Below are positions 1-64,000 of a stretch of DNA of 64,000 nucleotides, one piece after another; within the stretch, counting starts at the first letter, position 1; each line of letters starts with the position of its first letter. Where the stretch lies: the NCBI RefSeq assembly GCF_004791695.1, contig NZ_SRSO01000007.1, forward strand, positions 62,001 to 126,000, given 5' to 3'. Origin of the DNA: Flavivirga rizhaonensis. Lineage in GTDB: Bacteria > Bacteroidota > Bacteroidia > Flavobacteriales > Flavobacteriaceae. Under the pieces are notes generated by a model. It was not told the DNA's origin and did not search any database. It saw only the letters and a list, made by a program, of their open reading frames with translations. The translations under genes were made by a program, and so were the position numbers.

Positions 1-5
1 ATTTA

Positions 6-503
6 TTATGATAAGGTTTCAAATTGGTTAGTTTGTAGATTCTTTTTGACGTTGTTCCAATCGAAAATTTTTCCATTCATCGTGATATAAACTCCATTCT
101 CCAAGAATTTCAATGCTGAAATCGCAAACCCCAAATTGAAAGGGGCGTCGGTATTTGCATTTGTTCCCAAAACTAAAGCTCCTGTAAGTACAACAACTTT
201 CCCAAGATTCATCCTTCCGAGAAAATTTGCGGTTTCAACCATTGTTAATGTTCCGTGAGTAATAAGTATTTTATCTGCAATAGATAACTTGATTTTTTCC
301 GACAATACCTTGCGGTTTTCATCGGTTATAAATCGGCTGTCTTTATCAAAAACTTTATCTATTTCGTATTCAAAGGATACGTTGGCAGATTTAAAGAAAT
401 TTTCTATATCCATATCTATATGCTCAGGCTTGTCTATTGTATCCTGATATTCCAATCCTCCAATAGTACCGCCGGTCGTTAGAATATGTATTTCCATATC
501 CAA
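6..503 (-). CDS. Short asparaginase-domain protein
   Basis: The 165-residue protein carries the N-terminal glycine-rich motif of L-asparaginases (TTGGTIGG, residues 9-16), which supplies the nucleophilic Thr, and a second block THGTLTM (82-88) where the family has HGTDTM. The Asp of the catalytic Thr-Lys-Asp triad is therefore Leu here. Full asparaginases have about 330 residues; this one covers only the N-terminal domain and then stops. There is no signal peptide, so it should be cytoplasmic. It lies 21 bp downstream of the amidohydrolase gene on the same strand, so co-transcription is likely. Asparaginase activity is doubtful given the missing Asp; a related amidohydrolase or non-enzymatic role is possible. 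Met3 is an equally possible start. Confidence 0.75.
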   Translation of the reverse strand: MDMEIHILTTGGTIGGLEYQDTIDKPEHIDMDIENFFKSANVSFEYEIDKVFDKDSRFITDENRKVLSEKIKLSIADKILITHGTLTMVETANFLGRMNLGKVVVLTGALVLGTNANTDAPFNLGFAISALKFLENGVYITMNGKIFDWNNVKKNLQTNQFETLS

Positions 504-524
504 AGATTTTTCATGATTTGGTTT

Positions 525-1808
525 TTATTTTATATTGGATTTATAAATCTTCCCACTCTTCATTACGAATTCAACTTTTTCAAGTATTGTAATGTCTTCC
601 AAAGGATTTCCTTTCACGGCTATTATATCTGCCCATTTTCCTTCTTTGATGCTTCCGGTATTATCTTCAATTCCTATAAGCTCGGCGGCAATAATCGTAG
701 CTGATTTTATAGCATCAATTTCAGTCATTCCAGCTTTGACCATTAAATTGAATTGCTCTGCATTACGCCCGTGTGGATATACTCCAGCATCTGAACCGAA
801 AACCATTTTCACACCCTGCCTATAAGCTTTAAGGAAATTATCGAGAAATCTTTTATATAATTCGTTGTTACCTTCGCCTAACTTTTTATCACTGTAATCT
901 TCATTTAGTTCTATATGGGAATAATGGGCGGCTAGCAAGTCCATCACGAGATAGACCTTGCGGTTTTTCATCAGTTGAATTGCTTCGTCATCCATCAAAC
1001 TTCCATGTTCGATTGAAGTAACACCCGCTTTTACAGCATTCTTTATTCCATCGGCACCATGGGCATGGGCTGCTACTTTCAAACCTTGTTTCTTTGCCTC
1101 ATCTACGGCCGCCCTAATTTCTTCTTCGGTATACGAAGCAGCTCCAGGTATGGAGCCACTGGTGCCAAAACCACCCGTCGCTGTAATTTTTATAAGGTCG
1201 ACTCCCTGTTTGATGTGACGGCGCACTTGTTTTCTTACTTCATCAACCCCATCAGCAATGGCTGCAGGATTTTGTTTTAATTCAAGTTGTGGTGCCATCC
1301 AACTTTCCCAATCTCCGTGACCGCCGGTCATGGTAATTGCAGGACCACTTACGTACATTCTCGGGCCGGGAATAATCTCCTTGATAATTGCATCTCGTAG
1401 TGCAATATCACTATAGAAAATACCCCAAATATCTCTTACGCTGGTAAAACCTGCATTAAGTGTTTTTTCTGCATTAAGCGTTCCCATTATACCATAATTG
1501 GCAATAGGCAACTCCCATTGGTCAATAGACTTATCGTAAGAATTCAGCACTAAATGAGCATGGCAATCAATAAGTCCGGGTAGGATAGTATATTTTGACA
1601 AGTCAATAACCTCTTTGTACTTATCCTTATTGGATGCTTTATCAATTTTTATAATCTTGTCGTTTTCAATAACAATAAGGACATTGTTAATGATTTTCCC
1701 TTCAATAACATCAAGCATTGCACCAGCCCAAATAGCCTTTTGTTTTTCCTGTGCAACATTACTTAATGAAAAAAAAAGTAGTAGTACTGATAGAATAGCT
1801 CGTGACAT
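525..1808 (-). CDS. Secreted metal-dependent amidohydrolase
   Basis: This is an amidohydrolase-superfamily TIM-barrel enzyme, close to the imidazolonepropionase/prolidase-like branch that cleaves C-N bonds in cyclic amides or Xaa-Pro dipeptides. Visible metal ligands are His83/His85 (DCHAHL), the probable carbamylated Lys207 (IKITATGG), His248 (AAHAHG), His268 (IEHGS) and Asp340 (GSDAG). The start at 1808 is chosen because the protein then begins with a signal peptide (MSRAILSVLLLFFSLSNVAQ), giving 427 residues and a periplasmic enzyme; an upstream in-frame ATG at 1871 would bury the signal. It is followed 21 bp later by the asparaginase-like gene. The substrate cannot be told from sequence. 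Confidence 0.85.
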   Translation of the reverse strand: MSRAILSVLLLFFSLSNVAQEKQKAIWAGAMLDVIEGKIINNVLIVIENDKIIKIDKASNKDKYKEVIDLSKYTILPGLIDCHAHLVLNSYDKSIDQWELPIANYGIMGTLNAEKTLNAGFTSVRDIWGIFYSDIALRDAIIKEIIPGPRMYVSGPAITMTGGHGDWESWMAPQLELKQNPAAIADGVDEVRKQVRRHIKQGVDLIKITATGGFGTSGSIPGAASYTEEEIRAAVDEAKKQGLKVAAHAHGADGIKNAVKAGVTSIEHGSLMDDEAIQLMKNRKVYLVMDLLAAHYSHIELNEDYSDKKLGEGNNELYKRFLDNFLKAYRQGVKMVFGSDAGVYPHGRNAEQFNLMVKAGMTEIDAIKSATIIAAELIGIEDNTGSIKEGKWADIIAVKGNPLEDITILEKVEFVMKSGKIYKSNIK

Positions 1809-1957
1809 AATTCTCTTATTTAATTTACTTATTATACGTCCATTGATATTGAAATTCAAGGGCACTTCCATTTGGGATAAACCTCTTTCTATTAGTGGCT
1901 AAGTGATAATCATCTTTATTATACTTATGTTGATAGGTATATTTCTATTTTTAAGAC

Positions 1958-2857
1958 CTATTTTTTTTCGTATGTCCAATCGTAAATCAATTCAGTTGAA
2001 TTTTGCGAGTTTGGATTAAATATCGTTTTGGTAGTAGTTTCAGGATACCCATCTTGATTATACTGGTGTTGATATGTTGTTTTGTATTGTTTGTTGTCAT
2101 CTAAATCTGTTCTTGTGTGAAACAATAAATTGTTTTTGCCATAGAAATACAAACTGGGAGGCAAATTTGTAATGCTATTTGTATGAAACGACAATACGCC
2201 CATATAATATGATAAACCTTCTTTACCCCCAGAGTTTTCGTGTAAGTTTAATAATGGATTTTTCTTGTCATCGTACCCAAACTTACTTTCAAACTTATCC
2301 ACATACGTAAAATCATCGATACTTTGTCGTTCCAGTATTTCAGCAATACTACCGTTGCTAGTGTAGGTGATAATATACTTTTTATAAGGGGCTAACCCAG
2401 AGTTATTCGAGATAAAATGTTCTGCTATTTCTATAAGCTGTCCCTCTGTATTATACTTAAAAGTTTTATCTAAATTGTATGTATTGGCTACAGCCTCTTC
2501 CAGTACTATTTTGCCTTCTTGGTCATAAGTAATCTCTGTGGTATAGTCCGAAGTGGTTATTTTACTTAGCTTGCCTTGAGCGTTATATTCGTAACTTGCT
2601 TCTCCTTTTTGTATGGGTAGGTTTTGTGTATTATATGCATATGTAATACTAGAATTTCCGCTTCCACTTTTATTTATCGTGGCGATTTTACCATCATCTT
2701 TATACTCAACATCATAAAAATTAATATCATTTTCGTTAATGGTTTTAACTCTTGTTTGAGGTATTTGTTCTTCTACAGAAGAAGAATCATCACTACTACA
2801 GGAGGCAAATAGAACAAGTAGTATAAAAAAACTGTTTATGTATTGAATATTTTTCAT
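1958..2857 (-). CDS. YD-repeat-like lipoprotein
   Basis: The 299-residue protein has a lipoprotein signal peptide with the lipidated Cys at residue 20 followed by SSDDSS, which fits export to the envelope. The body is built from short beta-rich units such as YEYNAQGKLSKI, ITYDQEGKIV and FKYNTEGQLIEI that resemble YD/RHS repeats. No catalytic motif is seen. It is a clear paralogue of the lipoprotein at 4720-5637 (shared blocks include KKNPLL, HESSGG, GLSY and YGKNN). It lies 3 bp downstream of the DUF4440-like gene, so it is probably the last gene of the lipoprotein operon. Function is unknown; a surface binding role is a guess. Confidence 0.7.
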   Translation of the reverse strand: MKNIQYINSFFILLVLFASCSSDDSSSVEEQIPQTRVKTINENDINFYDVEYKDDGKIATINKSGSGNSSITYAYNTQNLPIQKGEASYEYNAQGKLSKITTSDYTTEITYDQEGKIVLEEAVANTYNLDKTFKYNTEGQLIEIAEHFISNNSGLAPYKKYIITYTSNGSIAEILERQSIDDFTYVDKFESKFGYDDKKNPLLNLHENSGGKEGLSYYMGVLSFHTNSITNLPPSLYFYGKNNLLFHTRTDLDDNKQYKTTYQHQYNQDGYPETTTKTIFNPNSQNSTELIYDWTYEKK

Positions 2858-2860
2858 CTG

Positions 2861-3325
2861 TTATTTTTTAATCCATGCTTGACTTATCAAATGACTAATG
2901 ACCTTCCACTCTTTATCTTTCTTTTGAAATACCATAAGATGATGGTTGTGTCTGTCTTTCATGGCCGTGCCATCTCCCCATTCTTGACCTTTTACTACTG
3001 TCTTGGAACGTACAATGGCTATTTCTGGTGTCAAGAAGTTGATGTCTTTATATTGACTTTCTGATTTTCCTTTCATCACAAAATCCAACGAATAGATTTC
3101 AGTAAGCAATGTCTTTAAGTCTGCTTTGCTTTGCATACGGTCTCCAAAGGCATTGGTCCAATCTACCTTATCGTCATAATGTTTTGTGGTTTTCGCTACG
3201 TCCCTTTCTTTCCAGCCTTCGGCTATGGTCTTAATGATGCTTTTAATTTCTTTTTTGTCGTTTTCAGTTTGCGAATGCAATGAAAGAGATAGTAATAAGC
3301 TAAGTATAAAAACTAGTTGTTTCAT
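2861..3325 (-). CDS. Secreted SnoaL/DUF4440-like protein
   Basis: This 154-residue protein has a signal peptide (residues 1 to about 19) and then a single NTF2-like alpha+beta domain of the SnoaL/DUF4440 type. The pattern is an N-terminal helix (IKSIIKTIAEGWKERD), then YDDKVDWTNAFGDRM, and strands ending in DRHNHHLMVFQKKDKEWKVI. Such domains bind small ligands or are catalytically simple; no specific activity can be assigned. It lacks the lipobox of its neighbours, so it is probably soluble in the periplasm. It sits between two envelope lipoprotein genes with 3 bp and 28 bp spacing, consistent with one transcript. Confidence 0.7.
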   Translation of the reverse strand: MKQLVFILSLLLSLSLHSQTENDKKEIKSIIKTIAEGWKERDVAKTTKHYDDKVDWTNAFGDRMQSKADLKTLLTEIYSLDFVMKGKSESQYKDINFLTPEIAIVRSKTVVKGQEWGDGTAMKDRHNHHLMVFQKKDKEWKVISHLISQAWIKK

Positions 3326-3353
3326 TTTTAATAGGTTTATTTTTAAATCTTAA

Positions 3354-4706
3354 TTATTGAATAAAAATGCTGCGAAATTCAGCATTATCTATTGTGTATT
3401 CTGGCACTTGAACACCATTTTTCCAAAGAACTCCTTTCAATGTTGTAGTACCTTTTCTACCAACAACATAGAAATCATTGTTAAAAACTGCAACACCAAG
3501 CGCTATGGCATTAGTTCCACCTGACAAACGAAAAGATTCTCCATTCTTCCAATACTTGGCATAGTATATATTACCATCTTCTTCGAATTCATATCCCACG
3601 GCATATACATCATTACCAGATACGGCTATATCTTCTATACCACAATTGTTGGCATCAGAAAGCGATGTAGATTGTCCATTTTTCCAAATTTTAGCCTCTA
3701 GTTCTCCTTGTAAAGTTTCAAAACCACCCAAATAAACGTCATTGCCAGAAACTGCAATTGCCCGTGCTTGCGCTGTTGCAGTTTCTGTGCTAACTGCAGT
3801 ACCATTGCCATTTTTCCAATGTAGGGCGAATCTACCGTCCTTGCCTGACACTTCACCATAACCCGCTATGTGAATATCTCCGTTTGCTTTTGTAATATCA
3901 TATGCTATAAATGCTTCAATATCAAGAATAGTAGCATTGCCATTTTTCCAGTATTTAGGTACATTTCCATAATCAGGATGATCTTCTTGACCACATACAT
4001 ATACATCACTACCATCAACGACAATTGATCTTGCTCTTGAGAAACCATCTCCTAAACTTAGGGATACATCGTTTCCATTTTTCCAGTATTTGGCGATTTC
4101 TTTTAAATCATCTTCTGGTCCTTCTACTTCATATCCCGCCACATAAATATCATTTCCTTCCACAAATATTGAGTAGGCTGCTGATGGATAGTCTTCACTA
4201 GGTGAAGTAGTGGGCAATGTTATTTCTCCATTTTTCCAATAAGCAGCTTCTGCCCAGTCTTGATTCAATTCACTTTGAGTGTAAATTCCAGCAATATAAA
4301 TATCGCCTGTTTCGTCATTAACATCGGTGACATTGATAGTAATTTCTGCAGACACCTTTGATTTTCCATCGCTAACCTCAACATTTAACTTATGGGTTGA
4401 AGCGGTTTCAAAATCTAATTGCTCATTTTGTGCCAGTCTAATAGTTCCTGAACTGTCTATCGTAAATAGAGCCCCAGAATTGGTGGTTATTGTGAAAACA
4501 AGTTCATCTTCATCAGCATCTGTTGCTGTTACCACACCGACTATACTACCAGAATCAAGTGCCTCGGTTACTGTAAATGATTGTGCATTTATGACTGGTG
4601 CTGTATTACCAGGTTCTGTATCACTGGGTGCGCTGCCATCGTCTTTACTGCAGCTTACAAGAATAATGATAACTGCCACGAATATTTTTAATAGTTCTTT
4701 TTTCAT
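3354..4706 (-). CDS. Cadherin plus seven-motif propeller lipoprotein
   Basis: The start at 4706 (450 residues) gives a lipoprotein signal with the lipid Cys at residue 19 (LVSCSKDD) and avoids overlap with the upstream gene; an ATG at 4745 would overlap it. Residues about 36-131 form a cadherin-like domain with calcium-type motifs DADEDE and DVND. The rest has seven repeats of about 45 residues, each with a Tyr/His/Leu/Ile-Trp-Lys-Asn-Gly motif followed by DVY/DIY, consistent with a seven-bladed beta-propeller. It is the largest of four such genes in this operon. A surface adhesion or ligand-binding role is inferred from the domains only. Confidence 0.75.
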   Translation of the reverse strand: MKKELLKIFVAVIIILVSCSKDDGSAPSDTEPGNTAPVINAQSFTVTEALDSGSIVGVVTATDADEDELVFTITTNSGALFTIDSSGTIRLAQNEQLDFETASTHKLNVEVSDGKSKVSAEITINVTDVNDETGDIYIAGIYTQSELNQDWAEAAYWKNGEITLPTTSPSEDYPSAAYSIFVEGNDIYVAGYEVEGPEDDLKEIAKYWKNGNDVSLSLGDGFSRARSIVVDGSDVYVCGQEDHPDYGNVPKYWKNGNATILDIEAFIAYDITKANGDIHIAGYGEVSGKDGRFALHWKNGNGTAVSTETATAQARAIAVSGNDVYLGGFETLQGELEAKIWKNGQSTSLSDANNCGIEDIAVSGNDVYAVGYEFEEDGNIYYAKYWKNGESFRLSGGTNAIALGVAVFNNDFYVVGRKGTTTLKGVLWKNGVQVPEYTIDNAEFRSIFIQ

Positions 4707-4719
4707 GATTATAGATGTT

Positions 4720-5637
4720 TTATTTTTTTTCATAGCCCCACTCATATGTTACTTTACCACTTACTTGACCATTTGTACCAAAGACTGTTAACGTGGTGCT
4801 TAAAGGGTACTCGTCCTCATTGTATGTGTCGTGCTGAAAGGTTTGTTTATATTCTTCATTATTGATAATAGTTGTGCGAGAAAGCATATTGTTTTTACCA
4901 TAATATCTATGGATTGGTGTATCACCTAAAAGACTGCCTGTATAAAAATTTAAAATGTCTAAACTATAGGACAATCCCACTGCACCTCCAGAACTTTCAT
5001 GCATGATTAGAAGTGGATTTTTTTTGTCATCATAAGTAAATGTTGATATATATCTATCAGTGTAGGTTATACCATCAAGACTAGTTGTTCCTACTACTTT
5101 AATAGCATTACCGTTGTTATCATAAGTTATGAAATGCTTTCTATAAGGAGCTGCTCCACTTGGATTTGGATAAATAAAAAACTCATCTACGGTTGTAAGT
5201 TGTCCGTTGGAGTTATAGCTGAAGGTTCGTTTTAAAGTATATTGGCCATCTGCTAAAGTCCCTTCTTCAAACAATTGCCCTTGGGCATTATAAGTAATCT
5301 CTGAAGTGTAATTTGACCCTATAATCTCACTAAGCAATCCATCCTCATTGTAGTTGTAAATGACGCCCCCCTTTTGCGTAAATTGTCCTTGGTCGTTGTA
5401 CAATATAGACGCAATATTGCTACCGCTATTCGCTGTTCTCTTTATACTGGTAATATTACCGTCATCGTTATACGTTATGTCATAATTGGCGGAACTACCA
5501 TCTTCAAAAATTTCTTTAATTGTACTTACCCTTATTTTGTTTTGAGGTTGGTTTACACCTGCATCGTCATCACTACTACATGCGGTGAAAAGAAAGATAA
5601 ACAGTATGCACCAACTTATATATTTCAGCTTTGTCAT
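4720..5637 (-). CDS. YD-repeat-like lipoprotein, paralogue
   Basis: This 305-residue lipoprotein (lipid Cys at residue 20, FTACSSDDD) is a paralogue of the one at 1958-2857: both have ITYDDNGNI-like strand repeats, DDKKNPLL, HESSGGxxGLSY, YGKNN and a C-terminal YEWGYEKK/YDWTYEKK. No enzymatic motif is visible. It lies 12-13 bp from its neighbours in an unbroken minus-strand gene series. Together with the propeller lipoproteins it makes an alternating paralogue cluster, which suggests duplication in blocks rather than of single genes. Confidence 0.7.
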   Translation of the reverse strand: MTKLKYISWCILFIFLFTACSSDDDAGVNQPQNKIRVSTIKEIFEDGSSANYDITYNDDGNITSIKRTANSGSNIASILYNDQGQFTQKGGVIYNYNEDGLLSEIIGSNYTSEITYNAQGQLFEEGTLADGQYTLKRTFSYNSNGQLTTVDEFFIYPNPSGAAPYRKHFITYDNNGNAIKVVGTTSLDGITYTDRYISTFTYDDKKNPLLIMHESSGGAVGLSYSLDILNFYTGSLLGDTPIHRYYGKNNMLSRTTIINNEEYKQTFQHDTYNEDEYPLSTTLTVFGTNGQVSGKVTYEWGYEKK

Positions 5638-5649
5638 GGTTTTTTGTTT

Positions 5650-6660
5650 TTAATTTGAGGTTTTTACAAAAATGTCTATTGGATAGGTGTACAAGCCATC
5701 TGTAGGTAAGAATATTTGTTCCATATTTTTCCAGTAACATGCTTGTATTATGCCTTGTTCATTTTCATCATATCCGGATATGTATATATCATTGTCCATT
5801 GCAAATATTCCTGATGTTCGAGAACTGGTATTTGATAAAATAACTTTTGCATCGCCCATCCAGTAGACTGCCTTACTTTTGTTGTCTTTGTCTTTTTCAA
5901 AACCAGTGGCAAATAGTTTTTCATCAACAATTGTAATATCTGTTACTGATGAAGAATTATTTTCTATTTCTGGCAACTCTTCTAGATTATTATTAAGCCA
6001 ATATGCTCCTATCATGTTCGGTGCTGATTCTTGTGTAATAATGTTGGCAGCTATATATAAATTGTTATTATTTAGATGTATTGAATGGCAGTCTACTATT
6101 ATTACATTATTTTCGGGTAAAATGACTTGAACACCGTCTTTCCAATATCCAACCTCACCATTTTTAAAATAACCAACTATATATACTGTTTCATTTTTTA
6201 CTAATATATTTACAGCCTTTTCGCCTTGATACAAAAGATTTTCTTGGTCATTTTTCCAATATACTGCCTCAGATTTATTGATTGATGAGTTCAAATCATC
6301 CCTCTTACCTACAGCATGTACAATATCATTTTGAGAAACCCAGATATCATTTATAACTGCGTTGTTTGTATCTAATATGGTTTTAGCACCGTTTTTCCAA
6401 TACACTGCATTATCACCTTCACTTCCTGCCACATATACATCATCATTATCAGTTACAAAAATTGAGGTAGCCGAAGAGTTTGTATCTGAGAGTATGGTTT
6501 TTTTACCATTTTTCCAATACACAGCTTTATTATCGTCTGTTCCTGTAACATATACATCTGCGACAGGTGTATCTTCGTTAGCTTTATCATCATCTTTTGA
6601 ACATCCAGTAATTAGGATTACAAAACAGAAATACAATATAGTTTTACTTATTTTTTCCAT
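5650..6660 (-). CDS. Seven-motif propeller lipoprotein (divergent)
   Basis: The protein has 336 residues with a lipoprotein signal and lipid Cys at residue 20 (LITGCSKDDD). Seven propeller motifs are present but degenerate toward the C-terminus: YWKNGKKT, YWKNGAKT, YWKNDQEN, YWKDGVQV, YWLNNNLE, YWMGDAKV and YWKNMEQI. Each is preceded by a DVY/TVY/NLY/DIY strand. This is the most divergent of the four family members. It starts 2 bp after the stop of the next propeller gene, so the two are almost certainly translated from one message. Function is unknown. Confidence 0.7.
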   Translation of the reverse strand: MEKISKTILYFCFVILITGCSKDDDKANEDTPVADVYVTGTDDNKAVYWKNGKKTILSDTNSSATSIFVTDNDDVYVAGSEGDNAVYWKNGAKTILDTNNAVINDIWVSQNDIVHAVGKRDDLNSSINKSEAVYWKNDQENLLYQGEKAVNILVKNETVYIVGYFKNGEVGYWKDGVQVILPENNVIIVDCHSIHLNNNNLYIAANIITQESAPNMIGAYWLNNNLEELPEIENNSSSVTDITIVDEKLFATGFEKDKDNKSKAVYWMGDAKVILSNTSSRTSGIFAMDNDIYISGYDENEQGIIQACYWKNMEQIFLPTDGLYTYPIDIFVKTSN

Positions 6661-6662
6661 CT

Positions 6663-7754
6663 TTAATTTGAATTTTTTGTTATTGCAATACTTGACGCAA
6701 ATGCAGTATAAGAACCATCAGTTAGTGTTGTCTTAGCTCCGTTTTTCCAATATACCGCGTCATAGGAGGAAGACGCCGTTGGCCTCGATGAACCAACAAT
6801 GTAAACATCGTTATCAACTACAATGACTTGTTTTGAAAAACTCTGACTGCTACCCGCAGATAAATCAAACTTATTGCTATCCTCCCAGTAAACTGCACTA
6901 GATATATTAACATTGTTTTGGTCTGCAACAGCTTCTCTTGCAGATACGTACACTTTATTGTTGGCAACGTAAATTGAAGGGGCAAATATTTTTTTATCCC
7001 CAGTAAGAGATAAAACTGTTTTTATACCATTTTTCCAGTACACTGCTTTAGATTCAGGTTTACTATCTTCCTTACCAGCTATATAAACATCACCAGCGTT
7101 TGTAACGTAAATAGATTGTGAAATTGCACTTGGGCCACCATCAGATAATACTATTTTACTATCGTTTTTCCAATACACCGCTCGTCTACCAAAAGAGAAT
7201 GGTTCATACTCATATCCAGACACATAAGTATCTCCACTTGGTGTTATATGAATACCGTAGGCATAAGAACTAACAATACCGCTAGAGTGTAGTGATACTT
7301 TAGTGCCATTTTTCCAGTAAATAGCTTCAGCTCCATTGTTTGTATCATTTATTTCATAACCTATTACATATACATCATCATTATTTGATACCTCTATATC
7401 CCAAGCGTAAGCGTCCTCGGCATTGTTTGTCGCAAGCGTTACTTTTTCGCCGTTTTTCCAATATACGGGCCTCCTTATCCCAGAAACATCAAACTCAATA
7501 CCAGCTATATATACATCATTTTTACTGGTAATGTGTATAGCATAGGCATCAGAATATTTATCTGATGGTAATATAAACTCTTCACCGTTTTTCCAATACA
7601 CGGCTTTAACGGTGCCGTCTTGTTTTTGTATTTGACCTACGATATAGATGTCTGTTGTGGGGTTGCCATCTTGAGATGTACTATCGTCTTTTGAGCATGA
7701 TACTGTAGTAAACACCAATAAAATGCATAGTATATTTTTAATTATTTTTTTCAT
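6663..7754 (-). CDS. Seven-motif propeller lipoprotein (copy A)
   Basis: This 363-residue lipoprotein (lipid Cys at residue 20, TTVSCSKDDS) holds seven YWKNG-type motifs, each in a unit of about 45 residues with a DVYxxG strand. It is a close tandem copy of the next gene (7760-8845): the N-terminal region beginning DIYIVGQIQKQDGTVKAVYW is nearly the same in both, and all seven blades align in register. Only 5 bp separate the two genes. The pair looks like a recent duplication. An extracellular binding or scaffold role is the most that can be inferred. Confidence 0.75.
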   Translation of the reverse strand: MKKIIKNILCILLVFTTVSCSKDDSTSQDGNPTTDIYIVGQIQKQDGTVKAVYWKNGEEFILPSDKYSDAYAIHITSKNDVYIAGIEFDVSGIRRPVYWKNGEKVTLATNNAEDAYAWDIEVSNNDDVYVIGYEINDTNNGAEAIYWKNGTKVSLHSSGIVSSYAYGIHITPSGDTYVSGYEYEPFSFGRRAVYWKNDSKIVLSDGGPSAISQSIYVTNAGDVYIAGKEDSKPESKAVYWKNGIKTVLSLTGDKKIFAPSIYVANNKVYVSAREAVADQNNVNISSAVYWEDSNKFDLSAGSSQSFSKQVIVVDNDVYIVGSSRPTASSSYDAVYWKNGAKTTLTDGSYTAFASSIAITKNSN

Positions 7755-7759
7755 CTTTT

Positions 7760-8845
7760 TTAATTTGAAGTTTTTACAGCAATATCTTTTGCAAATGCAG
7801 AATAAGACCCATCGGTTAATGCAGTTTTGCTACCGTTTTTCCAATACACGGCGGTATAGGGCGTTGACATAGCTGGTCTTGTTGAACCTGCGATATAAAC
7901 ATCATTATCAACTACAATTAAGTGGTTTGCATGTGCTTGATTGCTATTGTTGCCTATTGTTAAGTCAAACTTACTTGCACCTTCCCAGTAAACCGCACTC
8001 GTCAAATTGTTATCGTTTGGGTCAATTTCTAGTGCAGATACATATACTTTGTTATTGGCTACATAAATTGAAGGGTTTAGTATTTTTTTATCACCTGATG
8101 AAGGTAAAATTGTTTTTACTCCATTATTCCAGTATACAGCTATATCTCCTGGAGAACTAACTTCCCTGCCAACTATATATACATCTCCGGCTTCAGTTAC
8201 ATAAACAGATTGTGAACTAGCACTTGGATTACCATCAGATAATAGTACTTTACTATCGTTTTTCCAGTACACCGCTCTACTGCCAAAAGAGGATTGATTA
8301 TTTTCTCTTCCAGATATATAAGTATCTCCGTTTGCTGATATATGAATACCATTGGCATCTGAACTTTCTACTCCAACAGAATGCAGAGATACTTTAGTGC
8401 TGTTTTTCCAATACACTGCGGCGGGAATATTGCCATCATTTCTTTCGTTGCCAACTACAAACACATCTCCATTATTTGATACCTCTATATCCCAAGCATA
8501 TGTATCCTTAGTGTTATTTGCTGTAAGTGTTACTTTTTCGCCGTTTTTCCAATACACTGGTTTTCTTACGCTAGAATCATCAAACTCAACACCAACGATA
8601 TATACATCATTTGTACTGGTAATATGTATAGCAAAGGCATCAGAATATTTATCTGATGGTAATACAAATGCTTCACCGTTTTTCCAATACACGGCTTTAA
8701 CGGTACCGTCTTGTTTTTGTATTTGACCTACGACATAGATATCTGTTATAGGGTTGTCATCTTGAGATGTACTGTCGTCTTTTGAGCAGCTTGTTATCAT
8801 AGCTATTAAAAGAAATACCGTGGTTTTATATATAATTTTTTTCAT
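7760..8845 (-). CDS. Seven-motif propeller lipoprotein (copy B)
   Basis: This 361-residue lipoprotein (lipid Cys at residue 20, ITSCSKDDS) has seven Tyr-Trp-x-x-x-x motifs (YWKNGEAF to YWKNGSKT), in the same order and spacing as copy A. Differences concentrate in the loops between blades, as expected for paralogues that diversify a binding surface on a fixed fold. Its start lies 17 bp from a large inverted repeat (8863-8958) that separates it from the NHL lipoprotein gene upstream, so its transcript may have its own start or be attenuated there. Confidence 0.75.
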   Translation of the reverse strand: MKKIIYKTTVFLLIAMITSCSKDDSTSQDDNPITDIYVVGQIQKQDGTVKAVYWKNGEAFVLPSDKYSDAFAIHITSTNDVYIVGVEFDDSSVRKPVYWKNGEKVTLTANNTKDTYAWDIEVSNNGDVFVVGNERNDGNIPAAVYWKNSTKVSLHSVGVESSDANGIHISANGDTYISGRENNQSSFGSRAVYWKNDSKVLLSDGNPSASSQSVYVTEAGDVYIVGREVSSPGDIAVYWNNGVKTILPSSGDKKILNPSIYVANNKVYVSALEIDPNDNNLTSAVYWEGASKFDLTIGNNSNQAHANHLIVVDNDVYIAGSTRPAMSTPYTAVYWKNGSKTALTDGSYSAFAKDIAVKTSN

Positions 8846-8862
8846 GATTTCTATACTTTGTA

Positions 8863-8958
8863 GTAATGTTTAATCGTGCTATTCCAGTTAAAAAAGTTTA
8901 GTGAAAACAACATCGATAGGGTGTGAATTATGGGGAAGAATAGCACGTTAAACATTAC
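8863..8958. repeat. Long imperfect inverted repeat between lipoprotein genes
   Basis: Positions 8863-8884 and 8938-8958 are inverted copies of each other, 21 of 22 bases matching with a single inserted T; the inner 10 bp (CGTGCTATTC / GAATAGCACG) are perfect. The 53-bp centre shows no further pairing. The right arm touches the stop codon of the NHL gene. It could be a hairpin that stabilizes or terminates the upstream message, or the relic of a small mobile element. Confidence 0.6.
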
Positions 8959-8959
8959 A

Positions 8960-10294
8960 TCACTCTTGCACTATTTTTTTTATTTTATTATTTACTATAT
9001 CGGCTACATAAATGTCTCCCAATTCATCAACACACAACCCTCTTGGAAATGCAAACTTTGCTTCTAACAAACCGTCTCCATTTGAATCCCCTTCTGTACT
9101 TCCTGCTAAAGTGGTTACATGGCCCGCAGGCGTAATTTTTTTTATTTTATGATTATCGATGTCCGACACATATAAATGGTCCCACTTATCAATAGCTATG
9201 GCAAAAGGGCTATAAAACTTTGCTTGATTACCTATACCATCTTGGTCACCTTGGTCACTCCCTGCAAATGTGGAGACAACGCCATTTGGTGTTATTTTTC
9301 GTACTCTGTTATTAAACCCATCAGCCACAAACAAATTTTCTTCCGAGTCTATGACAATGCCCATAGGAAAATTGAACTGTGCGCTCAAAGCCACTCCATC
9401 AAAGAAGCCTTTAGTACTGCCAGCTACGGTAGTAACTTCTCCAGAAGGAGAGATTTTTCGTATTTTATGGTTTTCGCCATCGCATACATATAAATTGCCT
9501 TTGTCATCGAGAGTCAGTCCTTGTGGTTCGTTAAATTGAGCAGTTGTAGCATTTCCATCCGCAAAACCTGCAGTACCATTACCTGCATAGGTGGTAACTT
9601 CACCACCCGTGAGTTTTCGTATGACATGGTTTTTAGTATCTGAGATATAAAGGACTCCAGTTCCATTTTCTTGTACCAAAGCGATGTTTCTAGGCTCATA
9701 AAATTTGGCTTGGTTGTATTGGCCATTCATATAGCCCATAGTAGAACCGCCAATAGTAGTAACAGCTCCGGCTGTGCCTATTCTTTTAATTTTATGGTTT
9801 GCCAAGTCAATCAAATAAAAATGCTTGTTTTGGTTAACCAGGCCATAAGTTATATCGTAGGGTGCCTTGAAATTCGCCTGTAAAGGGTTTTGGGCATCTT
9901 CATCTCCAGGGACTCCACTGCCTGCAACAGTGGTTACAAAAGTGCTTGTAATGTTATAGGCGAATTCAGGGCCTTCCAATTCTTCTCCATTTACAGTAAT
10001 TTTTACAGGTCCAGTAAAAGCCTTTGGAGGTATGGCTACCTCTATTTCAGTATTGGTTAAATTGCTTACCAGAGCCTCTTTGTCGTTAAAAAAGACCTTG
10101 ACCAATGTTTCATCTGTTCCAAAGCCATTGCCTATAATTTTTATCACATCTCCTTTACCACCATTGTCTGGAGATAGGGATGTGATTTTTAAAGATTGGT
10201 CGGTATTTCCTGTACTATTGTCATCGTTGCTACATCCTATAAATAGTAATAGGATTACTGCCATAGATGCCAGTTTTTTAATTTCTTTTTTCAT
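8960..10294 (-). CDS. IPT/TIG and NHL-repeat lipoprotein
   Basis: The 444-residue protein has a lipoprotein signal with lipid Cys at residue 21 (LFIGCSNDDN). Residues about 35-115 form an IPT/TIG immunoglobulin-like domain (ITSLSPDNGGKGDVIKI onward), common in Bacteroidota surface glycan-binding proteins. Six NHL repeats follow, each with a VTTxAGS start, an F/P-rich turn and a (L/I)YVxDxxNHxIxKI end, giving a six-bladed propeller. It is the first gene after the hybrid kinase and the likely head of the operon. Function is probably ligand binding at the cell surface. Confidence 0.8.
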   Translation of the reverse strand: MKKEIKKLASMAVILLLFIGCSNDDNSTGNTDQSLKITSLSPDNGGKGDVIKIIGNGFGTDETLVKVFFNDKEALVSNLTNTEIEVAIPPKAFTGPVKITVNGEELEGPEFAYNITSTFVTTVAGSGVPGDEDAQNPLQANFKAPYDITYGLVNQNKHFYLIDLANHKIKRIGTAGAVTTIGGSTMGYMNGQYNQAKFYEPRNIALVQENGTGVLYISDTKNHVIRKLTGGEVTTYAGNGTAGFADGNATTAQFNEPQGLTLDDKGNLYVCDGENHKIRKISPSGEVTTVAGSTKGFFDGVALSAQFNFPMGIVIDSEENLFVADGFNNRVRKITPNGVVSTFAGSDQGDQDGIGNQAKFYSPFAIAIDKWDHLYVSDIDNHKIKKITPAGHVTTLAGSTEGDSNGDGLLEAKFAFPRGLCVDELGDIYVADIVNNKIKKIVQE

Positions 10295-10341
10295 TGCTTA
10301 TGCTTTTTTGATTTGAGTGATATTATAGTATCGGCGTGACA

Positions 10342-10365
10342 CTAGAACAACTGGCAAAGTTCTAG
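10342..10365. promoter_or_regulatory. Inverted repeat upstream of NHL lipoprotein gene
   Basis: Arms CTAGAAC (10342-10348) and GTTCTAG (10359-10365) are a perfect 7-bp inverted repeat with a 10-bp centre, lying in the 150-bp gap between the hybrid kinase and the NHL lipoprotein gene. Placement 48-71 bp before the start codon suits an operator, possibly for the AraC domain of the kinase, but a weak hairpin cannot be excluded. Confidence 0.3.
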
Positions 10366-10444
10366 CACTAAGTCAAGGGGTATTGCCTCCTATGTTACAT
10401 TGTTTTGCTGTAATGTTACCTACAAGGAAAAAGAAGTAAAAAAA

Positions 10445-13075
10445 TTATTTATTTTCTGAAGGATATAGGGAGGGGAGTATTCCAAAATGCTCTTTAAAGG
10501 CAGAAGTGAAATATGATAAACTAGAAAAACCAACAGCATAAGCTACTTGTGAAACAGATTCTCCAGCTTCAAGAAGTTGCGCTGCACGCAAAAGGCGTTG
10601 ATTTCTAATAAAGGTTGTTGTGGATTGTCCGGTAAGGGCATTGAGTTTGCGATGAATCTGTACACGGCTCATTCCTATAGCTTCACTTAGTTGGGTAACA
10701 CTAAAATTACCGTCATCCAAGTTTTGGTCTATGATATTGAGTAGTTTCTTTAGGAACAGTTCTTCGGTACTTGCAATAACAATATCACTGGGTTTCAAAC
10801 GGATTATTTTTTGAAACTTATTCTTCAGCTTTTCCCGTTGTTGTAAAAGGTTTTGGATTCTTGCAATGAGTTCGTCGGTAACAAAAGGCTTGGTAAGGTA
10901 GTCATCCGCTCCTGTACGCAGCCCTTTTAATTTGGTGTCAATATCCGCACTTGCTGTAAGTAAAATAACAGGGATGTGACTCGTAAGTTCATCTTCTTTT
11001 AAAGATTCACATGTTTTTATACCATCTATACCCTTCATCATAATATCACTTATAACCAGGTCAGGTAAATTTTCCCTAGCATATACAACTCCTAATTCCC
11101 CATTCAAAACATGCGTTACCATATACATGGGGCTTAGTTTTGAGATAATCATATCGGCCAATTCTTGATGGTCTTCTATTAAAAGGATATGATTGTCAGC
11201 TTGACCAACCTCTTGACCTGTTTCATTTTTTTTGGTGTTATCTACTTGATTAAAAACTTCTTTGCTAGAAACTTCTTGTTGTTCTACGAAAGCATTCAAT
11301 GATTTTAAGGGAAATGACAAGGTAAAGCAAGTGCCTTTATCCACTTTGCTCTTAACGCTTATTGTACCGCCGTGTAATTCTACTAATTCTTTGGTTAGTG
11401 ACAGCCCCAAACCTGTTCCTAAATTAGAGGAGTTTTCTACTTGAAAGAATCTATCAAATATTTTGGGGATATTTTTTTTATTAATGCCAATACCCTCATC
11501 TTTTACCTGAATTGATAATTCCCCATTTTGATAGGACGCACTTACTTTTATTTTTGTTTTAGGTCTGGAAAACTTTATGGCATTGGATATTAAATTGTAC
11601 ATGATTTTTTCCATGGCATCCTCATCAATAGGAACCCATAAGCTATCTTTCGGAATGCTTGTCTTTAACTTGACATAGTTAGAGGCAGCTAACGATTCAA
11701 ACATAGCTGTCCAATCCGATAACAGTTTGTAAATGTCATTTCCACTTTTGTTAATCTGGAACTTGCGAGATTCTATTTTTGTTAAATCAAGAATCTGGTT
11801 GATTAGTCGCAACAGTTTATCTGTTTGCGCTTTTAAAAGTTTCCAATCATCGTTGACATCTAATTCATCTATATGGTCTTCTATGACACCCATCATTAAG
11901 GTGAGAGGGGTTCGTAGTTCATGAGAAATGTTGGCAAATAATTTAGATTTTAATTTATCTACTTCTTTTATTTTTTCGGCAAGTATCTTGGCACGTAAGG
12001 CTTTTACCCTTTCTTCCTCAGCTAAGACTCCAGCAATTTTATTTGCACAAAGTGCAGAAATTGTAGAAAGTATGTTTAGATGCTTTTCTGAATAAAAGTT
12101 TTTATCTGGATGTTCAGAATCTATAACCCCAATAACCTTATTTTTAAAAGATATAGGTACTGCTATTTCAGAAAGCCTATTATTGTCATCTGAAATATAT
12201 CTAGAGTCCTTGGATGTATCAGGAACTAATAATGGCTTCCCTGTCTTTGCCACATGACCTACAATTCCGTTTCCCAAGGGAATTTCCAAAGGCTGATAAA
12301 TTTCAAATGCTTTTGGATTTTTAGTCCCATAAGCTGCTCTTTGTTCTAATATTTGCTTTTCATCGTCTAGCAGATATATAACACAGTCAATAAACCCAAG
12401 CCTCCCTATACAATTCTTGGTTACGTCCCATAAAATTTCATCTACAGTATTTTTGCCAAATAACGAATTGGAAAAATAGTAGATGGTACTTTCAATTTCT
12501 TCTGCTTTTTCAAGGGCGTTTTCTTTTTGTTTAATCTGAACATTATATTGTACGGCATATAGAAATCCTATGCTTATGGATCCGGATATAGCAATAATTA
12601 AGCTGAAGTAATAGATCAACTTCATCGTACTTTCAGAAATTGTCACTTTATATAATGAATATGAAGTCATTTCCAAAATCAGAAAACCTATAATACAAAT
12701 TATGATGTTCCAGATAAATGCATGTTTTTCCTTTAGTTCGAAAAGAATGACTCCACTAAAAAGAACAATGACCAAAAGAAGTTGTACAGCACTTGATTGA
12801 CCTAGAGTTGAGGCTAACCAAAAAAGGTATAAATAAGAACATAAAAACAACCATATCTTTGCTAGACTATAGCTTCTTTTTATGTTGAATATCCATGTAA
12901 AGGAAAGAATAAAAAAAAACAAAAGGGCAGTAACACCTACTCTTGAATTGATAGAAAAAAAGAAAAAGGCATAAGGTAAGGAGGTGCACGCTGCCAAAAG
13001 CGTGTACAAATTTACTAAACGTAATTTTCTTAGCTGATCAAATGTTAATTGATCTGTAATACCCAAATTTAACAT
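10445..13075 (-). CDS. Hybrid sensor kinase with GAF, receiver and AraC output
   Basis: In 876 residues this protein joins a whole phosphorelay. It has about six membrane helices (residues 20-180), a GAF sensor domain (about 195-350), a HisKA domain with the H-box ISHELRTP (near 385), an HATPase with the N-box NLISNAIKFS and the GxG motifs DEGIGI and GTGLGL, a receiver domain whose phospho-acceptor Asp is in VISDIMMKG, and a C-terminal AraC helix-turn-helix domain (about 780-876). This is the hybrid two-component layout of Bacteroidota, but with a membrane/GAF sensor rather than the usual periplasmic propeller. It is directly upstream of the lipoprotein operon on the same strand and is the obvious candidate regulator. 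The ligand is unknown. Confidence 0.92.
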   Translation of the reverse strand: MLNLGITDQLTFDQLRKLRLVNLYTLLAACTSLPYAFFFFSINSRVGVTALLFFFILSFTWIFNIKRSYSLAKIWLFLCSYLYLFWLASTLGQSSAVQLLLVIVLFSGVILFELKEKHAFIWNIIICIIGFLILEMTSYSLYKVTISESTMKLIYYFSLIIAISGSISIGFLYAVQYNVQIKQKENALEKAEEIESTIYYFSNSLFGKNTVDEILWDVTKNCIGRLGFIDCVIYLLDDEKQILEQRAAYGTKNPKAFEIYQPLEIPLGNGIVGHVAKTGKPLLVPDTSKDSRYISDDNNRLSEIAVPISFKNKVIGVIDSEHPDKNFYSEKHLNILSTISALCANKIAGVLAEEERVKALRAKILAEKIKEVDKLKSKLFANISHELRTPLTLMMGVIEDHIDELDVNDDWKLLKAQTDKLLRLINQILDLTKIESRKFQINKSGNDIYKLLSDWTAMFESLAASNYVKLKTSIPKDSLWVPIDEDAMEKIMYNLISNAIKFSRPKTKIKVSASYQNGELSIQVKDEGIGINKKNIPKIFDRFFQVENSSNLGTGLGLSLTKELVELHGGTISVKSKVDKGTCFTLSFPLKSLNAFVEQQEVSSKEVFNQVDNTKKNETGQEVGQADNHILLIEDHQELADMIISKLSPMYMVTHVLNGELGVVYARENLPDLVISDIMMKGIDGIKTCESLKEDELTSHIPVILLTASADIDTKLKGLRTGADDYLTKPFVTDELIARIQNLLQQREKLKNKFQKIIRLKPSDIVIASTEELFLKKLLNIIDQNLDDGNFSVTQLSEAIGMSRVQIHRKLNALTGQSTTTFIRNQRLLRAAQLLEAGESVSQVAYAVGFSSLSYFTSAFKEHFGILPSLYPSENK

Positions 13076-13307
13076 CTTAAGTTCTACATATTTTCTTTTT
13101 AGTGTACTAAAGTATGAAAATTTCTTAGGATCTTGATTGTTGCAATCTCCATTCTATAAAGTAAATGTATTGATGAGTCACATCTAAATAAATGACAAGT
13201 AAAATAATATTATAAGGATGTAACAGATAGAAAATTCTCAGAAGGAAATCGGTATTACTATAAAATACTAGCGCAATTTAGGATAATATCATTTAACTGT
13301 AATTGCA

Positions 13308-14753
13308 CTATTTTGGTTCAAAAAGAAGTTTTACGTCTCGATATATTTTCTCAAAATTCAAACGTAAATCCTCATCGGAATACTGCTTTGTTTTTTTAGG
13401 CATATCCTTTTGAATCTGTTGTAGTTTGAATTGTACTTTTTTATCCTTACCATCAGCAAAAGCAACAAATTCGCCTTGTTTTAATCTAAAGAAAATATCT
13501 GCCCTACGTTTAGAAACTTCTTTTTCTCCTTTGGTTATGCGGCTTTCAAAACTCAATCCACTGCTTTTGCTGATACTGTGGGTGGGCTTTTTTATGATTT
13601 CAAAGAAGCGTTCATAATATTTGGCTGTATCGGGGTCGTTGACCTTACCGAAGAATTGATAAGATAGGTTGCTCAGAATGGCTTTGCTCATTTTGTCTCC
13701 ATATAGAATATCGTTCTGTACTTTGTCCTGCATCACATAAATAGTAGCGATGTCATAACTTCGTAGCGTTGCCGGAATACGGTGCATATTAAGCAGCTTA
13801 ATGGTTGGAGCTTCTTCCATCATCAAAAAAGAAGGTCTTTGACCTCTAATGCTCATTTGCTTTATAACTGTATGTAAAATTGCTGCAATTATGGGTGAAT
13901 AAGCTGATTCGTATTTGGGGTGGTTCACTAAGGAAATTACCGCTGGATTTTTCTCGTCATTTATATTCAAAGGCACTTCGTCTTTCGACAATGCCATAAA
14001 TAGTTGTCGTGAGCTTATCTTTTTAAAAGCATTGGCTAACGTGCTTTTGACTCCTGCCGTTTGCTTGTCCGAATCCATACCATTGATAAAAGCACTCGCC
14101 ATACTCCTTGATGTGATATTGGAACTTACAAAAGCGACCAATCGCTTGGTTGTCATCGATTGAAAAATAGCAATCAAATGCGGTAAGGTGCAAAATTGTG
14201 GATAGGATATCTTCAGCTTCCAAATCAATCCACCCAACAAACCTTCCACAGCATCGTTAAAGAATTTTGTGGTACTGTTTGTACTAGATTCATCGAACCC
14301 TAACAGGTTTTCAATAAGAACTTTGGATAATTCATTGACACTTTCCTCATTGGGTAGATATCCTGGTGCAATGGGATTGACACAATAATGGATTTGGTCA
14401 AAAGCGATGGTATAGAATTCTATGTCCTTTTCCCTGAACAGGGGATAGGCAATTTCCGTAAGTTCAAAATCCTTGTAATCGTGTAGGATGCCACAGAATT
14501 GATGTTTACTAAAATGCTGAAGGAAATTATAAATAACACTTTCTGTTTTTCCACTTCCTGCGGACCCAATGACGGATGCACCCCTTTTTATATTTTCGAT
14601 TTGGAATTTACCCCAACGTAATCTGAAATTTACTTGATATTTCTTATCCCTATTTAACGAAACTTCTTGATTGAAAAATACATATAAAACCGTACTGACA
14701 AATAATAACGGAACTATGATAAAAAGAACGATATGTGCCGCCGATAAATTCAT
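13308..14753 (-). CDS. TraG/VirD4-type coupling ATPase of a mobilization module
   Basis: The 481-residue protein has one N-terminal membrane helix (about 7-26), a Walker A motif GSAGSGKT (63-70) and a Walker B-like strand FLMMEEAP, followed by a region typical of TraG/TraD coupling proteins (YVMQDKVQ, LSNLSYQFFGKV). Such proteins connect the relaxase-DNA complex to the type IV secretion channel during conjugation. It overlaps the relaxase stop by 4 bp (ATGA), so the two are translationally coupled. No other secretion-channel genes are in the window, so the element is either mobilizable in trans or its transfer genes lie elsewhere. Confidence 0.85.
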   Translation of the reverse strand: MNLSAAHIVLFIIVPLLFVSTVLYVFFNQEVSLNRDKKYQVNFRLRWGKFQIENIKRGASVIGSAGSGKTESVIYNFLQHFSKHQFCGILHDYKDFELTEIAYPLFREKDIEFYTIAFDQIHYCVNPIAPGYLPNEESVNELSKVLIENLLGFDESSTNSTTKFFNDAVEGLLGGLIWKLKISYPQFCTLPHLIAIFQSMTTKRLVAFVSSNITSRSMASAFINGMDSDKQTAGVKSTLANAFKKISSRQLFMALSKDEVPLNINDEKNPAVISLVNHPKYESAYSPIIAAILHTVIKQMSIRGQRPSFLMMEEAPTIKLLNMHRIPATLRSYDIATIYVMQDKVQNDILYGDKMSKAILSNLSYQFFGKVNDPDTAKYYERFFEIIKKPTHSISKSSGLSFESRITKGEKEVSKRRADIFFRLKQGEFVAFADGKDKKVQFKLQQIQKDMPKKTKQYSDEDLRLNFEKIYRDVKLLFEPK

Positions 14754-15778
14754 ATTCCGATTGAACCTGATTGTACAGCTCTGTCAATACCTTTTTTAAA
14801 CTTGTTGATTACCTTCAATGCCAATTGGACTTTGTTTGTTGGGATGTTCATAATGGGAACACCAGCTTTACCAAGTATTCTATAGGCAGTTGCCTTTTCG
14901 TTGGTTGGCAATCCTGACAGCATAGAGAAATACAGCTTTGGGTTTTTGAGAAATGTTTTCCTTGCGGTATAGGTTTCAACGTAATTTCTTTCGTATTGAA
15001 ATAAAGTGTCGAACGTCTTTTCAGAAGCCTTAAAAAATTTATCCCTGTCAAAACCACGTTTTACAGGTTTTCCGTTAAAGACGGTTTCAGAAGCTTTGTA
15101 CTTGCTTCCAGGTGACAAACTGTACTTGTTGGACATATCCTTTCTGCTTACAATGATATGGATATGGCTTTGCGAACCTGCCTTTGGCATACCTCTCACA
15201 ATACGTTTGCCGTTTTGTTGGTGTGGAGCCTGTTTTTCCAGTTTTGCGATTTTCAGTTTCAACCGTTCAATATTTCCTTTCGCTTCGCCAGCTTCTATTT
15301 TGCGAATGTCATTTTTAAGTTGAAGTATTTTTGTGGCATACGGTTGGTTCTCTACAATTTGTTTGTCCGTACCTTTAAAAGTGCGTTGATGCTCAATCTT
15401 TGCGTAATATTTTATATCATCCACGGTAACAGCCCGTCCGTTTATTTCTCGATTGAAAGATTTTGCATATTCCTTCATCACTTCACGAGTATATTGCTTT
15501 AGTGCTTCCGAGGAATCTTGTATATGCTTTAATTCTCTTGAGCTTGGATTAAGGGTAATGGAGTAAAATTTGGGTTCGGTCTTTTTAAGTTTTGCAGTAT
15601 TCCCATCAATTTCTTTGATGACTTCCTGACTGGATATTTCCTCTCCGTACTGATTGAAAAAATGTTCCATTTCATCAATGGATTTACTTTCATTTTCTTT
15701 TTCAAGATAGGCTACAAAATCGGCAACGCTTTGAGCATAATTACCTTCGGTAGTCTGTTTGGTTATTGTGGTGTACAT
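14750..15778 (-). CDS. MobB-type relaxase
   Basis: The start at 15778 gives 342 residues and the smallest overlap with the upstream gene. The key feature is SHIHIIVSRKD with His205 and His207, the metal-binding histidine strand of relaxases of the Bacteroidota MobB/DUF5712 class. A long charged coiled-coil (about residues 145-182) precedes it. The enzyme should nick oriT and stay bound to the 5' end of the transferred strand. It lies between BfmA-like and coupling-protein genes with overlaps on both sides (38 bp and 4 bp), a compact mobilization operon. Confidence 0.8.
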   Translation of the reverse strand: MYTTITKQTTEGNYAQSVADFVAYLEKENESKSIDEMEHFFNQYGEEISSQEVIKEIDGNTAKLKKTEPKFYSITLNPSSRELKHIQDSSEALKQYTREVMKEYAKSFNREINGRAVTVDDIKYYAKIEHQRTFKGTDKQIVENQPYATKILQLKNDIRKIEAGEAKGNIERLKLKIAKLEKQAPHQQNGKRIVRGMPKAGSQSHIHIIVSRKDMSNKYSLSPGSKYKASETVFNGKPVKRGFDRDKFFKASEKTFDTLFQYERNYVETYTARKTFLKNPKLYFSMLSGLPTNEKATAYRILGKAGVPIMNIPTNKVQLALKVINKFKKGIDRAVQSGSIGI

Positions 15779-16307
15779 CTTGTAATCGTTGTTTATAGTT
15801 TTCAAATTCTTCCATTGTGAGCTCCAGTTTTAGATAACCTTTTCCAAAACTTCCTTTTACATAAGAGGTCTTGTTGAGGATTTTTTCCAAATCATCCTTA
15901 ATGTTTTGATATTGTTGTTGTATTCCTTGGTATTGGTTTCGGTAGTAGTTCAGTTCCTCATTCTCGGTAATCAGTTCCTGTGGCTCAAATTCAAAAAGTT
16001 CCTCTTGTGTCTCATTCTGCTCTGGGCTTTCCTGAAAGAGTAGTTCTAACATGGCATTAGTAGGTTTGGTTTGATTCTTTTCAATATCCTTAATGATAGC
16101 AATAGCAGCTTCTGTGCGCTTTCGGTTTTTGACCAATTCTTGGCCAAGGCTTTTTTCAAATCGTTCGGAAGGCAAAAAACCGTGCCACTCAAAAAAGTCG
16201 ATAATAAGTTCCATTGTAACAGAATAGGAATTGGAGACCTTCTTGGAGAAGCTCTTGAACCTTTTTGCTGTGGCTCGTTTGAATCGTATGGTATAAAAGT
16301 TGTCCAT
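15741..16307 (-). CDS. BfmA/BtgA-family mobilization accessory protein
   Basis: This 188-residue protein matches the pattern of BfmA/BtgA mobilization proteins. It has a basic N-terminal DNA-binding segment (IRFKRATAKRFKSFSKKVS, resembling ribbon-helix-helix), then DFFEWHGFLPSERF, a Glu/Gln-rich linker and a C-terminal coiled coil. These proteins bind oriT and recruit the relaxase. It is the first gene of the mobilization operon, directly downstream of a repeat-rich non-coding region that probably contains oriT. Its 3' end overlaps the relaxase start. Confidence 0.8.
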   Translation of the reverse strand: MDNFYTIRFKRATAKRFKSFSKKVSNSYSVTMELIIDFFEWHGFLPSERFEKSLGQELVKNRKRTEAAIAIIKDIEKNQTKPTNAMLELLFQESPEQNETQEELFEFEPQELITENEELNYYRNQYQGIQQQYQNIKDDLEKILNKTSYVKGSFGKGYLKLELTMEEFENYKQRLQDVHHNNQTDYRR

Positions 16308-16807
16308 ATAAGATTGTAAGGTATTGGGTCATATTTTTTCAATGCTTGTGGGGCTTACCGAACGATTTGACCCAGTTTTCGGTTTGTTCCTTTAAAATTT
16401 GAAATCGTGAAACCCTATAAACAGGGGATTTGCAAAGCAAAACCAATAATTAACATCGCCTCGGCGTGTTACCCTCTTGCTTCTCCAAATCCGTCCCGCA
16501 GGGACAAAATTTTTCAAACAACCTGACTAAAAAGTCAGTTGCTTTTTCGGAATTAAAAATTCCGATATGTCTAATTTTTGGTGGTATCGTTATCGGCGAA
16601 AGTCAAATCAAAATGGGATAGCGATACTTAAAAAATGGTACTGCTTAACAGTCTTTTAAAGATATTCTATTTACATATAATATTGAAATACGGATTGTTT
16701 TCAATTGATTGGTTTTGATACCAAAAAATAGGATTTTTAAGAAAAAGTAAATTCAGGACGTCGAGTTTCGGAATATTGGTTCTTTAAATTTTGAAAAAGT
16801 AAGGCAC
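16308..16807. other. Probable oriT region upstream of mobilization genes
   Basis: There is no credible gene in this 500-bp gap. It holds several short inverted repeats: TGGGTCA/TGACCCA (16325-16331 and 16368-16374), ACCGAA/TTCGGT within 16356-16382, GTCCC-GCA-GGGAC (16493-16505) and TCGGAATT-AAA-AATTCCGA (16547-16565). oriT of Bacteroidota mobilizable elements lies just upstream of the mobilization genes, so this is the expected position, but the nick site cannot be identified by eye. Confidence 0.4.
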
Positions 16808-16837
16808 AAAAAAAGACCTCTGAAAGTTCAAAGGTCT
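16808..16837 (-). terminator. Rho-independent terminator after the 65-residue gene
   Basis: Read on the minus strand, a 10-bp stem (AGACCTTTGA / TCAGAGGTCT, one G-T pair) with loop ACTT is followed by a run of seven T. It lies 19 bp downstream of the stop at 16856 and separates the RadC-side genes from the mobilization operon. Confidence 0.85.
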
Positions 16838-16855
16838 AATCCGTTGTATTTTAGC

Positions 16856-17053
16856 TTAGATATTGAAAACATACTTATAATTGTATAGATTTCGTATCGC
16901 TTCTTCTTCCAACAGGGTCTGGTAATTTACATAGTGTTCCCTGGCATAGTTCCTCAATTGCTCCCCAAACCTTTTTTCAACTTCCTTTTTTGATATAGAA
17001 AGCAAGCGTTCTTGGGTAGCATCATCTAGGTTGTTATAATTCAAATAGACCAT
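16856..17053 (-). CDS. Small element-borne protein, unknown
   Basis: A 65-residue protein starting at the ATG at 17053. It is mostly helical and charged (LNYNNLDDATQERLL, KKEVEKRFGEQL, EEEAIRNLYNY) with no cysteines or membrane segment. It lies 15 bp downstream of the RadC-like gene and just before a strong terminator, so it is probably the last gene of that short transcript. Such small proteins are common in Bacteroidota mobile elements, but no function is known to me. Confidence 0.6.
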   Translation of the reverse strand: MVYLNYNNLDDATQERLLSISKKEVEKRFGEQLRNYAREHYVNYQTLLEEEAIRNLYNYKYVFNI

Positions 17054-17068
17054 AATCAAAACTTAAAA

Positions 17069-17518
17069 TCATAACATGCCATTATCCGCAAAACTGTAAT
17101 ATTCCCCGTTGGATACTATAATCAAATGGTCTAGTACGGTAATATCAAAAAGCTGTGCCGCTTTTTTGATTTTCTTGGTCAACTGGATATCCGCATCGCT
17201 GGCTTCAAGTTTGCCCGATGGGTGATTGTGCGAAAGTATGACGGCTACTGAGGCGGTCTTTAGTACCACGGCAAATAAGAGCCGTAAATCTACCAATGTG
17301 CCAGTAATGCCACCTTGTGAAAGTTGATAAATTCCCTTTACCTTGTTACTATTGTTCAATAACAGCACTTTAAAGGATTCATGCAGTTCTATGGTATTCT
17401 TGTTCCAATGTTCATAAAGAAGTTCGGAAGCATCACGTGATGAATTTATTTTTGTCCAAAAGGGAGCTGGGACACGCTCTTTGTAGCTGATTTTTATTTC
17501 ATTAACTTGTCGTTTCAT
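17069..17518 (-). CDS. RadC/JAB-domain protein
   Basis: This 149-residue JAB/MPN-fold protein carries the metalloprotease motif SHNHPSGKLEASDAD, with His97, His99, Ser107 and Asp110 in the HxH-x7-SxxD pattern. It corresponds to the C-terminal domain of chromosomal RadC without the helix-hairpin-helix part, the usual form on mobile elements. Its role is unproven. It is separated from ssb upstream by a strong terminator at 17546-17581, so it should have its own promoter in the short gap or depend on readthrough. Confidence 0.85.
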   Translation of the reverse strand: MKRQVNEIKISYKERVPAPFWTKINSSRDASELLYEHWNKNTIELHESFKVLLLNNSNKVKGIYQLSQGGITGTLVDLRLLFAVVLKTASVAVILSHNHPSGKLEASDADIQLTKKIKKAAQLFDITVLDHLIIVSNGEYYSFADNGML

Positions 17519-17545
17519 TGTAATGTCTTTTTAGAAATAATGATG

Positions 17546-17581
17546 AAAAGAGGGCGTTGCTTTCCACGGGAACGCCCTCTT
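17546..17581 (-). terminator. Strong hairpin terminator after ssb
   Basis: On the minus strand the 11-bp perfect stem AAGAGGGCGTT/AACGCCCTCTT (17571-17581 and 17548-17558) with a 12-base loop ends in TTTT. It begins 11 bp downstream of the ssb stop codon. Confidence 0.88.
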
Positions 17582-17591
17582 AATTTTGATG

Positions 17592-17948
17592 TTACTTATC
17601 CGAAGTATCTCCGTTTTTATTTCCCAATAATAGGATTTCATTGGCTACCACTTCGGTAACATAGCGTTGGTTGCCATCGTCCATAGTGTAGGTACGGGTC
17701 TTTAGTTTTCCGACTACACCAACTTCCTTACCCTTTTCAACATACTTTTCGACGATTTCAGCGGTCTTGCCCCAAGCGACAATAGTGTGCCAATTGGTGT
17801 CCGTCTGTTTCTCTCCCTTGGCATCCTTATAATATTCATTGGTTGCCAATGAAAAGCGGGCTACTTTCTTACCGCTTTCAAGGTTCGTAATGGTTGGTTC
17901 CTGTCCAACGTTTCCGATTAACTGTACGTGATTTTTAATGGTACTCAT
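17592..17948 (-). CDS. ssb: Element-borne single-stranded DNA-binding protein
   Basis: A 118-residue OB-fold SSB: the start MSTIKNHVQLIGNVGQEPTI, the block KVARFSLATNEYYKD, the tryptophan strand TNWHTIVAWGKTAEI and KGKEVGVVGKLKTRTY are all standard. The acidic C-terminal tail ending in Asp-Ile-Pro-Phe, which recruits partners in chromosomal SSB, is missing; it ends at NGDTSDK. It should coat single strands during transfer or replication of the element. A terminator follows directly. Confidence 0.92.
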   Translation of the reverse strand: MSTIKNHVQLIGNVGQEPTITNLESGKKVARFSLATNEYYKDAKGEKQTDTNWHTIVAWGKTAEIVEKYVEKGKEVGVVGKLKTRTYTMDDGNQRYVTEVVANEILLLGNKNGDTSDK

Positions 17949-18669
17949 GATAAAAGATTTAAAAGATTAATATTTCCCTTTTTTTAAACTGAATTAAATT
18001 TTAAGGGGTGTTTGTTTGATTTCTTTCGTGCACCGCACAATGGATGAAGTGGGTTTTGTCAAGACTTTTAGGGAATAAATCAGGAGTGTCTGCAACGTAG
18101 CAAAACCTGCCTGCCGACAGGCAGGTCCTCGGTTTTCAAGGAAGTAGAAACCTTATTTTTCACTAAAACTCGTATAGTCTTGACAAGTTCCATAAGGGCA
18201 TTAGCAATTCCTTTAAATCCGGTTGCGATTTGAGCGTACCGACAGTTAAGCGAAATGAGCGATTGGGTTTAATTTAGAATTGGTTATGCACTGTCTGTTT
18301 TTCGACGCCCCGAAAAACAACAAAGGCTTTATCCATTATAAACCCCTTAAAATGTGTAAGTCAAAGGTTCGGTTTTTAAGAATTATCGAGCAAAGACTCA
18401 AGAAGGATTTGCCGGGAATTCTGTTAAGAAAATCGAGGCTTTGACTTTCCGATTGGAAAGCGGACTTGATTCACGGTTTTGGCTTGGGAATGTAGCGTTC
18501 CTTCCCGGCGTAGCGGGTAGGGTAGCGAAGTGGAAAGCCAAAAACGGGGATTGGGTTCAAGACCTTATGTAGAGAAGCTCTTTGCCCGGAATGCAGAGCA
18601 ACGAAATGAAGGGAAATGTGCTGAACGGCTTATGTAAGTTGTTTAGATTCATAATTAAAAACTTAGGTT
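17949..18669. other. Long non-coding stretch between ssb and a coiled-coil gene
   Basis: No open frame of useful length is seen in these 720 bp. The sequence is richer in G and C than the flanks and contains short reiterated words (GGTAGCG, CGGAAT, TTGACTTTCCG) plus the palindrome at 18105-18126. The composition suggests structured RNA, a replication or partition site, or decayed sequence; nothing more can be supported. Confidence 0.4.
18105..18126. repeat. Short palindromic repeat element
   Basis: A perfect 9-bp inverted repeat ACCTGCCTG-CCGA-CAGGCAGGT. I recognise this type as one of the dispersed short palindromes found in intergenic regions of many Bacteroidota; its role is not known. 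It forms a very stable hairpin and is GC-rich against an AT-rich background. Confidence 0.7.
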
Positions 18670-18698
18670 AAAAAAGCCCACTCTTACGAGCAGGCTTT
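18670..18698 (-). terminator. Hairpin terminator after the coiled-coil gene
   Basis: Read on the minus strand, an 11-bp stem (AAAGCCTGCTC / GAGTGGGCTTT, two G-T pairs) with loop GTAA runs into a T tract. It sits 24 bp downstream of the stop at 18722. Confidence 0.85.
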
Positions 18699-18721
18699 CA
18701 CATTTGAATACATTAGCAATA

Positions 18722-19129
18722 TTAAAGTTCAAATTGTACAATCTGTTCTTCAATTTCAGATTTACGTTGTTCCAAAGTGGACTGTAAATGTGATGTTACC
18801 AACTTGATTAAATTCGTGTTGGTCGTCTTGAATTCCAGGTTCCGGGAATCCCTTAGATAAAAAGAACTCGAATCATCTTGATTGTAATTGAACTTGGTCA
18901 GCTCGTTCAACGTTTGTGTCAATCGTTCACGTTGTGTTGCCAAACCTCTCAATTTTTCAAACTTTTGAATTCTGTCATCCAAATTGATTGCTGGTTTTTT
19001 AGCTACAACCGTTTTTTCCAGTGCAACAGTTTTGCCGATAGCCTCGTCGGTCAACTTCTTTTGGACTTCCTTTTTAACGGTTGCATTTTCCTTGGTTGCA
19101 GTTCCGTTTTGTTTTGCTACTTTTTGCAT
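18722..19129 (-). CDS. Coiled-coil element protein, unknown
   Basis: The start at 19129 gives 135 residues; an earlier in-frame start at 19171 adds an unlikely hydrophobic segment. The N-terminal third is Lys/Thr/Val-rich and probably disordered. Residues about 55-135 are helical with heptad character (IQKFEKLRGLATQRERLTQTLNEL; LEQRKSEIEEQIVQF). There is no catalytic motif. It is monocistronic, ending in its own terminator, and lies at the head of the minus-strand element genes. No function can be assigned. Confidence 0.65.
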   Translation of the reverse strand: MQKVAKQNGTATKENATVKKEVQKKLTDEAIGKTVALEKTVVAKKPAINLDDRIQKFEKLRGLATQRERLTQTLNELTKFNYNQDDSSSFYLRDSRNLEFKTTNTNLIKLVTSHLQSTLEQRKSEIEEQIVQFEL

Positions 19130-19365
19130 AATTAAAAATTTTAGATTAAACAATATTTGAGCAGAACCCAAACGGAAGACAAAATTTTGGAGTGGGAAGG
19201 AAACGGAATAAACAAGCGTGGGATGTAGCGATGGCTTTATGCTGTCCCTTTTCCGAGAAATATTTTGCGACGTTTATATTTCGATAATATTGTATGAATA
19301 CTCTCTATTACTATACTTTTTATAAAAAAAGCACTCACTTTTATCAAAAATATGTTTAAAAATAC

Positions 19366-19397
19366 TTTAATACACAAACTATTAGTTTGTATATTTG
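19366..19397 (+). promoter_or_regulatory. Promoter with embedded operator for abiE
   Basis: TATATTTG (19390-19397) matches the Bacteroidota -7 consensus TAnnTTTG, and TTTA (19366-19369) stands 20 bp upstream, near the -33 TTTG. The perfect 17-bp palindrome ACAAACTATTAGTTTGT (19374-19390) fills the spacer exactly, so a bound repressor would block RNA polymerase. The predicted message starts about 58 bp before the abiEi start. Confidence 0.55.
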
Positions 19398-19450
19398 AAT
19401 AAAAATAAACTTAATCTAGATTTTTAAAGTTTAAAAAAAGTTAAAAACAG

Positions 19451-19463
19451 AAACTATTAGTTT
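19451..19463 (+). promoter_or_regulatory. Second palindromic operator at the abiEi start
   Basis: AAACTATTAGTTT repeats the 13-bp core of the promoter palindrome 75 bp further down and overlaps the first base pairs of the TTG start codon (19462). AbiEi antitoxins are known to repress their own operon by binding two inverted repeats, so two copies here fit that model. Confidence 0.6.
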
Positions 19464-20226
19464 GGAAAAAGAGCAAAAAATAAACTATCTTCTAAATTCG
19501 CAGCCTTCGGGAGCTGTGTATTTGAGTTCGTGGTTAATGGAAAACGGATTCTCTACACAATTGTTAAATCGCTATAAGAAGAGCAATTGGATATATTCCA
19601 TAGGAAGAGGAGCTTGGATGCGGACGGGTGATACACTTACCTATCAAGGTGCATTGTTTTCATTGCAGCGACAAGCTAACTTGAATATCCATCTTGGAGG
19701 AAAAACAGCATTATCTTTATTAGGGAAAGCCCATTATTTGGAGCTATCCACAAAACAAATAGTATTATTTGGTAGCAGTAAAGAAAAACTACCTGCTTGG
19801 TTCTCCAACTACGACTGGGGTTTAAAAGTCAATTACCATGGTTCTTCGTTTCTTCCTCCCAAAATAGGGTTGCAAACCTTGGAACAGGGAGCTTTTAGCT
19901 TGTTGGTATCCAACCCAGTAAGAGCCTTATTGGAATGCCTGTATTTAGTGCCCAAAAAACAAGAACTGGTCGAATGCTACGAAATAATGGAGGGGCTTAA
20001 TAATCTCCGACCAAAGCAGGTACAGGAACTTCTGGAAAAATGCACTTCCATAAAAGTAAAACGCCTTTTTTTATATATGGCAGAAAAAGCGAAACACGAT
20101 TGGTTTAAGTACATAGAATTGGAAAAAATAAACCTTGGAAAAGGGAAACGCTCATTGGTAAAGGAAGGTGTCTATATATCCAAATACCGTATCACTATCC
20201 CTAAAGCACTGCAAAATTATGAGTAA
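19462..20226 (+). CDS. abiEi: AbiEi-family antitoxin (type IV TA)
   Basis: The 254-residue protein has the two-part build of AbiEi antitoxins: an N-terminal winged-helix region (about 1-75; YLSSWLMENGFSTQLLNRYKKS, IGRGAWMR) and a C-terminal domain that counters the toxin (from about 80; LGGKTALSLLGKAHYLEL, SNPVRALLECLYLVPKK). No ATG is available before residue 26, so translation must begin at the TTG at 19462, inside the second palindromic operator. It overlaps the toxin gene by 8 bp. In this family the antitoxin represses transcription and neutralizes the toxin without stable binding. The pair may protect the element against loss or against phage. Confidence 0.85.
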   Translation: MEKEQKINYLLNSQPSGAVYLSSWLMENGFSTQLLNRYKKSNWIYSIGRGAWMRTGDTLTYQGALFSLQRQANLNIHLGGKTALSLLGKAHYLELSTKQIVLFGSSKEKLPAWFSNYDWGLKVNYHGSSFLPPKIGLQTLEQGAFSLLVSNPVRALLECLYLVPKKQELVECYEIMEGLNNLRPKQVQELLEKCTSIKVKRLFLYMAEKAKHDWFKYIELEKINLGKGKRSLVKEGVYISKYRITIPKALQNYE

Positions 20227-21112
20227 TTATAAGCATCAGGTTTCCCTATTGTTACAGGTGTTACCAGAAGTAGCAAAAGAATCCGTTTTTGCACTGCACG
20301 GGGGTACGGCCATCAATCTATTTGTAAGGGATATGCCCAGGTTGTCCGTTGACATTGATTTGACCTATATCCCCATAGAAGATAGAAAAACGTCCTTTAA
20401 GAATATTATTGATACCCTAGGCGGTATAAAAATAAAACTTGAAAAAATTCTGCCAAGAGCTGTAGTTTCATTGAAAAGGGAAACTTTAAAGCTTCAAATT
20501 TCTACTGTAAAAGCACAGATAAAAATAGAGGTGAACCAAATCAATAGAGGAGTTATGGATGAAACAGTAACGTTGCCGTTATGCGAAAAATCCCAAGAGG
20601 AATTTGATGCTTTCTGTACTGTTTCAGTAGTTCCCATAGGGCAATTGTACGGTGGAAAAATCTGTGCCGCATTAGACCGCCAACACCCTAGGGATTTGTT
20701 CGATGTAAAATACCTGTTGCAAAATGAAGGATTTACCAACGACATTAAAAAGGGTTTTATGTTATGCCTATTAAGTAGCAACCGCCCCCTAAATGAAATG
20801 TTGTATCCCAATTTTATTGACCAGAGAGAAACTTTGGTCAACCAATTTGAAGGTATGAGCACAGAGCCATTTACCTATGAAGATTTTGAAAAGAGTCGGA
20901 AGGAATTGGTATATATAATTCATCAAAACTTAACCGAAAAGGACAAAGAGTTTATAATAGGTTTTAGCAAAGGAACACCTGATTGGAGCATATATGATTT
21001 TGAAAAATTCCCTTCTGTTCAATGGAAGCTACAGAACCTTATTAAACTTAAAAGCGGTAATCCCGAAAAATATAAGCTTACACTTGCTTCTTTGGAGAAA
21101 GTATTGCACTGA
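20219..21112 (+). CDS. abiEii: AbiEii/AbiGii nucleotidyltransferase toxin
   Basis: The start at 20219 (297 residues) overlaps the antitoxin stop and gives the usual N-terminus. The nucleotidyltransferase signature is seen as HGGTAINLFVRDMPRL (27-42) followed by VDIDLTY with Asp45 and Asp47, then a third conserved block RQHPRDLFDVKYLL typical of AbiEii toxins. These enzymes transfer nucleotides to a cellular RNA (tRNA for the studied homologues) and stop growth. It forms one operon with abiEi; the helicase gene begins 23 bp downstream, so the three may be co-expressed. Confidence 0.88.
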   Translation: MSNYKHQVSLLLQVLPEVAKESVFALHGGTAINLFVRDMPRLSVDIDLTYIPIEDRKTSFKNIIDTLGGIKIKLEKILPRAVVSLKRETLKLQISTVKAQIKIEVNQINRGVMDETVTLPLCEKSQEEFDAFCTVSVVPIGQLYGGKICAALDRQHPRDLFDVKYLLQNEGFTNDIKKGFMLCLLSSNRPLNEMLYPNFIDQRETLVNQFEGMSTEPFTYEDFEKSRKELVYIIHQNLTEKDKEFIIGFSKGTPDWSIYDFEKFPSVQWKLQNLIKLKSGNPEKYKLTLASLEKVLH

Positions 21113-21135
21113 ATAAGCTATTTTCCCACCGAAAA

Positions 21136-24123
21136 ATGAAACTCGAAGAACAAATACAACTCATAAAATCCTTATTCAAAGGGCGCGATGATGTATTTGC
21201 ATTGCGATGGGAAAAAGGCAATAAAAGCGGTTATATGCCTGCCTATCATTATGATCCTTACATGTATCGCCTACACAAGCAAAAAGGAGGCACATTCAAA
21301 GACTATAAAGATAAAACCTATTTAAAACTAGACGAGCATCAATTATCAAAACACCTAAAAGGCGAAAAATTTACAGGTATTTATCCGCTTTTAAAAGATA
21401 ACACCTCTTGGTTTATTGTTGCCGATTTTGATAAAAAGGATTGGCAAAAGCAATCAAAAAAAGCTATTCAAATTTGCCGAGAAAATAAAATACCAGCCTA
21501 TTTAGAGCGTTCTCGTTCAGGGAACGGCGGACATGTTTGGGTGTTTTTTGAACGACCATACCCAGCTACAAAAAGTAGAAAGATTGTATTGAAGTTATTT
21601 GAGCAAGCAGGTATTTTTTCCCTATTTGACAAAAACACAAGTTTTGACAGATTGTTTCCAAATCAAGATTATTTATCAGGTAAGGGGTTTGGAAATTTGA
21701 TTGCTCTCCCACTTCAAGGAAAAACCTTAAGAAATGGCAATTCTTGCTTTATAGACCTTGAGACATTTACTCCTTATCAAAATCAATGGCAATTTTTAAA
21801 AACCATCAAGAGAGTTTCGACTACTCATTTGGATAGCGTTTTAGAAAAATTACCTAAGCAAAAGGAGGTCACAAAAGCTCTTTTCAAAAATAATATTTCC
21901 GATGCTGGAAAATTACAGATTATTTTAAAAAACAGTATTGTAATCCATCGGAATAGCTTAACCTCTCCAATAGTTAATTTCCTTAAAGACCAATTAAATT
22001 TTTTCAACGCTGATTATGCGATTAAAAAGAAAGCAGGAAGAAGCACTTGGAAAACGGAGCGATATTTTAAACTTATTGATGAAACTGAAAACACTATTGA
22101 AATCCCAAAAGGGTTTATCGGTCAACTGATTCGGTACTGTAAACAGCAACATATTGATTATGAATTTTTAGACCAAAGAAAACAGTTGAACAATGTTGGG
22201 TTTTTATCCTCAATTCAATTGCTAAAGCACCAATATCATCCCGTAGAAATAGCATCAAAAAAAGATTTTGGAATTATTGTCGCACCACCAGGTTCGGGAA
22301 AAACTATCGTAGGACTAAAAATTATCGAGCAAAAGAAACAACCAGCATTAATCATTACCCATCGAAAACAGATTGCCGAACAATGGATAGATAGAATTGA
22401 AACGTTCTTCGGTATTCCAAAAAGGGAAATAGGCAAAATCGGTCAAGGAAAAATGAAAATCGGGAAGCACATAACGGTGGCATTAATCCAAACATTGGCG
22501 AAGAAATTATCCAATGAGAATGATACTAAAAAATTAGCATTCTCCTTTGGCACCATTATTATTGACGAATGCCATCATATTCCAGCCAAATCATTTCGAG
22601 AAGTTATTCATCAACTCGCTCCCTATTATCAATATGGGCTAACAGCAACACCTTTTCGGAGAAACAATGATGAAAAACTATTGTTCGTTTATTTGGGAAA
22701 TATCATTTCTGAAATCACACCTCAAGAAATAGAACATTACAAAAAAGCAAGAATAGTAATTCGAGAAACCAATCTTAATATTCCCTTTAACTCCAAAACT
22801 GACCATTTTGAAACACTTTCCAAAATATTAATCCACGATTCGGAAAGGAATAGATTGATTTTAAACGATGTTGAAAATGAAATAAATAATGGTAGAAAAG
22901 CAGTAATCATCACGGAACGAAAAGAGCATATTCAAACATTGTATCAATATCTGAAGAACCGCTTTGAAATTATTCCAATTTCCGGCGATGACAATGCTAC
23001 TTCACGTACCATAAAATGGAAAAGCATTGAACAGGGTAATTATCAAGCCATTATCACTACGGGACAATTCTTTGGAGAAGGGGTGGATATCCAAAGCATA
23101 TCCTGCTTGTTTTTAGTTTATCCCTTTGCCTTTAAAGGTAAACTAATCCAGTATATTGGAAGAGTACAACGCTCTGAATTAACACCTATTATTTATGATT
23201 ATCGAGATAAACAAATTCTGTATTTGAACAAGCTTTTTTTAAAAAGAAACGCTTATTATCGAAATCTAGACAGACAGGCTACGCTATTTGATGATTTAAA
23301 AGAATTCACTGAAGACAAACCAAGGCTAAGCGATATTGATAAAGTTATAAAAGTTGCAATTAACGACTTAGATTTTCATTATGGAATGGTCTGTTTTTCA
23401 TATAAATTATCAAACCAGAACTCGCTTGAATTTGAAATCGAAAATGAAGAAATGCTACCTGAATTTGAAGTATTGAAACCTTATTTTTCTAAAATTTTAA
23501 ATTCTAAATCGATTCGTGTTCACATTCAGGTTGGATATGAAAATGGTGTAATTGTTTCACAGATTGGTACTTCAGAAGACATTGACCGTATTAATAAAGA
23601 AATAGTGGATAGTGTGAAATTTCAATTTGTTGAACAACATTTTATCAAAAACCAGAAACCTAAAAATGAAGAAAATCCAGATGAAGTTTCCATAATGGTT
23701 GGAACTTTCTTTGGCTCGGAAGGCAATCTCTTGGAAATTCTATTGAAGAATAACAGTTATGTTCACCAAGGACAGCTTTTGTACTTAGCAAAGAATCATG
23801 AATATGAAAAATTGAAAATCAGGTTTGTCCTATATCCGTTTTCATTTGTATTCTTATTGGAAGGCATACAGAAATATCATATCGTTTTAGAAACATTAGA
23901 TACTAAGGAAGCTACCTATGTTTGGCACCTTTCCAAAGAAACCACTCAATTCAAAAAGGAATTGGAGCTAATAAATCAGAAACTGAATTGGATTCGCAAT
24001 AATGGCCGTCAATCGTTTTTAGAAACTGAAAAAGAAAATTTCAGCAAAATCATTCACGACTATAATAAAGATAAAAAAGGGTTCTATAAATGGAAGAATG
24101 CTTTGGAGGAGCGGTTAGTGTAA
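21136..24123 (+). CDS. Primase-helicase fusion of TOTE type
   Basis: This 995-residue protein begins with an archaeo-eukaryotic primase-like domain (about 1-250) with the acidic pair Asp97/Asp99 (ADFDKKDW) and the His strand GGHVWVFFE (131-139), the form found in TOTE conflict-system proteins. A superfamily 2 helicase follows, with Walker A PPGSGKT (near 385-390), DECHH (477-481), TATPFRR and QYIGRVQR (from 672). The last 250 residues have no motif I recognise and lack an obvious nuclease signature. Its place 23 bp behind the AbiE pair on a mobile element suggests a defence or element-maintenance role; repair synthesis is an alternative. Confidence 0.8.
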   Translation: MKLEEQIQLIKSLFKGRDDVFALRWEKGNKSGYMPAYHYDPYMYRLHKQKGGTFKDYKDKTYLKLDEHQLSKHLKGEKFTGIYPLLKDNTSWFIVADFDKKDWQKQSKKAIQICRENKIPAYLERSRSGNGGHVWVFFERPYPATKSRKIVLKLFEQAGIFSLFDKNTSFDRLFPNQDYLSGKGFGNLIALPLQGKTLRNGNSCFIDLETFTPYQNQWQFLKTIKRVSTTHLDSVLEKLPKQKEVTKALFKNNISDAGKLQIILKNSIVIHRNSLTSPIVNFLKDQLNFFNADYAIKKKAGRSTWKTERYFKLIDETENTIEIPKGFIGQLIRYCKQQHIDYEFLDQRKQLNNVGFLSSIQLLKHQYHPVEIASKKDFGIIVAPPGSGKTIVGLKIIEQKKQPALIITHRKQIAEQWIDRIETFFGIPKREIGKIGQGKMKIGKHITVALIQTLAKKLSNENDTKKLAFSFGTIIIDECHHIPAKSFREVIHQLAPYYQYGLTATPFRRNNDEKLLFVYLGNIISEITPQEIEHYKKARIVIRETNLNIPFNSKTDHFETLSKILIHDSERNRLILNDVENEINNGRKAVIITERKEHIQTLYQYLKNRFEIIPISGDDNATSRTIKWKSIEQGNYQAIITTGQFFGEGVDIQSISCLFLVYPFAFKGKLIQYIGRVQRSELTPIIYDYRDKQILYLNKLFLKRNAYYRNLDRQATLFDDLKEFTEDKPRLSDIDKVIKVAINDLDFHYGMVCFSYKLSNQNSLEFEIENEEMLPEFEVLKPYFSKILNSKSIRVHIQVGYENGVIVSQIGTSEDIDRINKEIVDSVKFQFVEQHFIKNQKPKNEENPDEVSIMVGTFFGSEGNLLEILLKNNSYVHQGQLLYLAKNHEYEKLKIRFVLYPFSFVFLLEGIQKYHIVLETLDTKEATYVWHLSKETTQFKKELELINQKLNWIRNNGRQSFLETEKENFSKIIHDYNKDKKGFYKWKNALEERLV

Positions 24124-24347
24124 TATTGATAAAACATCTATTAATAAAGTCCAATTTTATTTGGTTCTGAATGTTGTTATTTGGTATCATTTAGTTAGAT
24201 TTGTTACTTAGAAAGCGTAAAACGCTCACATTGATGTCTTAATTGATGTCCTATTTTGGAAATTAAGATATAAAGTACTGGTATATAAGGGAATGTGGAT
24301 AGGGTTTTAACTCTGCCACCCCGACGAACCTAGAAATAGGTCAAAAC

Positions 24348-24390
24348 AAAACACTGTTAATCATTTGATTTTCAGTGTTTTTTGTTTTTA
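24348..24390 (+). terminator. Hairpin terminator with T tail
   Basis: AAAACACTG (24348-24356) and CAGTGTTTT (24373-24381) form a 9-bp stem around a 16-base loop, followed by TTTTTTGTTTTT on the plus strand. It is 225 bp past the helicase stop and could end that transcript or be the leftover terminator of a gene destroyed by integration. Confidence 0.7.
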
Positions 24391-24435
24391 TGCATTTTTT
24401 TTGATGCTAAATAAAACCATTTAAAACCAATAAAA

Positions 24436-24458
24436 AGGTGTGCAATTAGGTGTGCAAT
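24436..24458. repeat. Direct repeat doublet, integrase arm-site-like
   Basis: AGGTGTGCAAT occurs twice, 12 bp apart. Closely spaced direct repeats like this near an element end are typical of arm-type binding sites for tyrosine integrases. No integrase gene is adjacent, so this may be the end of the 13-24 kb element. Confidence 0.4.
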
Positions 24459-24595
24459 ATTTCATCAAAAATGTACTAACTTTATGAGACTTTGAAGCGT
24501 GATTTGACTTTCGTATTTGCAAATTATTGTTTAACCAAAGTCACGTAAAATGAAGAAAGAGGCTCCGCTGACCTTTAAATTTTATCAGTAATAAC

Positions 24596-24645
24596 AAGGG
24601 TTCCCGCTTTTTAAGTTTCCTTAGGGTAACTCATAGGGTAACCAC
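24596..24645. repeat. Att-like signature copy 1
   Basis: AAGGGTTCCCGCTTTTT (from 24596) is followed by two direct AGGGTAAC units (24623-24630 and 24635-24642). The same series, with small changes, recurs at 37383-37469 and 47295-47400 and in part at 34618-34689. It marks the left edge of the cargo block with the kinase-type operon. Confidence 0.5.
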
Positions 24646-25243
24646 TTTTTTAAGTAGCAAAATGTTCTATTGTAAATTAACGAAAATTATTTTAAAAGAT
24701 AAATTTATATTTTAATAAGACCTTTTCTTGATTTTGTAATGATTAATCATTGGATAATCAGAAATTTAATAATCCAATAAGCGCCAATAGTTGTACTATT
24801 AGGAGAAGCTTCATATTTAATTTGGATTGTAAAAAATACAAAGCAAAGTAAGGACTATATTAAATTGACTTTCCCAAAACTCCAACACCTATTAGACTTT
24901 TTCCAGTGAAATTAAGTGTTCCCATTTTTTAAAATATCAAATGTTCCGATATAAAAAGCGAAAAATTATTTTCAAAACGAAATGTGTTCTTAGATTTTTT
25001 CATGTTCAATAACACTTTAATTAATAGTTTGAGTTCTGTTTCCGCTACCAATTGAGGCCCAAGAACATTTTGCGTTTGAGTATTGTTTTTTTTAATTATA
25101 TTTGAATGTGGTAATTAAAAACTGACATTTGGCTTTTGTTTCAACTAATAAATAGTATGAAACAGAAAATATAGGTAAGTAATAAACTGAAAAGTTAGTG
25201 CGTGAAAATCCGTTATTTTTGATAAATAACTACGTTTTAGTGA

Positions 25244-25543
25244 ATGAAGAATTCAAAAAAAATTGACGGACTAGTCAATAACGTGATGCAGAATTTTTTT
25301 GACACTATAAATTATCAGTACAGCAGATTCACTCATGAGTGTAATGGGGTCGATTTCATGTATGCTGGACTAAAAAAAGCAAATTTAGTAAAAATTACTA
25401 TTAACATTTCAACTGCGATAATTATTCCAGGTGAGATACAAACTTCTCAGCTAAGAAGGTATTTGGGACTATTTGAATCAATTGTTCTTGATAAATTGAC
25501 TTTGAATAGATTTAGTGAATATGATTCAAGTCAGCTAAACTAA
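25244..25543 (+). CDS. Small protein heading the kinase-type operon
   Basis: A 99-residue protein of unknown family. It has an alpha/beta character: a helical N-terminus (KIDGLVNNVMQNFFDTI), a strand-rich centre (VKITINISTAIIIPGEI) and a helical end (TSQLRRYLGLFESIVLDKL). There is no membrane segment, Cys cluster or DNA-binding motif. It lies 36 bp before the large ATPase gene and is the first gene after a 1.1-kb non-coding junction, so it is likely to be the leader gene of the operon. Confidence 0.6.
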   Translation: MKNSKKIDGLVNNVMQNFFDTINYQYSRFTHECNGVDFMYAGLKKANLVKITINISTAIIIPGEIQTSQLRRYLGLFESIVLDKLTLNRFSEYDSSQLN

Positions 25544-25579
25544 TATGCAAACTACTAGAGCCTAAATCTAAATATATTA

Positions 25580-27754
25580 ATGATGGAAATCGGAAAATGT
25601 TTACATGAGATTGCGAAGGAATATCGAAATTTAGAACCCATTATAGCTAGGATGAGGCAAAATCCAGAATTTAAAGCCAATACTTTTCTGCCTAACCCGC
25701 TATTACCAATTGCTCCAGCGATTGCTTATGGATATAGACCAAAAACCTGTCTTGATGCTTTAAGGGAACTTGAAAAGTACGAAATTTGGGCTGGTAATAA
25801 TAAGATTAAACAAAAGATTACCAAACTCTATACAGAGGGTTTTGTTAAACAATTTGATAATAATAATGTAATATGGATGGGTTGGAATTATTGGCAACCG
25901 TCTGGAAGGCTTTATGAAAAGGATAAAAGGAATATACAACTACTGTGTGCAGATGATAAAGAATTTGCAGACTTTATAAGAAACAATGGAGAGCCTTCTA
26001 TGGATATGGGAGGAATTGGATTAAACAAACAATTTTTTATTAATCATGGAAGAACAAATATACAAGGTAATGAAGTAATAGATGAAGATAATTTATCGGA
26101 AGATGTCAAATTATGTAGAAACTATTCTGACGGTGTATGGGATTTGTTATTTACGAGAAGCATAAATTATTTTAGAGAAGAAAGAAACCTTAATACGGTA
26201 GTTGATTTCATACGGGATCAATATCATGAATACCTAAACCATACTACATTTGAACAGAATCATGACATCCTTAAACCAATTGAAATTATTTTTGACCCTA
26301 GTGATGCTATGAAACCTAATGAAAGTACAGATATTCATTCATTTGTCATGACTTTAGATGAATTTGATTGCTTTTGGGGTTTTATGTTAAAGGAATATTC
26401 ATCATCAGATTTAGCTCAGCCTGAAGAATACGATAATGATGCAATAGTTAGTAAACTCATAGCAACTTGGGATAAAATTTCGAAAATGATTCTCAGTGAA
26501 ATGATTAATCAAGATGTTCTGAATATCATTACGAGATTTGCTAAAAAGTTAAACATTCCTAAGGATAGATACGACGAAGCCTATATAATTTTACAACACT
26601 TCTGTCTTCTCAAAAAATTTATGTTCGCAGATTGTCAATATGTAATTCCAATCGTATTCGGTAAACAAGTAAGCGTAATGTACCTGTCTTTTAAAAAGCC
26701 TATACCTCTTCCGATGGATGCTATTGAAGGATGGATGTCTATAGCTTATCAACTGTTTTCTTCATTATTTATTGAGCATTTATCAAATATTCAAAATTCA
26801 TATAAAGCAGAACAGGAAGCTGCTACTCAAAGAGAAATGTTAAGACACGCATTGCCAAAATTTGTTTTTAAACCATTAGAATATTTTTTAATTGATATCT
26901 TAAATACAAGTAATAATTTTGAGAAGAATAAAAATAAAGGCATTGAAACCATTGTCAAGAATACTGAAGCCGCATGGTTTCTGTCTGGTATTGGACAACA
27001 GCAACTAAAACAATATTCTGAATCAAAAGAAGCTATGAACAATGGTACTAGAGCAAACCTTAGAGGTATTTGTGAAACACTTGAGCAGGTTTTTGAAAAG
27101 GTAAAACCACTTTATATAAATGGTTTTACTGACCAATATGATGGTGTAAATAATAAGAATATACTTACTGAACTATTCGACACGTTTAGAAACAAACCAA
27201 AAAGTGGGTCAATTAGAGAGCAATTAAATAAGGACGAGCATATAACAATAGAGAAAGGTGAATATATTGAACATGAAAATGCTTTTGTTATTGGTAACGA
27301 AACGATTATCACAATGCATCTTTGGAATATTATTGAGAATTCACTACTCCATTCAGAAATTTCAGTGTCAGATGGTATTAAAATAGCTATTGAAATTTCA
27401 GAAGATGAAAGCAAAAATTCATGTTTAATGCTTCAATTTATATGTACTAATCCGACAATGGATAACGAAATTCTTCAAATATTGAATGGACTCTTTAAAA
27501 AACCATCCAGCACACAAGAATTTGAACAAATAAAAAATAAATTAAAGATAATTGCAAATTCAAAAATTGATCAATCTGGTTTCCAACATGAACATAGAGG
27601 AAGAGGTTTAATCGCTTTTGCTCAATATCTCAATGAATTATGGGGTTCAACCGAACAAGATGATCAATACGAAAATAAAAATATCTTTGGAGAATTCGAA
27701 CTTAATAGCCTATATCTAAAAACGAAGTTCTATTTTCCGAAATCAATGCAATAG
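25580..27754 (+). CDS. Large protein with histidine-kinase-type ATPase domain
   Basis: The 724-residue protein ends in a GHKL (histidine-kinase-like) ATPase domain. An N-box LWNIIENSLLHSE (near residue 580) and a G-box HRGRGLIAFAQYLNELWG (near 670) are clear, but the intervening G1 position reads CTNPTMDNE and lacks the DxGxG pattern. No standard H-box is seen before it; LRHALPKFVFKPLEYF (about 416-431) is the closest candidate. The first 400 residues match nothing I know and have no membrane helix, so a soluble sensor is expected. Two receiver-like proteins follow 1 bp and 8 bp apart, so a phosphorelay is likely. The input signal is unknown. Confidence 0.7.
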   Translation: MMEIGKCLHEIAKEYRNLEPIIARMRQNPEFKANTFLPNPLLPIAPAIAYGYRPKTCLDALRELEKYEIWAGNNKIKQKITKLYTEGFVKQFDNNNVIWMGWNYWQPSGRLYEKDKRNIQLLCADDKEFADFIRNNGEPSMDMGGIGLNKQFFINHGRTNIQGNEVIDEDNLSEDVKLCRNYSDGVWDLLFTRSINYFREERNLNTVVDFIRDQYHEYLNHTTFEQNHDILKPIEIIFDPSDAMKPNESTDIHSFVMTLDEFDCFWGFMLKEYSSSDLAQPEEYDNDAIVSKLIATWDKISKMILSEMINQDVLNIITRFAKKLNIPKDRYDEAYIILQHFCLLKKFMFADCQYVIPIVFGKQVSVMYLSFKKPIPLPMDAIEGWMSIAYQLFSSLFIEHLSNIQNSYKAEQEAATQREMLRHALPKFVFKPLEYFLIDILNTSNNFEKNKNKGIETIVKNTEAAWFLSGIGQQQLKQYSESKEAMNNGTRANLRGICETLEQVFEKVKPLYINGFTDQYDGVNNKNILTELFDTFRNKPKSGSIREQLNKDEHITIEKGEYIEHENAFVIGNETIITMHLWNIIENSLLHSEISVSDGIKIAIEISEDESKNSCLMLQFICTNPTMDNEILQILNGLFKKPSSTQEFEQIKNKLKIIANSKIDQSGFQHEHRGRGLIAFAQYLNELWGSTEQDDQYENKNIFGEFELNSLYLKTKFYFPKSMQ

Positions 27755-27755
27755 T

Positions 27756-28307
27756 ATGGCAAGTAAGAATAAAGAATATCAGATTTTATATATTATCCCA
27801 GAAGCGAATTCCGGACTCGTTAATATGGATCCCTTAATCAAGCAACTATGGAATGAATCAATTATAAACATAATACCAGTCAAAAATAAAACATCAAATG
27901 AATTGCCACATCTCTACTTTCTTATTAAGAAAGTAATTGATTCGTACAAATTGAACTTATATAATATTGTTATTATTGACGCTTTTTTATTACCGAAAAA
28001 AGAAGGAGTCATAAATAATTGCAAGTGGAATCCATCAGAAGATAATATGGACAACTTATTAAGTTTTAGCTGTAAAGATAATACTTTATTAAGTCTTCGC
28101 CTTACTAGTCTATTGCGCAGAAAGTTAACAAATTGCCCATTATTAATGGTTTCAACAGATAATGTTGAAATCTCACCATGGAACCTTTTCGAACTTTCTA
28201 AAGCTTTTAATGATCGCAAATATTGTACACTATACAATTGGAAAGATGAAAAACTTTTATCCAATTTTAGATCACTGTTGAAACCAAAATTATTAAATGG
28301 AAATTAA
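27756..28307 (+). CDS. Receiver-like protein (degenerate)
   Basis: This 183-residue protein looks like a single, altered response-regulator receiver domain. It has a first strand ILYIIPEANSGL without the usual acidic pair, a third strand YNIVIIDAFLLPK with an Asp in the phospho-acceptor position (near residue 71), and a fourth strand LLMVSTDN with the Ser/Thr position. No output domain follows. It starts 1 bp after the kinase-type gene, so translation is probably coupled. It may act as a phospho-sink, an adaptor or an inactive receiver; the assignment rests on strand pattern only. Confidence 0.5.
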   Translation: MASKNKEYQILYIIPEANSGLVNMDPLIKQLWNESIINIIPVKNKTSNELPHLYFLIKKVIDSYKLNLYNIVIIDAFLLPKKEGVINNCKWNPSEDNMDNLLSFSCKDNTLLSLRLTSLLRRKLTNCPLLMVSTDNVEISPWNLFELSKAFNDRKYCTLYNWKDEKLLSNFRSLLKPKLLNGN

Positions 28308-28315
28308 TATTCCTA

Positions 28316-30238
28316 ATGACAAATATAATGGGTAACGAGAAAAAGTTAAAAGTTGTTTTGATTGATAATAATCCACTTGATAGAGCCGTAATTGATGCTG
28401 TTTTCAATGCTGATAAGACAACCTTTGAATTACGTTATTCTTGTAGTCTTCTTGACAATAAAGTAGTAAGAGCAATTGGTTTGAACGATTTAAAAATCAT
28501 TCTGGAAAATTCTGATTTTAAAGAATATAAACCAAATATTGTACTATTAGATTTAGCATTAACGTCCCCTGGTTTGGATACCTTTAGGGATTCTGATTTT
28601 ACCGAAGAATTTTGGAAGGGTGGCTTATTCGCTTTATCTTCAAAAATTCTTGAATTGAAAAATATTATTGAACCGATTAAAATTGCCTCAATTTATTTTG
28701 GAGGAATTATTAATAAAAATTCTTCAATTAATTATAATAATTCAAAAGAGATAATTGATAAATATAATGGTCAAAATATAAAATCCGCAAATACGAAATT
28801 GGATTCCGCAGAGATAGAAATAATTAATAAAACAAGTGATTTCTATAAAGAGTCCTTAAAAATAGAAAGTGAAATACATTCATTAATAAAAACTTCAAAA
28901 TCCAATACAAATCTTCAAAACAAAAATAGAGAATTAGAAGAAAATGCTAAATCTTTTTTCAGGGAAGTTTACTCTGATCTTTCTGAAATAACAACAACTT
29001 TAACTCGTGCACCAGAACTGTTTGAGATGTTTTCATTAATAGCCTTGTATCCTCAAATTTGTTTTGGTATTATTTCGCATTTTGCCTCTATTCATAGAAA
29101 AGAGGTGTTGAGTATGATTCTATCGTTTAGATATCCATTATCGAAGCAAATTAAAACAAAGATTTTCTCTCCATTGATTTGTGATAAAGCTCATCTATTT
29201 GGGCTTAATAAAGAAACATATACGGAAAGATTGAAAGAAAGTTACATTGACTGGAAAAAGTATTCACATGAAAAATACTATTTAGCACCCTTTTCTAATA
29301 TACCAGTGGTTAAAGTCTCAAATAAGAAAGAATTTAGGTTATTTGAGTTTTTAAGAGAAATTAAAAGTGTATTTGAAAAATCTGATAGACTTGTAATCAT
29401 TTTTGATGAAACGGAAGTATTTATTAATGGATGGTCCAAACATCCAAATTATGATAACATCAATGATGTTCTTAGCACTAATGGTAATGACCATAAATTC
29501 GCTATGACTTTAAACTGGAGTCAACCTCTTAAGTTAAAAATATTGAAGGATAAATTTAATATTAAAGAACATACAAAATATTTTAATAGTTCTTTCATTA
29601 TTTACGTTCCTTCGATTGACATAAGTGTGAGAGAATTTTATGCAGATTTATCTGATCTTTCAAAAAATATTGAAAGTAGTATCGAACCAAATTCTACAGT
29701 TTTAGTAATTAGAGGTAAAGAGAAAAACTTTAAAAAAAACCTTATTAGAAAAATAACTTCTGGAGGTGATAAAATTTCAATATATGAGATTCCGAAGTAT
29801 GTTGAAGATGGTGATAAAAAACTAAACTTTAAGCTCTTCGATTCAATTATATTAAATACACTTTTAGCGTATGATACTAAAGATAAAATATATAAAGTGT
29901 TATTTGCTAATGATATTAATAGGTTACAAGACAATTTGAGGATTTTTGACTTTTTATCATTTGAAGATTATTTACACAAAAAATGTGACGGTGAAGTTTA
30001 TAGAAATATTATTTATACAAAAGAATTCATGCTCTTTAGAAAAGAAATAATTAATTCCAATTATTTTAATAAATTAGATAAATCTCCAGAAAATTTCTGG
30101 CAAGACTTTTGGAAAAATATTTCGAATATTTTGGAATCCAGAATAAATAAAATCGAGAATAGTTCTGAAATAACTAATAGGATTTTGCTGAATATTCTTG
30201 CTGATTCAAAGGTCGGAGACTCACCGCAAATGAAATAA
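28316..30238 (+). CDS. Receiver-domain protein with unknown 500-residue output
   Basis: The N-terminal 130 residues of this 640-residue protein resemble a receiver: KVVLIDNNPLDRAVIDAVF has the acidic start and helix, and PNIVLLDLALTSPG has the phospho-acceptor Asp. A helical, Lys/Asn-rich linker (about 150-225) follows. The C-terminal 400 residues form an unknown alpha/beta region with strands LVIIFDETEVF and STVLVIRGKEK; no DNA-binding, nuclease or cyclase signature is seen. A start at the second Met (28328) is possible. As the largest unexplained output in the operon it is the best effector candidate. Confidence 0.55.
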   Translation: MTNIMGNEKKLKVVLIDNNPLDRAVIDAVFNADKTTFELRYSCSLLDNKVVRAIGLNDLKIILENSDFKEYKPNIVLLDLALTSPGLDTFRDSDFTEEFWKGGLFALSSKILELKNIIEPIKIASIYFGGIINKNSSINYNNSKEIIDKYNGQNIKSANTKLDSAEIEIINKTSDFYKESLKIESEIHSLIKTSKSNTNLQNKNRELEENAKSFFREVYSDLSEITTTLTRAPELFEMFSLIALYPQICFGIISHFASIHRKEVLSMILSFRYPLSKQIKTKIFSPLICDKAHLFGLNKETYTERLKESYIDWKKYSHEKYYLAPFSNIPVVKVSNKKEFRLFEFLREIKSVFEKSDRLVIIFDETEVFINGWSKHPNYDNINDVLSTNGNDHKFAMTLNWSQPLKLKILKDKFNIKEHTKYFNSSFIIYVPSIDISVREFYADLSDLSKNIESSIEPNSTVLVIRGKEKNFKKNLIRKITSGGDKISIYEIPKYVEDGDKKLNFKLFDSIILNTLLAYDTKDKIYKVLFANDINRLQDNLRIFDFLSFEDYLHKKCDGEVYRNIIYTKEFMLFRKEIINSNYFNKLDKSPENFWQDFWKNISNILESRINKIENSSEITNRILLNILADSKVGDSPQMK

Positions 30239-30265
30239 TTATTTAAAGATTAAAAGTTCATAAAG

Positions 30266-30859
30266 ATGTCTAAAAATTATCACTTAACACCATGGCCTCT
30301 TGGGGCAATTTTAAGAGAAGCGCTAGCAATTATTGGAGAATTGAGAAATGTATTATTAATGTTTCTAAGCTCCATCATTTACCTTGTTTTTGTTGATTAT
30401 CTGCATAATGATTATAATTTCGGCGAGTCTCTGAAGAAAATTTGTTTATGGTTTATAGGTGAATCGTATAGCTCAGTTAATATTATCCCTTTGGAATTTA
30501 CTTGCTTTTTTTTAATTAAGCTATTAAGTTATTTTTTCTTTGGTTTAGCTTTATATATTATGTTAACATCATTAAGATCGGTTGCAAGTGCTATTGAGAA
30601 AGGAGATAAAGACAACAATAAAGTTAGGATTGAAGTGCATTCATATGATGAAGGATTAAAATTGTTGCGGAATAAAACTGAAATAATATATAGTAACCCG
30701 ACAAAATCAAAAAAAAAATTGTTTATAGGCATAATAATTACTATTCTATTATTATTTCCAATTGTAACTGGGTGTTTGGCTAAAAAGAATAAGACACCAA
30801 GTGAAGAAAACTTAAACAAATCAATTAGAGCTGTTGAAATTCCCCATAACTTATGGTGA
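30266..30859 (+). CDS. Three-helix membrane protein of the kinase-type operon
   Basis: A 197-residue protein with three predicted membrane helices: about 28-46 (NVLLMFLSSIIYLVFVDYL), 78-102 (FTCFFLIKLLSYFFFGLALYI) and 150-172 (LFIGIIITILLLFPIVTGCLA). A soluble loop of about 45 residues lies between the last two. It is 27 bp downstream of the receiver-domain gene and closes the operon. A small membrane protein at the end of a cytoplasmic signalling operon suggests a membrane effector or anchor. It faces the ABC transporter genes, which are on the other strand. Confidence 0.6.
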   Translation: MSKNYHLTPWPLGAILREALAIIGELRNVLLMFLSSIIYLVFVDYLHNDYNFGESLKKICLWFIGESYSSVNIIPLEFTCFFLIKLLSYFFFGLALYIMLTSLRSVASAIEKGDKDNNKVRIEVHSYDEGLKLLRNKTEIIYSNPTKSKKKLFIGIIITILLLFPIVTGCLAKKNKTPSEENLNKSIRAVEIPHNLW

Positions 30860-30986
30860 TATAACTCATATTGCAAATCCAGTATAAAGAACTATACGGG
30901 CTTTAGGCAGAGAAAAGTTCATTAGCGGTCAATTTTATAAGATAATCCAAAACCTAACAGGCTTATCCAAACTTAATCTTGTAATT

Positions 30987-32615
30987 TTAGTCATTCTCCA
31001 AGGCACTTAAAATACTCTTTTTTAAACCTACAAATTGTTCGGTAAACTCAAAACCTGAGACATCTTTTTCATTATTAATAATGAACTCTTTCTTACCTTT
31101 TTTCAGACCAACTATAACTTTATTTCCAATAATTATAGCCTCATTGATATCATGAGTAACAAAAACCGACGTTATTTTCCCATTGATTTTTTCATTAAAA
31201 AACCTCTGTAGTTTGTGTCTTGTAATAGCATCCAAAGCCCCAAACGGTTCGTCTAATAAAAGGAGAAGTGGTTTATTCGCAATGGCAGATGCTAGTGCTA
31301 ATCGTTGACGTTGTCCACCTGATAAATTAGAGGCTTTTTCAGTTAATTTATCCAATAACCCGAAATTTTTAATCAAATTAAGGGCTAATATCTTATCTTC
31401 AATGGCCCGAATATTATTACCTATAATTACATTTTCCCATATTGTAAGATTATCAAAAAGTGCTGGTTCTTGAAAGACTATGCCAATTGATGATGATACC
31501 TTATCAATTTCATTTGAATTTAACAGGACGGTTCCTATACTTTGAAGATCCCCATTATTAAAATGACCTATTGATTTCAATAATGTGGATTTTCCTGAAC
31601 CACTTTCACCCACAATTGAAAGAACAGAGCCAGTTTTCAACTCTACATTGAAATCATCAAAAACTTTAAAATCTGAATACCGAGCTGACAGGTTTCTAAT
31701 TTCCAAATCGGCTGCACTCGTTAATAAAATTTCTTGTTTATTAGTGCTAACTTCAGTTAGCATCTTAATTTTTTTAATTATGCTTTTCTTTTTAAAGTAA
31801 TATCGAACAGAGGAGAGCATTTTCCAAGTTGACGAAAGAATAAAATCATAGGTAATACCGAGAAATGAGAACACTAAAATTGAGGCCATCATTATATCGT
31901 CTCGTGCCTGATCAGAAGCCCTAAAAATCCTATAGCCAATACCCTCGCTCCACCAATGACTTGCCGAATATTCATATACTCCACTTAATTCCGCCACAGC
32001 GACTACAATTAAGCCTAAACTTAATGACGTCCTTAGGGCGGAAAGAATCGAGCTATTAATATGTGGAAGCATTATTTTAAATATCCAAGATATTTTATTA
32101 ACCCCTAGACTACGAGATCTCCAATATATCATTTGAGATACTTTTCTCGAACTTTCGTGGATTACAGCCCAAGTGACGCTAAATGAAGCCCATCCTATGA
32201 TAAAAAACTTTCCTGATTCTGCTAATCCAAATATATATATAACCAACGGCACGAGGGCTATGAAAGGGACGGCTCTTAAAATGAGGATGAACCCTTCAAT
32301 AAAAGTAGCAATAATCTTATTTCGTCCCGTTATAATTCCAAATAGAATACCGAGAGAAGACCCAACTGACCAACCAATTATCCATCTAGCACTTGATACG
32401 GATATGTCATGTAGCAAAATACCTTCATTAAATAAGAATTTTAATGCAATTAATATTGATCCAGAATCTGGTAAGAAAAACGCATAAGAAAGAAATTCAA
32501 TAAATATAAATAATAGGATGAATCCTAATATAAATTGAAATGCCTTTTTAAATTTCACTAGTCCTATTATACTATTTAACCCTAGTTTCATCAATTTCTT
32601 TAAGAAGTGATTCAT
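30987..32615 (-). CDS. Fused NitT/TauT-type ABC permease and ATPase
   Basis: This 542-residue protein joins two parts that are normally separate. An inner-membrane permease of the SsuC/TauC type occupies residues 1 to about 255, with six likely helices and the EAA loop RSRSLGVNKISWIFKIMLPH. An ABC ATPase occupies about 305-542, with Walker A GESGSGKST (near 335), Q-loop VFQEP, signature LSGGQRQRL (near 432), Walker B LLLLLDEPFGALDA (near 451) and switch His VTHD. The family imports nitrate, sulfonates, taurine or pyrimidine precursors. Its start overlaps the binding-protein gene by up to 44 bp, so the two are co-translated. Confidence 0.88.
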   Translation of the reverse strand: MNHFLKKLMKLGLNSIIGLVKFKKAFQFILGFILLFIFIEFLSYAFFLPDSGSILIALKFLFNEGILLHDISVSSARWIIGWSVGSSLGILFGIITGRNKIIATFIEGFILILRAVPFIALVPLVIYIFGLAESGKFFIIGWASFSVTWAVIHESSRKVSQMIYWRSRSLGVNKISWIFKIMLPHINSSILSALRTSLSLGLIVVAVAELSGVYEYSASHWWSEGIGYRIFRASDQARDDIMMASILVFSFLGITYDFILSSTWKMLSSVRYYFKKKSIIKKIKMLTEVSTNKQEILLTSAADLEIRNLSARYSDFKVFDDFNVELKTGSVLSIVGESGSGKSTLLKSIGHFNNGDLQSIGTVLLNSNEIDKVSSSIGIVFQEPALFDNLTIWENVIIGNNIRAIEDKILALNLIKNFGLLDKLTEKASNLSGGQRQRLALASAIANKPLLLLLDEPFGALDAITRHKLQRFFNEKINGKITSVFVTHDINEAIIIGNKVIVGLKKGKKEFIINNEKDVSGFEFTEQFVGLKKSILSALEND

Positions 32616-33618
32616 CGATGAAGACGGAATAATCTTTTGGCAAAACTATTTCTGGCTTCAATCCTTTTAACCATGTGTATTCAGATTCAATCCATTCTTC
32701 CATTAATGAAGTATTTAGGTAAACTTCAAAATTGGTCGTATTCATGAAGTCATCTAAATCACCTGCTTCTAGATTAAGCCATTGCTCTAACTTTCTTTGC
32801 GAGCCAGTTTTGTTTTCTTTAATTAATTCACTAGCTTTAATTAAGTCTTCCAACATTTCAACTAACTCATCTCGATTGTTTCTTAACTTTTCTTTAGTTG
32901 TAACAATATTAAAAGCTAATGTGTAAAGTGTGGAATCCAAAAGCACCTCTCCTTGTCCTCGGTCTTGATATTTTTCTATTTTAATACCTTCCTTATATTC
33001 TTTTTTTGCCTGGGTTATAAAAGGATCCCATAAAACTGCGGCTTCAATGTCACCGCTAAGTACTAATCTTTTAAGCTCAGCAGGCTTTCCATTAACTCTG
33101 ACAACGTCTTTTTCAGAAAGGCTGTGCTTCGCCAATAGTCTAGAAAGATATATTTCTCCAACAGTTCCCAATACAACACCAATTTTTTTCCCTTTTAGGT
33201 TTTCATAATTTTCGGAGATTTTTGTACTGCGGGTGGTAAATATTCGCACCCTATGATTCGAAGTAATAGTCGTTGCTAAAACAATCGGGTTATATCCTGC
33301 AGAAGCTAAATAAACCACAGGTGTAACTGCAATCGATCCAGCTTCTGCGGTTTCTTTTCCACTTCCTCTCAATGATGCGACTATATCTGGACCAGCTGGT
33401 AAAGACATTAAATTAAATTTGTAACTGTTGTCATCATATAGATTCTCAAGATAAGCAAGGTGACTTACCGCTGAGTAGGCAATTGGAAGTTCCCCAAAAA
33501 AGAGTTCTTCTTGTGATTCAGAAACTATTAAATCCTTGTCCTTGTTTAATTTTTTGCATCCTAGAAAACAGATAACTGCTAAAAGTGCTATCAATAATAT
33601 TTTGCTATATTTTTTCAT
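32572..33618 (-). CDS. NitT/TauT-type substrate-binding lipoprotein
   Basis: A 348-residue lipoprotein with lipid Cys at residue 21 (CFLGCKKLN) and the bilobed binding-protein fold of the SsuA/TauA/NMT1 class. Visible blocks are ETAEAGSIAVTPVVYLASAGYNPIVLATT, LKGKKIGVVLGTVGEIYLSRLL (the domain-crossing segment) and LSGDIEAAVLWDPFITQAKK. It delivers a small ligand to the fused transporter encoded downstream. As a lipoprotein it is tethered to the membrane. The ligand cannot be told; sulfonates, nitrate, pyrimidine precursors and other small anions are all transported by the family. Confidence 0.85.
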   Translation of the reverse strand: MKKYSKILLIALLAVICFLGCKKLNKDKDLIVSESQEELFFGELPIAYSAVSHLAYLENLYDDNSYKFNLMSLPAGPDIVASLRGSGKETAEAGSIAVTPVVYLASAGYNPIVLATTITSNHRVRIFTTRSTKISENYENLKGKKIGVVLGTVGEIYLSRLLAKHSLSEKDVVRVNGKPAELKRLVLSGDIEAAVLWDPFITQAKKEYKEGIKIEKYQDRGQGEVLLDSTLYTLAFNIVTTKEKLRNNRDELVEMLEDLIKASELIKENKTGSQRKLEQWLNLEAGDLDDFMNTTNFEVYLNTSLMEEWIESEYTWLKGLKPEIVLPKDYSVFIDESLLKEIDETRVK

Positions 33619-34617
33619 ATCTAAATTTTTTTATTGGCTCTATATTTTTTATCCACTTTAGATTAACCCAGTGATCAAATTCAAGATTTGCCAATGAATT
33701 GTAGCATTACATAGGCTTCAAGTCAAAGAAAAAGGCAGTCTTATTTATTTTCTCATTCTTTTCGACATAAACGATAATGTACGTTGTCAAACGAAAGTGG
33801 ATTGAGTTGGCTCTAAGTTAAGATATTAATTTAACATTTTGGTTAAGTAATTTTTTCTTTGTTTCTGTATTGTTTTTTCGTTTGTGACCTGTCTTTGCTT
33901 AAATAGGTGCGGTAAGGAACATAGCTTATACTTTTTAAATGTGTCTATTTGATTTATCAATTGTCCATAGTAAAAACTAAATCAATAATAAGTAGAATAT
34001 TTAATAATTTGATGAGGATACCTCCTCTAATTGACCTCATGATTACTTTTGGTTATGGATTAGCTGCTTGATTCTCTCCAAGAGGAACTTTTGGAACAAT
34101 TATTTCGCCTCCGCAACAGAGCGAGACTTTAATTTCATCACTTTTGTTAAGTCTTTCAATCTTTTACATATTAGTTGAATTTCTGGGTTCTGTCCTTTAG
34201 ATTTACAATCTGATTATTTAGGAGAAAAGATATTGTTTGGACGAGAGATATCTAATAGAAGATTCATAACTTCTATTTCGTAATAATTAGAAAAAAGAAT
34301 GGGGTGAACTATGGTTCTGTCTAGGCGAAAGGACTTCGATGCGAATTAGTCCCAATTCACATCTGTCAATAATAAATTTAATTAATCAAATTATGTAATT
34401 AATGAATGGAATGATTAAATACAGTTATCCTAGGATTAATCATCTGTTTCTTAAAAAAAATTAAAGATAAAAAATATTTAGATGAGATAGAACCAAATAT
34501 TATATATAGTATACAATTATATCTGTCAAATTGTGAAACCCTTTTATAATTATAAAATGAGATATTTTTACTATAATGGTTAACATATTGCAACCTTTAA
34601 TTTGGTATAATCGAAGT
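33619..34617. other. Non-coding stretch upstream of the ABC transporter
   Basis: One kilobase without a credible gene. The part next to 33618 should contain the transporter promoter. Around 34080-34200, read on the minus strand, short runs such as QNPEIQLICKRLKDLTK can be translated before stops, which suggests a decayed small gene of an element. The rest is AT-rich with no clear hairpins. Confidence 0.35.
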
Positions 34618-34689
34618 CTCCCTCCTCCGGAACCCATATAGTTTTTGCAGTGATATAGGATTTAGTTTTTCAAGAGAGCTAAGGGTAAC
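34618..34689. repeat. Att-like signature copy 2
   Basis: CTCCCTCCTCCGGAACC (34618-34634) is followed by TGATAT (34651-34656) and one AGGGTAAC unit (34682-34689). The first block is shared with copies 3 and 4; copy 1 shares only the later part. It marks the boundary between the transporter block and the IS982/Fic block. Confidence 0.5.
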
Positions 34690-34737
34690 TATAATTATTT
34701 ATTTTTATCTTAGAAAACGCTAAATTATTTTATTAAA

Positions 34738-35714
34738 ACCCGTTGTGCATTATGATTTAAAAGAAAAAAGTTGTTCATCTTACTGATAATCAGTAATTTG
34801 TTTTAGCTATAAAACATTAACGATGAACAACTTAAATGCAAATTACGAAAGAATATTGGAAGTATTAAGAGAAATATCAAAAGAACAGCTTTTAACTTAC
34901 CAAAGGCGTCAACCAAAACTTAGCGACTTAGAACTCATCAGTTTGAGTTTAACAGCTGAATTTATGGGAATAGATAGTGAAAATGACTTGTTTAGAAAAC
35001 TTCCAAAAGCGATATTAGAAAAAATAGAAAGAAGTGTCTATAATAGAAGAAGGCGAAAACTAGCTACTAATCTCAATAGTATTCGATTAACATTAGCTTC
35101 TTATTTCAATGAATTTGAAGACTATTTCGTCGTAGATAGTATGCCTTTGAAAGTTTGTAAATTATCACGAAGCTCTCGTTCAAAGATTTGTAAATAAGAT
35201 ACTTATGCACTTCCAGATAAAGGTTATTGTGCAGCACAAAGTTCTAATTATTATGGTTATAAACTACATGCAGTTTGCTCTGTAAATGGTATTTTTCAAA
35301 GTGTTGATTTGAGTCCTGCATCTGTACATGATGTGAATTATCTCAAAGATATTAAAGCCAAATAAGTGATTGTACCTTAATTGGAGACAGAGGGTATTTA
35401 TCAGCAGAAATACAGCTCAATTTGTTTGAAACCTGCAACATAAAGCTAAATACACCTATGAGAAGCAATCAAAAAAATTATAAAAGGCAACCTTATGTTT
35501 TTAGAAAAAAGAGAAAAAGAATAGAAACATTGTTCTCCCAATTATGCGACCAATTTATGATAAGACGTAATTATGCTAAGTCTTTTCAAGGATTTAAGAC
35601 TAGAATCTTATCTAAAATAGCTGCTCTAACAACCATTCAATATATTAACAAGTTCGTCTTTCATAGAAATATAAACAATATTAAAATTAGCATTATTTAA
35701 AATGCACAACGGGT
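34738..35714 (+). mobile_element. IS982-family insertion sequence, 977 bp, inactive
   Basis: Perfect terminal inverted repeats ACCCGTTGTGCATT (34738-34751) and its complement (35701-35714) bound the element. Outside them lies a 7-bp target duplication TATTAAA (34731-34737 and 35715-35721). ACCC ends and length near 1 kb fit the IS982 family. The intact ends and duplication show a clean insertion, but the transposase gene inside is broken. Confidence 0.88.
34823..35700 (+). pseudogene. Broken IS982-family transposase
   Basis: The first piece (34823-35197, 124 residues) runs from the ATG to VVDSMPLKVCK, containing the first catalytic Asp. A TAA at 35195 interrupts the frame, which then continues as DTYALPDKGYCAAQ and YYGYKLHAVCSV up to another stop near 35363. 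A frameshift there leads into DCTLIGDRGYLSAEIQ with the second Asp, and the last piece carries the Glu in RKRIETLFSQ. All three DDE residues are still readable, so the gene died by at least one nonsense change and one frameshift. Confidence 0.9.
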
Positions 35715-35822
35715 TATTAAAATAATTTAGAAATTTAATTTTTTAGATTTCTTAATCTAAGAAAGGTGTTTTTTTGACATACAAGGAGCATTGTAGAAGG
35801 TTTATTACTCTTGTACTAACAA

Positions 35823-36926
35823 TTAAAACTTGATTTGATAAGATGTACTTCGACCATCCCCCTGAACTTTAAAAACACCTAACTCTAACAGTTTTTGTAA
35901 ATCTCTCGTGGCAGTAGCTTTAGATGTCTGGGTAATGCGCATATATTTTTTAGCAGTCATACCACCTTCAAAGCCTTTTGGACCCTCTTGCAACATACGC
36001 ATTATAGTTTTTAATTGCCTATCATTAAGTTGATTTTGGTAAATATCAAATAGTTTTGTCTTTTTTAATGTAAAATCAATCAAAGCTTCTGAATTACTTT
36101 GTGCTTGTAATATCACATCAATAAAATATTCTAACCAAGCTGTAATTTCGTTACTACTTTGTCCAAATTTCAAAGCATTATAATAATCTTTTCTCTTAAC
36201 TTCTATAGCGACAGAAAGGCTCAAAAGTAGTGGATAACCAACTGTTTGGGATAATGCTTTTTCCGCTATAGCTCGCCCAACTCTACCGTTCCCATCTTCA
36301 AAAGGGTGTATCGTTTCAAAATACAAATGAGAAATCGCTGACCGTATGGGGGCATGTTTAATTGGATTACCTCCACTGGGAGAAGTCTCATTAAACCAAT
36401 TGATGAAATTCTCCATTTCTAAAGGCACTCTATCAGATGGTGGTGCTTCAAAATGCACCGTCGGTTTATCTATTCTACCCGATACCACTTGCATGGGTTC
36501 TTCGTGGGTACGCCATACTCCGACATTAATATTTTTAACATTGGGAAATACCATTTTATGCCAATCGAATAGCTTTTCTTTGGTTAAGGCCTCAGCATAA
36601 CTATTTTGGACATCTGTTATCAATGTCGCCACACCTTTGGCTTCTTCATCCTTAACCTGTTCTACTTTGATATTAAGACCTAAATTATTTCGTATAGAAG
36701 AGGTAACATCTTTTCGACTTAGATATTCGCCCTCAATTTCAGATGTTTTAATGGCTTCAGCAACTAGAATATCAATCGTCGTTTGCACATGGGCTTCTTT
36801 GGGCATTGTTTTTAGAATCCCACTAATACGACCAGATTTTTCAGCAAAAGCATATATTCGTTCTTCCAGCTTGCTTATATCATAGCTGAATTTTGTCCAA
36901 TCTTTTTGTTGCCAATTATATTTCAT
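35823..36926 (-). CDS. Fic-domain AMP transferase with winged-helix tail
   Basis: The 367-residue protein has the full Fic motif HPFEDGNGRVGR with catalytic His207, so it should transfer AMP (or another nucleotide part) to a hydroxyl on a target protein. An N-terminal regulatory segment contains the inhibitory motif TSEIEG (61-66) with Glu65, placing it among self-inhibited class II Fic enzymes. The C-terminal 80 residues form a winged-helix domain (MTAKKYMRITQTSKATATRDLQ). It lies 76 bp downstream of an HTH gene and behind TGAGCC palindromes. It could be a toxin or a regulator; all key residues are intact. Confidence 0.9.
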   Translation of the reverse strand: MKYNWQQKDWTKFSYDISKLEERIYAFAEKSGRISGILKTMPKEAHVQTTIDILVAEAIKTSEIEGEYLSRKDVTSSIRNNLGLNIKVEQVKDEEAKGVATLITDVQNSYAEALTKEKLFDWHKMVFPNVKNINVGVWRTHEEPMQVVSGRIDKPTVHFEAPPSDRVPLEMENFINWFNETSPSGGNPIKHAPIRSAISHLYFETIHPFEDGNGRVGRAIAEKALSQTVGYPLLLSLSVAIEVKRKDYYNALKFGQSSNEITAWLEYFIDVILQAQSNSEALIDFTLKKTKLFDIYQNQLNDRQLKTIMRMLQEGPKGFEGGMTAKKYMRITQTSKATATRDLQKLLELGVFKVQGDGRSTSYQIKF

Positions 36927-36999
36927 GAGCCGATAATATTACATAATTGGCTCAAAAATACATAAAATAATGAGCCGATTAACAAAATTAATCGGCTCA
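36926..36999. promoter_or_regulatory. Paired TGAGCC/GGCTCA palindromes before the Fic gene
   Basis: Two inverted repeats share the same half-site: TGAGCC with 17-base centre and GGCTCA (36926-36954), and a 12-bp stem TGAGCCGATTAA-CAAAA-TTAATCGGCTCA (36971-36999). The first touches the Fic start codon. They could be operators for the winged-helix tail of Fic or for the HTH protein; the second could also end the HTH transcript. Confidence 0.55.
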
Positions 37000-37002
37000 T
37001 AC

Positions 37003-37281
37003 CTAAAAAACTTCCCTAGCATTTTTTTCTAAATATTCAAAAATTGAATTTTTATCATAAAGAATGATACGTTTCTTTGGTTGCGAAAAACGTATCTTTC
37101 CATTGTTACGTAATTCTTGCAAAGTTGTCTTGGATTTAATATTTAGTAATCTCATTGCTTCAACCTCATTAATCCATTTCCACTGTGCTTTTTGTTGTTT
37201 TGTCAATTTTTCATCTACATAACCTATAACCTTATCTATAAGTTTGTAAAAAGCCTTTTCTTCAACACAAATTACTTCCAT
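37003..37281 (-). CDS. Excisionase-like helix-turn-helix protein
   Basis: A 92-residue protein with a MerR/excisionase-type winged helix in its C-terminal two thirds: WINEVEAMRLLNIKSKTTLQELRNNGKIRFSQPKKRIILYDKNSIFEYL. The pattern of a helix-turn-helix followed by a strand hairpin and a Leu/Glu helix is usual for small DNA-binding proteins of Bacteroidota integrative elements. It stands 76 bp upstream of Fic on the same strand. It may be the excision factor of a lost element or the regulator of Fic. Confidence 0.75.
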   Translation of the reverse strand: MEVICVEEKAFYKLIDKVIGYVDEKLTKQQKAQWKWINEVEAMRLLNIKSKTTLQELRNNGKIRFSQPKKRIILYDKNSIFEYLEKNAREVF

Positions 37282-37382
37282 AATTTTTCAATTTTAATGA
37301 AGTATAAATATAACTTGTATTTCTATAAATCTAAATCTATGTCCTTGTCTTCTTTATCGGGTATTAAATCAATATGACTTAT

Positions 37383-37469
37383 CTCCCTCATCCGGAACCT
37401 CTAAGAATTTTACCTGTGATATTAAAGGGTTGCATTTTTAACATAACATGAGGTAACTAAAAAGGTAAC
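37383..37469. repeat. Att-like signature copy 3
   Basis: CTCCCTCATCCGGAACC (37383-37399), then GTGATATTAAAGGGTTGC and two AGGTAAC units (37451-37457 and 37463-37469). It aligns with copies 2 and 4 over the first block and with copies 1 and 4 over the second. The next 420 bp up to 37892 are AT-rich and contain no gene; they should hold the promoter of the following cassette. Confidence 0.5.
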
Positions 37470-37892
37470 TTAAAATTTTCCTTGTTTTTAGTTTGTCGAG
37501 AATCACTTAGTTTTTTTACAGTATATGCTTTCTGCGAACTAGAATCTTAAATATGGTGTAGCAACAAATAAAAATTTAACCTCAAAAAGTTTCTTCACGA
37601 TTTTGATGTGACACTCATTATAACGACGACTTAAAGAAGAATTTGGATATGTAAAGAATAAATTATTAGCATTTTTTGCAATTATTTATTTTTGTGTTTA
37701 ATTTCCTCTAAATTTTTAGTATATTTATATTTCAATCTATAATAAATGATTGTGTTTTCCTCCCTATAAAACCTTTAATACTAAACTTCTATTAATTACC
37801 CATTATCGGGTATTTTAGACAGTTACTTAGTACATATTTTTATACCAATATAATTCGGCACAAACCAGAACTGTATTTATCAACTATTATCT

Positions 37893-39488
37893 ATGAAAAA
37901 ACTAAAAAAAAATAAACCTTATGGAAAGTATAATACATATTATTTGCTGTTATCTTATATTTTCTTTTCTATTTCAACACTCACTTTTTCTCAAGCAGAT
38001 AAGCCCCAGTCTGAAAGCCCTAAAACCACTTCTCAATCAGAAGAAGTCAAACCAAATTTTGGGAGGACACTTGATAATATAGAATTTGAGCTATCTAATA
38101 AGTATCAATATGTAGTTGATGTTAAATTAAAAGTTTTACAAAAAAAGAAATCCAAGGGCTTCTACAATTCACAAAATTTAGAGTTATATAAATTTTTTTT
38201 TGATTCTGTTCCAGAAGCTAAGGTTTCATGGGAAAAAAAAGAAGGAACAGATAATACCTATAAAACTGTTATACCTCCTTTAAAACCCAATAGATTTTAT
38301 TTGTTAGAAACATATTATTATTCTAGTGGAGGTATGATAGCATTATTTTTAATGATGCACGATCAAAAAAACACAAATTGGTATACAGATAAAAAAGAAT
38401 GGATGAATCTATTAACCAAGATAAGTGATACAAATACAACTATTTATAATGGACAAAAAAGACCTTTGCCTATTACATATGATCCTACTAAAGAAGAGCT
38501 CATAAGTTTTAAAAAGAGTATAGATAGTATAAAATTAACTCAATATGATATAACAGAGTTACAGTATATAGGTGATACAACCGATAAAGAAGAAATAAAG
38601 AAAAAGAAAATAGAATTAAAAAAAATTAAAGAAGACATTATTTCTAAGCTTGATAAAGAAGCAAAAAAAGCTTTTAAGCTTTTAAATTTTAGCGAAAATC
38701 AAGATAAATACTGTAATGACAGTCTAGTTGAGTTTTCTAAATGGGTACAAGGTAATACTACATGTTTTAGTGGAGAAGATGATGATATCAAATTTTCCAG
38801 TATCATGGGGGATTTTCTAGATTATATTAATATTTATAATTTTTATAAAAAGTATCTTTCAAGGCCTTTTGATGACCAAAGTATTGAAAAAGGTACCTTG
38901 AAAAGCTTTATAGAAAAGTCTATTAAAACAGAGAGGGAATTGTTTAATGATAGTGACTTTTTTATTCCAAGTTATTTACATCCTTTCGAAGAAATTATTG
39001 AGAAAAAAACTAAACCAATACCTTCTACCTATCCTAAAACCTTTAAAACAGCTTATAAGTTATCATTAGTGCCAGATTTTGGATATATAGGTTATTTGAG
39101 TGACAGTGAAAATACACCCAAAGGCGGGAATTTATTTTTAGGGGTTAACGTTTCACTTTCACCGTCCAATAAAGATGTCCCCCTAAGAATCTCTAGACTA
39201 AGTTTATGGCAGCGTTTGTCAATTCATACTGGTGTAACAGTTGGGTCAATAGCTGAAACTAATGTAAGAGACAATTTTTTTGGTAATTATTCGCTGTTAC
39301 TAGGAGGTAGCTATAAAGTAATAACTCAAGGCACCAGAATTAATTTTGGTGGGTTATTGTATAATAAAATTGATGCTATAAATGGTAGTAAATCTATAGC
39401 CGTTCAACCTTACATTGGTTTGTCTATTGATTTAGAAATAAAAAAATGGCTTAAGACAGTTTTTCCTAATTTAAAAATACAACCATAA
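37893..39488 (+). CDS. Exported protein with probable beta-barrel C-terminus
   Basis: The 531-residue protein has an extended signal peptide (about residues 18-36, YLLLSYIFFSISTLTFSQA). The centre (about 80-400) is unknown and Lys-rich. The last 150 residues alternate polar and hydrophobic strands (LSLVPDFGYIGYL, GGNLFLGVNVSLS, SIHTGVTVGSIAE, YSLLLGGSYKV, INFGGLLYNKI, AVQPYIGLSIDLEI), resembling an outer-membrane barrel or beta-sandwich. It heads a compact series of exported-protein genes, with the next one 11 bp downstream. No known family is recognised. Confidence 0.65.
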   Translation: MKKLKKNKPYGKYNTYYLLLSYIFFSISTLTFSQADKPQSESPKTTSQSEEVKPNFGRTLDNIEFELSNKYQYVVDVKLKVLQKKKSKGFYNSQNLELYKFFFDSVPEAKVSWEKKEGTDNTYKTVIPPLKPNRFYLLETYYYSSGGMIALFLMMHDQKNTNWYTDKKEWMNLLTKISDTNTTIYNGQKRPLPITYDPTKEELISFKKSIDSIKLTQYDITELQYIGDTTDKEEIKKKKIELKKIKEDIISKLDKEAKKAFKLLNFSENQDKYCNDSLVEFSKWVQGNTTCFSGEDDDIKFSSIMGDFLDYINIYNFYKKYLSRPFDDQSIEKGTLKSFIEKSIKTERELFNDSDFFIPSYLHPFEEIIEKKTKPIPSTYPKTFKTAYKLSLVPDFGYIGYLSDSENTPKGGNLFLGVNVSLSPSNKDVPLRISRLSLWQRLSIHTGVTVGSIAETNVRDNFFGNYSLLLGGSYKVITQGTRINFGGLLYNKIDAINGSKSIAVQPYIGLSIDLEIKKWLKTVFPNLKIQP

Positions 39489-39499
39489 TAAATATAAGT

Positions 39500-40852
39500 A
39501 TGAAATATATATCACTTGTACTTTTCATTGTATTGTTTTCTTGTAATAATGAGAACGAATTCAGTCCTGAAAATTTAGATAAAATATTATCATTATCAAT
39601 TGAAAATGATGGAGCATTAGCTAATGGTATTGAAGAAGTTAGGGTCGTGGCAGAGTTTCCTAATGATTTTACTACAGAAGATGATAAAAAAGTAGAATTT
39701 GAGGTTTTTAAGAAAAGCATTGAAACAATTAAACAAGATATAGAATTGGTTCAAGAAAATAGTGTGCAACGTAGACAAGCTAGTATTTTAATAACACATA
39801 ATGAAGCAGATTCTTTAAGAGTAAAAGCAACTATTTCTGTAAATGATATTCTCATATCAAAAGACGTATATGTGCATTTTTCAGAAGTAAATCTAGATGA
39901 TATAATGCAATTATCAATTGAAAACGATAATGCATTAGCCAATGGTATTGAAGAGGTTAAGGTTATTGCAGCTTTTCCTGATGATTTTACAACAGAAGAA
40001 GATGGAAAAGTCAAGTTTGAGGTTTTTAAGAACCCCAGCGAAACAATTGAACAAGATATAGAGTTAGTTCAAGAAAATGGAGTACAACGCAGGCAAGCTA
40101 GTCTTTTAATAAAGCATAATGAAGCAGATTCTTTAAGAGTAAAAGCAACTATTTCTGTAAATGATATTCTCATATCAAAAGAAGTGTATGTGCATTTTTC
40201 TGAAGTAAATCTAGATGATATAATGCAATTATCAATAGAAAATGATAATGCCTTAGCAAATGGAGTAGAAGATATTAGAGTGATTGCTAGTTTTCCAGAC
40301 GATTTTACAACAGAGCAAGATGGAAAAGTAGACTTTCAAGTTTTCAAGAATACTCCCGAAAATTCTGCACAAGACATACAATTAGTTCAAGAAAATGGAA
40401 TATTAAGTAGGCAAGCTAGCATTGAAATAAAGCATAATAAGGAAGGGAGCTTAAGAGTAAAAGCAACTATTTCTGTTAATGAAATTCTTATAACAAAAGA
40501 GGTAAATATAAATTTTTCAAAAGCGTATTTTGAAACCATAAATGTATCTAGCTCTACTTTAAAAGTGCAAGCAAATTTGTTTAATGAAATAGATATTTTT
40601 ACCAAACTACTAAGAGATTCAGGTACAGTGAGTCTTAATTCTAAAGCAGAAACTGTTGTTAAAGATACTTTAGGTGAAGTTAGAGGGGTATTTAATAATT
40701 ATCAAAACAAAACGGATTCTGAAGGCAAAATAACAAACAAGTTTACTTTGGGTAATGATGATTATGTAGGTAAGTTATTTGTTATAGGTACCTCTATTGA
40801 TGAAATGAATGAAATAAAGTCAGATACATTAACTATATATTCACAAAATTAA
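39500..40852 (+). CDS. Lipoprotein with three Ig-like tandem repeats
   Basis: A 450-residue lipoprotein (lipid Cys at residue 15, LFSCNNENE) with three near-identical repeats of about 107 residues. Each begins LSIENDxALANGxEEVRV, goes through FPDDFTTEEDGKV and ends SLRVKATISVNDILISKEVYVHFSE. The pattern matches Ig-like/invasin-type domains in which a hydrophobic-acidic strand follows each linker. The high similarity, also at DNA level, points to recent internal duplication. A fourth, diverged domain follows (about 345-450). A surface stalk or adhesin role is inferred. It lies 11 bp after the preceding exported-protein gene. Confidence 0.7.
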   Translation: MKYISLVLFIVLFSCNNENEFSPENLDKILSLSIENDGALANGIEEVRVVAEFPNDFTTEDDKKVEFEVFKKSIETIKQDIELVQENSVQRRQASILITHNEADSLRVKATISVNDILISKDVYVHFSEVNLDDIMQLSIENDNALANGIEEVKVIAAFPDDFTTEEDGKVKFEVFKNPSETIEQDIELVQENGVQRRQASLLIKHNEADSLRVKATISVNDILISKEVYVHFSEVNLDDIMQLSIENDNALANGVEDIRVIASFPDDFTTEQDGKVDFQVFKNTPENSAQDIQLVQENGILSRQASIEIKHNKEGSLRVKATISVNEILITKEVNINFSKAYFETINVSSSTLKVQANLFNEIDIFTKLLRDSGTVSLNSKAETVVKDTLGEVRGVFNNYQNKTDSEGKITNKFTLGNDDYVGKLFVIGTSIDEMNEIKSDTLTIYSQN

Positions 40853-40858
40853 AATGAT

Positions 40859-41095
40859 ATGAGCAATTTAAAAGCAAACTTAAAAAACGTTCCTACCGAG
40901 TTATTTGAAAAGATTGAAACACTTTTATCTGAATATGGATTAGATAATGCCAAAGTTACTGGTGTAGATATTACATCTAATAGTGATGTCTCAATAGCAA
41001 ACGTAACCGAGGAAGATTGTGCAGAAGAGGGAAAAAAATTAAAGTGTAAGTATAAACCCAATGGTACATTAAAATGCTGGTGTGTAAATAGATAG
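40859..41095 (+). CDS. Small protein with Cys-rich tail
   Basis: The 78-residue protein has a helical, signal-less N-terminus (LKANLKNVPTELFEKIETLLSEYG), an acidic middle ending EEDCAEEG, and a Cys-rich C-terminal stretch KLKCKYKPNGTLKCWCVNR with four Cys in all. This two-part build (leader-like helix plus Cys-bearing core) resembles precursors of ribosomally made modified peptides, but no GG cleavage site or modification enzyme is nearby. It lies 6 bp after the repeat lipoprotein and is clearly co-transcribed. A metal-binding or disulfide protein is an alternative. Confidence 0.55.
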   Translation: MSNLKANLKNVPTELFEKIETLLSEYGLDNAKVTGVDITSNSDVSIANVTEEDCAEEGKKLKCKYKPNGTLKCWCVNR

Positions 41096-41232
41096 TAGCA
41101 TTCAACTTTAATTGACTAATTCATTTTTAATAAGCCCCTCTAGTATTTGTTTTTGAGGTGTTATTCTAGAGCTACAGCTGTTAATAGCATTGTTATTAAG
41201 ACTTATAAACTAATTAAATTGATTGAGAAATT

Positions 41233-42195
41233 ATGAAAAACATCATAAAGATATTCACTGTATTGTTAATTATTGCCTTAGCTATATTATCATTTGTTGA
41301 TAGAACAATGTTTAATGATGAAACTGAAGTTGGAACATTAATAGATGCTAGAAAAGTTTTAATTGAAAATAAAGATTCTAAACACATAGACAGTTTAATA
41401 AATATCTTAGAGACTAAGATAGAAACGAATGATAAACAGATATCATCATCAATTGAAGGGTTGAGTTTAAAAGAAAAAAAACTAGAATTCAAGAAACATA
41501 TTAAAGACTTAAAGCTTCTTAATAAAACCAATACTGAGAAGATTAACAAAATTATTGATGAGCTTGATCTTGAGGATAAAAAAGAAGAGATCAAAGCATT
41601 ACTTGAGTCTAAGAATGAAGAAATTATTGATTTAAATTCTAGTAATTTGAAAAGTTTTAAAGATTCAAAAAATGAAATTGTTTTTAAATATGAGTCCTTT
41701 AAAATTAAAGACAAACCCAATATTTGGTTAATTATCCTCATTATTCTTTCTGCTGGAATAATAGGAGGTTGGGCCCGAACAAATTATTCTTTATTGGCAC
41801 CTTTACAAAATAATATTGCTGAACTTGAAAAGAAAATGAAAGCAATTTTAGAGGAAATTAAAGGAGTGGATAGTGAGGCTAAAGAAGTTAGAATTAAAAT
41901 GTTAACGCTTCAGGCTTCAGAGCTCAATGAAAACACAGAAAGTTTAGCCAAGGAAATAAAAAGTGTTCTTGATGAAATTCCTGATCCAAGCAAAAGAGTA
42001 AATACAAGTATAGTTTTTGGAGTCATAGCCTCTTCTATTTCTATTTTAGCTCTTAAACTTACAGATAGTCAAGTTCTAGATTTTGCTGATACTATTGACT
42101 ATTTCATTCTATGGGCTTGGTGCTTATTGGGTGCAGTATATGCAAAAGACACACTTGAGAGAGTGTATAACAACAGATTTACAAAGAAGGAATAA
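41233..42195 (+). CDS. Membrane protein with periplasmic coiled coil
   Basis: A 320-residue protein with a helix at the N-terminus (about 3-21), a long heptad-rich coiled coil (about 45-155), a second membrane segment (WLIILIILSAGIIGGW, about 160-178), another coiled coil (about 195-250) and hydrophobic segments near the C-terminus (VFGVIASSISILALKL; YFILWAWCLLGAVY). It therefore probably spans the inner membrane several times with two helical rods. No family is recognised. It follows the small Cys protein after 137 bp and precedes the propeller gene with a 7-bp gap. Confidence 0.6.
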   Translation: MKNIIKIFTVLLIIALAILSFVDRTMFNDETEVGTLIDARKVLIENKDSKHIDSLINILETKIETNDKQISSSIEGLSLKEKKLEFKKHIKDLKLLNKTNTEKINKIIDELDLEDKKEEIKALLESKNEEIIDLNSSNLKSFKDSKNEIVFKYESFKIKDKPNIWLIILIILSAGIIGGWARTNYSLLAPLQNNIAELEKKMKAILEEIKGVDSEAKEVRIKMLTLQASELNENTESLAKEIKSVLDEIPDPSKRVNTSIVFGVIASSISILALKLTDSQVLDFADTIDYFILWAWCLLGAVYAKDTLERVYNNRFTKKE

Positions 42196-42202
42196 TAAAA
42201 AA

Positions 42203-43132
42203 ATGAATATGAACAGAACTATACTAGTTGCAACTATATTTTTAAGCTTAGTAGCTCATGCACAGAAAAAAGTGCCATCAAAAACGTATAATCTTCATTC
42301 TGAATTTAAGTATCAAGTGGAAATTTCAAGTATGGATATTATTGGCAATACTATGTTCGTCCTGTCTGAAAGTTGTGAATATCTATATCAGTTTAATATT
42401 GATAGTCTCAATGATTCCAGAGAAAATATACCTAGTATGAAAGTACATTTACCCTTTTTGGGCGGCTCAGATGTAGAGGGTTTAGCGTTATTTGATCATT
42501 ATGTGTTTTACATTAATGAAGATGGAAATAGTATTAAATCATTTGATTTAGAAACGTTAAAACCAGTGGCAATTAAACCTAATAAGATAAAGTTACCAAA
42601 AAACAACTCAAGCTATAGATTGTATACAGGTTTAGAAGGGATAGATATAAATAGTGAGCTTAGTATTTTATATGTTATTCAAGAAAGAGATAAGAAACAA
42701 GAAACATCTATATCGCGCCTTTTAGCTTATCGTATTGGTAGAAAAAACAATGAATTTGTGCTCACCTATTTAGATGAGTTAGAAATCTCTCTTGAACATG
42801 ATTTTAGGTATTCTTCAATAGCTTTGAGTGAAGATTACAACTCCATTTTTTTAATAAGAAGTAAATTTATTAAGCGTTCAAATAAAGGGGAATATTTTAT
42901 TGATAAAATAGATTTTGAAAGCACTAGTATGTTCAGTAATTCAAAAATAGATATGAGTAAAATAAAGCATTTTCAAATTGATAACAACAAAATTAATAAT
43001 GCTAATATAGAAGGTATGGCACATTTTAATAATACACTTTATATCATAAATGATAATTTAGAAAGTGCTTCTAAAAATTGTTATAAATCTATAAATAAAC
43101 CTACCTATATTTTTACTTTTAAGGATAAATAA
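42203..43132 (+). CDS. Exported SdiA-regulated-like propeller protein
   Basis: The start at 42203 gives 309 residues and a clean signal peptide (MNMNRTILVATIFLSLVAHAQ); an earlier in-frame ATG at 42083 lies inside the upstream gene. The mature part shows repeated strands with DVEGLALFDHYVFYINEDGNSIKSF, LEGIDINSELSILYVIQE and NIEGMAHFNNTLYIINDN, a pattern like SdiA-regulated or phytase-esterase-like beta-propellers. It is probably periplasmic. Substrate or partner is unknown. It closes the envelope cassette that began at 37893. Confidence 0.65.
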   Translation: MNMNRTILVATIFLSLVAHAQKKVPSKTYNLHSEFKYQVEISSMDIIGNTMFVLSESCEYLYQFNIDSLNDSRENIPSMKVHLPFLGGSDVEGLALFDHYVFYINEDGNSIKSFDLETLKPVAIKPNKIKLPKNNSSYRLYTGLEGIDINSELSILYVIQERDKKQETSISRLLAYRIGRKNNEFVLTYLDELEISLEHDFRYSSIALSEDYNSIFLIRSKFIKRSNKGEYFIDKIDFESTSMFSNSKIDMSKIKHFQIDNNKINNANIEGMAHFNNTLYIINDNLESASKNCYKSINKPTYIFTFKDK

Positions 43133-43614
43133 ACGTTAATATGATTTAAGATTTACAAGTCACAAATATTATATGTGAAATAGCTCTTTTAAGCCTATAC
43201 AATTAGTAAAGTTTTGTTTCATAAATATTAACCAAATAACCAAAGACCCTTTAAATTTTTATCGATGTCTATTCTCATATTTACCCGATTTAAAAAAGTA
43301 GTAAACATTAGGGTTAGGTGGTTAGAATTTTAATAATCGTAGTATATTAAGAATTATGATAATCTAGTAAATAATAATAGCAAAGCAACACAAATTTTAA
43401 GAAAACTTAAGCCAAAGCTTGCTGTATATAAAAGTTCTGATAATAATGAAGAGATATTGGCTTTAGTTGAGCAAACAGAATCTCTGAGCAGTATCGTACA
43501 AGAAATTGTGCTCAATAATTAATATTTTTTGTAAAAAGGCAGGAGTAATGGAGAAAATGTATGTGTAAAATAAATTTATTAGTTAAATAGTACTAACTGA
43601 AATACCTTAAACAA
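43133..43614. other. Gap with a possible gene remnant
   Basis: An uninterrupted frame without an ATG runs from 43343 to the stop at 43520-43522 and would encode a 59-residue helical peptide (ILRKLKPKLAVYKSS, EEILALVEQTESLSSIVQEI). It may be the tail of a destroyed gene or a small gene with a rare start. The other parts of this gap are AT-rich and unremarkable, and presumably include the promoter of the subtilase pair. Confidence 0.35.
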
Positions 43615-45768
43615 ATGTCAAATACTATTAAGTCCAAAGAGGAACTAGGGAATTATTCAAAGGTTTATGGTAAACTTCGTATGATTGCCAATGGTGGCAA
43701 TGAAGTAAATGCCATTCGATCCATCACAAATCAGTGTATTGCAACAAGTGAGACGGTTATAGATTCGTCTACATTTTCTAATATTACCAATTTGGTAGCG
43801 CAAAAAATATCTTTGGCTTCAGACCTAGATTTTGCCCAAGAGAAGCACGAAAAACCAAAAGGTAAAGTAAAGAAATTGACTCTAAAAAAAGGAAGTCTTG
43901 CAGAAGACCCACCCACACGGGTAGAAGCCAATGTTTATATTGAATTAAGAGCAACTAGTTCCTGGGCTGATGTGGTTAAAGATTTAAAGAATTCAATTGA
44001 TTCTAGTGTAATCAATCGTATTAAAAATATCAGACATTGCGGTAAAATTGTAAAAGCTAATGTCATTCTTGATGATCTTCAATTAATTTCTTCAAGTCCT
44101 AACATTGTAGGGATTGAAGGAACGCAATCCGTATTAACACCGCCATTAATTAATCTTGCAGTAGCCAGTAGCCCAAAACCAAAAGGTTTAGAACTGGATA
44201 ATAATATACCAAATGTAAATAGTGCTAATGTAATTATCGGAATTATAGATGTAGGTGGCTTAGACTTTGCACATCCAGATTTTCTAAAATCAAATGGAGA
44301 TACAAGATTTTTGGCAATATGGGATCAAGGGGGCGATCATAGACCAGAACCAAATAGGGTTTGGGGTCACCACAAAGAGTTTAAGGATTTCGATTATGGT
44401 AGCTTGCTTACACAAAAGAATATGAACGATGCTATTCAAGCGTCACCCAATATAGGAGCACCGATACATGATATCGAGCCACAATCACAGCAATTTCCAT
44501 CGTCACATGCCACACACATGGCAAGTATTGCAGCTGGAAATACTGGGGTTTGTTCTAAAGCGGATATTGCAGGGGTATTGATATCTCTACCACAGGAAGA
44601 TAATCATAGAACAAAATCATTTACTGATTCTTCAAGAATTTCAGATGCTGTAGATTTCCTGTTGGAACTAGCAAAAAAAGAAGGAAAACCAATTTCTATT
44701 AATATTAGTCTAGGCACTAATGGTCATGCACATGACGGAAGTGCTGCTGTTAATAGGTGGATAGATAGCCAATTAACACTCGATGGTAGATGCGTTTGTG
44801 TAGCTACGGGCAATGCAGGTCAAGAAAAAGGAGAAACACCGGATGATTTTGGATATATTATGGGGCGTATTCATACATCAGGGAAGATCGAAAACAAAGG
44901 GCTTTCGGTAGACCTCGAATGGCATGTTATAGGTAACGGATTTGTTGATGTTTCTGAAAACGAACTCGAAATCTGGTACGAACCCCAAGATCGCTTTTCG
45001 GTTATGATAAAACCACCTGGATCTGATTGGATCGGTCCTATTAAACCACAGGAGTTTATAGAAAATCAGCAATTGGATGATTTTTCATTTATAAGTGTGT
45101 ATAATAAGATTTACCACGAAGCAAATGGCAATAACTACATAGGTATTTACTTAAGCCCTAATTTAAATACTAGTCAAATTGTTGGTGTTAAATCGGGTCT
45201 TTGGAAAGTTAGAATTATTGGTGATGAAATTCGTGATGGTAATTTTGATGCTTGGATTGAAAGGGATGATCCGGTTCGAAGAGTTCAAAACTTCTGGAAT
45301 TTCCCATCCTTCTTTAGTGAAACAACTAATGTGGATAATAAATCTATAAACTCTTTAGCTTGTGGACATAACGTAATAGCTGTTGGGAATTTTGACACCG
45401 AAAATGATAAAATAAATATCACCAGCAGTCAAGGGCCTTCAAGAGATAACAGAAAAAAACCAGAAATCGTAGCCCCGGGAACTAATATAGTAGCGGCCAA
45501 TGGTTTTAGTGGTCAAAATCAGCTTTGGACTGCTAAGACTGGCACAAGTATGGCAAGTCCATATGCCTGTGGAGTTGCTGGGTTGCTGCTGGCTAAACAT
45601 GAAAAACTAACATCTGTACAAATTGCGGGTATCATGAAACGTACGTCAACACCAATTACAAATGAGAATTATGACTGGAAAAATGATACTGGCTTTGGTC
45701 TCATTAACATCAATGCTTGTCTAGAAGAGGCACAAAGATTTCTTGATTTTAAGGATATAACCGCGTAA
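43615..45768 (+). CDS. Cytoplasmic S8 subtilase of a protease/MBL pair
   Basis: The 717-residue protein is a subtilisin-type serine protease with a complete triad: Asp212 (IIDVGG), His298 (SHATHMAS) and Ser645 (GTSMASPYACG). Residues 1-200 form an unrecognised N-terminal domain and there is no signal peptide, so it acts in the cytoplasm, unusual for subtilases. It is 24 bp upstream of the metallo-beta-lactamase-fold gene and clearly operonic with it. Intracellular proteases paired with a second enzyme on mobile islands often serve in defence, activated by infection. That role is inferred; a processing function is also possible. Confidence 0.88.
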   Translation: MSNTIKSKEELGNYSKVYGKLRMIANGGNEVNAIRSITNQCIATSETVIDSSTFSNITNLVAQKISLASDLDFAQEKHEKPKGKVKKLTLKKGSLAEDPPTRVEANVYIELRATSSWADVVKDLKNSIDSSVINRIKNIRHCGKIVKANVILDDLQLISSSPNIVGIEGTQSVLTPPLINLAVASSPKPKGLELDNNIPNVNSANVIIGIIDVGGLDFAHPDFLKSNGDTRFLAIWDQGGDHRPEPNRVWGHHKEFKDFDYGSLLTQKNMNDAIQASPNIGAPIHDIEPQSQQFPSSHATHMASIAAGNTGVCSKADIAGVLISLPQEDNHRTKSFTDSSRISDAVDFLLELAKKEGKPISINISLGTNGHAHDGSAAVNRWIDSQLTLDGRCVCVATGNAGQEKGETPDDFGYIMGRIHTSGKIENKGLSVDLEWHVIGNGFVDVSENELEIWYEPQDRFSVMIKPPGSDWIGPIKPQEFIENQQLDDFSFISVYNKIYHEANGNNYIGIYLSPNLNTSQIVGVKSGLWKVRIIGDEIRDGNFDAWIERDDPVRRVQNFWNFPSFFSETTNVDNKSINSLACGHNVIAVGNFDTENDKINITSSQGPSRDNRKKPEIVAPGTNIVAANGFSGQNQLWTAKTGTSMASPYACGVAGLLLAKHEKLTSVQIAGIMKRTSTPITNENYDWKNDTGFGLININACLEEAQRFLDFKDITA

Positions 45769-45792
45769 CGCATTAACTTAAATTATAATAAA

Positions 45793-47127
45793 ATGAAACT
45801 CATCATATTTAGATCTTCCAAAGGAGATTCACTCTTAATCTCACACGCTAATGGCTCTGGAAAAAACAATCATATACTCGTAGATGGCGGTATGAAAGGA
45901 AGCTTCAAAAAAGCTGTGGCCCCTTATCTTAACAAAGAAATAAAAGGTAAGAATGAAGATATTGATTTATTATGTGTATCACATATAGACGATGATCATA
46001 TTGTAGGTGTAATTGCTTTAATGGAACTCCAAGCAAAGTGGAGGGTTTTCAATCATCACAAAAGCAATCCCAATTCTACAGCAAATGTGAGAAAACCAAA
46101 AGATGCAGAGCCACCATTAATAAAATCAATATGGCATAATTCGTTTGCTGAAACATACGATTTGGGTGATGCACTCCCGCAAGTGGCCAACGCTTTGCAA
46201 AGTATAGAGCAAATGACTGCAGAACATTTAAATGATGTATTACTAGATAAAGTCAATCATAAAGCCACCAGTATTAAAAAAGGGATCACGCTTTCACAGC
46301 GTATCAGACCAGAGCAATTAAACATAGATTTAAATCCAGAGTATAATGGCAATTTGGTAAAATGTAATCAAAGTACCATATCTAAAAACGAACACAAAAT
46401 TGGAGATATAAACCTTTCTGTAATTGGGCCGTTTCAAACAGATCTAACAGATCTCAAAGAAAAGTGGATAAAATGGGAAGAAGAACACCGTCAGGAATTA
46501 CAAGAGTTTTATGTTGATTTAAGCATAACAGCTCTAAATCAACCATTAAGTAATGCCCAAATTTCGAAATTCTTAATCAATAGTGGTTCTATTACCGAAT
46601 TAGGTGTTCGCAAAGATGTGAGTATTCCTAACTTGGCATCAATAATGTTCCTAGCCGAAGCTAATGGTAAAACTATCCTTATGACTGGAGATGGTCATTC
46701 AAATGATATTATAAAAGGGCTTAAAAAGAACAAGAAACTAAATAGTGATGGATGTCTTCATGTTAGCGTACTCAAAATTCAGCATCATGGTGCAGCAGCT
46801 AATATAGATGAGGATTTCTGCAGAAAAATAACGGCAGACCATTATGTGTTCTGCGGAAATGGTACGCATACCAATCCTGAAGAAAAAGTACTTGAGGTTA
46901 TTATGAACTCTAGAAGAGGTTCTGTATCAGAGAAAAGTAAAAATTCCGAAGTGAATGATGCCTTTACTTTTTGGTTTAGTGCTAATCCAAAAGATCAACT
47001 TACAGATCACCAAAAAGAGCATATGGAAAAGGTTGAAAAGAAAGTAAAAGGTTATAAAGCAGAATATCCTAGTTTCAACTTTAAGTTTATGCCAACAAAT
47101 AAAAATTTTCACAAAATAGAACTATAA
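45793..47127 (+). CDS. ComEC-like metallo-beta-lactamase-fold protein
   Basis: A 444-residue MBL-fold protein with the first metal motif VSHIDDDHIVG (His64, Asp66, Asp68, His69), the ComEC-type variant of HxHxDH, and a later IQHHGAAA block that supplies another His, as well as MTGDGHSND. Unlike ComEC it has no membrane helices and no signal peptide. ComEC-like MBL domains are nucleases, so hydrolysis of nucleic acid or a nucleotide messenger is possible. It is co-transcribed with the subtilase. The middle region (about 140-260) is not recognised. Confidence 0.85.
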   Translation: MKLIIFRSSKGDSLLISHANGSGKNNHILVDGGMKGSFKKAVAPYLNKEIKGKNEDIDLLCVSHIDDDHIVGVIALMELQAKWRVFNHHKSNPNSTANVRKPKDAEPPLIKSIWHNSFAETYDLGDALPQVANALQSIEQMTAEHLNDVLLDKVNHKATSIKKGITLSQRIRPEQLNIDLNPEYNGNLVKCNQSTISKNEHKIGDINLSVIGPFQTDLTDLKEKWIKWEEEHRQELQEFYVDLSITALNQPLSNAQISKFLINSGSITELGVRKDVSIPNLASIMFLAEANGKTILMTGDGHSNDIIKGLKKNKKLNSDGCLHVSVLKIQHHGAAANIDEDFCRKITADHYVFCGNGTHTNPEEKVLEVIMNSRRGSVSEKSKNSEVNDAFTFWFSANPKDQLTDHQKEHMEKVEKKVKGYKAEYPSFNFKFMPTNKNFHKIEL

Positions 47128-47294
47128 AAAAATAATTGTTAATATTAAATGAAACACTTTCTAGCTAAAATTAGATAATAGTATCTACACACAAAACAAT
47201 AAGTTATGGTTTTATTATTTACAAAGAATACTCTTAGGGAATGATTAAAATCTACCATTTTCATTTCCTAAAAACACCAAATAACTAGGAGGTT

Positions 47295-47400
47295 CCCTCC
47301 TCCAGAACCTAGTCCCCAACTCCAGAACCTATAACAATTTCGCCAATGATATCAAGGGTTTGCTTTTTTTAGTTATTCTAGGGTAACAAAAAGGGTAACC
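47295..47400. repeat. Att-like signature copy 4
   Basis: The most complete copy: CCCTCCTCCAGAACC (47295-47309) with a second TCCAGAACC just after, then TGATATCAAGGGTTTGC and two AGGGTAAC units (47380-47387 and 47392-47399). It lies in the 440-bp gap between the MBL gene and the convergent subtilase gene. The rest of that gap shows no gene. Confidence 0.5.
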
Positions 47401-47569
47401 AATCATTAAAAAGTCAAACTCGAATTATTAATAAAAACAAAAATTATTTTTTAGAATAAATTTTTGAATCTACTTAAAAAAGAGGTTTTCGGTTCTACAA
47501 TGTCAAAATTAAGAACAATTAATTCAATGATTTTACCGCCCCGTTTAATCAATTTAATCTTTGAGCAAA

Positions 47570-49831
47570 CTAATCAGTAAAATTTGTTTTAACCACCTTA
47601 AAAGTATTTTGTTTTTTGGTGCCAGTAAACGAAAGAAAATAAATATCAGGTTCTATATTCGTTAAATTTATTGAATACCCCTTGTTTACTGGAGTTACAA
47701 TGAGCTCTTTAATCTTTTTTCCAAGCACGTTAAAGAGCTCAAAACTTGAATAGTCATGAGTGGTTTTAATAGTGATAAAACCGTTAGTTGGATTGGGGTA
47801 AACTTTTAATTCTTTTGTTGGTTTTTTATCACTAATTGTCAATGACTGTTCAATTAAAAACATAGACAACCAAGCGTCAATTTTTCCTCGCCCCCAAGTA
47901 TTGTTATTTATAGTTCCAGTGAAGGAATCTTGTATGGCTGTATTGTCAAAAATGGCTTTTATATCGTTAACATCAAGATCGGGCCTAGCTTCTAACCATA
48001 GTGCTATTATTCCAGTTACTACAGGTGCGGACATAGATGTACCTTGAGAAGTAGCAAACCACCAATCTTTGAAACCGTCTGTCATTCTCGCAACTACTTC
48101 TGCACTGGTACTGGTAAAATCATTGTCAAATGAGTTTACAGAGGATACCACAACATTTCCAGGAGCAGTGATGTCTGGTTTTATGCGTCCATCAACTGTA
48201 GGTCCTTTACTTGAAAAGGAAGCAATGTCTCCAACCAGACCTAAAAATGGAATATTGTGATTATTTCCTTGAAAATCAGTGTAGTTGTTTTTAGTAGTAT
48301 AAGCGCCAACTGTTATGATATTATTTGCTGTTCCTCCAATTTCGCCAATGGTAATATTTGTATCTCCGTCTTCAACGGTTGAGTAACCATAATTCTCAAA
48401 TGTAGAACCATCGGTAGTAACCCAGGCATGAACGTTTGTATTTTGTGCTTTTATCTCTAAAACGAAAATATCTCCATCGTTTAAAGATAAATCATTGGAA
48501 TAGTTTATAATAACTATAGCTCTTGGTCTTAGATTTGGTTCTAGTGTAGGTATTATATAATCTATTGTCCATTTGTCATTATCTATAGCGTCGTTAAGTT
48601 CCAATTGGTTATTGGAGCTGTTATTAGTATTGTAAAAGTTAGAGTGAACATCAATCCACTCATCATTTATTGTATTATAGATACTAAAACTAACATCAAA
48701 ATTTGTATTTGTAGCTCCCCATATATCAACAATAGCAGCTAGATTTTGATTGTTTTCGATAAAATAGTATTTGGTTTCTTCGGTATTGAAAGAGGAAGTC
48801 ATATGCAATTTTTTACTACCTTCATTACCAGCTGACCCAACGATGATAATACCATCATCAACTAAACTATCAATTTCTTGATCTAATAAGGAAGTACCAT
48901 CATGAGATCCATAATGACTTCCCAAACTCATATTGATAACTAAAGGTTTATTAACTGACTTTGAATAGTTTACAAGATAGTTTAATGCATCAATAAGGTT
49001 AGTACTTCTATTAGAAATACTTTGTTCAAAGGGTATAGTATATGATACTAAAACAATTTCACTGTTATAAGCTATTCCTTTGAACTCATCGCCAGAGCCG
49101 CCCGTTCCAATACCAGCAGCAATACCAGTAACATGAGTTCCATGAGAACCTGTATTTGTATCCGTTTGTTTTGTTAAGATTTGAGTTTCTCCAGCATATT
49201 CTGTCCCATAATTGTAGCCATTAGGATTAGTTCCGCTATCATCACCTTGAATCCAAACTTTACTTATTCTTAAATCTCCATTGGAATCTTTAAATGTTGG
49301 ATGAGTAAAATCAAAGCCACCGTCAATGATTCCAACAATAACTCCAGAGCCATCATATCTAGAGTTGAGCCCTAAACCTTGATGTACTTCATCAGTATTA
49401 GTATAGTATCTTGCTTCGTCCAGTAAGGTCTTAAAAGGAACACCAATATCCAAATATTTGATACAATCGTTATCCGATACTAGTTCGAAACTATTTACAG
49501 GAATTAATGCAGTTATTAAATTTTTATTGCCAGTATTTGTTAAAATTGGTAAGTTACTAATATCATCAATAGAGCACCCTTCATTAAGTAGTATAGCAGT
49601 GTTAATATAATCTACACCGTTTTTTGTTATCTGACTTGTTTTCGAAGCAGTATTTTTTTCATTAAGAAATAGAGCTGTAGTACCTGAAAATTTTGAATTA
49701 GTGCTTTTTGAATTTGAAATTTTAGAAGATTGAACACTTGGCTTTTTTGAAAGTGTTTTTTGACCAAAAACATTGCAAGTAATAATGATAAAAAATAAAA
49801 CAAATAAAGCTTTTAATGGGTGAGTTTTCAT
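47570..49831 (-). CDS. Secreted subtilase with T9SS sorting domain
   Basis: The 753-residue protease has a signal peptide (about 1-23), a subtilisin catalytic domain with Asp170 (GIIDGG), His230 (GSHGTHVTG) and Ser599 (GTSMSAPV), a large inserted beta domain (about 345-500), and a C-terminal type IX sorting domain (about 675-753; LKVYPNPTNGFITIKT, FELFNVLGKKI). It should be exported by the T9SS and released or attached at the surface. It lies alone, facing away from the restriction operon. It probably degrades external protein, though its place within an island is unusual for a housekeeping protease. Confidence 0.92.
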   Translation of the reverse strand: MKTHPLKALFVLFFIIITCNVFGQKTLSKKPSVQSSKISNSKSTNSKFSGTTALFLNEKNTASKTSQITKNGVDYINTAILLNEGCSIDDISNLPILTNTGNKNLITALIPVNSFELVSDNDCIKYLDIGVPFKTLLDEARYYTNTDEVHQGLGLNSRYDGSGVIVGIIDGGFDFTHPTFKDSNGDLRISKVWIQGDDSGTNPNGYNYGTEYAGETQILTKQTDTNTGSHGTHVTGIAAGIGTGGSGDEFKGIAYNSEIVLVSYTIPFEQSISNRSTNLIDALNYLVNYSKSVNKPLVINMSLGSHYGSHDGTSLLDQEIDSLVDDGIIIVGSAGNEGSKKLHMTSSFNTEETKYYFIENNQNLAAIVDIWGATNTNFDVSFSIYNTINDEWIDVHSNFYNTNNSSNNQLELNDAIDNDKWTIDYIIPTLEPNLRPRAIVIINYSNDLSLNDGDIFVLEIKAQNTNVHAWVTTDGSTFENYGYSTVEDGDTNITIGEIGGTANNIITVGAYTTKNNYTDFQGNNHNIPFLGLVGDIASFSSKGPTVDGRIKPDITAPGNVVVSSVNSFDNDFTSTSAEVVARMTDGFKDWWFATSQGTSMSAPVVTGIIALWLEARPDLDVNDIKAIFDNTAIQDSFTGTINNNTWGRGKIDAWLSMFLIEQSLTISDKKPTKELKVYPNPTNGFITIKTTHDYSSFELFNVLGKKIKELIVTPVNKGYSINLTNIEPDIYFLSFTGTKKQNTFKVVKTNFTD

Positions 49832-50307
49832 AAATAAAAGTTTTTACTCACCCAGTTCCAAAGTGACGTTTATACAAACAAAAAAGCGTGGAACTGTAGC
49901 TTACTGTCCGAGCGGTACTGGTATACCTGTGTACAAATAAACTAAGCCCACGCCGTAGCGCAAGCGTATTGTCTATTCATCTCGTACACATTCAAAAATT
50001 ACCAGTTTTCTCGAACAAGATTAAATAGCTAACGCTATACTATATTTTCTTACGCTAAATTACATTAATTTTTTTGAAATAGGATATGTTAAAAAGTGGA
50101 TATAAAAGCTTTATTCTTTTTGAGATAAAAAAACTAAGAAGTCACCCTTTAAAACTTATAGTTACTAACTTAGGTCGTGTATTACTATAGTTCTTAATAA
50201 TTTTCCTAGAAAAGACTGTATTGCGAGAAAAGATTTATATTTTTAAGGACTCCTATAAGAATTAAATAGCTATCAATGAAAATTGATTTAATTCATCTTA
50301 TTATTTA
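49832..50307. other. Divergent intergenic region before the hsd operon
   Basis: These 476 bp lie between two divergent genes and must carry promoters for both. The part at 49880-49990 is less AT-rich and contains the inverted words GCGTGG (49886-49891) and CCACGC (49948-49953) and a CGTAGCGCAAGCG run, looking foreign to the flanks. No gene or strong hairpin is visible; the rest is AT-rich. Confidence 0.4.
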
Positions 50308-52608
50308 ATGACTAGAAATATATCAGAATCAGATACTAGAGCAAACTTTATTGACCCAAAACTAGTTGATAGTCAATGGGAGTCGATCTATGTTATAAGA
50401 GAATACTATTTTACTGATGGTAGAAAGTTATTAGGAAATAAACGTGGAAAACGTTTATTCTTAGATTACCTATTAAAATACAATAATACCAATTTAGCAA
50501 TAGTTGAAGCTAAGAAATTAGATGACCATCCAACAAAAGGATTACAGCAAGCTTTAGAATACGCAGAAAAACTAAAAATCAATTTCGTTTACGCTACAAA
50601 TGGTAAACAAATCTATGAGTTTGATAGACGAATAGGTAAAGGAGACTACGTCGATAATTTCCCTACACCTAAAGATTTATATGACAGACTTTTTGGGGCT
50701 AAGAATGCTTTAAAAGAACAACTTCATAACATTCCTTTTTTACTAACTGGTAATTTTGGTGCACGTTATTATCAAGAAATTGCGGTTAGTAAAGTCATGG
50801 AAAGTATTGCTGATGGTCAAGATCGTATCTTACTAACCTTAGCAACAGGCACAGGAAAAACCTTTATTTCATTTCAAATTGTACATAAGTTATTGCAAGC
50901 CAAATGGAATTTAGATGGAAACGACAGAAGGCCAAGAATTTTATTTCTAGCTGACAGGAATGTTTTAGCAGACCAAGCCATTAATACATTTAATCCTTAC
51001 GAAAAAGATGTCATTAAAATTGATGGAGAAGAAGTGCGTAAACGCAATGGGGTTGTGCCAACAAATGCCTATATCTTTTTCGCCATTTATCAAGCTATTG
51101 CAGAACGCGAAGACATTGGTGGTTATTATAAAGAATACCCATCAGATTTTTTCGACTTAATAGTTATAGATGAATGTCACCGTGGAAGTGCCAATGAAGA
51201 AGGTTCTTGGCGCGCCATTTTAGATCATTTTAAACCAGCCATTCATTTAGGATTAACAGCAACGCCAAAACGAGAGGATAACGTAGATACTTATAAATAT
51301 TTCGGAAAACCTATTTATGAGTATTCGTTAAAAGAAGGCATTCAAGATGGATTTTTAACACCTTACAAAGTTAAGCGTGTGACTACTAATATTGACGAGT
51401 ATATTCACACTAACGATAGCAAAATCATTCAAGGAGAAGTCACTAAAGATCGTTACGAACTTAAAGATTTTAATAAGAGCATAACTGTAAAACAACGGAT
51501 TGAATTAGTTGCACAAACCATTTTAAAACAAATTGGCAAAATGGATAAAACTATTGTGTTCTGTAGTAACCAAGATCATGCTTTAGATTTAAGAGATTAT
51601 ATTAATAAATACAAAACCGTTTCCGATAGTAATTACTGTGTACGTGTTACCAGTGACGAAGGAAAACATGGTAGGGAATTACTAGAAACTTTTCAAGATA
51701 ACGATAAAGACATTCCTGTAATATTAACCTCTTCTAAGATGCTAACCACAGGAGTAGATGCCAGAAACGTACGCAATATTGTATTAACAGCACCAATTGG
51801 CTCTATGGTAGAGTTTAAACAAATTATTGGTCGTGGTACACGTGTGTTTGATGGCAAAGACTTTTTTACCATCATCGATTTTGTTGGTGCTACCAATTTA
51901 TTTTATGATGCAGAATGGGATGGTGAACCAGAAGAACTAGAAGGAGAAGGAACATTAGGAGAACCAACACCAAAACCACCAAGACCCGTTAAAGAATCAG
52001 GTGAACCCTATGAGCACAAAGAAAAATTAATCATTTCGTTGAGTAATGGTCGTCAATTAAAAGTAACAGATATAGATACACGTTATATTGATGAAAACGG
52101 AAAACCACTAACATCTCGTGAGTTTTTAGAAAAATTGATAGGTGAGTTACCTGCTATTTATAAAGATGAAACGCATTTGCGCAAAATATGGTCTAATCCA
52201 GATACTAGAGCAGATTTATTAAAACAATTGGGGCAATTAGGTTTTGATAACGAACAATTAAATGACCTCAGAAACATGATTGCTACACCAGAATGCGATA
52301 TTTTTGATGTGCTATCACATATATCTTTCAATTCTAATTTAATGACACGCAAACAACGTGTAAAATTTGTAAAAGATGAACCCGAGTTTTTTGAAGTCTA
52401 TAAAAATCTAGAAGCTCGTGAGTTTCTGGAGTTCATCTTAAAACATTACCAAGACTATGGTATTCAAGAATTACAACGTGATAAATTAGGCGATTTAGTT
52501 AAATTAAAATTAGGCACACCTAAAGACGCTAAAACTGCATTTGGAGATATGAAAACTTTACTTAAAGCCTATTACGAATTACAAGAAAATATATATAAAG
52601 CAGGATAA
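50308..52608 (+). CDS. hsdR: Type I restriction enzyme, R subunit
   Basis: The 766-residue protein joins a PD-(D/E)XK nuclease domain (Asp53, Glu67 and Lys69 in FLDYLLK and AIVEAKK) to an SF2 translocase with TGTGKT (180-185), DECHRGS (from 288), GLTATPKRED and IIGRGTRVFDG. This is the DNA-cutting motor of a type I restriction system. At 766 residues it belongs to the shorter group of HsdR proteins. The order R - small protein - M - S in one operon with overlaps (1 bp here) differs from the classical R-M-S. All catalytic residues are present. Confidence 0.93.
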   Translation: MTRNISESDTRANFIDPKLVDSQWESIYVIREYYFTDGRKLLGNKRGKRLFLDYLLKYNNTNLAIVEAKKLDDHPTKGLQQALEYAEKLKINFVYATNGKQIYEFDRRIGKGDYVDNFPTPKDLYDRLFGAKNALKEQLHNIPFLLTGNFGARYYQEIAVSKVMESIADGQDRILLTLATGTGKTFISFQIVHKLLQAKWNLDGNDRRPRILFLADRNVLADQAINTFNPYEKDVIKIDGEEVRKRNGVVPTNAYIFFAIYQAIAEREDIGGYYKEYPSDFFDLIVIDECHRGSANEEGSWRAILDHFKPAIHLGLTATPKREDNVDTYKYFGKPIYEYSLKEGIQDGFLTPYKVKRVTTNIDEYIHTNDSKIIQGEVTKDRYELKDFNKSITVKQRIELVAQTILKQIGKMDKTIVFCSNQDHALDLRDYINKYKTVSDSNYCVRVTSDEGKHGRELLETFQDNDKDIPVILTSSKMLTTGVDARNVRNIVLTAPIGSMVEFKQIIGRGTRVFDGKDFFTIIDFVGATNLFYDAEWDGEPEELEGEGTLGEPTPKPPRPVKESGEPYEHKEKLIISLSNGRQLKVTDIDTRYIDENGKPLTSREFLEKLIGELPAIYKDETHLRKIWSNPDTRADLLKQLGQLGFDNEQLNDLRNMIATPECDIFDVLSHISFNSNLMTRKQRVKFVKDEPEFFEVYKNLEAREFLEFILKHYQDYGIQELQRDKLGDLVKLKLGTPKDAKTAFGDMKTLLKAYYELQENIYKAG

Positions 52609-52943
52609 TGGAAGATTTAGAAAAAAAATTAAAAGAGTCAAGAGAACTATCTAACAATAAAATGTTTAGATATAAAGAATTGGAAAACCTTTTAAATAAG
52701 GGGAGAATTGATAAAGAAGGGAAACGAGAGATGACATTATTATTAAAAGAAATGAAGGAGTTAAAAGAAGAACAAGATCACAATGAAGTTAAGATTCTTA
52801 AAAATGAGGTTCAACACATAAAAGTTAAAAGACATGAATTACTTGAAATGGTTGAGTTATCAAGATCATTAAGACAACAATTAGAAAGCCTAAACAGTCA
52901 AATTGAAATAAAGGAAAATCAGATATTAAATCTGGAAAGATAA
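52608..52943 (+). CDS. Coiled-coil protein between hsdR and hsdM
   Basis: A 111-residue, highly charged protein that is almost entirely predicted coiled coil (KKLKESRELSNNKMF, LLKEMKELKEEQDHNEVKIL, LRQQLESLNSQIEIKENQIL). Its start overlaps the hsdR stop by 1 bp and hsdM begins directly after its stop, so it is translated within the restriction operon. It has no enzymatic motif. It may bridge subunits or regulate assembly; this insertion is not part of the standard type I set. Confidence 0.7.
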   Translation: MEDLEKKLKESRELSNNKMFRYKELENLLNKGRIDKEGKREMTLLLKEMKELKEEQDHNEVKILKNEVQHIKVKRHELLEMVELSRSLRQQLESLNSQIEIKENQILNLER

Positions 52944-54470
52944 ATGAGCATACAAAACAACATAGACAGAATTACGGACATCTTACGTCGCGACGATGGT
53001 ATCTCTGGTGCCATGCACTACACTGAGCAAATCTCATGGATTCTGTTTCTTAAATTTTTAAATGATTACGAAGACAATAAATCAGACGAAGCCTTTTTAG
53101 AAGGTACAGACTACAATTATGTACTACGTAAAGATTTACGCTGGCACCAATGGGCTTGTCCAAAAGATGATACAGGTAAACTCGATGTAAAACGTGCTTT
53201 AACGGGAGACGATCTCATAGACTTTGTCAACAAAACCTTGTTTCCGTATTTACAAGTGTTTAAAAACACTACTAACGATCCAAAATCCTTAACCTATAAA
53301 ATAGGTGCCATTTTTGAGTATTTAGACAACCGTATTGCAAGCGGACATACACTACGTGAAGTTTTAGACATCATTGATAGTTTAGATTTCCAAAGCAGTG
53401 ACGAGCTATTTGAGTTGTCTCAAGTATACGAAAACCTGCTAAAAAGTATGGGTAGCGATGGAGGAAACTCAGGCGAGTTTTACACACCAAGAGCCATTAT
53501 TAAAGCCATGGTAGAAACTACAGATATTAAAGTAGGTGATACCATTTACGATGGTGCAGTGGGTTCTGGTGGCTTTTTAGTAGAAGCTTTTGATTTTTTA
53601 ACTGCTGGTGATAAAAAAGAAAAACTCTCAGCTAAAGATTGGGAAACCATACAAAACGACACCTTTTTTGGACAAGAAAAAACCAGTTTGGGTTACGTAA
53701 TGGGTATGATGAACATGATACTGCATGGTATTGAAAGCCCAAACGTTTATAAAGGCAATACGCTAACCCAAAACATACGTGATTTTCAAGAAAAAGACAG
53801 ACACGATGTTATTTTGGCAAACCCACCATTTGGAGGTAAAGAGAAAAAGCAAATCCAACAAAATTTTCCTGTAGAAAGTAATGCCACTGAGATCCTGTTT
53901 ATGCAGCATTTTATGAAAATGTTAAAATTAGAAGGTCGTGCAGCCATCGTCGTGCCAGAAGGCGTGTTATTTCAAACCAATAACGCTTTTACCAAAGTAA
54001 AACAAACCTTACTAGAAAACTATAATGTTCATACCATCGTCAGTTTACCATCTGGTGTGTTTTTGCCCTACAGTGGTGTAAAAACCAATATTTTATATTT
54101 TGATAGAAAAGGAGCGACCAATAATATTTGGTATTACGATGTCACACCACCTTACAAGTTAACCAAAAACAAACCCATCACTTACGAGCATATTGCAGAG
54201 TTTGTGCACTTATTTCACAACCCTAAAGAGCGTAACCACACCAATACAAAATTAAAAGACGCTGTCACCTCGAGCTCAGTCGAGAGGTCTTGTAACGACT
54301 GGACCGTTAATATAAAAGACATAAAAGACAACGACCTAAGTGCCAAAAACCCACACAAAGTAGTAGAGGTAATACATCAAAGTCCAAAAGAGTTGTTAAC
54401 GGCTATTAAGCAAAATGATACCGAAATAAACACTTTAATGAACCAAATTGAAAGCTTGATTGATGGGTAG
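52944..54470 (+). CDS. hsdM: Type I restriction-modification, M subunit
   Basis: The 508-residue N6-adenine methyltransferase has the HsdM N-terminal helical domain (RITDILRRDDGISGAMHYTEQ), FYTPRAIIKAMVE, an AdoMet motif I reading DGAVGSGGFL (near 202; usually DPACGSGGFL) and the catalytic NPPFGG (near 294). Residues about 440-451 (AVTSSSVERSCN) are encoded by a short palindromic repeat inserted in frame (54264-54288), just before the C-terminal region. The start immediately follows the coiled-coil gene; the end overlaps hsdS by 11 bp. Activity is likely but the insert makes it worth checking. Confidence 0.92.
   Translation: MSIQNNIDRITDILRRDDGISGAMHYTEQISWILFLKFLNDYEDNKSDEAFLEGTDYNYVLRKDLRWHQWACPKDDTGKLDVKRALTGDDLIDFVNKTLFPYLQVFKNTTNDPKSLTYKIGAIFEYLDNRIASGHTLREVLDIIDSLDFQSSDELFELSQVYENLLKSMGSDGGNSGEFYTPRAIIKAMVETTDIKVGDTIYDGAVGSGGFLVEAFDFLTAGDKKEKLSAKDWETIQNDTFFGQEKTSLGYVMGMMNMILHGIESPNVYKGNTLTQNIRDFQEKDRHDVILANPPFGGKEKKQIQQNFPVESNATEILFMQHFMKMLKLEGRAAIVVPEGVLFQTNNAFTKVKQTLLENYNVHTIVSLPSGVFLPYSGVKTNILYFDRKGATNNIWYYDVTPPYKLTKNKPITYEHIAEFVHLFHNPKERNHTNTKLKDAVTSSSVERSCNDWTVNIKDIKDNDLSAKNPHKVVEVIHQSPKELLTAIKQNDTEINTLMNQIESLIDG
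54264..54288. repeat. Dispersed palindromic repeat inside hsdM
   Basis: GTCACCTCGAGCTCAG followed by TCGAGAGGT contains inverted words ACCTC/GAGGT and CTCGA/TCGAG. Elements of this type are usually intergenic in Flavobacteriia; here one is translated in frame as part of HsdM. Confidence 0.55.
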
Positions 54471-55656
54471 TAAACAAATTTACAAACCAATTAAAGATTG
54501 TTGTTTACTAGTAACTGATGGTGCTCATAAATCACCTAAGACATTAGATGAAGGATTTCCTTATGTAACTGTAAGAGATATTGGTGATGACGGATCTATT
54601 GACACCGCTAATTGTAAAAAAATAAGTCTAAAGGATTTCAATCTTTTAGCAAATGGAAATTGCCAGCCATTATATGGAGATATACTATTTTCAAAGGATG
54701 GAACTGTTGGAAAGGTTGCACTTGTAAAAAATGAAAAAGAATTTGTTGTTTTGAGTTCTTTAACAATATTACGACCAGATAGAAAATTAATTGATTCAAC
54801 ATTTTTTAAATATATAATGTTGAGTCCTAATATTCAAGACGAAGCGATTGGTTTGAAAACTGGTGCTGCAATTAAAAGAGTTGTTCTCAGAACTATAAAG
54901 GAAATCAAAATCCCACTTCCAGCATTACCAGAACAACAACGTATCGTTGCCAAATTAGATGGTTTGTTTGCCAAAATAGACAAAGCTATTGGGTTGTTAG
55001 AAGAGAATATTGCACATACCCAAGCGTTGATGGGTTCTGTTTTGGATGAGGAGTTTAACAAAAGAAAAAAAATAGAATACGTCAAAGCTTCAGAAATTGG
55101 TAAAGTAATTAGAGGAAGCAGTCCAAGACCAAAGGGAGATCCGAGATATTATGGTGGCAAAGTACCGAGATTAATGGTTGCAGATGTTACTCGTGACGGA
55201 ATGTATGTTACACCGAGAATTGATTTTTTAACAGAAGAAGGAAAATTAAAGAGTAGACCTTGTCCAAAGGGAACTCTAACTATTCAAGTTTCAGGTAACC
55301 CTGGAACACCATCAATTTTAAATGTTGATGCCTGTATACATGATGGTTTTGCAGCAATTATTAATATTGATGAAAATGTATGGAGTAAAAGGTTTTTATA
55401 TCACTATTTAATATTAAAAAAAATAGAGTATAGTCAATTAGCAAAAGGTGCTACTTTTCAAAACATAAAAACAGATATTATTAGAGACTTCGATATTCCC
55501 TTAATAGATAAAAATGATCAAGAGAAAATTTCAGATAATATTGAAAATAAAAACAGAACTATTAAATTATTAGTAGAAACCCAAACCCAAAAACTAAATC
55601 ATTTAAAGGCCTTAAAAAGTAGTTTGTTAGATCAGGCGTTTAAGGGTGAGTTGTAA
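54460..55656 (+). CDS. hsdS: Type I restriction-modification, specificity subunit
   Basis: A 398-residue HsdS with two target-recognition domains (about 1-155 and 205-365) separated by the conserved helical spacer LPEQQRIVAKLDGLFAKIDK that continues to a LLEENIAHTQ coil, and a second copy-like spacer at the C-terminus (LNHLKALKSSLLDQAFKGEL). The two recognition domains define a split DNA target. It overlaps hsdM by 11 bp. It is complete, with no sign of phase-variable inverted repeats or a partner S gene in the window. Confidence 0.93.
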   Translation: MMGSKQIYKPIKDCCLLVTDGAHKSPKTLDEGFPYVTVRDIGDDGSIDTANCKKISLKDFNLLANGNCQPLYGDILFSKDGTVGKVALVKNEKEFVVLSSLTILRPDRKLIDSTFFKYIMLSPNIQDEAIGLKTGAAIKRVVLRTIKEIKIPLPALPEQQRIVAKLDGLFAKIDKAIGLLEENIAHTQALMGSVLDEEFNKRKKIEYVKASEIGKVIRGSSPRPKGDPRYYGGKVPRLMVADVTRDGMYVTPRIDFLTEEGKLKSRPCPKGTLTIQVSGNPGTPSILNVDACIHDGFAAIINIDENVWSKRFLYHYLILKKIEYSQLAKGATFQNIKTDIIRDFDIPLIDKNDQEKISDNIENKNRTIKLLVETQTQKLNHLKALKSSLLDQAFKGEL

Positions 55657-55667
55657 TATATGTAAAT

Positions 55668-57371
55668 ATGGCAAGTATTATTTCAGGTGAAGAAAATTTT
55701 TATAAGGCATTAAAAAATGGGCATATACACGGTGATGGAGATGAGATAGATTTTGAGGTAACTATTAGTTCTTCTATAGTCAATTGGAATTATAGGATAA
55801 TTGAAAATTTAATTTTTAATAAGCCAGTTAGTATAAATCAAGTAGATATTAAACATGGATTGATTTTTAAACATTGCGAATTTAAATTAGGTTTGGTTTT
55901 TAATGAAGTGACTTCTTCAGATGATCAACATACTAATAACCCTTATAATTGTTCAGTTTTAATATCTAAGTGTAAGGGGCAACATATATTTTTAGGTTAC
56001 AAAAATAAATTACAACGATCTTTTATTATTGACTCTAATTCAGAATTTGATAGAGTGAGTGTTAATACTGCCGTTATAGAGAGAGGTTTCAAAATAAAAG
56101 ACAGCACAATAAATAACATACTAGATATTACAAGAGGTGATTTTGAATTAGAATTACGCAACACAACTATAGATGGTAACCTAAGGGTAGAAACATTAAA
56201 AGGAGATATTTCTATTTTAAGGTGTAAAATAAAAGAATGGAGCAAGTTCTGGAATGTAGAATGTCCAACAAGTTTTACTTTTAACGATAATGTTTTTAAT
56301 GGAACTTTTAATATAGAGGCTTCTCGAATAAAAGGTCTTTTTATTCATAGAGATGTGTTTAATAAAAAGTTTGAACTAGAAAACAGAGATTTGCATGGTG
56401 CAAATAAGGCAAATTGTGATCAAATATTTATAACTGAAGCAAAATTTATTGAAGGAGCAGACTTTAATGGTCTTTGTCTTCCTATCGAGAAAATAACGTT
56501 GAGGTTATCGCCAAGTTTTGAAGGAATTGTAAATTTTGACAATTGGAAAGTTGATGACCTACAAGTATCTGGAATCAATCAAAATCTTAAATTATTATTT
56601 AAGAGAATGGTCTTTAGATTTGTTTTATTTAACAATTTCACAAACTATAGTGATTTAAGTTTCGATAAATGTTCTGCGACATCAAATAGTCCATTAAACC
56701 TTAGTAATAGTGACTTTGGTTCTGCAAGATTTAATGAATTTGATTTAGCATCATTTGACGTTATAAGAATTGATAATATTTCACTGGATAGGATTAAGGC
56801 TTCAAATGTTAAGTGGTTTGATAACAACAAACTTGAAATTGTTTCAAATGTATCAGAACAAGATAAACAAAGAGGCATTCGTGAGATTTCAAGACAATTA
56901 AAACATGCACTTTCTAGTTCAGGCAATCAAATAGATAGTTTATTATTTAAAGCTCGCGAAATGGAGGCTTATAGAAATGAGTTGAAGAGTAGTGGTAAAG
57001 ATTATAAGCCTAGCGATAAGATAATAATGACCGTTAGTCAAACCAATAACTTTGGTCTAAGCTGGTGGAAACCAACATGGATTATTTTTCTCATTACTAT
57101 AGGGTTTTACCTTGTAATGTTACCAATATTCTCAACTAAAATAAACTACACATTAGCATCAAGTTGGCAGGATGTCAGTAGTACTTTATCTGAATGGTTT
57201 AATAATTTAGATGTGTTTTGGCAATTATTTAATCCTGTTAGAAAATTTTCTTCTACTTATGGAGAGATTGATAGTGGCTGGCTTCAGTTTTTAGATTTAT
57301 TTCATAGAATTATTTTAGGTGTTTTTATATATCAAATCATTAGAGGTTTTAGAAAGCTAACAAATAAATAA
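55668..57371 (+). CDS. Beta-helix-like membrane protein in the hsd operon
   Basis: A 567-residue protein. Residues about 30-390 show a repeating short-strand pattern (LIFNKPVSINQVDIKHGLIFKHCEF, VNFDNWKVDDLQVSG, SDLSFDKCSA, LNLSNSDFGSARFNEF), resembling pentapeptide or right-handed beta-helix repeats. A helical segment follows (KQRGIREISRQLKHAL) and then membrane helices at about 460-482 (WIIFLITIGFYLVMLPIF) and near the C-terminus (IILGVFIYQIIRGF). It begins 11 bp after hsdS, so it is part of the operon. Pentapeptide-type proteins with C-terminal membrane helices may be channel-like effectors; that is inference. Confidence 0.6.
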   Translation: MASIISGEENFYKALKNGHIHGDGDEIDFEVTISSSIVNWNYRIIENLIFNKPVSINQVDIKHGLIFKHCEFKLGLVFNEVTSSDDQHTNNPYNCSVLISKCKGQHIFLGYKNKLQRSFIIDSNSEFDRVSVNTAVIERGFKIKDSTINNILDITRGDFELELRNTTIDGNLRVETLKGDISILRCKIKEWSKFWNVECPTSFTFNDNVFNGTFNIEASRIKGLFIHRDVFNKKFELENRDLHGANKANCDQIFITEAKFIEGADFNGLCLPIEKITLRLSPSFEGIVNFDNWKVDDLQVSGINQNLKLLFKRMVFRFVLFNNFTNYSDLSFDKCSATSNSPLNLSNSDFGSARFNEFDLASFDVIRIDNISLDRIKASNVKWFDNNKLEIVSNVSEQDKQRGIREISRQLKHALSSSGNQIDSLLFKAREMEAYRNELKSSGKDYKPSDKIIMTVSQTNNFGLSWWKPTWIIFLITIGFYLVMLPIFSTKINYTLASSWQDVSSTLSEWFNNLDVFWQLFNPVRKFSSTYGEIDSGWLQFLDLFHRIILGVFIYQIIRGFRKLTNK

Positions 57372-57386
57372 GGTTTTTATCTAGAA

Positions 57387-58379
57387 ATGGTCATAAAAGA
57401 ATTAGGTCAAAACTATTCTATTCTCAATCGCTTTTCGTTGTTGGGTAAAAACGAAGTGGCTTTATCTAAAGGTTTTGCATTTGTTCTAGGCAGAGAGCGT
57501 GAGGCTATGTTTTCGTTTTTAAGACATCTTGGAGTTAAATTAAAAAATACAGAAAATAACTTTAGTAAAATTAAAGTTGAGATAGAGCGTAAACGCAATA
57601 GAAACCGTACAGATATAGAAATTAGTTATCCAAATCGGTTTCACGTTATTATAGAGTGTAAGGTTAGAAAAGGAAAAGTCACAGAACAACGTACGCAATA
57701 CATTAGGGATTTTAAACCAGAATGTCCACAAAATATTTTATGCTTTATTACACAGGAGCGAGACTCAACCAAACAAAAAGTTGAGAATGTAGACGTAAGT
57801 TATTTAGGTTGGTTAGAAATTATAGATTTATATACCTCAAGAAAACATTTAGCTATTCCTTTAATAAAAGAGTTTTCTCAATTTGCATTAAGAACATACA
57901 ATATGAATGAACAAAAAGAAATACTAATCCAAGATCTATCAGATCCAACAGAGATGAAACGATATAAAACCTTTAGGGTATATATGAGATTCGAAACTTT
58001 CGGTATTCCTCTTTATTTCGCACCACACTTTACACGAAAAGCAAAACAAGAAGAAGGTGAAGGTATTAGTTATTTATCTAAAGTGTTGGGAACGCTTACA
58101 ATGAAGCCTAAAGAAATTGTAAACGCTAGAACAGAATTATTTAAATTTACTAAAGATGAAGAGCTTTTAAAATCATGGGAAGATGGAGTAGGGTTAGATA
58201 ATGATGAGAGAGTTTATACGTATTACTTTCTTGATGAACCTGTAAGACTGATTAAACCACTTCGTAAAGATCCTGGTATTAAAAAGGGTAGAGGGAAAAA
58301 CTGGATTGCAGCTTCTGTACCACCAAATAGATGCGTGAGTTTTAAGGAATTTACAAGAAGAATGGCATTGCAAGAATAA
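57387..58379 (+). CDS. PD-(D/E)XK-family nuclease
   Basis: A 330-residue protein whose N-terminal half has the PD-(D/E)XK nuclease signature: a helix with Glu (KNEVALSKGFAFVL), then Asp76 (TDIEIS) and Glu90/Lys92 (VIIECKVRKGK), followed by the amphipathic helix EQRTQYIRDF. The C-terminal 150 residues are not recognised. It lies 15 bp after the membrane-protein gene. It should cut DNA or RNA, so with the preceding genes it looks like an extra defence unit added to the type I operon. The cofactor and target are unknown. Confidence 0.78.
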   Translation: MVIKELGQNYSILNRFSLLGKNEVALSKGFAFVLGREREAMFSFLRHLGVKLKNTENNFSKIKVEIERKRNRNRTDIEISYPNRFHVIIECKVRKGKVTEQRTQYIRDFKPECPQNILCFITQERDSTKQKVENVDVSYLGWLEIIDLYTSRKHLAIPLIKEFSQFALRTYNMNEQKEILIQDLSDPTEMKRYKTFRVYMRFETFGIPLYFAPHFTRKAKQEEGEGISYLSKVLGTLTMKPKEIVNARTELFKFTKDEELLKSWEDGVGLDNDERVYTYYFLDEPVRLIKPLRKDPGIKKGRGKNWIAASVPPNRCVSFKEFTRRMALQE

Positions 58380-58407
58380 ACACAAAATTAATCTTAGTTT
58401 AAAAATT

Positions 58408-58800
58408 ATGGAACTAATACTAAAAGACGTCACATTCACAGGCGATATTCTGAATCAAATTAGGATTGCTGTTAAGAATGAAAGAACCACAGTTAAAGAG
58501 CTAATAGCAGCTAGAGTAGAATCAGAGGTTAAGGCATATAATAACAAACTTCCAGAATATTTTAATGGACTTATCCAGCCTACCAATGCGGAAAAAACTT
58601 TGAATGGGTTTAAGCTTAAAGATCGTAAGAAAAAGATAGATGTTGAGAAACAAGTTTTGATTGCTTGGGATGCATTTTATAAGAATGGGTATTTTATTTT
58701 AATAGACGACCAGCAGGCAGAAGATTTAGAGCAAGAGGTGTTAGTAAGTAAAACTACCGAGATAAGCTTCGTTAAATTAACACAACTGGTTGGGGGGTAA
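58408..58800 (+). CDS. Small partner of the DUF4132 protein
   Basis: A 130-residue soluble protein with a strand-helix start (MELILKDVTFTGDILNQIRIAV, then a helical segment with VKELIAARVESEVKAYN) and a C-terminal block GYFILIDDQQAEDLEQEVLVSKTTEISFVKLTQLVGG. It is 28 bp downstream of the nuclease and 5 bp upstream of the DUF4132 gene, a pairing I recognise from other Bacteroidota. It has no catalytic motif. It is most likely a complex partner of the large protein next to it. Confidence 0.65.
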   Translation: MELILKDVTFTGDILNQIRIAVKNERTTVKELIAARVESEVKAYNNKLPEYFNGLIQPTNAEKTLNGFKLKDRKKKIDVEKQVLIAWDAFYKNGYFILIDDQQAEDLEQEVLVSKTTEISFVKLTQLVGG

Positions 58801-58805
58801 TTATT

Positions 58806-61418
58806 ATGGGAATAAAAGATAGTTTAAAAAGTTTATTTACAAAAAAAGAAAGTGTAGAGTATACTTCGAATAAGCAATTTGAGATATTGCTTGATGAATT
58901 AATATCTGAGGGTTATTATAAGAATGAATATGGTAGTTATATTTCCACAAGTTCATTAAGTAAATTAAAAGCATATAATTCCATAAAGGCTCTTGATATC
59001 GAAATGAAAAAGGAATTGTTATTTTATTTGATTGAGCCTATAAAAAAATATGAAATCTTATCCTCAAAGCCGGGAAGCCATCAGAGTAGAGAACATGTAT
59101 GGCAAAAAAGTTATACATATTCAGAGTTATTTAACTTATTAATGCGAAGTAACCTTGATTTTTCTACTGATGAAATTATTAAGATGATTAATGAGTTTAT
59201 AGAGTCTGATAAAACCAAAAAAAGAAATTTCACTGACTGGCCTATTGGATTTACAGTACAACAAATAGAGCGTATTGTTAAAAAGAATGGCTTAGATGAC
59301 AAACTGAAAACATTTCTTAAAGGCCTATTGGAATCTCCACAATTTAAGTTAACAAAACATTATTGGGGTGCCGATATAGAAAAGGTAAGAGTTAAAGTTG
59401 AAAAAATAGTTTTCGAAAGTGAAAATGAAGAAGGGAGAGTCGCCCCATATAACTTGTCAGATGATAGACTAGCTCAAATAGTTAATCCACAAATAACTAA
59501 TTTAAAAGAAGAATTAAAAGACCAATGGTATGCATTATTTCATTTATTCATGAAGGCTACAGGTTCAAAACCGACTCAAAAATATTTAAAAACAACCAGT
59601 GAAATTATCGATGGTATTGGGTTAGCAAAATATAAGAACTCAACACATGAGTGGTTGAGTTTATGTAGCTCTTTAAAAGCTGTCGATACGCCAAGAGAAA
59701 TAAAGTATCCAGGAGGTGAAGTTTATAATTATGTGAGTTCAGAATATTTACATGAAAAGAATCTTATTTTTCTAAAAGGACTTATTTGGAGTATGTCCAA
59801 ATTTCATGATTCAAAAACACTTAGTGTCATTGCTAAATTAACGGAGCGTTGTTTTGAAAAAGTGCCGGGTGTTGGTCCAACGGCTGCTGGTGTTGGTAAT
59901 GCTTGCATTTATACTTTGGGTAATACTCGAGGACTAGAAGGAATTAGTCATTTGTCCAGATTAAAACTTAAAATCAAACAAAATAACACAAAAAAACTTA
60001 TAGAAAATTATATAGAATCGTCATCGCAGAAATTGGGCATATCTACTTCAGAAATAGAAGAGTTATCTATTCCTGATTTTGGTTTAGTTGACGGATTTAA
60101 AAGCTATGCTTTCGATGACTATACTCTAAAAATAGAAATTGAAGCATTAGGAAAAGTACAGCTATCATGGATAAAACCTGATGGGAGTATTCAAAAAACA
60201 GCACCATCATTTATTAAAGAATCTGCAAAACATAAGCAGGTCTTGAAAAAGGCTAAAGAAACTGTTGCTCAAATTAAGAAGTATTTAACTGCTCAAAGGG
60301 ATAGAATTGATCGATTGTATTTGTATGATAGAATTTGGATTTATGATAATTTTTTAAAGTATTATTTAAATCATGGATTAGTAAGCTTTATAGCTAAAGA
60401 TTTAATTTGGAATTTTAAAAGTGATAAAAAAGAAGTTTCAGCAACTTGGAGAGAAGGAAAATGGAAAGATGTTGAAAATAATGAATTACAATGGGTTGAT
60501 AGCCAAACGGAAGTTAGATTATGGCATCCGATTAATGCTAGCGTTGATGAGGTTCTGAACTGGAGGAATAGATTAGAGACATTAGAGGTAAAGCAGGCAT
60601 TAAAACAGGCTTATAGAGAAGTATATGTTCTAACGGATGCAGAAGTTAATACAAAGACTTACAGCAATAGAATGGCTGCCCATTTATTGAAGCAACATCA
60701 GTTTAAAGCGCTTACAGGTATAAGAGGCTGGCATTATTCACTAATGGGAGCTTATGATGATGGGAGAGATGGAGACATTGCTAAGATTGCATTAAAGGAA
60801 TATAATTTAGAAGCCCAATTTTGGATTAATGAAATCAATGTAGATGACGCATTTAATGATGCAGGAATATGGGATTATATTGCTACGGATCAAGTGCGCT
60901 TTATTGATAGCGAAAACGAGGTAAAAGATTTAATCGAAATCCCTAAGATTATCCTTTCTGAAATTATGAGGGATGTTGATCTTTTTGTTGGTGTTGCTAG
61001 TGTAGGTAACGATCCCGAATGGAGAGATAATGGAGGATTGCCACAGTATAGAGATTATTGGACAAGTTATTCATTTGGTGAATTAACCGAAGTAGCGAAA
61101 ACAAGAAAAGATATACTTGAAAAATTAGTGCCTAGATTAAAAATAGGAAAAGTAGCTTCTTTTGAAGGTAAGTTTTTGAAAATAAAAGGGAAGAAAAGAG
61201 TTTATAAGATCCATATTGGAAGTACGAATATTTTGATGGAACCTAATGATGAGTATTTATGTATTGTTCCAGCTCGTGGAAAAGCAGTGAATACAGAAAA
61301 TGTGTTTCTTCCGTTTGAAGGGGATAGAGGACTTTCTTTGGTTTTAAGTAAAGCCTTTTTATTAGCTGACGATGATAAGATAACTGATACTACTATTTTG
61401 AGTCAGATTAATAGGTGA
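58806..61418 (+). CDS. DUF4132-family protein
   Basis: The 870-residue protein ends in a DUF4132-type region (about 570-870). The marks are VEVKQALKQAYREVYVLTDAEV-like sequence, SNRMAAHLLKQHQFKALT and RGWHYSLMGAYDDG, and later DLFVGVASVGNDPEW. The family includes MolR-type proteins of unknown mechanism, some fused to WGR domains. The first 450 residues are helical with HEAT-like features (KLTERCFEKVPGVGPTAAGVGNA). It ends the long plus-strand operon that started with hsdR. A role in sensing or RNA/DNA modification has been suggested for relatives, but none can be shown here. Confidence 0.8.
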   Translation: MGIKDSLKSLFTKKESVEYTSNKQFEILLDELISEGYYKNEYGSYISTSSLSKLKAYNSIKALDIEMKKELLFYLIEPIKKYEILSSKPGSHQSREHVWQKSYTYSELFNLLMRSNLDFSTDEIIKMINEFIESDKTKKRNFTDWPIGFTVQQIERIVKKNGLDDKLKTFLKGLLESPQFKLTKHYWGADIEKVRVKVEKIVFESENEEGRVAPYNLSDDRLAQIVNPQITNLKEELKDQWYALFHLFMKATGSKPTQKYLKTTSEIIDGIGLAKYKNSTHEWLSLCSSLKAVDTPREIKYPGGEVYNYVSSEYLHEKNLIFLKGLIWSMSKFHDSKTLSVIAKLTERCFEKVPGVGPTAAGVGNACIYTLGNTRGLEGISHLSRLKLKIKQNNTKKLIENYIESSSQKLGISTSEIEELSIPDFGLVDGFKSYAFDDYTLKIEIEALGKVQLSWIKPDGSIQKTAPSFIKESAKHKQVLKKAKETVAQIKKYLTAQRDRIDRLYLYDRIWIYDNFLKYYLNHGLVSFIAKDLIWNFKSDKKEVSATWREGKWKDVENNELQWVDSQTEVRLWHPINASVDEVLNWRNRLETLEVKQALKQAYREVYVLTDAEVNTKTYSNRMAAHLLKQHQFKALTGIRGWHYSLMGAYDDGRDGDIAKIALKEYNLEAQFWINEINVDDAFNDAGIWDYIATDQVRFIDSENEVKDLIEIPKIILSEIMRDVDLFVGVASVGNDPEWRDNGGLPQYRDYWTSYSFGELTEVAKTRKDILEKLVPRLKIGKVASFEGKFLKIKGKKRVYKIHIGSTNILMEPNDEYLCIVPARGKAVNTENVFLPFEGDRGLSLVLSKAFLLADDDKITDTTILSQINR

Positions 61419-61522
61419 TTAAAGCAATTTCATGACGTATTTATTTTATGTTAACACCTATTAATACGAATTAATTTGCATCAAATATGGCTGCATTTGC
61501 GTTTTCTTTTTTGAAAAAAATA

Positions 61523-61554
61523 CTAGAATATTGTTTTATAAAATAATATTCTAG
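61523..61554 (-). terminator. Hairpin between convergent genes
   Basis: CTAGAATATT (61523-61532) and AATATTCTAG (61545-61554) form a perfect 10-bp stem. On the minus strand it is followed by TATTTTTTT, so it can end the small-protein operon whose last stop is at 61595; it may also serve the plus-strand operon ending at 61418. Confidence 0.7.
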
Positions 61555-61594
61555 ATTAGAAAAGGATAAAATTGTTTTTTAAAATAATTTTATG

Positions 61595-61792
61595 TTAAGA
61601 CATTTTATCTTTTGAATCTTCAGTATAATTTTTCTTGGAAAAATATAAACTAGCTACAATTAAAACTAATGTAGAGGCTAATACTAAATAAAAGAGATGT
61701 TTATTATTTTTTGTCAATTCTTCGTTTTGAGCTATTGTGTTCGTTAATTCAAAAGTATTATCAACTACCTGAATTTCTCTAAAATCAATCAT
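61595..61792 (-). CDS. Small single-helix membrane protein
   Basis: A 65-residue protein: an N-terminal soluble part (IDFREIQVVDNTFELTNTIAQNEEL), one membrane helix (about 34-52, LFYLVLASTLVLIVASLYF) and a short charged tail (KKNYTEDSKDKMS). It overlaps the upstream gene by 4 bp (ATGA) and is the last gene of a four-gene minus-strand island operon. The heptad-like spacing before the helix suggests it may pair with itself or another protein. No family is recognised. Confidence 0.6.
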   Translation of the reverse strand: MIDFREIQVVDNTFELTNTIAQNEELTKNNKHLFYLVLASTLVLIVASLYFSKKNYTEDSKDKMS

Positions 61793-62148
61793 AGTTTTAT
61801 AATTTGGTATAAATCTGTATTAGGGATGTTTCTAAGGGCGTAATTGTAATATGCGGGAAGTGTTCCATAATTGGTATTAGCTTGATGATTAGATGCTGTA
61901 AAATCAACTCCTTTGCCCATAAGGAAATGCATATTATGTGATTTTGTTGGATCAATTTCAAATAGTGATTTTAAAACGCTATGACTTTTACGACAAGGTC
62001 CATCAAAAAAAGCTCTTTCCTGATTTAATTTGCTTGCTTTTTTATTGTTGTATTTGATTCTATTAGCTGGTGTTGCAAATTTTTGACTTATTTTCTTTGG
62101 GATAAATTTCTCTTTTGTAAGAGGATCTGTTTTGTATTTAATTTCCAT
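61789..62148 (-). CDS. Small basic island protein, unknown
   Basis: A 119-residue basic protein with no membrane segment. The N-terminal third is Lys-rich (KYKTDPLTKEKFIPKKISQKF) and resembles nucleic-acid-binding proteins; the centre has RAFFDGPCRKSHSVLKSLFE, and the end is ALRNIPNTDLYQIIKL. It starts 1 bp after the HTH gene stop and overlaps the membrane-protein gene by 4 bp, so the three are coupled. It looks like one of the conserved small genes that accompany integrases on Flavobacteriia islands; the function is not known. Confidence 0.6.
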   Translation of the reverse strand: MEIKYKTDPLTKEKFIPKKISQKFATPANRIKYNNKKASKLNQERAFFDGPCRKSHSVLKSLFEIDPTKSHNMHFLMGKGVDFTASNHQANTNYGTLPAYYNYALRNIPNTDLYQIIKL

Positions 62149-62149
62149 G

Positions 62150-62449
62150 TTATAAGCTAATTTTATTATTATTTAAGATATCATTTATGGCTTTGACTTC
62201 ATACAGATAAACATCACCCAACTTAGTGTAAGGAAGAACGCCAGTTTCTCTGTATTTAATAATAGTATTTGATGAAATACCAAATAGATTTTTTAAATCA
62301 GAATTTCGATAATATTTATTCGTTTTTGAATTTAAAGGAGCCTGTGAAGTACAGTTCTTAATTGAATCCAATTTCAATAAAATCGGCTCGAGCAAACTCT
62401 CTATTGCTTTTATTGTCGGTATTGTTATTTCTTGTGAATGATCAGACAT
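62150..62449 (-). CDS. Excisionase-like HTH protein
   Basis: A 99-residue protein whose C-terminal part (about 45-95) is a MerR/Xis-type winged helix: KYYRNSDLKNLFGISSNTIIKYRETGVLPYTKLGDVYLYEVKAINDIL. The first 40 residues form a helix with leucines (IKAIESLLEPILLKLDSIKN). It is near the integrase gene on the same strand, as excision directionality factors usually are, and heads the small-protein operon. It probably directs excision of the island or regulates its genes. Confidence 0.8.
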   Translation of the reverse strand: MSDHSQEITIPTIKAIESLLEPILLKLDSIKNCTSQAPLNSKTNKYYRNSDLKNLFGISSNTIIKYRETGVLPYTKLGDVYLYEVKAINDILNNNKISL

Positions 62450-62528
62450 ATTTTTCTGTTTTAATATGTCTCAAAGAAAAAGAGTTGTTTTAAAATAACT
62501 TTAGTTTAATAGCGAATTCGCAGCGAAT

Positions 62529-63461
62529 TTAATATTTAAGATTAGCTTTTCTAGTCTGCAATGTTAAAACTAGCTTATCAATTAGCTTATTGTGTCTAAT
62601 TTTATCCACATCCTCTAGGCGCCAACTTGCTTCTGAGTATTCTCGATTCAATTTATCAATAGCCATTCTTTCCTTTTTCTTATTTTGATAAGTGAAGTTT
62701 TTCTCAACAAAACTTTTCATTTCAGTAAGATTTTTTGAATCATTAAATTCATCAAATACAATTAGTTTTTCTTCGATTAGAATTCTAAACAAATGTGCAA
62801 TATTTTTTTTATCCAGATTAAAATTACAAATCTTAACATTTCTTTGCGTTTGTTTTACCTCATTTGAATTTACTAAGTTTAAACTTTTGAAATCTGTAAA
62901 TTCTACATACTGATGTAATGATTTGATATATTCAGATAGAATTGATAATGCATGTCTATAAGACTTAATTGAATAAAGTAGTAATCCTTTTTCAAAATCT
63001 AATTCGTCTTTGAAGTCATTAAATTCCTTTTTAAATAGTTCTAAAAACCAGAAGATTCGCATTTCAGATGAATTTGGTACTGGAGAATTATTAAAAAATT
63101 TTTTAAAACTACTTTTATTTGAATTGCGTGCTGGGAGAAGATAATCGTAATCTGTTTTTTTGATTGAATAGTTTTCGAAAAAAATAGGCAAATTATAGTT
63201 GTTTTCAAGCAACCAAATAATTCTCTTATTCAAAATATCTAAGAGGTTTTGTAGATATTCTTTATGATTTAAACCTGCGTTTAATTGAATGTGTAATAGA
63301 TTTTTAATTCTATCTATTTGTTCATTGTGATACGAGTCAATTTTAATATTTATCCATTGATTATTAAATAAATAGCTTTTGTTTTTTTCACTAAACTCAA
63401 TGTTAAATTTTGAAAATTCAATTATAGCTTGATCTGTTTTATGTGCGAAATTATAATCCAT
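62529..63461 (-). CDS. Island protein of unknown family
   Basis: A 310-residue, Asn/Lys/Leu-rich soluble protein, largely helical. Identifiable features are a charged segment after DYDYLLPARNSNKSSFKKFF, helical stretches around LLDILNKRIIWLLENNYNL, and a C-terminal basic helix (NKKKERMAIDKLNREYSEASW). No catalytic motif, signal peptide or membrane helix is seen. It is located between integrase and excisionase-like genes, 107 bp after the integrase stop. The similar place of such genes in other Flavobacteriia islands suggests a role in element biology, but I do not recognise it. Confidence 0.6.
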   Translation of the reverse strand: MDYNFAHKTDQAIIEFSKFNIEFSEKNKSYLFNNQWINIKIDSYHNEQIDRIKNLLHIQLNAGLNHKEYLQNLLDILNKRIIWLLENNYNLPIFFENYSIKKTDYDYLLPARNSNKSSFKKFFNNSPVPNSSEMRIFWFLELFKKEFNDFKDELDFEKGLLLYSIKSYRHALSILSEYIKSLHQYVEFTDFKSLNLVNSNEVKQTQRNVKICNFNLDKKNIAHLFRILIEEKLIVFDEFNDSKNLTEMKSFVEKNFTYQNKKKERMAIDKLNREYSEASWRLEDVDKIRHNKLIDKLVLTLQTRKANLKY

Positions 63462-63568
63462 AATTTTTAAGATATGTAAACAAATATATTATATCCAATC
63501 CATAAAACTTATGAGTTTTAAGATTCTAATTGCGATTTTTAGACAAAATCGCAATTATTTTTTATCAG

Positions 63569-64000
63569 CTATTTATATTTCAATTTTAGTTTTTGCATAT
63601 CGTCCAATACGTTTGAATCCAGTACCTTAGCATAATGTTGAGTCTGTTTTATATTTGAATGTCCCATCATAGCTGAAACATTTTCCAATCTAACTCCGTT
63701 TCCTAAGGTTACTGTTGTTGCAAAAGTGTGTCTTGCGACGTACCAAGTTAAGTTTTTAGCAATTCCACATATATCTGCAATTTCTTTTAAATAAGCATTC
63801 ATTTTTTGATTGGATATTTTAGGAATTAATGTTTCTTGTTTGTACTTATATTTTTTAATAATTCTTTGAACTGGTGGTAAAACAGGGACGTTAGCTCTAA
63901 TACCAGTTTTAATTCTATCAGTAATTATCCATAAATCTCCATCATTACTACAGATTAAATTTTCTGATGTTAAGCTTTCCGCATCAATAGGTGCATACCC
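63569..64000 (-). CDS. Tyrosine integrase, C-terminal part (cut by window edge)
   Basis: The open frame continues to the window edge, so the start of the gene is missing; 143 residues are visible. They form the catalytic domain of a phage-type tyrosine recombinase: IITDRIKTGIRANVPVLPPV (with the preceding SNDGDLW), then YVARHTFATTV carrying the conserved Arg, MMGHSNIKQTQHYAKV with His and the nucleophilic Tyr. The position usually held by His in the HxxR box is Tyr (WYVARH), a variant common in Bacteroidota. It should integrate and excise the island extending left from here, whose attachment site lies beyond the window. Confidence 0.92.
   Translation of the reverse strand, partial: GYAPIDAESLTSENLICSNDGDLWIITDRIKTGIRANVPVLPPVQRIIKKYKYKQETLIPKISNQKMNAYLKEIADICGIAKNLTWYVARHTFATTVTLGNGVRLENVSAMMGHSNIKQTQHYAKVLDSNVLDDMQKLKLKYK

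Follow-up and report, generated by a model that had tools for sequence, protein, structure and literature searches.

A kinase-like and receiver-like operon beside a fused ABC importer in Flavivirga rizhaonensis: a candidate solute-importing unit

Four proteins from an unnamed five-gene operon of Flavivirga rizhaonensis, here called K, R1, R2 and M, may form a single solute-importing unit together with the products of two neighboring ABC-importer genes, a unit that would have its own predicted phosphorelay and would not work through transcriptional control. We regard this proposal as evenly balanced between standing and falling. One functional unit is the best reading of the locus because the set of genes is conserved, parts of it are fused, and the importer parts of the two loci are close to each other. 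Coordinates without a prefix refer to the window, the whole 64,000-nucleotide stretch that was analyzed (contig NZ_SRSO01000007.1, positions 62,001 to 126,000). Those with the prefix C81 follow the numbering of the contig itself.

The operon and its neighboring importer

An initial annotation of this DNA described an atypical two-component-like operon without a name on likely mobile-element cargo, a description that our analysis supports. As given there, five open reading frames lie on the plus strand between 25244 and 30859, separated by gaps of 36, 1, 8 and 27 bp. The operon is real, but its partner set had been drawn too small: an ABC importer and a substrate-binding protein (SBP) encoded outside 25244–30859 also belong to it. 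The features of the extended locus are listed below; L002 denotes a second locus, described in the next section.

25244–25543, plus strand: 99-aa protein (open reading frame), probably outside the conserved core
25580–27754, plus strand: K, a 724-aa soluble kinase-like protein (open reading frame, profile match, L002 counterpart)
27756–28307, plus strand: R1, 183 aa (open reading frame, L002 counterpart)
28316–30238, plus strand: R2, 640 aa, with a receiver start and a long C-terminal region (open reading frame, profile match, L002 counterpart)
30266–30859, plus strand: M, 197 aa, with three hydrophobic segments (open reading frame; same layout as the N-terminal part of L002:12309–13727)
30987–32615, minus strand: fused ABC permease and ATPase (BPD_transp_1 + ABC_tran), 542 aa (Pfam, L002 counterpart)
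32572–33618, minus strand: NMT1/THI5-like (SsuA-type) SBP with a lipobox-like start, 348 aa (PF09084, L002 counterpart)

The five operon proteins are as unrecognized as first reported. None of the five scores above a curated Pfam or NCBIfam cut-off, a PADLOC-DB 2.0.0 search at E up to 1 matched no family to any of them, and their PHROGs scores were weak throughout (E 0.03 or worse). Near-misses to SPOB_a, ACCA, NheC and others in Pfam, NCBIfam and PHROGs either missed the cut-off or were weak, and were set aside. The reported absence of a DNA-binding output was likewise borne out, with Pfam at E up to 1 recognizing none in K, R1 or R2 of the window or of L002. Upstream of the operon, a Bacteroidota-type promoter motif at 25075–25104 was rejected as a candidate, the motif occurring 4 times in the window versus 5.8 expected. 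Rfam searches found no riboswitches or other families in the window or in L002.

The importer genes (30987–33618) are convergent with the five-gene operon and lie tail-to-tail to it. Their domains exceed the Pfam cut-offs: 36.8 versus 20.5 bits for the SBP (PF09084), 44.7 versus 26.4 for the permease (PF00528), and 102.5 versus 25 for the ATPase (PF00005). These domains place the predicted importer half in the NMT1/SsuA type, and relatives of the SBP in the PDB include a nitrate transport protein (E 1e-6), THI5-type proteins and a sulfonate-binding protein. Importers of the SsuABC, TauABC and NrtABC types likewise have SBP, permease and ATPase domains. Here, in contrast to those systems, the permease and the ATPase are one protein, and kinase-like, receiver-like and membrane partners are attached.

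A second locus and wider relatives

The second locus, L002, lies in a Woeseiaceae MAG. It came from a scan of a collection of genomes for two peptide patterns matched exactly, a method that misses distant members; 67 stretches were returned, one of which encodes a relative. In L002 the K gene is followed by genes for proteins of 176, 561, 472 and 546 aa with spacings of −4, 8, 8 and 2 bp, so that all five form one tight operon:

L002:7926–10079: K counterpart (25% identity, E 3e-63)
L002:10076–10606: R1 counterpart, 176 aa (24% identity, E 2e-14)
L002:10615–12300: R2 counterpart, 561 aa (25% identity, E 2e-24)
L002:12309–13727: fusion of three hydrophobic segments with an NMT1/THI5-type SBP, 472 aa (45% identity over 335 aa between its C-terminal part and the window SBP, E 1e-103)
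L002:13730–15370: fused permease-ATPase, 546 aa (43% identity over 515 aa with the product of window 30987–32615, E 1e-149)

The best conserved parts between the two loci are thus the importer parts (43–45% identity). The importer parts of the window are closest to those of L002 among the sequences compared, and the permease-ATPase fusion is common to both loci. The three hydrophobic segments previously noted in M were confirmed, and M likely corresponds to the N-terminal portion of the 472-aa fusion; the sequence similarity between them is weak (BLASTP E 0.11, a score reached by 12 of 1000 shuffles). Compared with six L002 proteins, the 99-aa protein gave no significant match.

Seven flanking genes of L002 were scanned, encoding TetR, ABC-membrane, HlyD, RND efflux, PagL and dehydrogenase proteins plus one without a match, and none of the seven is a mobile or defense gene. 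Of the five operon genes, those for K, R1 and R2 recur together in L002, and the 99-aa gene has no counterpart there. No tRNA was found on the L002 contig. Farther out, the L002 genes look by eye like ordinary housekeeping genes.

Further members of the K family are scarce. A search of 5.8 billion proteins, whose reach is set by shared short exact words, returned two relatives, P0002 (34% identity) and P0003 (25%); the latter is the L002 K protein except for one residue. P0002 is encoded on a 2938-bp contig, leaving L002 as the one relative with readable surroundings. Repeating the search with an alignment of the relatives added none to these three members (K included), and a K profile run against 395 and 369 genomes recovered only both known members and some fragments, one with an E of 3e-4 and two with an E near 1e-4. 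The corresponding protein search with R2, in which the 7997 candidates sharing most words were scored, found R2 itself only. Among 149 relatives, both K and the SBP detected their own copies only. Searches detected no K in plasmids, phages or viral contigs, no R2 in plasmids or phages, and no SBP in viral contigs. In plasmids, the SBP matched 19 records, with 23–26% identity among the 10 matches listed, and the best plasmid-borne importer match was 31% identical and encoded by two genes rather than a fused one.

More distant relatives of the SBP were sought with a profile. It gave weak matches in 8 further genomes out of 395 from the phylum (best E 3e-21), and in 5 further ones out of 296 that are related to the L002 genome (best E 8e-15). 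None of the 13 neighborhoods, some of them shortened by contig ends, encodes K, R1, R2 or M by tblastn at E 1e-4. A kinase-like gene adjoins the SBP gene in 6 of the 13 (L023, L027 and L030 by Pfam; L024–L026 by similar N-termini), and this type of SBP is therefore used near kinases elsewhere. ABC permease and ATPase genes, as judged by tblastn, adjoin the SBP gene in three neighborhoods (L020–L022), and in another three (L028, L029 and L032) SnoaL-like domains are fused to the SBP or lie beside it. L031 was assigned to none of these groups. A tree was built from 16 SBPs: those of the window and L002, plus 14 that were supplied by all neighborhoods except L031. The window and L002 proteins are grouped in this tree with support of 98/99. 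Their joining with the L020–L022 group may be a long-branch effect, as flagged by a tool warning.

The kinase-like and receiver-like proteins

For profile comparisons with hhalign, the genome to which the window belongs was searched for kinase-ATPase regions (42 matches) and receivers (54 matches), and the best 30 of each were made into a kinase profile and a receiver profile. K scored 52.3 against the kinase profile, a value reached by none of 60 column shuffles (best 22.7; reversed 16.7), and the aligned stretch extends from the strand that precedes the N box as far as the G1 region. This result, with a score beyond all 60 shuffles, upholds the assignment of a histidine kinase-type ATPase to the 724-aa protein, even though its match to Pfam HATPase_c was below notice. 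All three K members keep His423, Asn587 (N box), Gly674 and Gly676 (G2 box) and Leu677, and none of the three has a standard G1 box. Because this box is missing, K may not use ATP in the normal way.

K had been said to have neither an H-box nor a G1 box. The standard motifs are indeed absent, and Pfam HisKA has no match in K of the window or of L002, but the claim overlooks His423, which sits in the motif HxxPKFVFKPLE and is kept in all three members. Taken by itself, the His423 region found no support against the kinase profile (E 0.15), and in a forced global alignment of K 375–724 the H-box of the kinases falls some 30 residues after His423. Ahead of His423, a possible GAF-like stretch was read by eye. 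No hydrophobic segment exceeds the threshold in K of the window or of L002, which leaves K without a transmembrane segment.

Two of the operon proteins had been proposed as receivers, and the profile comparisons support this for the start of R2 only. Whole R2 scored 37.8 against the receiver profile (best of 60 shuffles 21.3), and with its middle left out it scored 37.2 (best of 60 shuffles 21.7; reversed 11.9); in neither comparison did any of the 60 shuffles reach the score. Asp79 of R2 aligns on the receiver phospho-acceptor and is kept in both members. The second half of the receiver in R2 found no support against the profile (E 0.074). R2 has a single hydrophobic stretch at 235–253, kept in the window and L002 and stronger in L002, which could be a membrane segment rather than a receiver strand. 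R1, in contrast to R2, scored 12.2, a value reached by 13 of 60 shuffles, and its Asp is replaced by Gly in the L002 counterpart. The receiver reading of R1 was dropped as unsupported: the profile comparison failed, the Asp is not conserved, and R1 has no profile similarity to R2. Cross-controls (K against receivers, R2 and R1 against kinases) were negative. PDB sequence searches with the K and R2 alignments gave chance matches only, and the AlphaFold models of K and R1, each with a mean pLDDT of 38, were set aside.

Possible roles and the mobile context

The mechanism that we favor for such a unit is as follows. The SBP would catch a small solute, its relatives binding nitrate, sulfonates or pyrimidines, and deliver it to the fused importer, and M would hold the SBP or the importer near the cytosolic proteins. 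K would read the transport state or an internal signal and autophosphorylate at His423; the phosphate would then pass to Asp79 of R2, whose long remainder would act on the importer or on M, and not on DNA. R1 would serve as an adaptor. A more far-reaching form of this proposal is possible, though we rather doubt it: a self-contained importer with a private phosphorelay, a family of soluble kinases lacking G1, M as a membrane coupler and a receiver-effector with direct control of uptake and no part in gene regulation, the whole cassette having been passed between distant bacteria. Several observations speak against the best explanation, namely that two loci only are known, that the window importer is on the opposite strand, that the similarity of M is weak and that none of the 13 other SBP neighborhoods encodes K, R1, R2 or M. 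Against the relay in particular stand the missing G1 box of K, the lack of profile support for the His423 region and for the second half of the R2 receiver, and the hydrophobic stretch of R2; in addition, the searches revealed no ligand, output domain or riboswitch.

Known systems offer partial precedents. In BceRSAB, kinase and receiver genes stand beside an ABC transporter; its kinase BceS is of the intramembrane type, and the system acts on gene expression (PMC3023708). The locus described here is similar in having kinase-like and receiver-like genes beside an ABC transporter, and it differs in that K lacks a transmembrane segment, the searches revealed no DNA-binding domain, and its transporter is an importer-type one with an SBP. 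In AioXSR, the PhnD-like periplasmic binding protein AioX acts through a kinase and a receiver protein, AioR, which binds DNA (PMC5908839). A binding protein alongside kinase-like and receiver-like proteins is likewise present here, whereas the full importer, the soluble K and an SBP of the NMT1/THI5-like type set the two apart. The unit resembles BceRSAB and AioXSR in that a kinase is linked to a transporter or to a binding protein, and it is a member of neither. Their kinases act via gene expression (PMC3023708, PMC5908839); if the proposed reading is true, uptake would be gated by phosphotransfer within the transport machine itself. A literature search found no description of a unit combining an importer with kinase-like and receiver-like proteins.

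The locus probably sits on a mobile element. The 3′ end of a tRNA-Pro gene (C81:37314–37326) is repeated as an exact 13-mer at window 24313–24325 (plus strand), and a third copy, matching at 16 of 17 positions, lies outside the window at C81:132933–132949. Integrase-type genes are found at C81:38232 (plus strand) and at C81:125617–126096 (minus strand), the latter across the right edge of the window. Both att-like copies have a BLAST E of 0.31, and a match with up to 2 mismatches occurred in 12 of 100 shuffled windows. Because of this E value, the case for att sites is one of position near integrases and not of statistics, and the att-like repeats initially reported around the locus are kept tentatively, as tRNA-Pro copies beside integrases. 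A general repeat search for att repeats in the window yielded none that was convincing. Tentatively, 24313–24325 is likely the left end of the element carrying the locus, and there may be two tandem elements, the second of which would have the locus at its left end. The first has DUF5712/relaxase-type, TraG-type, AbiE and TOTE genes; among the cargo of the second are Fic, type I R-M and PD-(D/E)XK genes and a YLATT/subtilase/metallo-beta-lactamase-fold cluster. Literature on YLATT and TOTE gave nothing of use. A Por secretion tail was also detected, a feature that points to Bacteroidota.

The main rival to a phosphorelay is that K is a pseudokinase scaffold, with K and R2 controlling the importer through binding that depends on ATP or a ligand, without phosphate transfer. 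It takes this rank because the G1 box is lost in all three K members and the His423 region is without kinase-profile support, and the unconserved Asp of R1 fits it as well. A pure scaffold, however, would have no need of His423, Asn587, Gly674, Gly676 and Leu677, all kept in every K member, or of Asp79, kept in both R2 members, and we consider this alternative unlikely, if still to be reckoned with.

Phage defense, with infection sensed via K or the importer and growth stopped by R2 or M, had been put forward initially and is a distinctly improbable reading. Its attraction is the company the locus keeps, since the type I R-M, Fic, YLATT/subtilase and nuclease-type genes share the likely element and AbiE and TOTE genes occupy the neighboring one. 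The argument comes entirely from these island neighbors, because the scanned L002 flanks hold no mobile or defense gene; the L002 neighbors are of the TetR, efflux and other kinds given above, none of the five proteins has a PADLOC match, and a solute-binding importer would be an odd defense part. The known defense system Detocs consists of a standard kinase, receiver proteins and a PNP-type effector and is not known to have a transcriptional output or an importer. The present locus resembles it in combining kinase-like and receiver-like proteins without a recognized DNA-binding output, and differs from it by the importer, by the atypical kinase-like protein and by the absence of any PADLOC match. 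It is thus likely that the proteins form a solute-sensing transport unit rather than a phage defense system, and the case illustrates that an unknown operon on a defense-rich island need not be a defense operon, as a second locus and extra genes can point elsewhere. Much the least probable alternative is that a signaling operon and an ordinary importer came to lie tail-to-tail by chance. The opposite strands in the window, the small number of loci and the 13 other SBP relatives without the operon would all be compatible with chance, but the same set forms one tight operon in a distant genome, the importer parts are mutually closest among those compared, the permease-ATPase fusion occurs in both loci, and membrane segments are fused to the SBP in L002.

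A split insertion element near the binding-protein gene

Upstream of the NMT1/THI5-like binding-protein gene lies a split insertion element (window 34730-35722), with two transposase-like ORFs enclosed by inverted repeats:

34730-34751, inverted repeat, 22 nt
34823-35197, transposase-like ORF, no Pfam match
35422-35700, transposase-like ORF, DDE_Tnp_1
35701-35722, inverted repeat, 22 nt

NMT1-type binding proteins in other genomes

Among the neighbourhoods of weaker relatives of the binding protein, genes for HAMP-PAS kinases adjoin those for NMT1-type binding proteins in L023-L027 and L030, with the kinase assigned by Pfam in L023, L027 and L030 and by similarity of the N-termini in L024-L026; these pairs are probably binding-protein-fed kinases. 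Two consecutive binding-protein genes are present in both L023 and L024. In L028, L029 and L032, three stretches matching SnoaL_4 are either part of the same protein as the NMT1-type binding protein or lie next to it.

Other gene clusters in the window

What looks like a separate conflict-type cluster occupies window 37893-47127. It encodes a 531-aa protein, a Big_1 protein, a YLATT (YEATS-Like-Associating Three TM) protein, a phytase-like protein, a subtilase and a protein with a metallo-beta-lactamase fold. The Big_1 gene contains internal tandem-like repeats of ∼320 bp with 74-83% identity (window 39592-40523). Window 19462-24123 holds genes for an AbiEi/AbiEii pair and then for a 995-aa primase-helicase of the TOTE type; this stretch ends ∼190 bp short of the att-like copy at 24313, a tentative repeat of the tRNA-Pro 3' end. 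Downstream of the type I restriction-modification genes, an 870-aa protein with DUF4132 and DUF7737 is encoded at window 58806-61418, adjoined by a PD-(D/E)XK protein (window 57387-58379).
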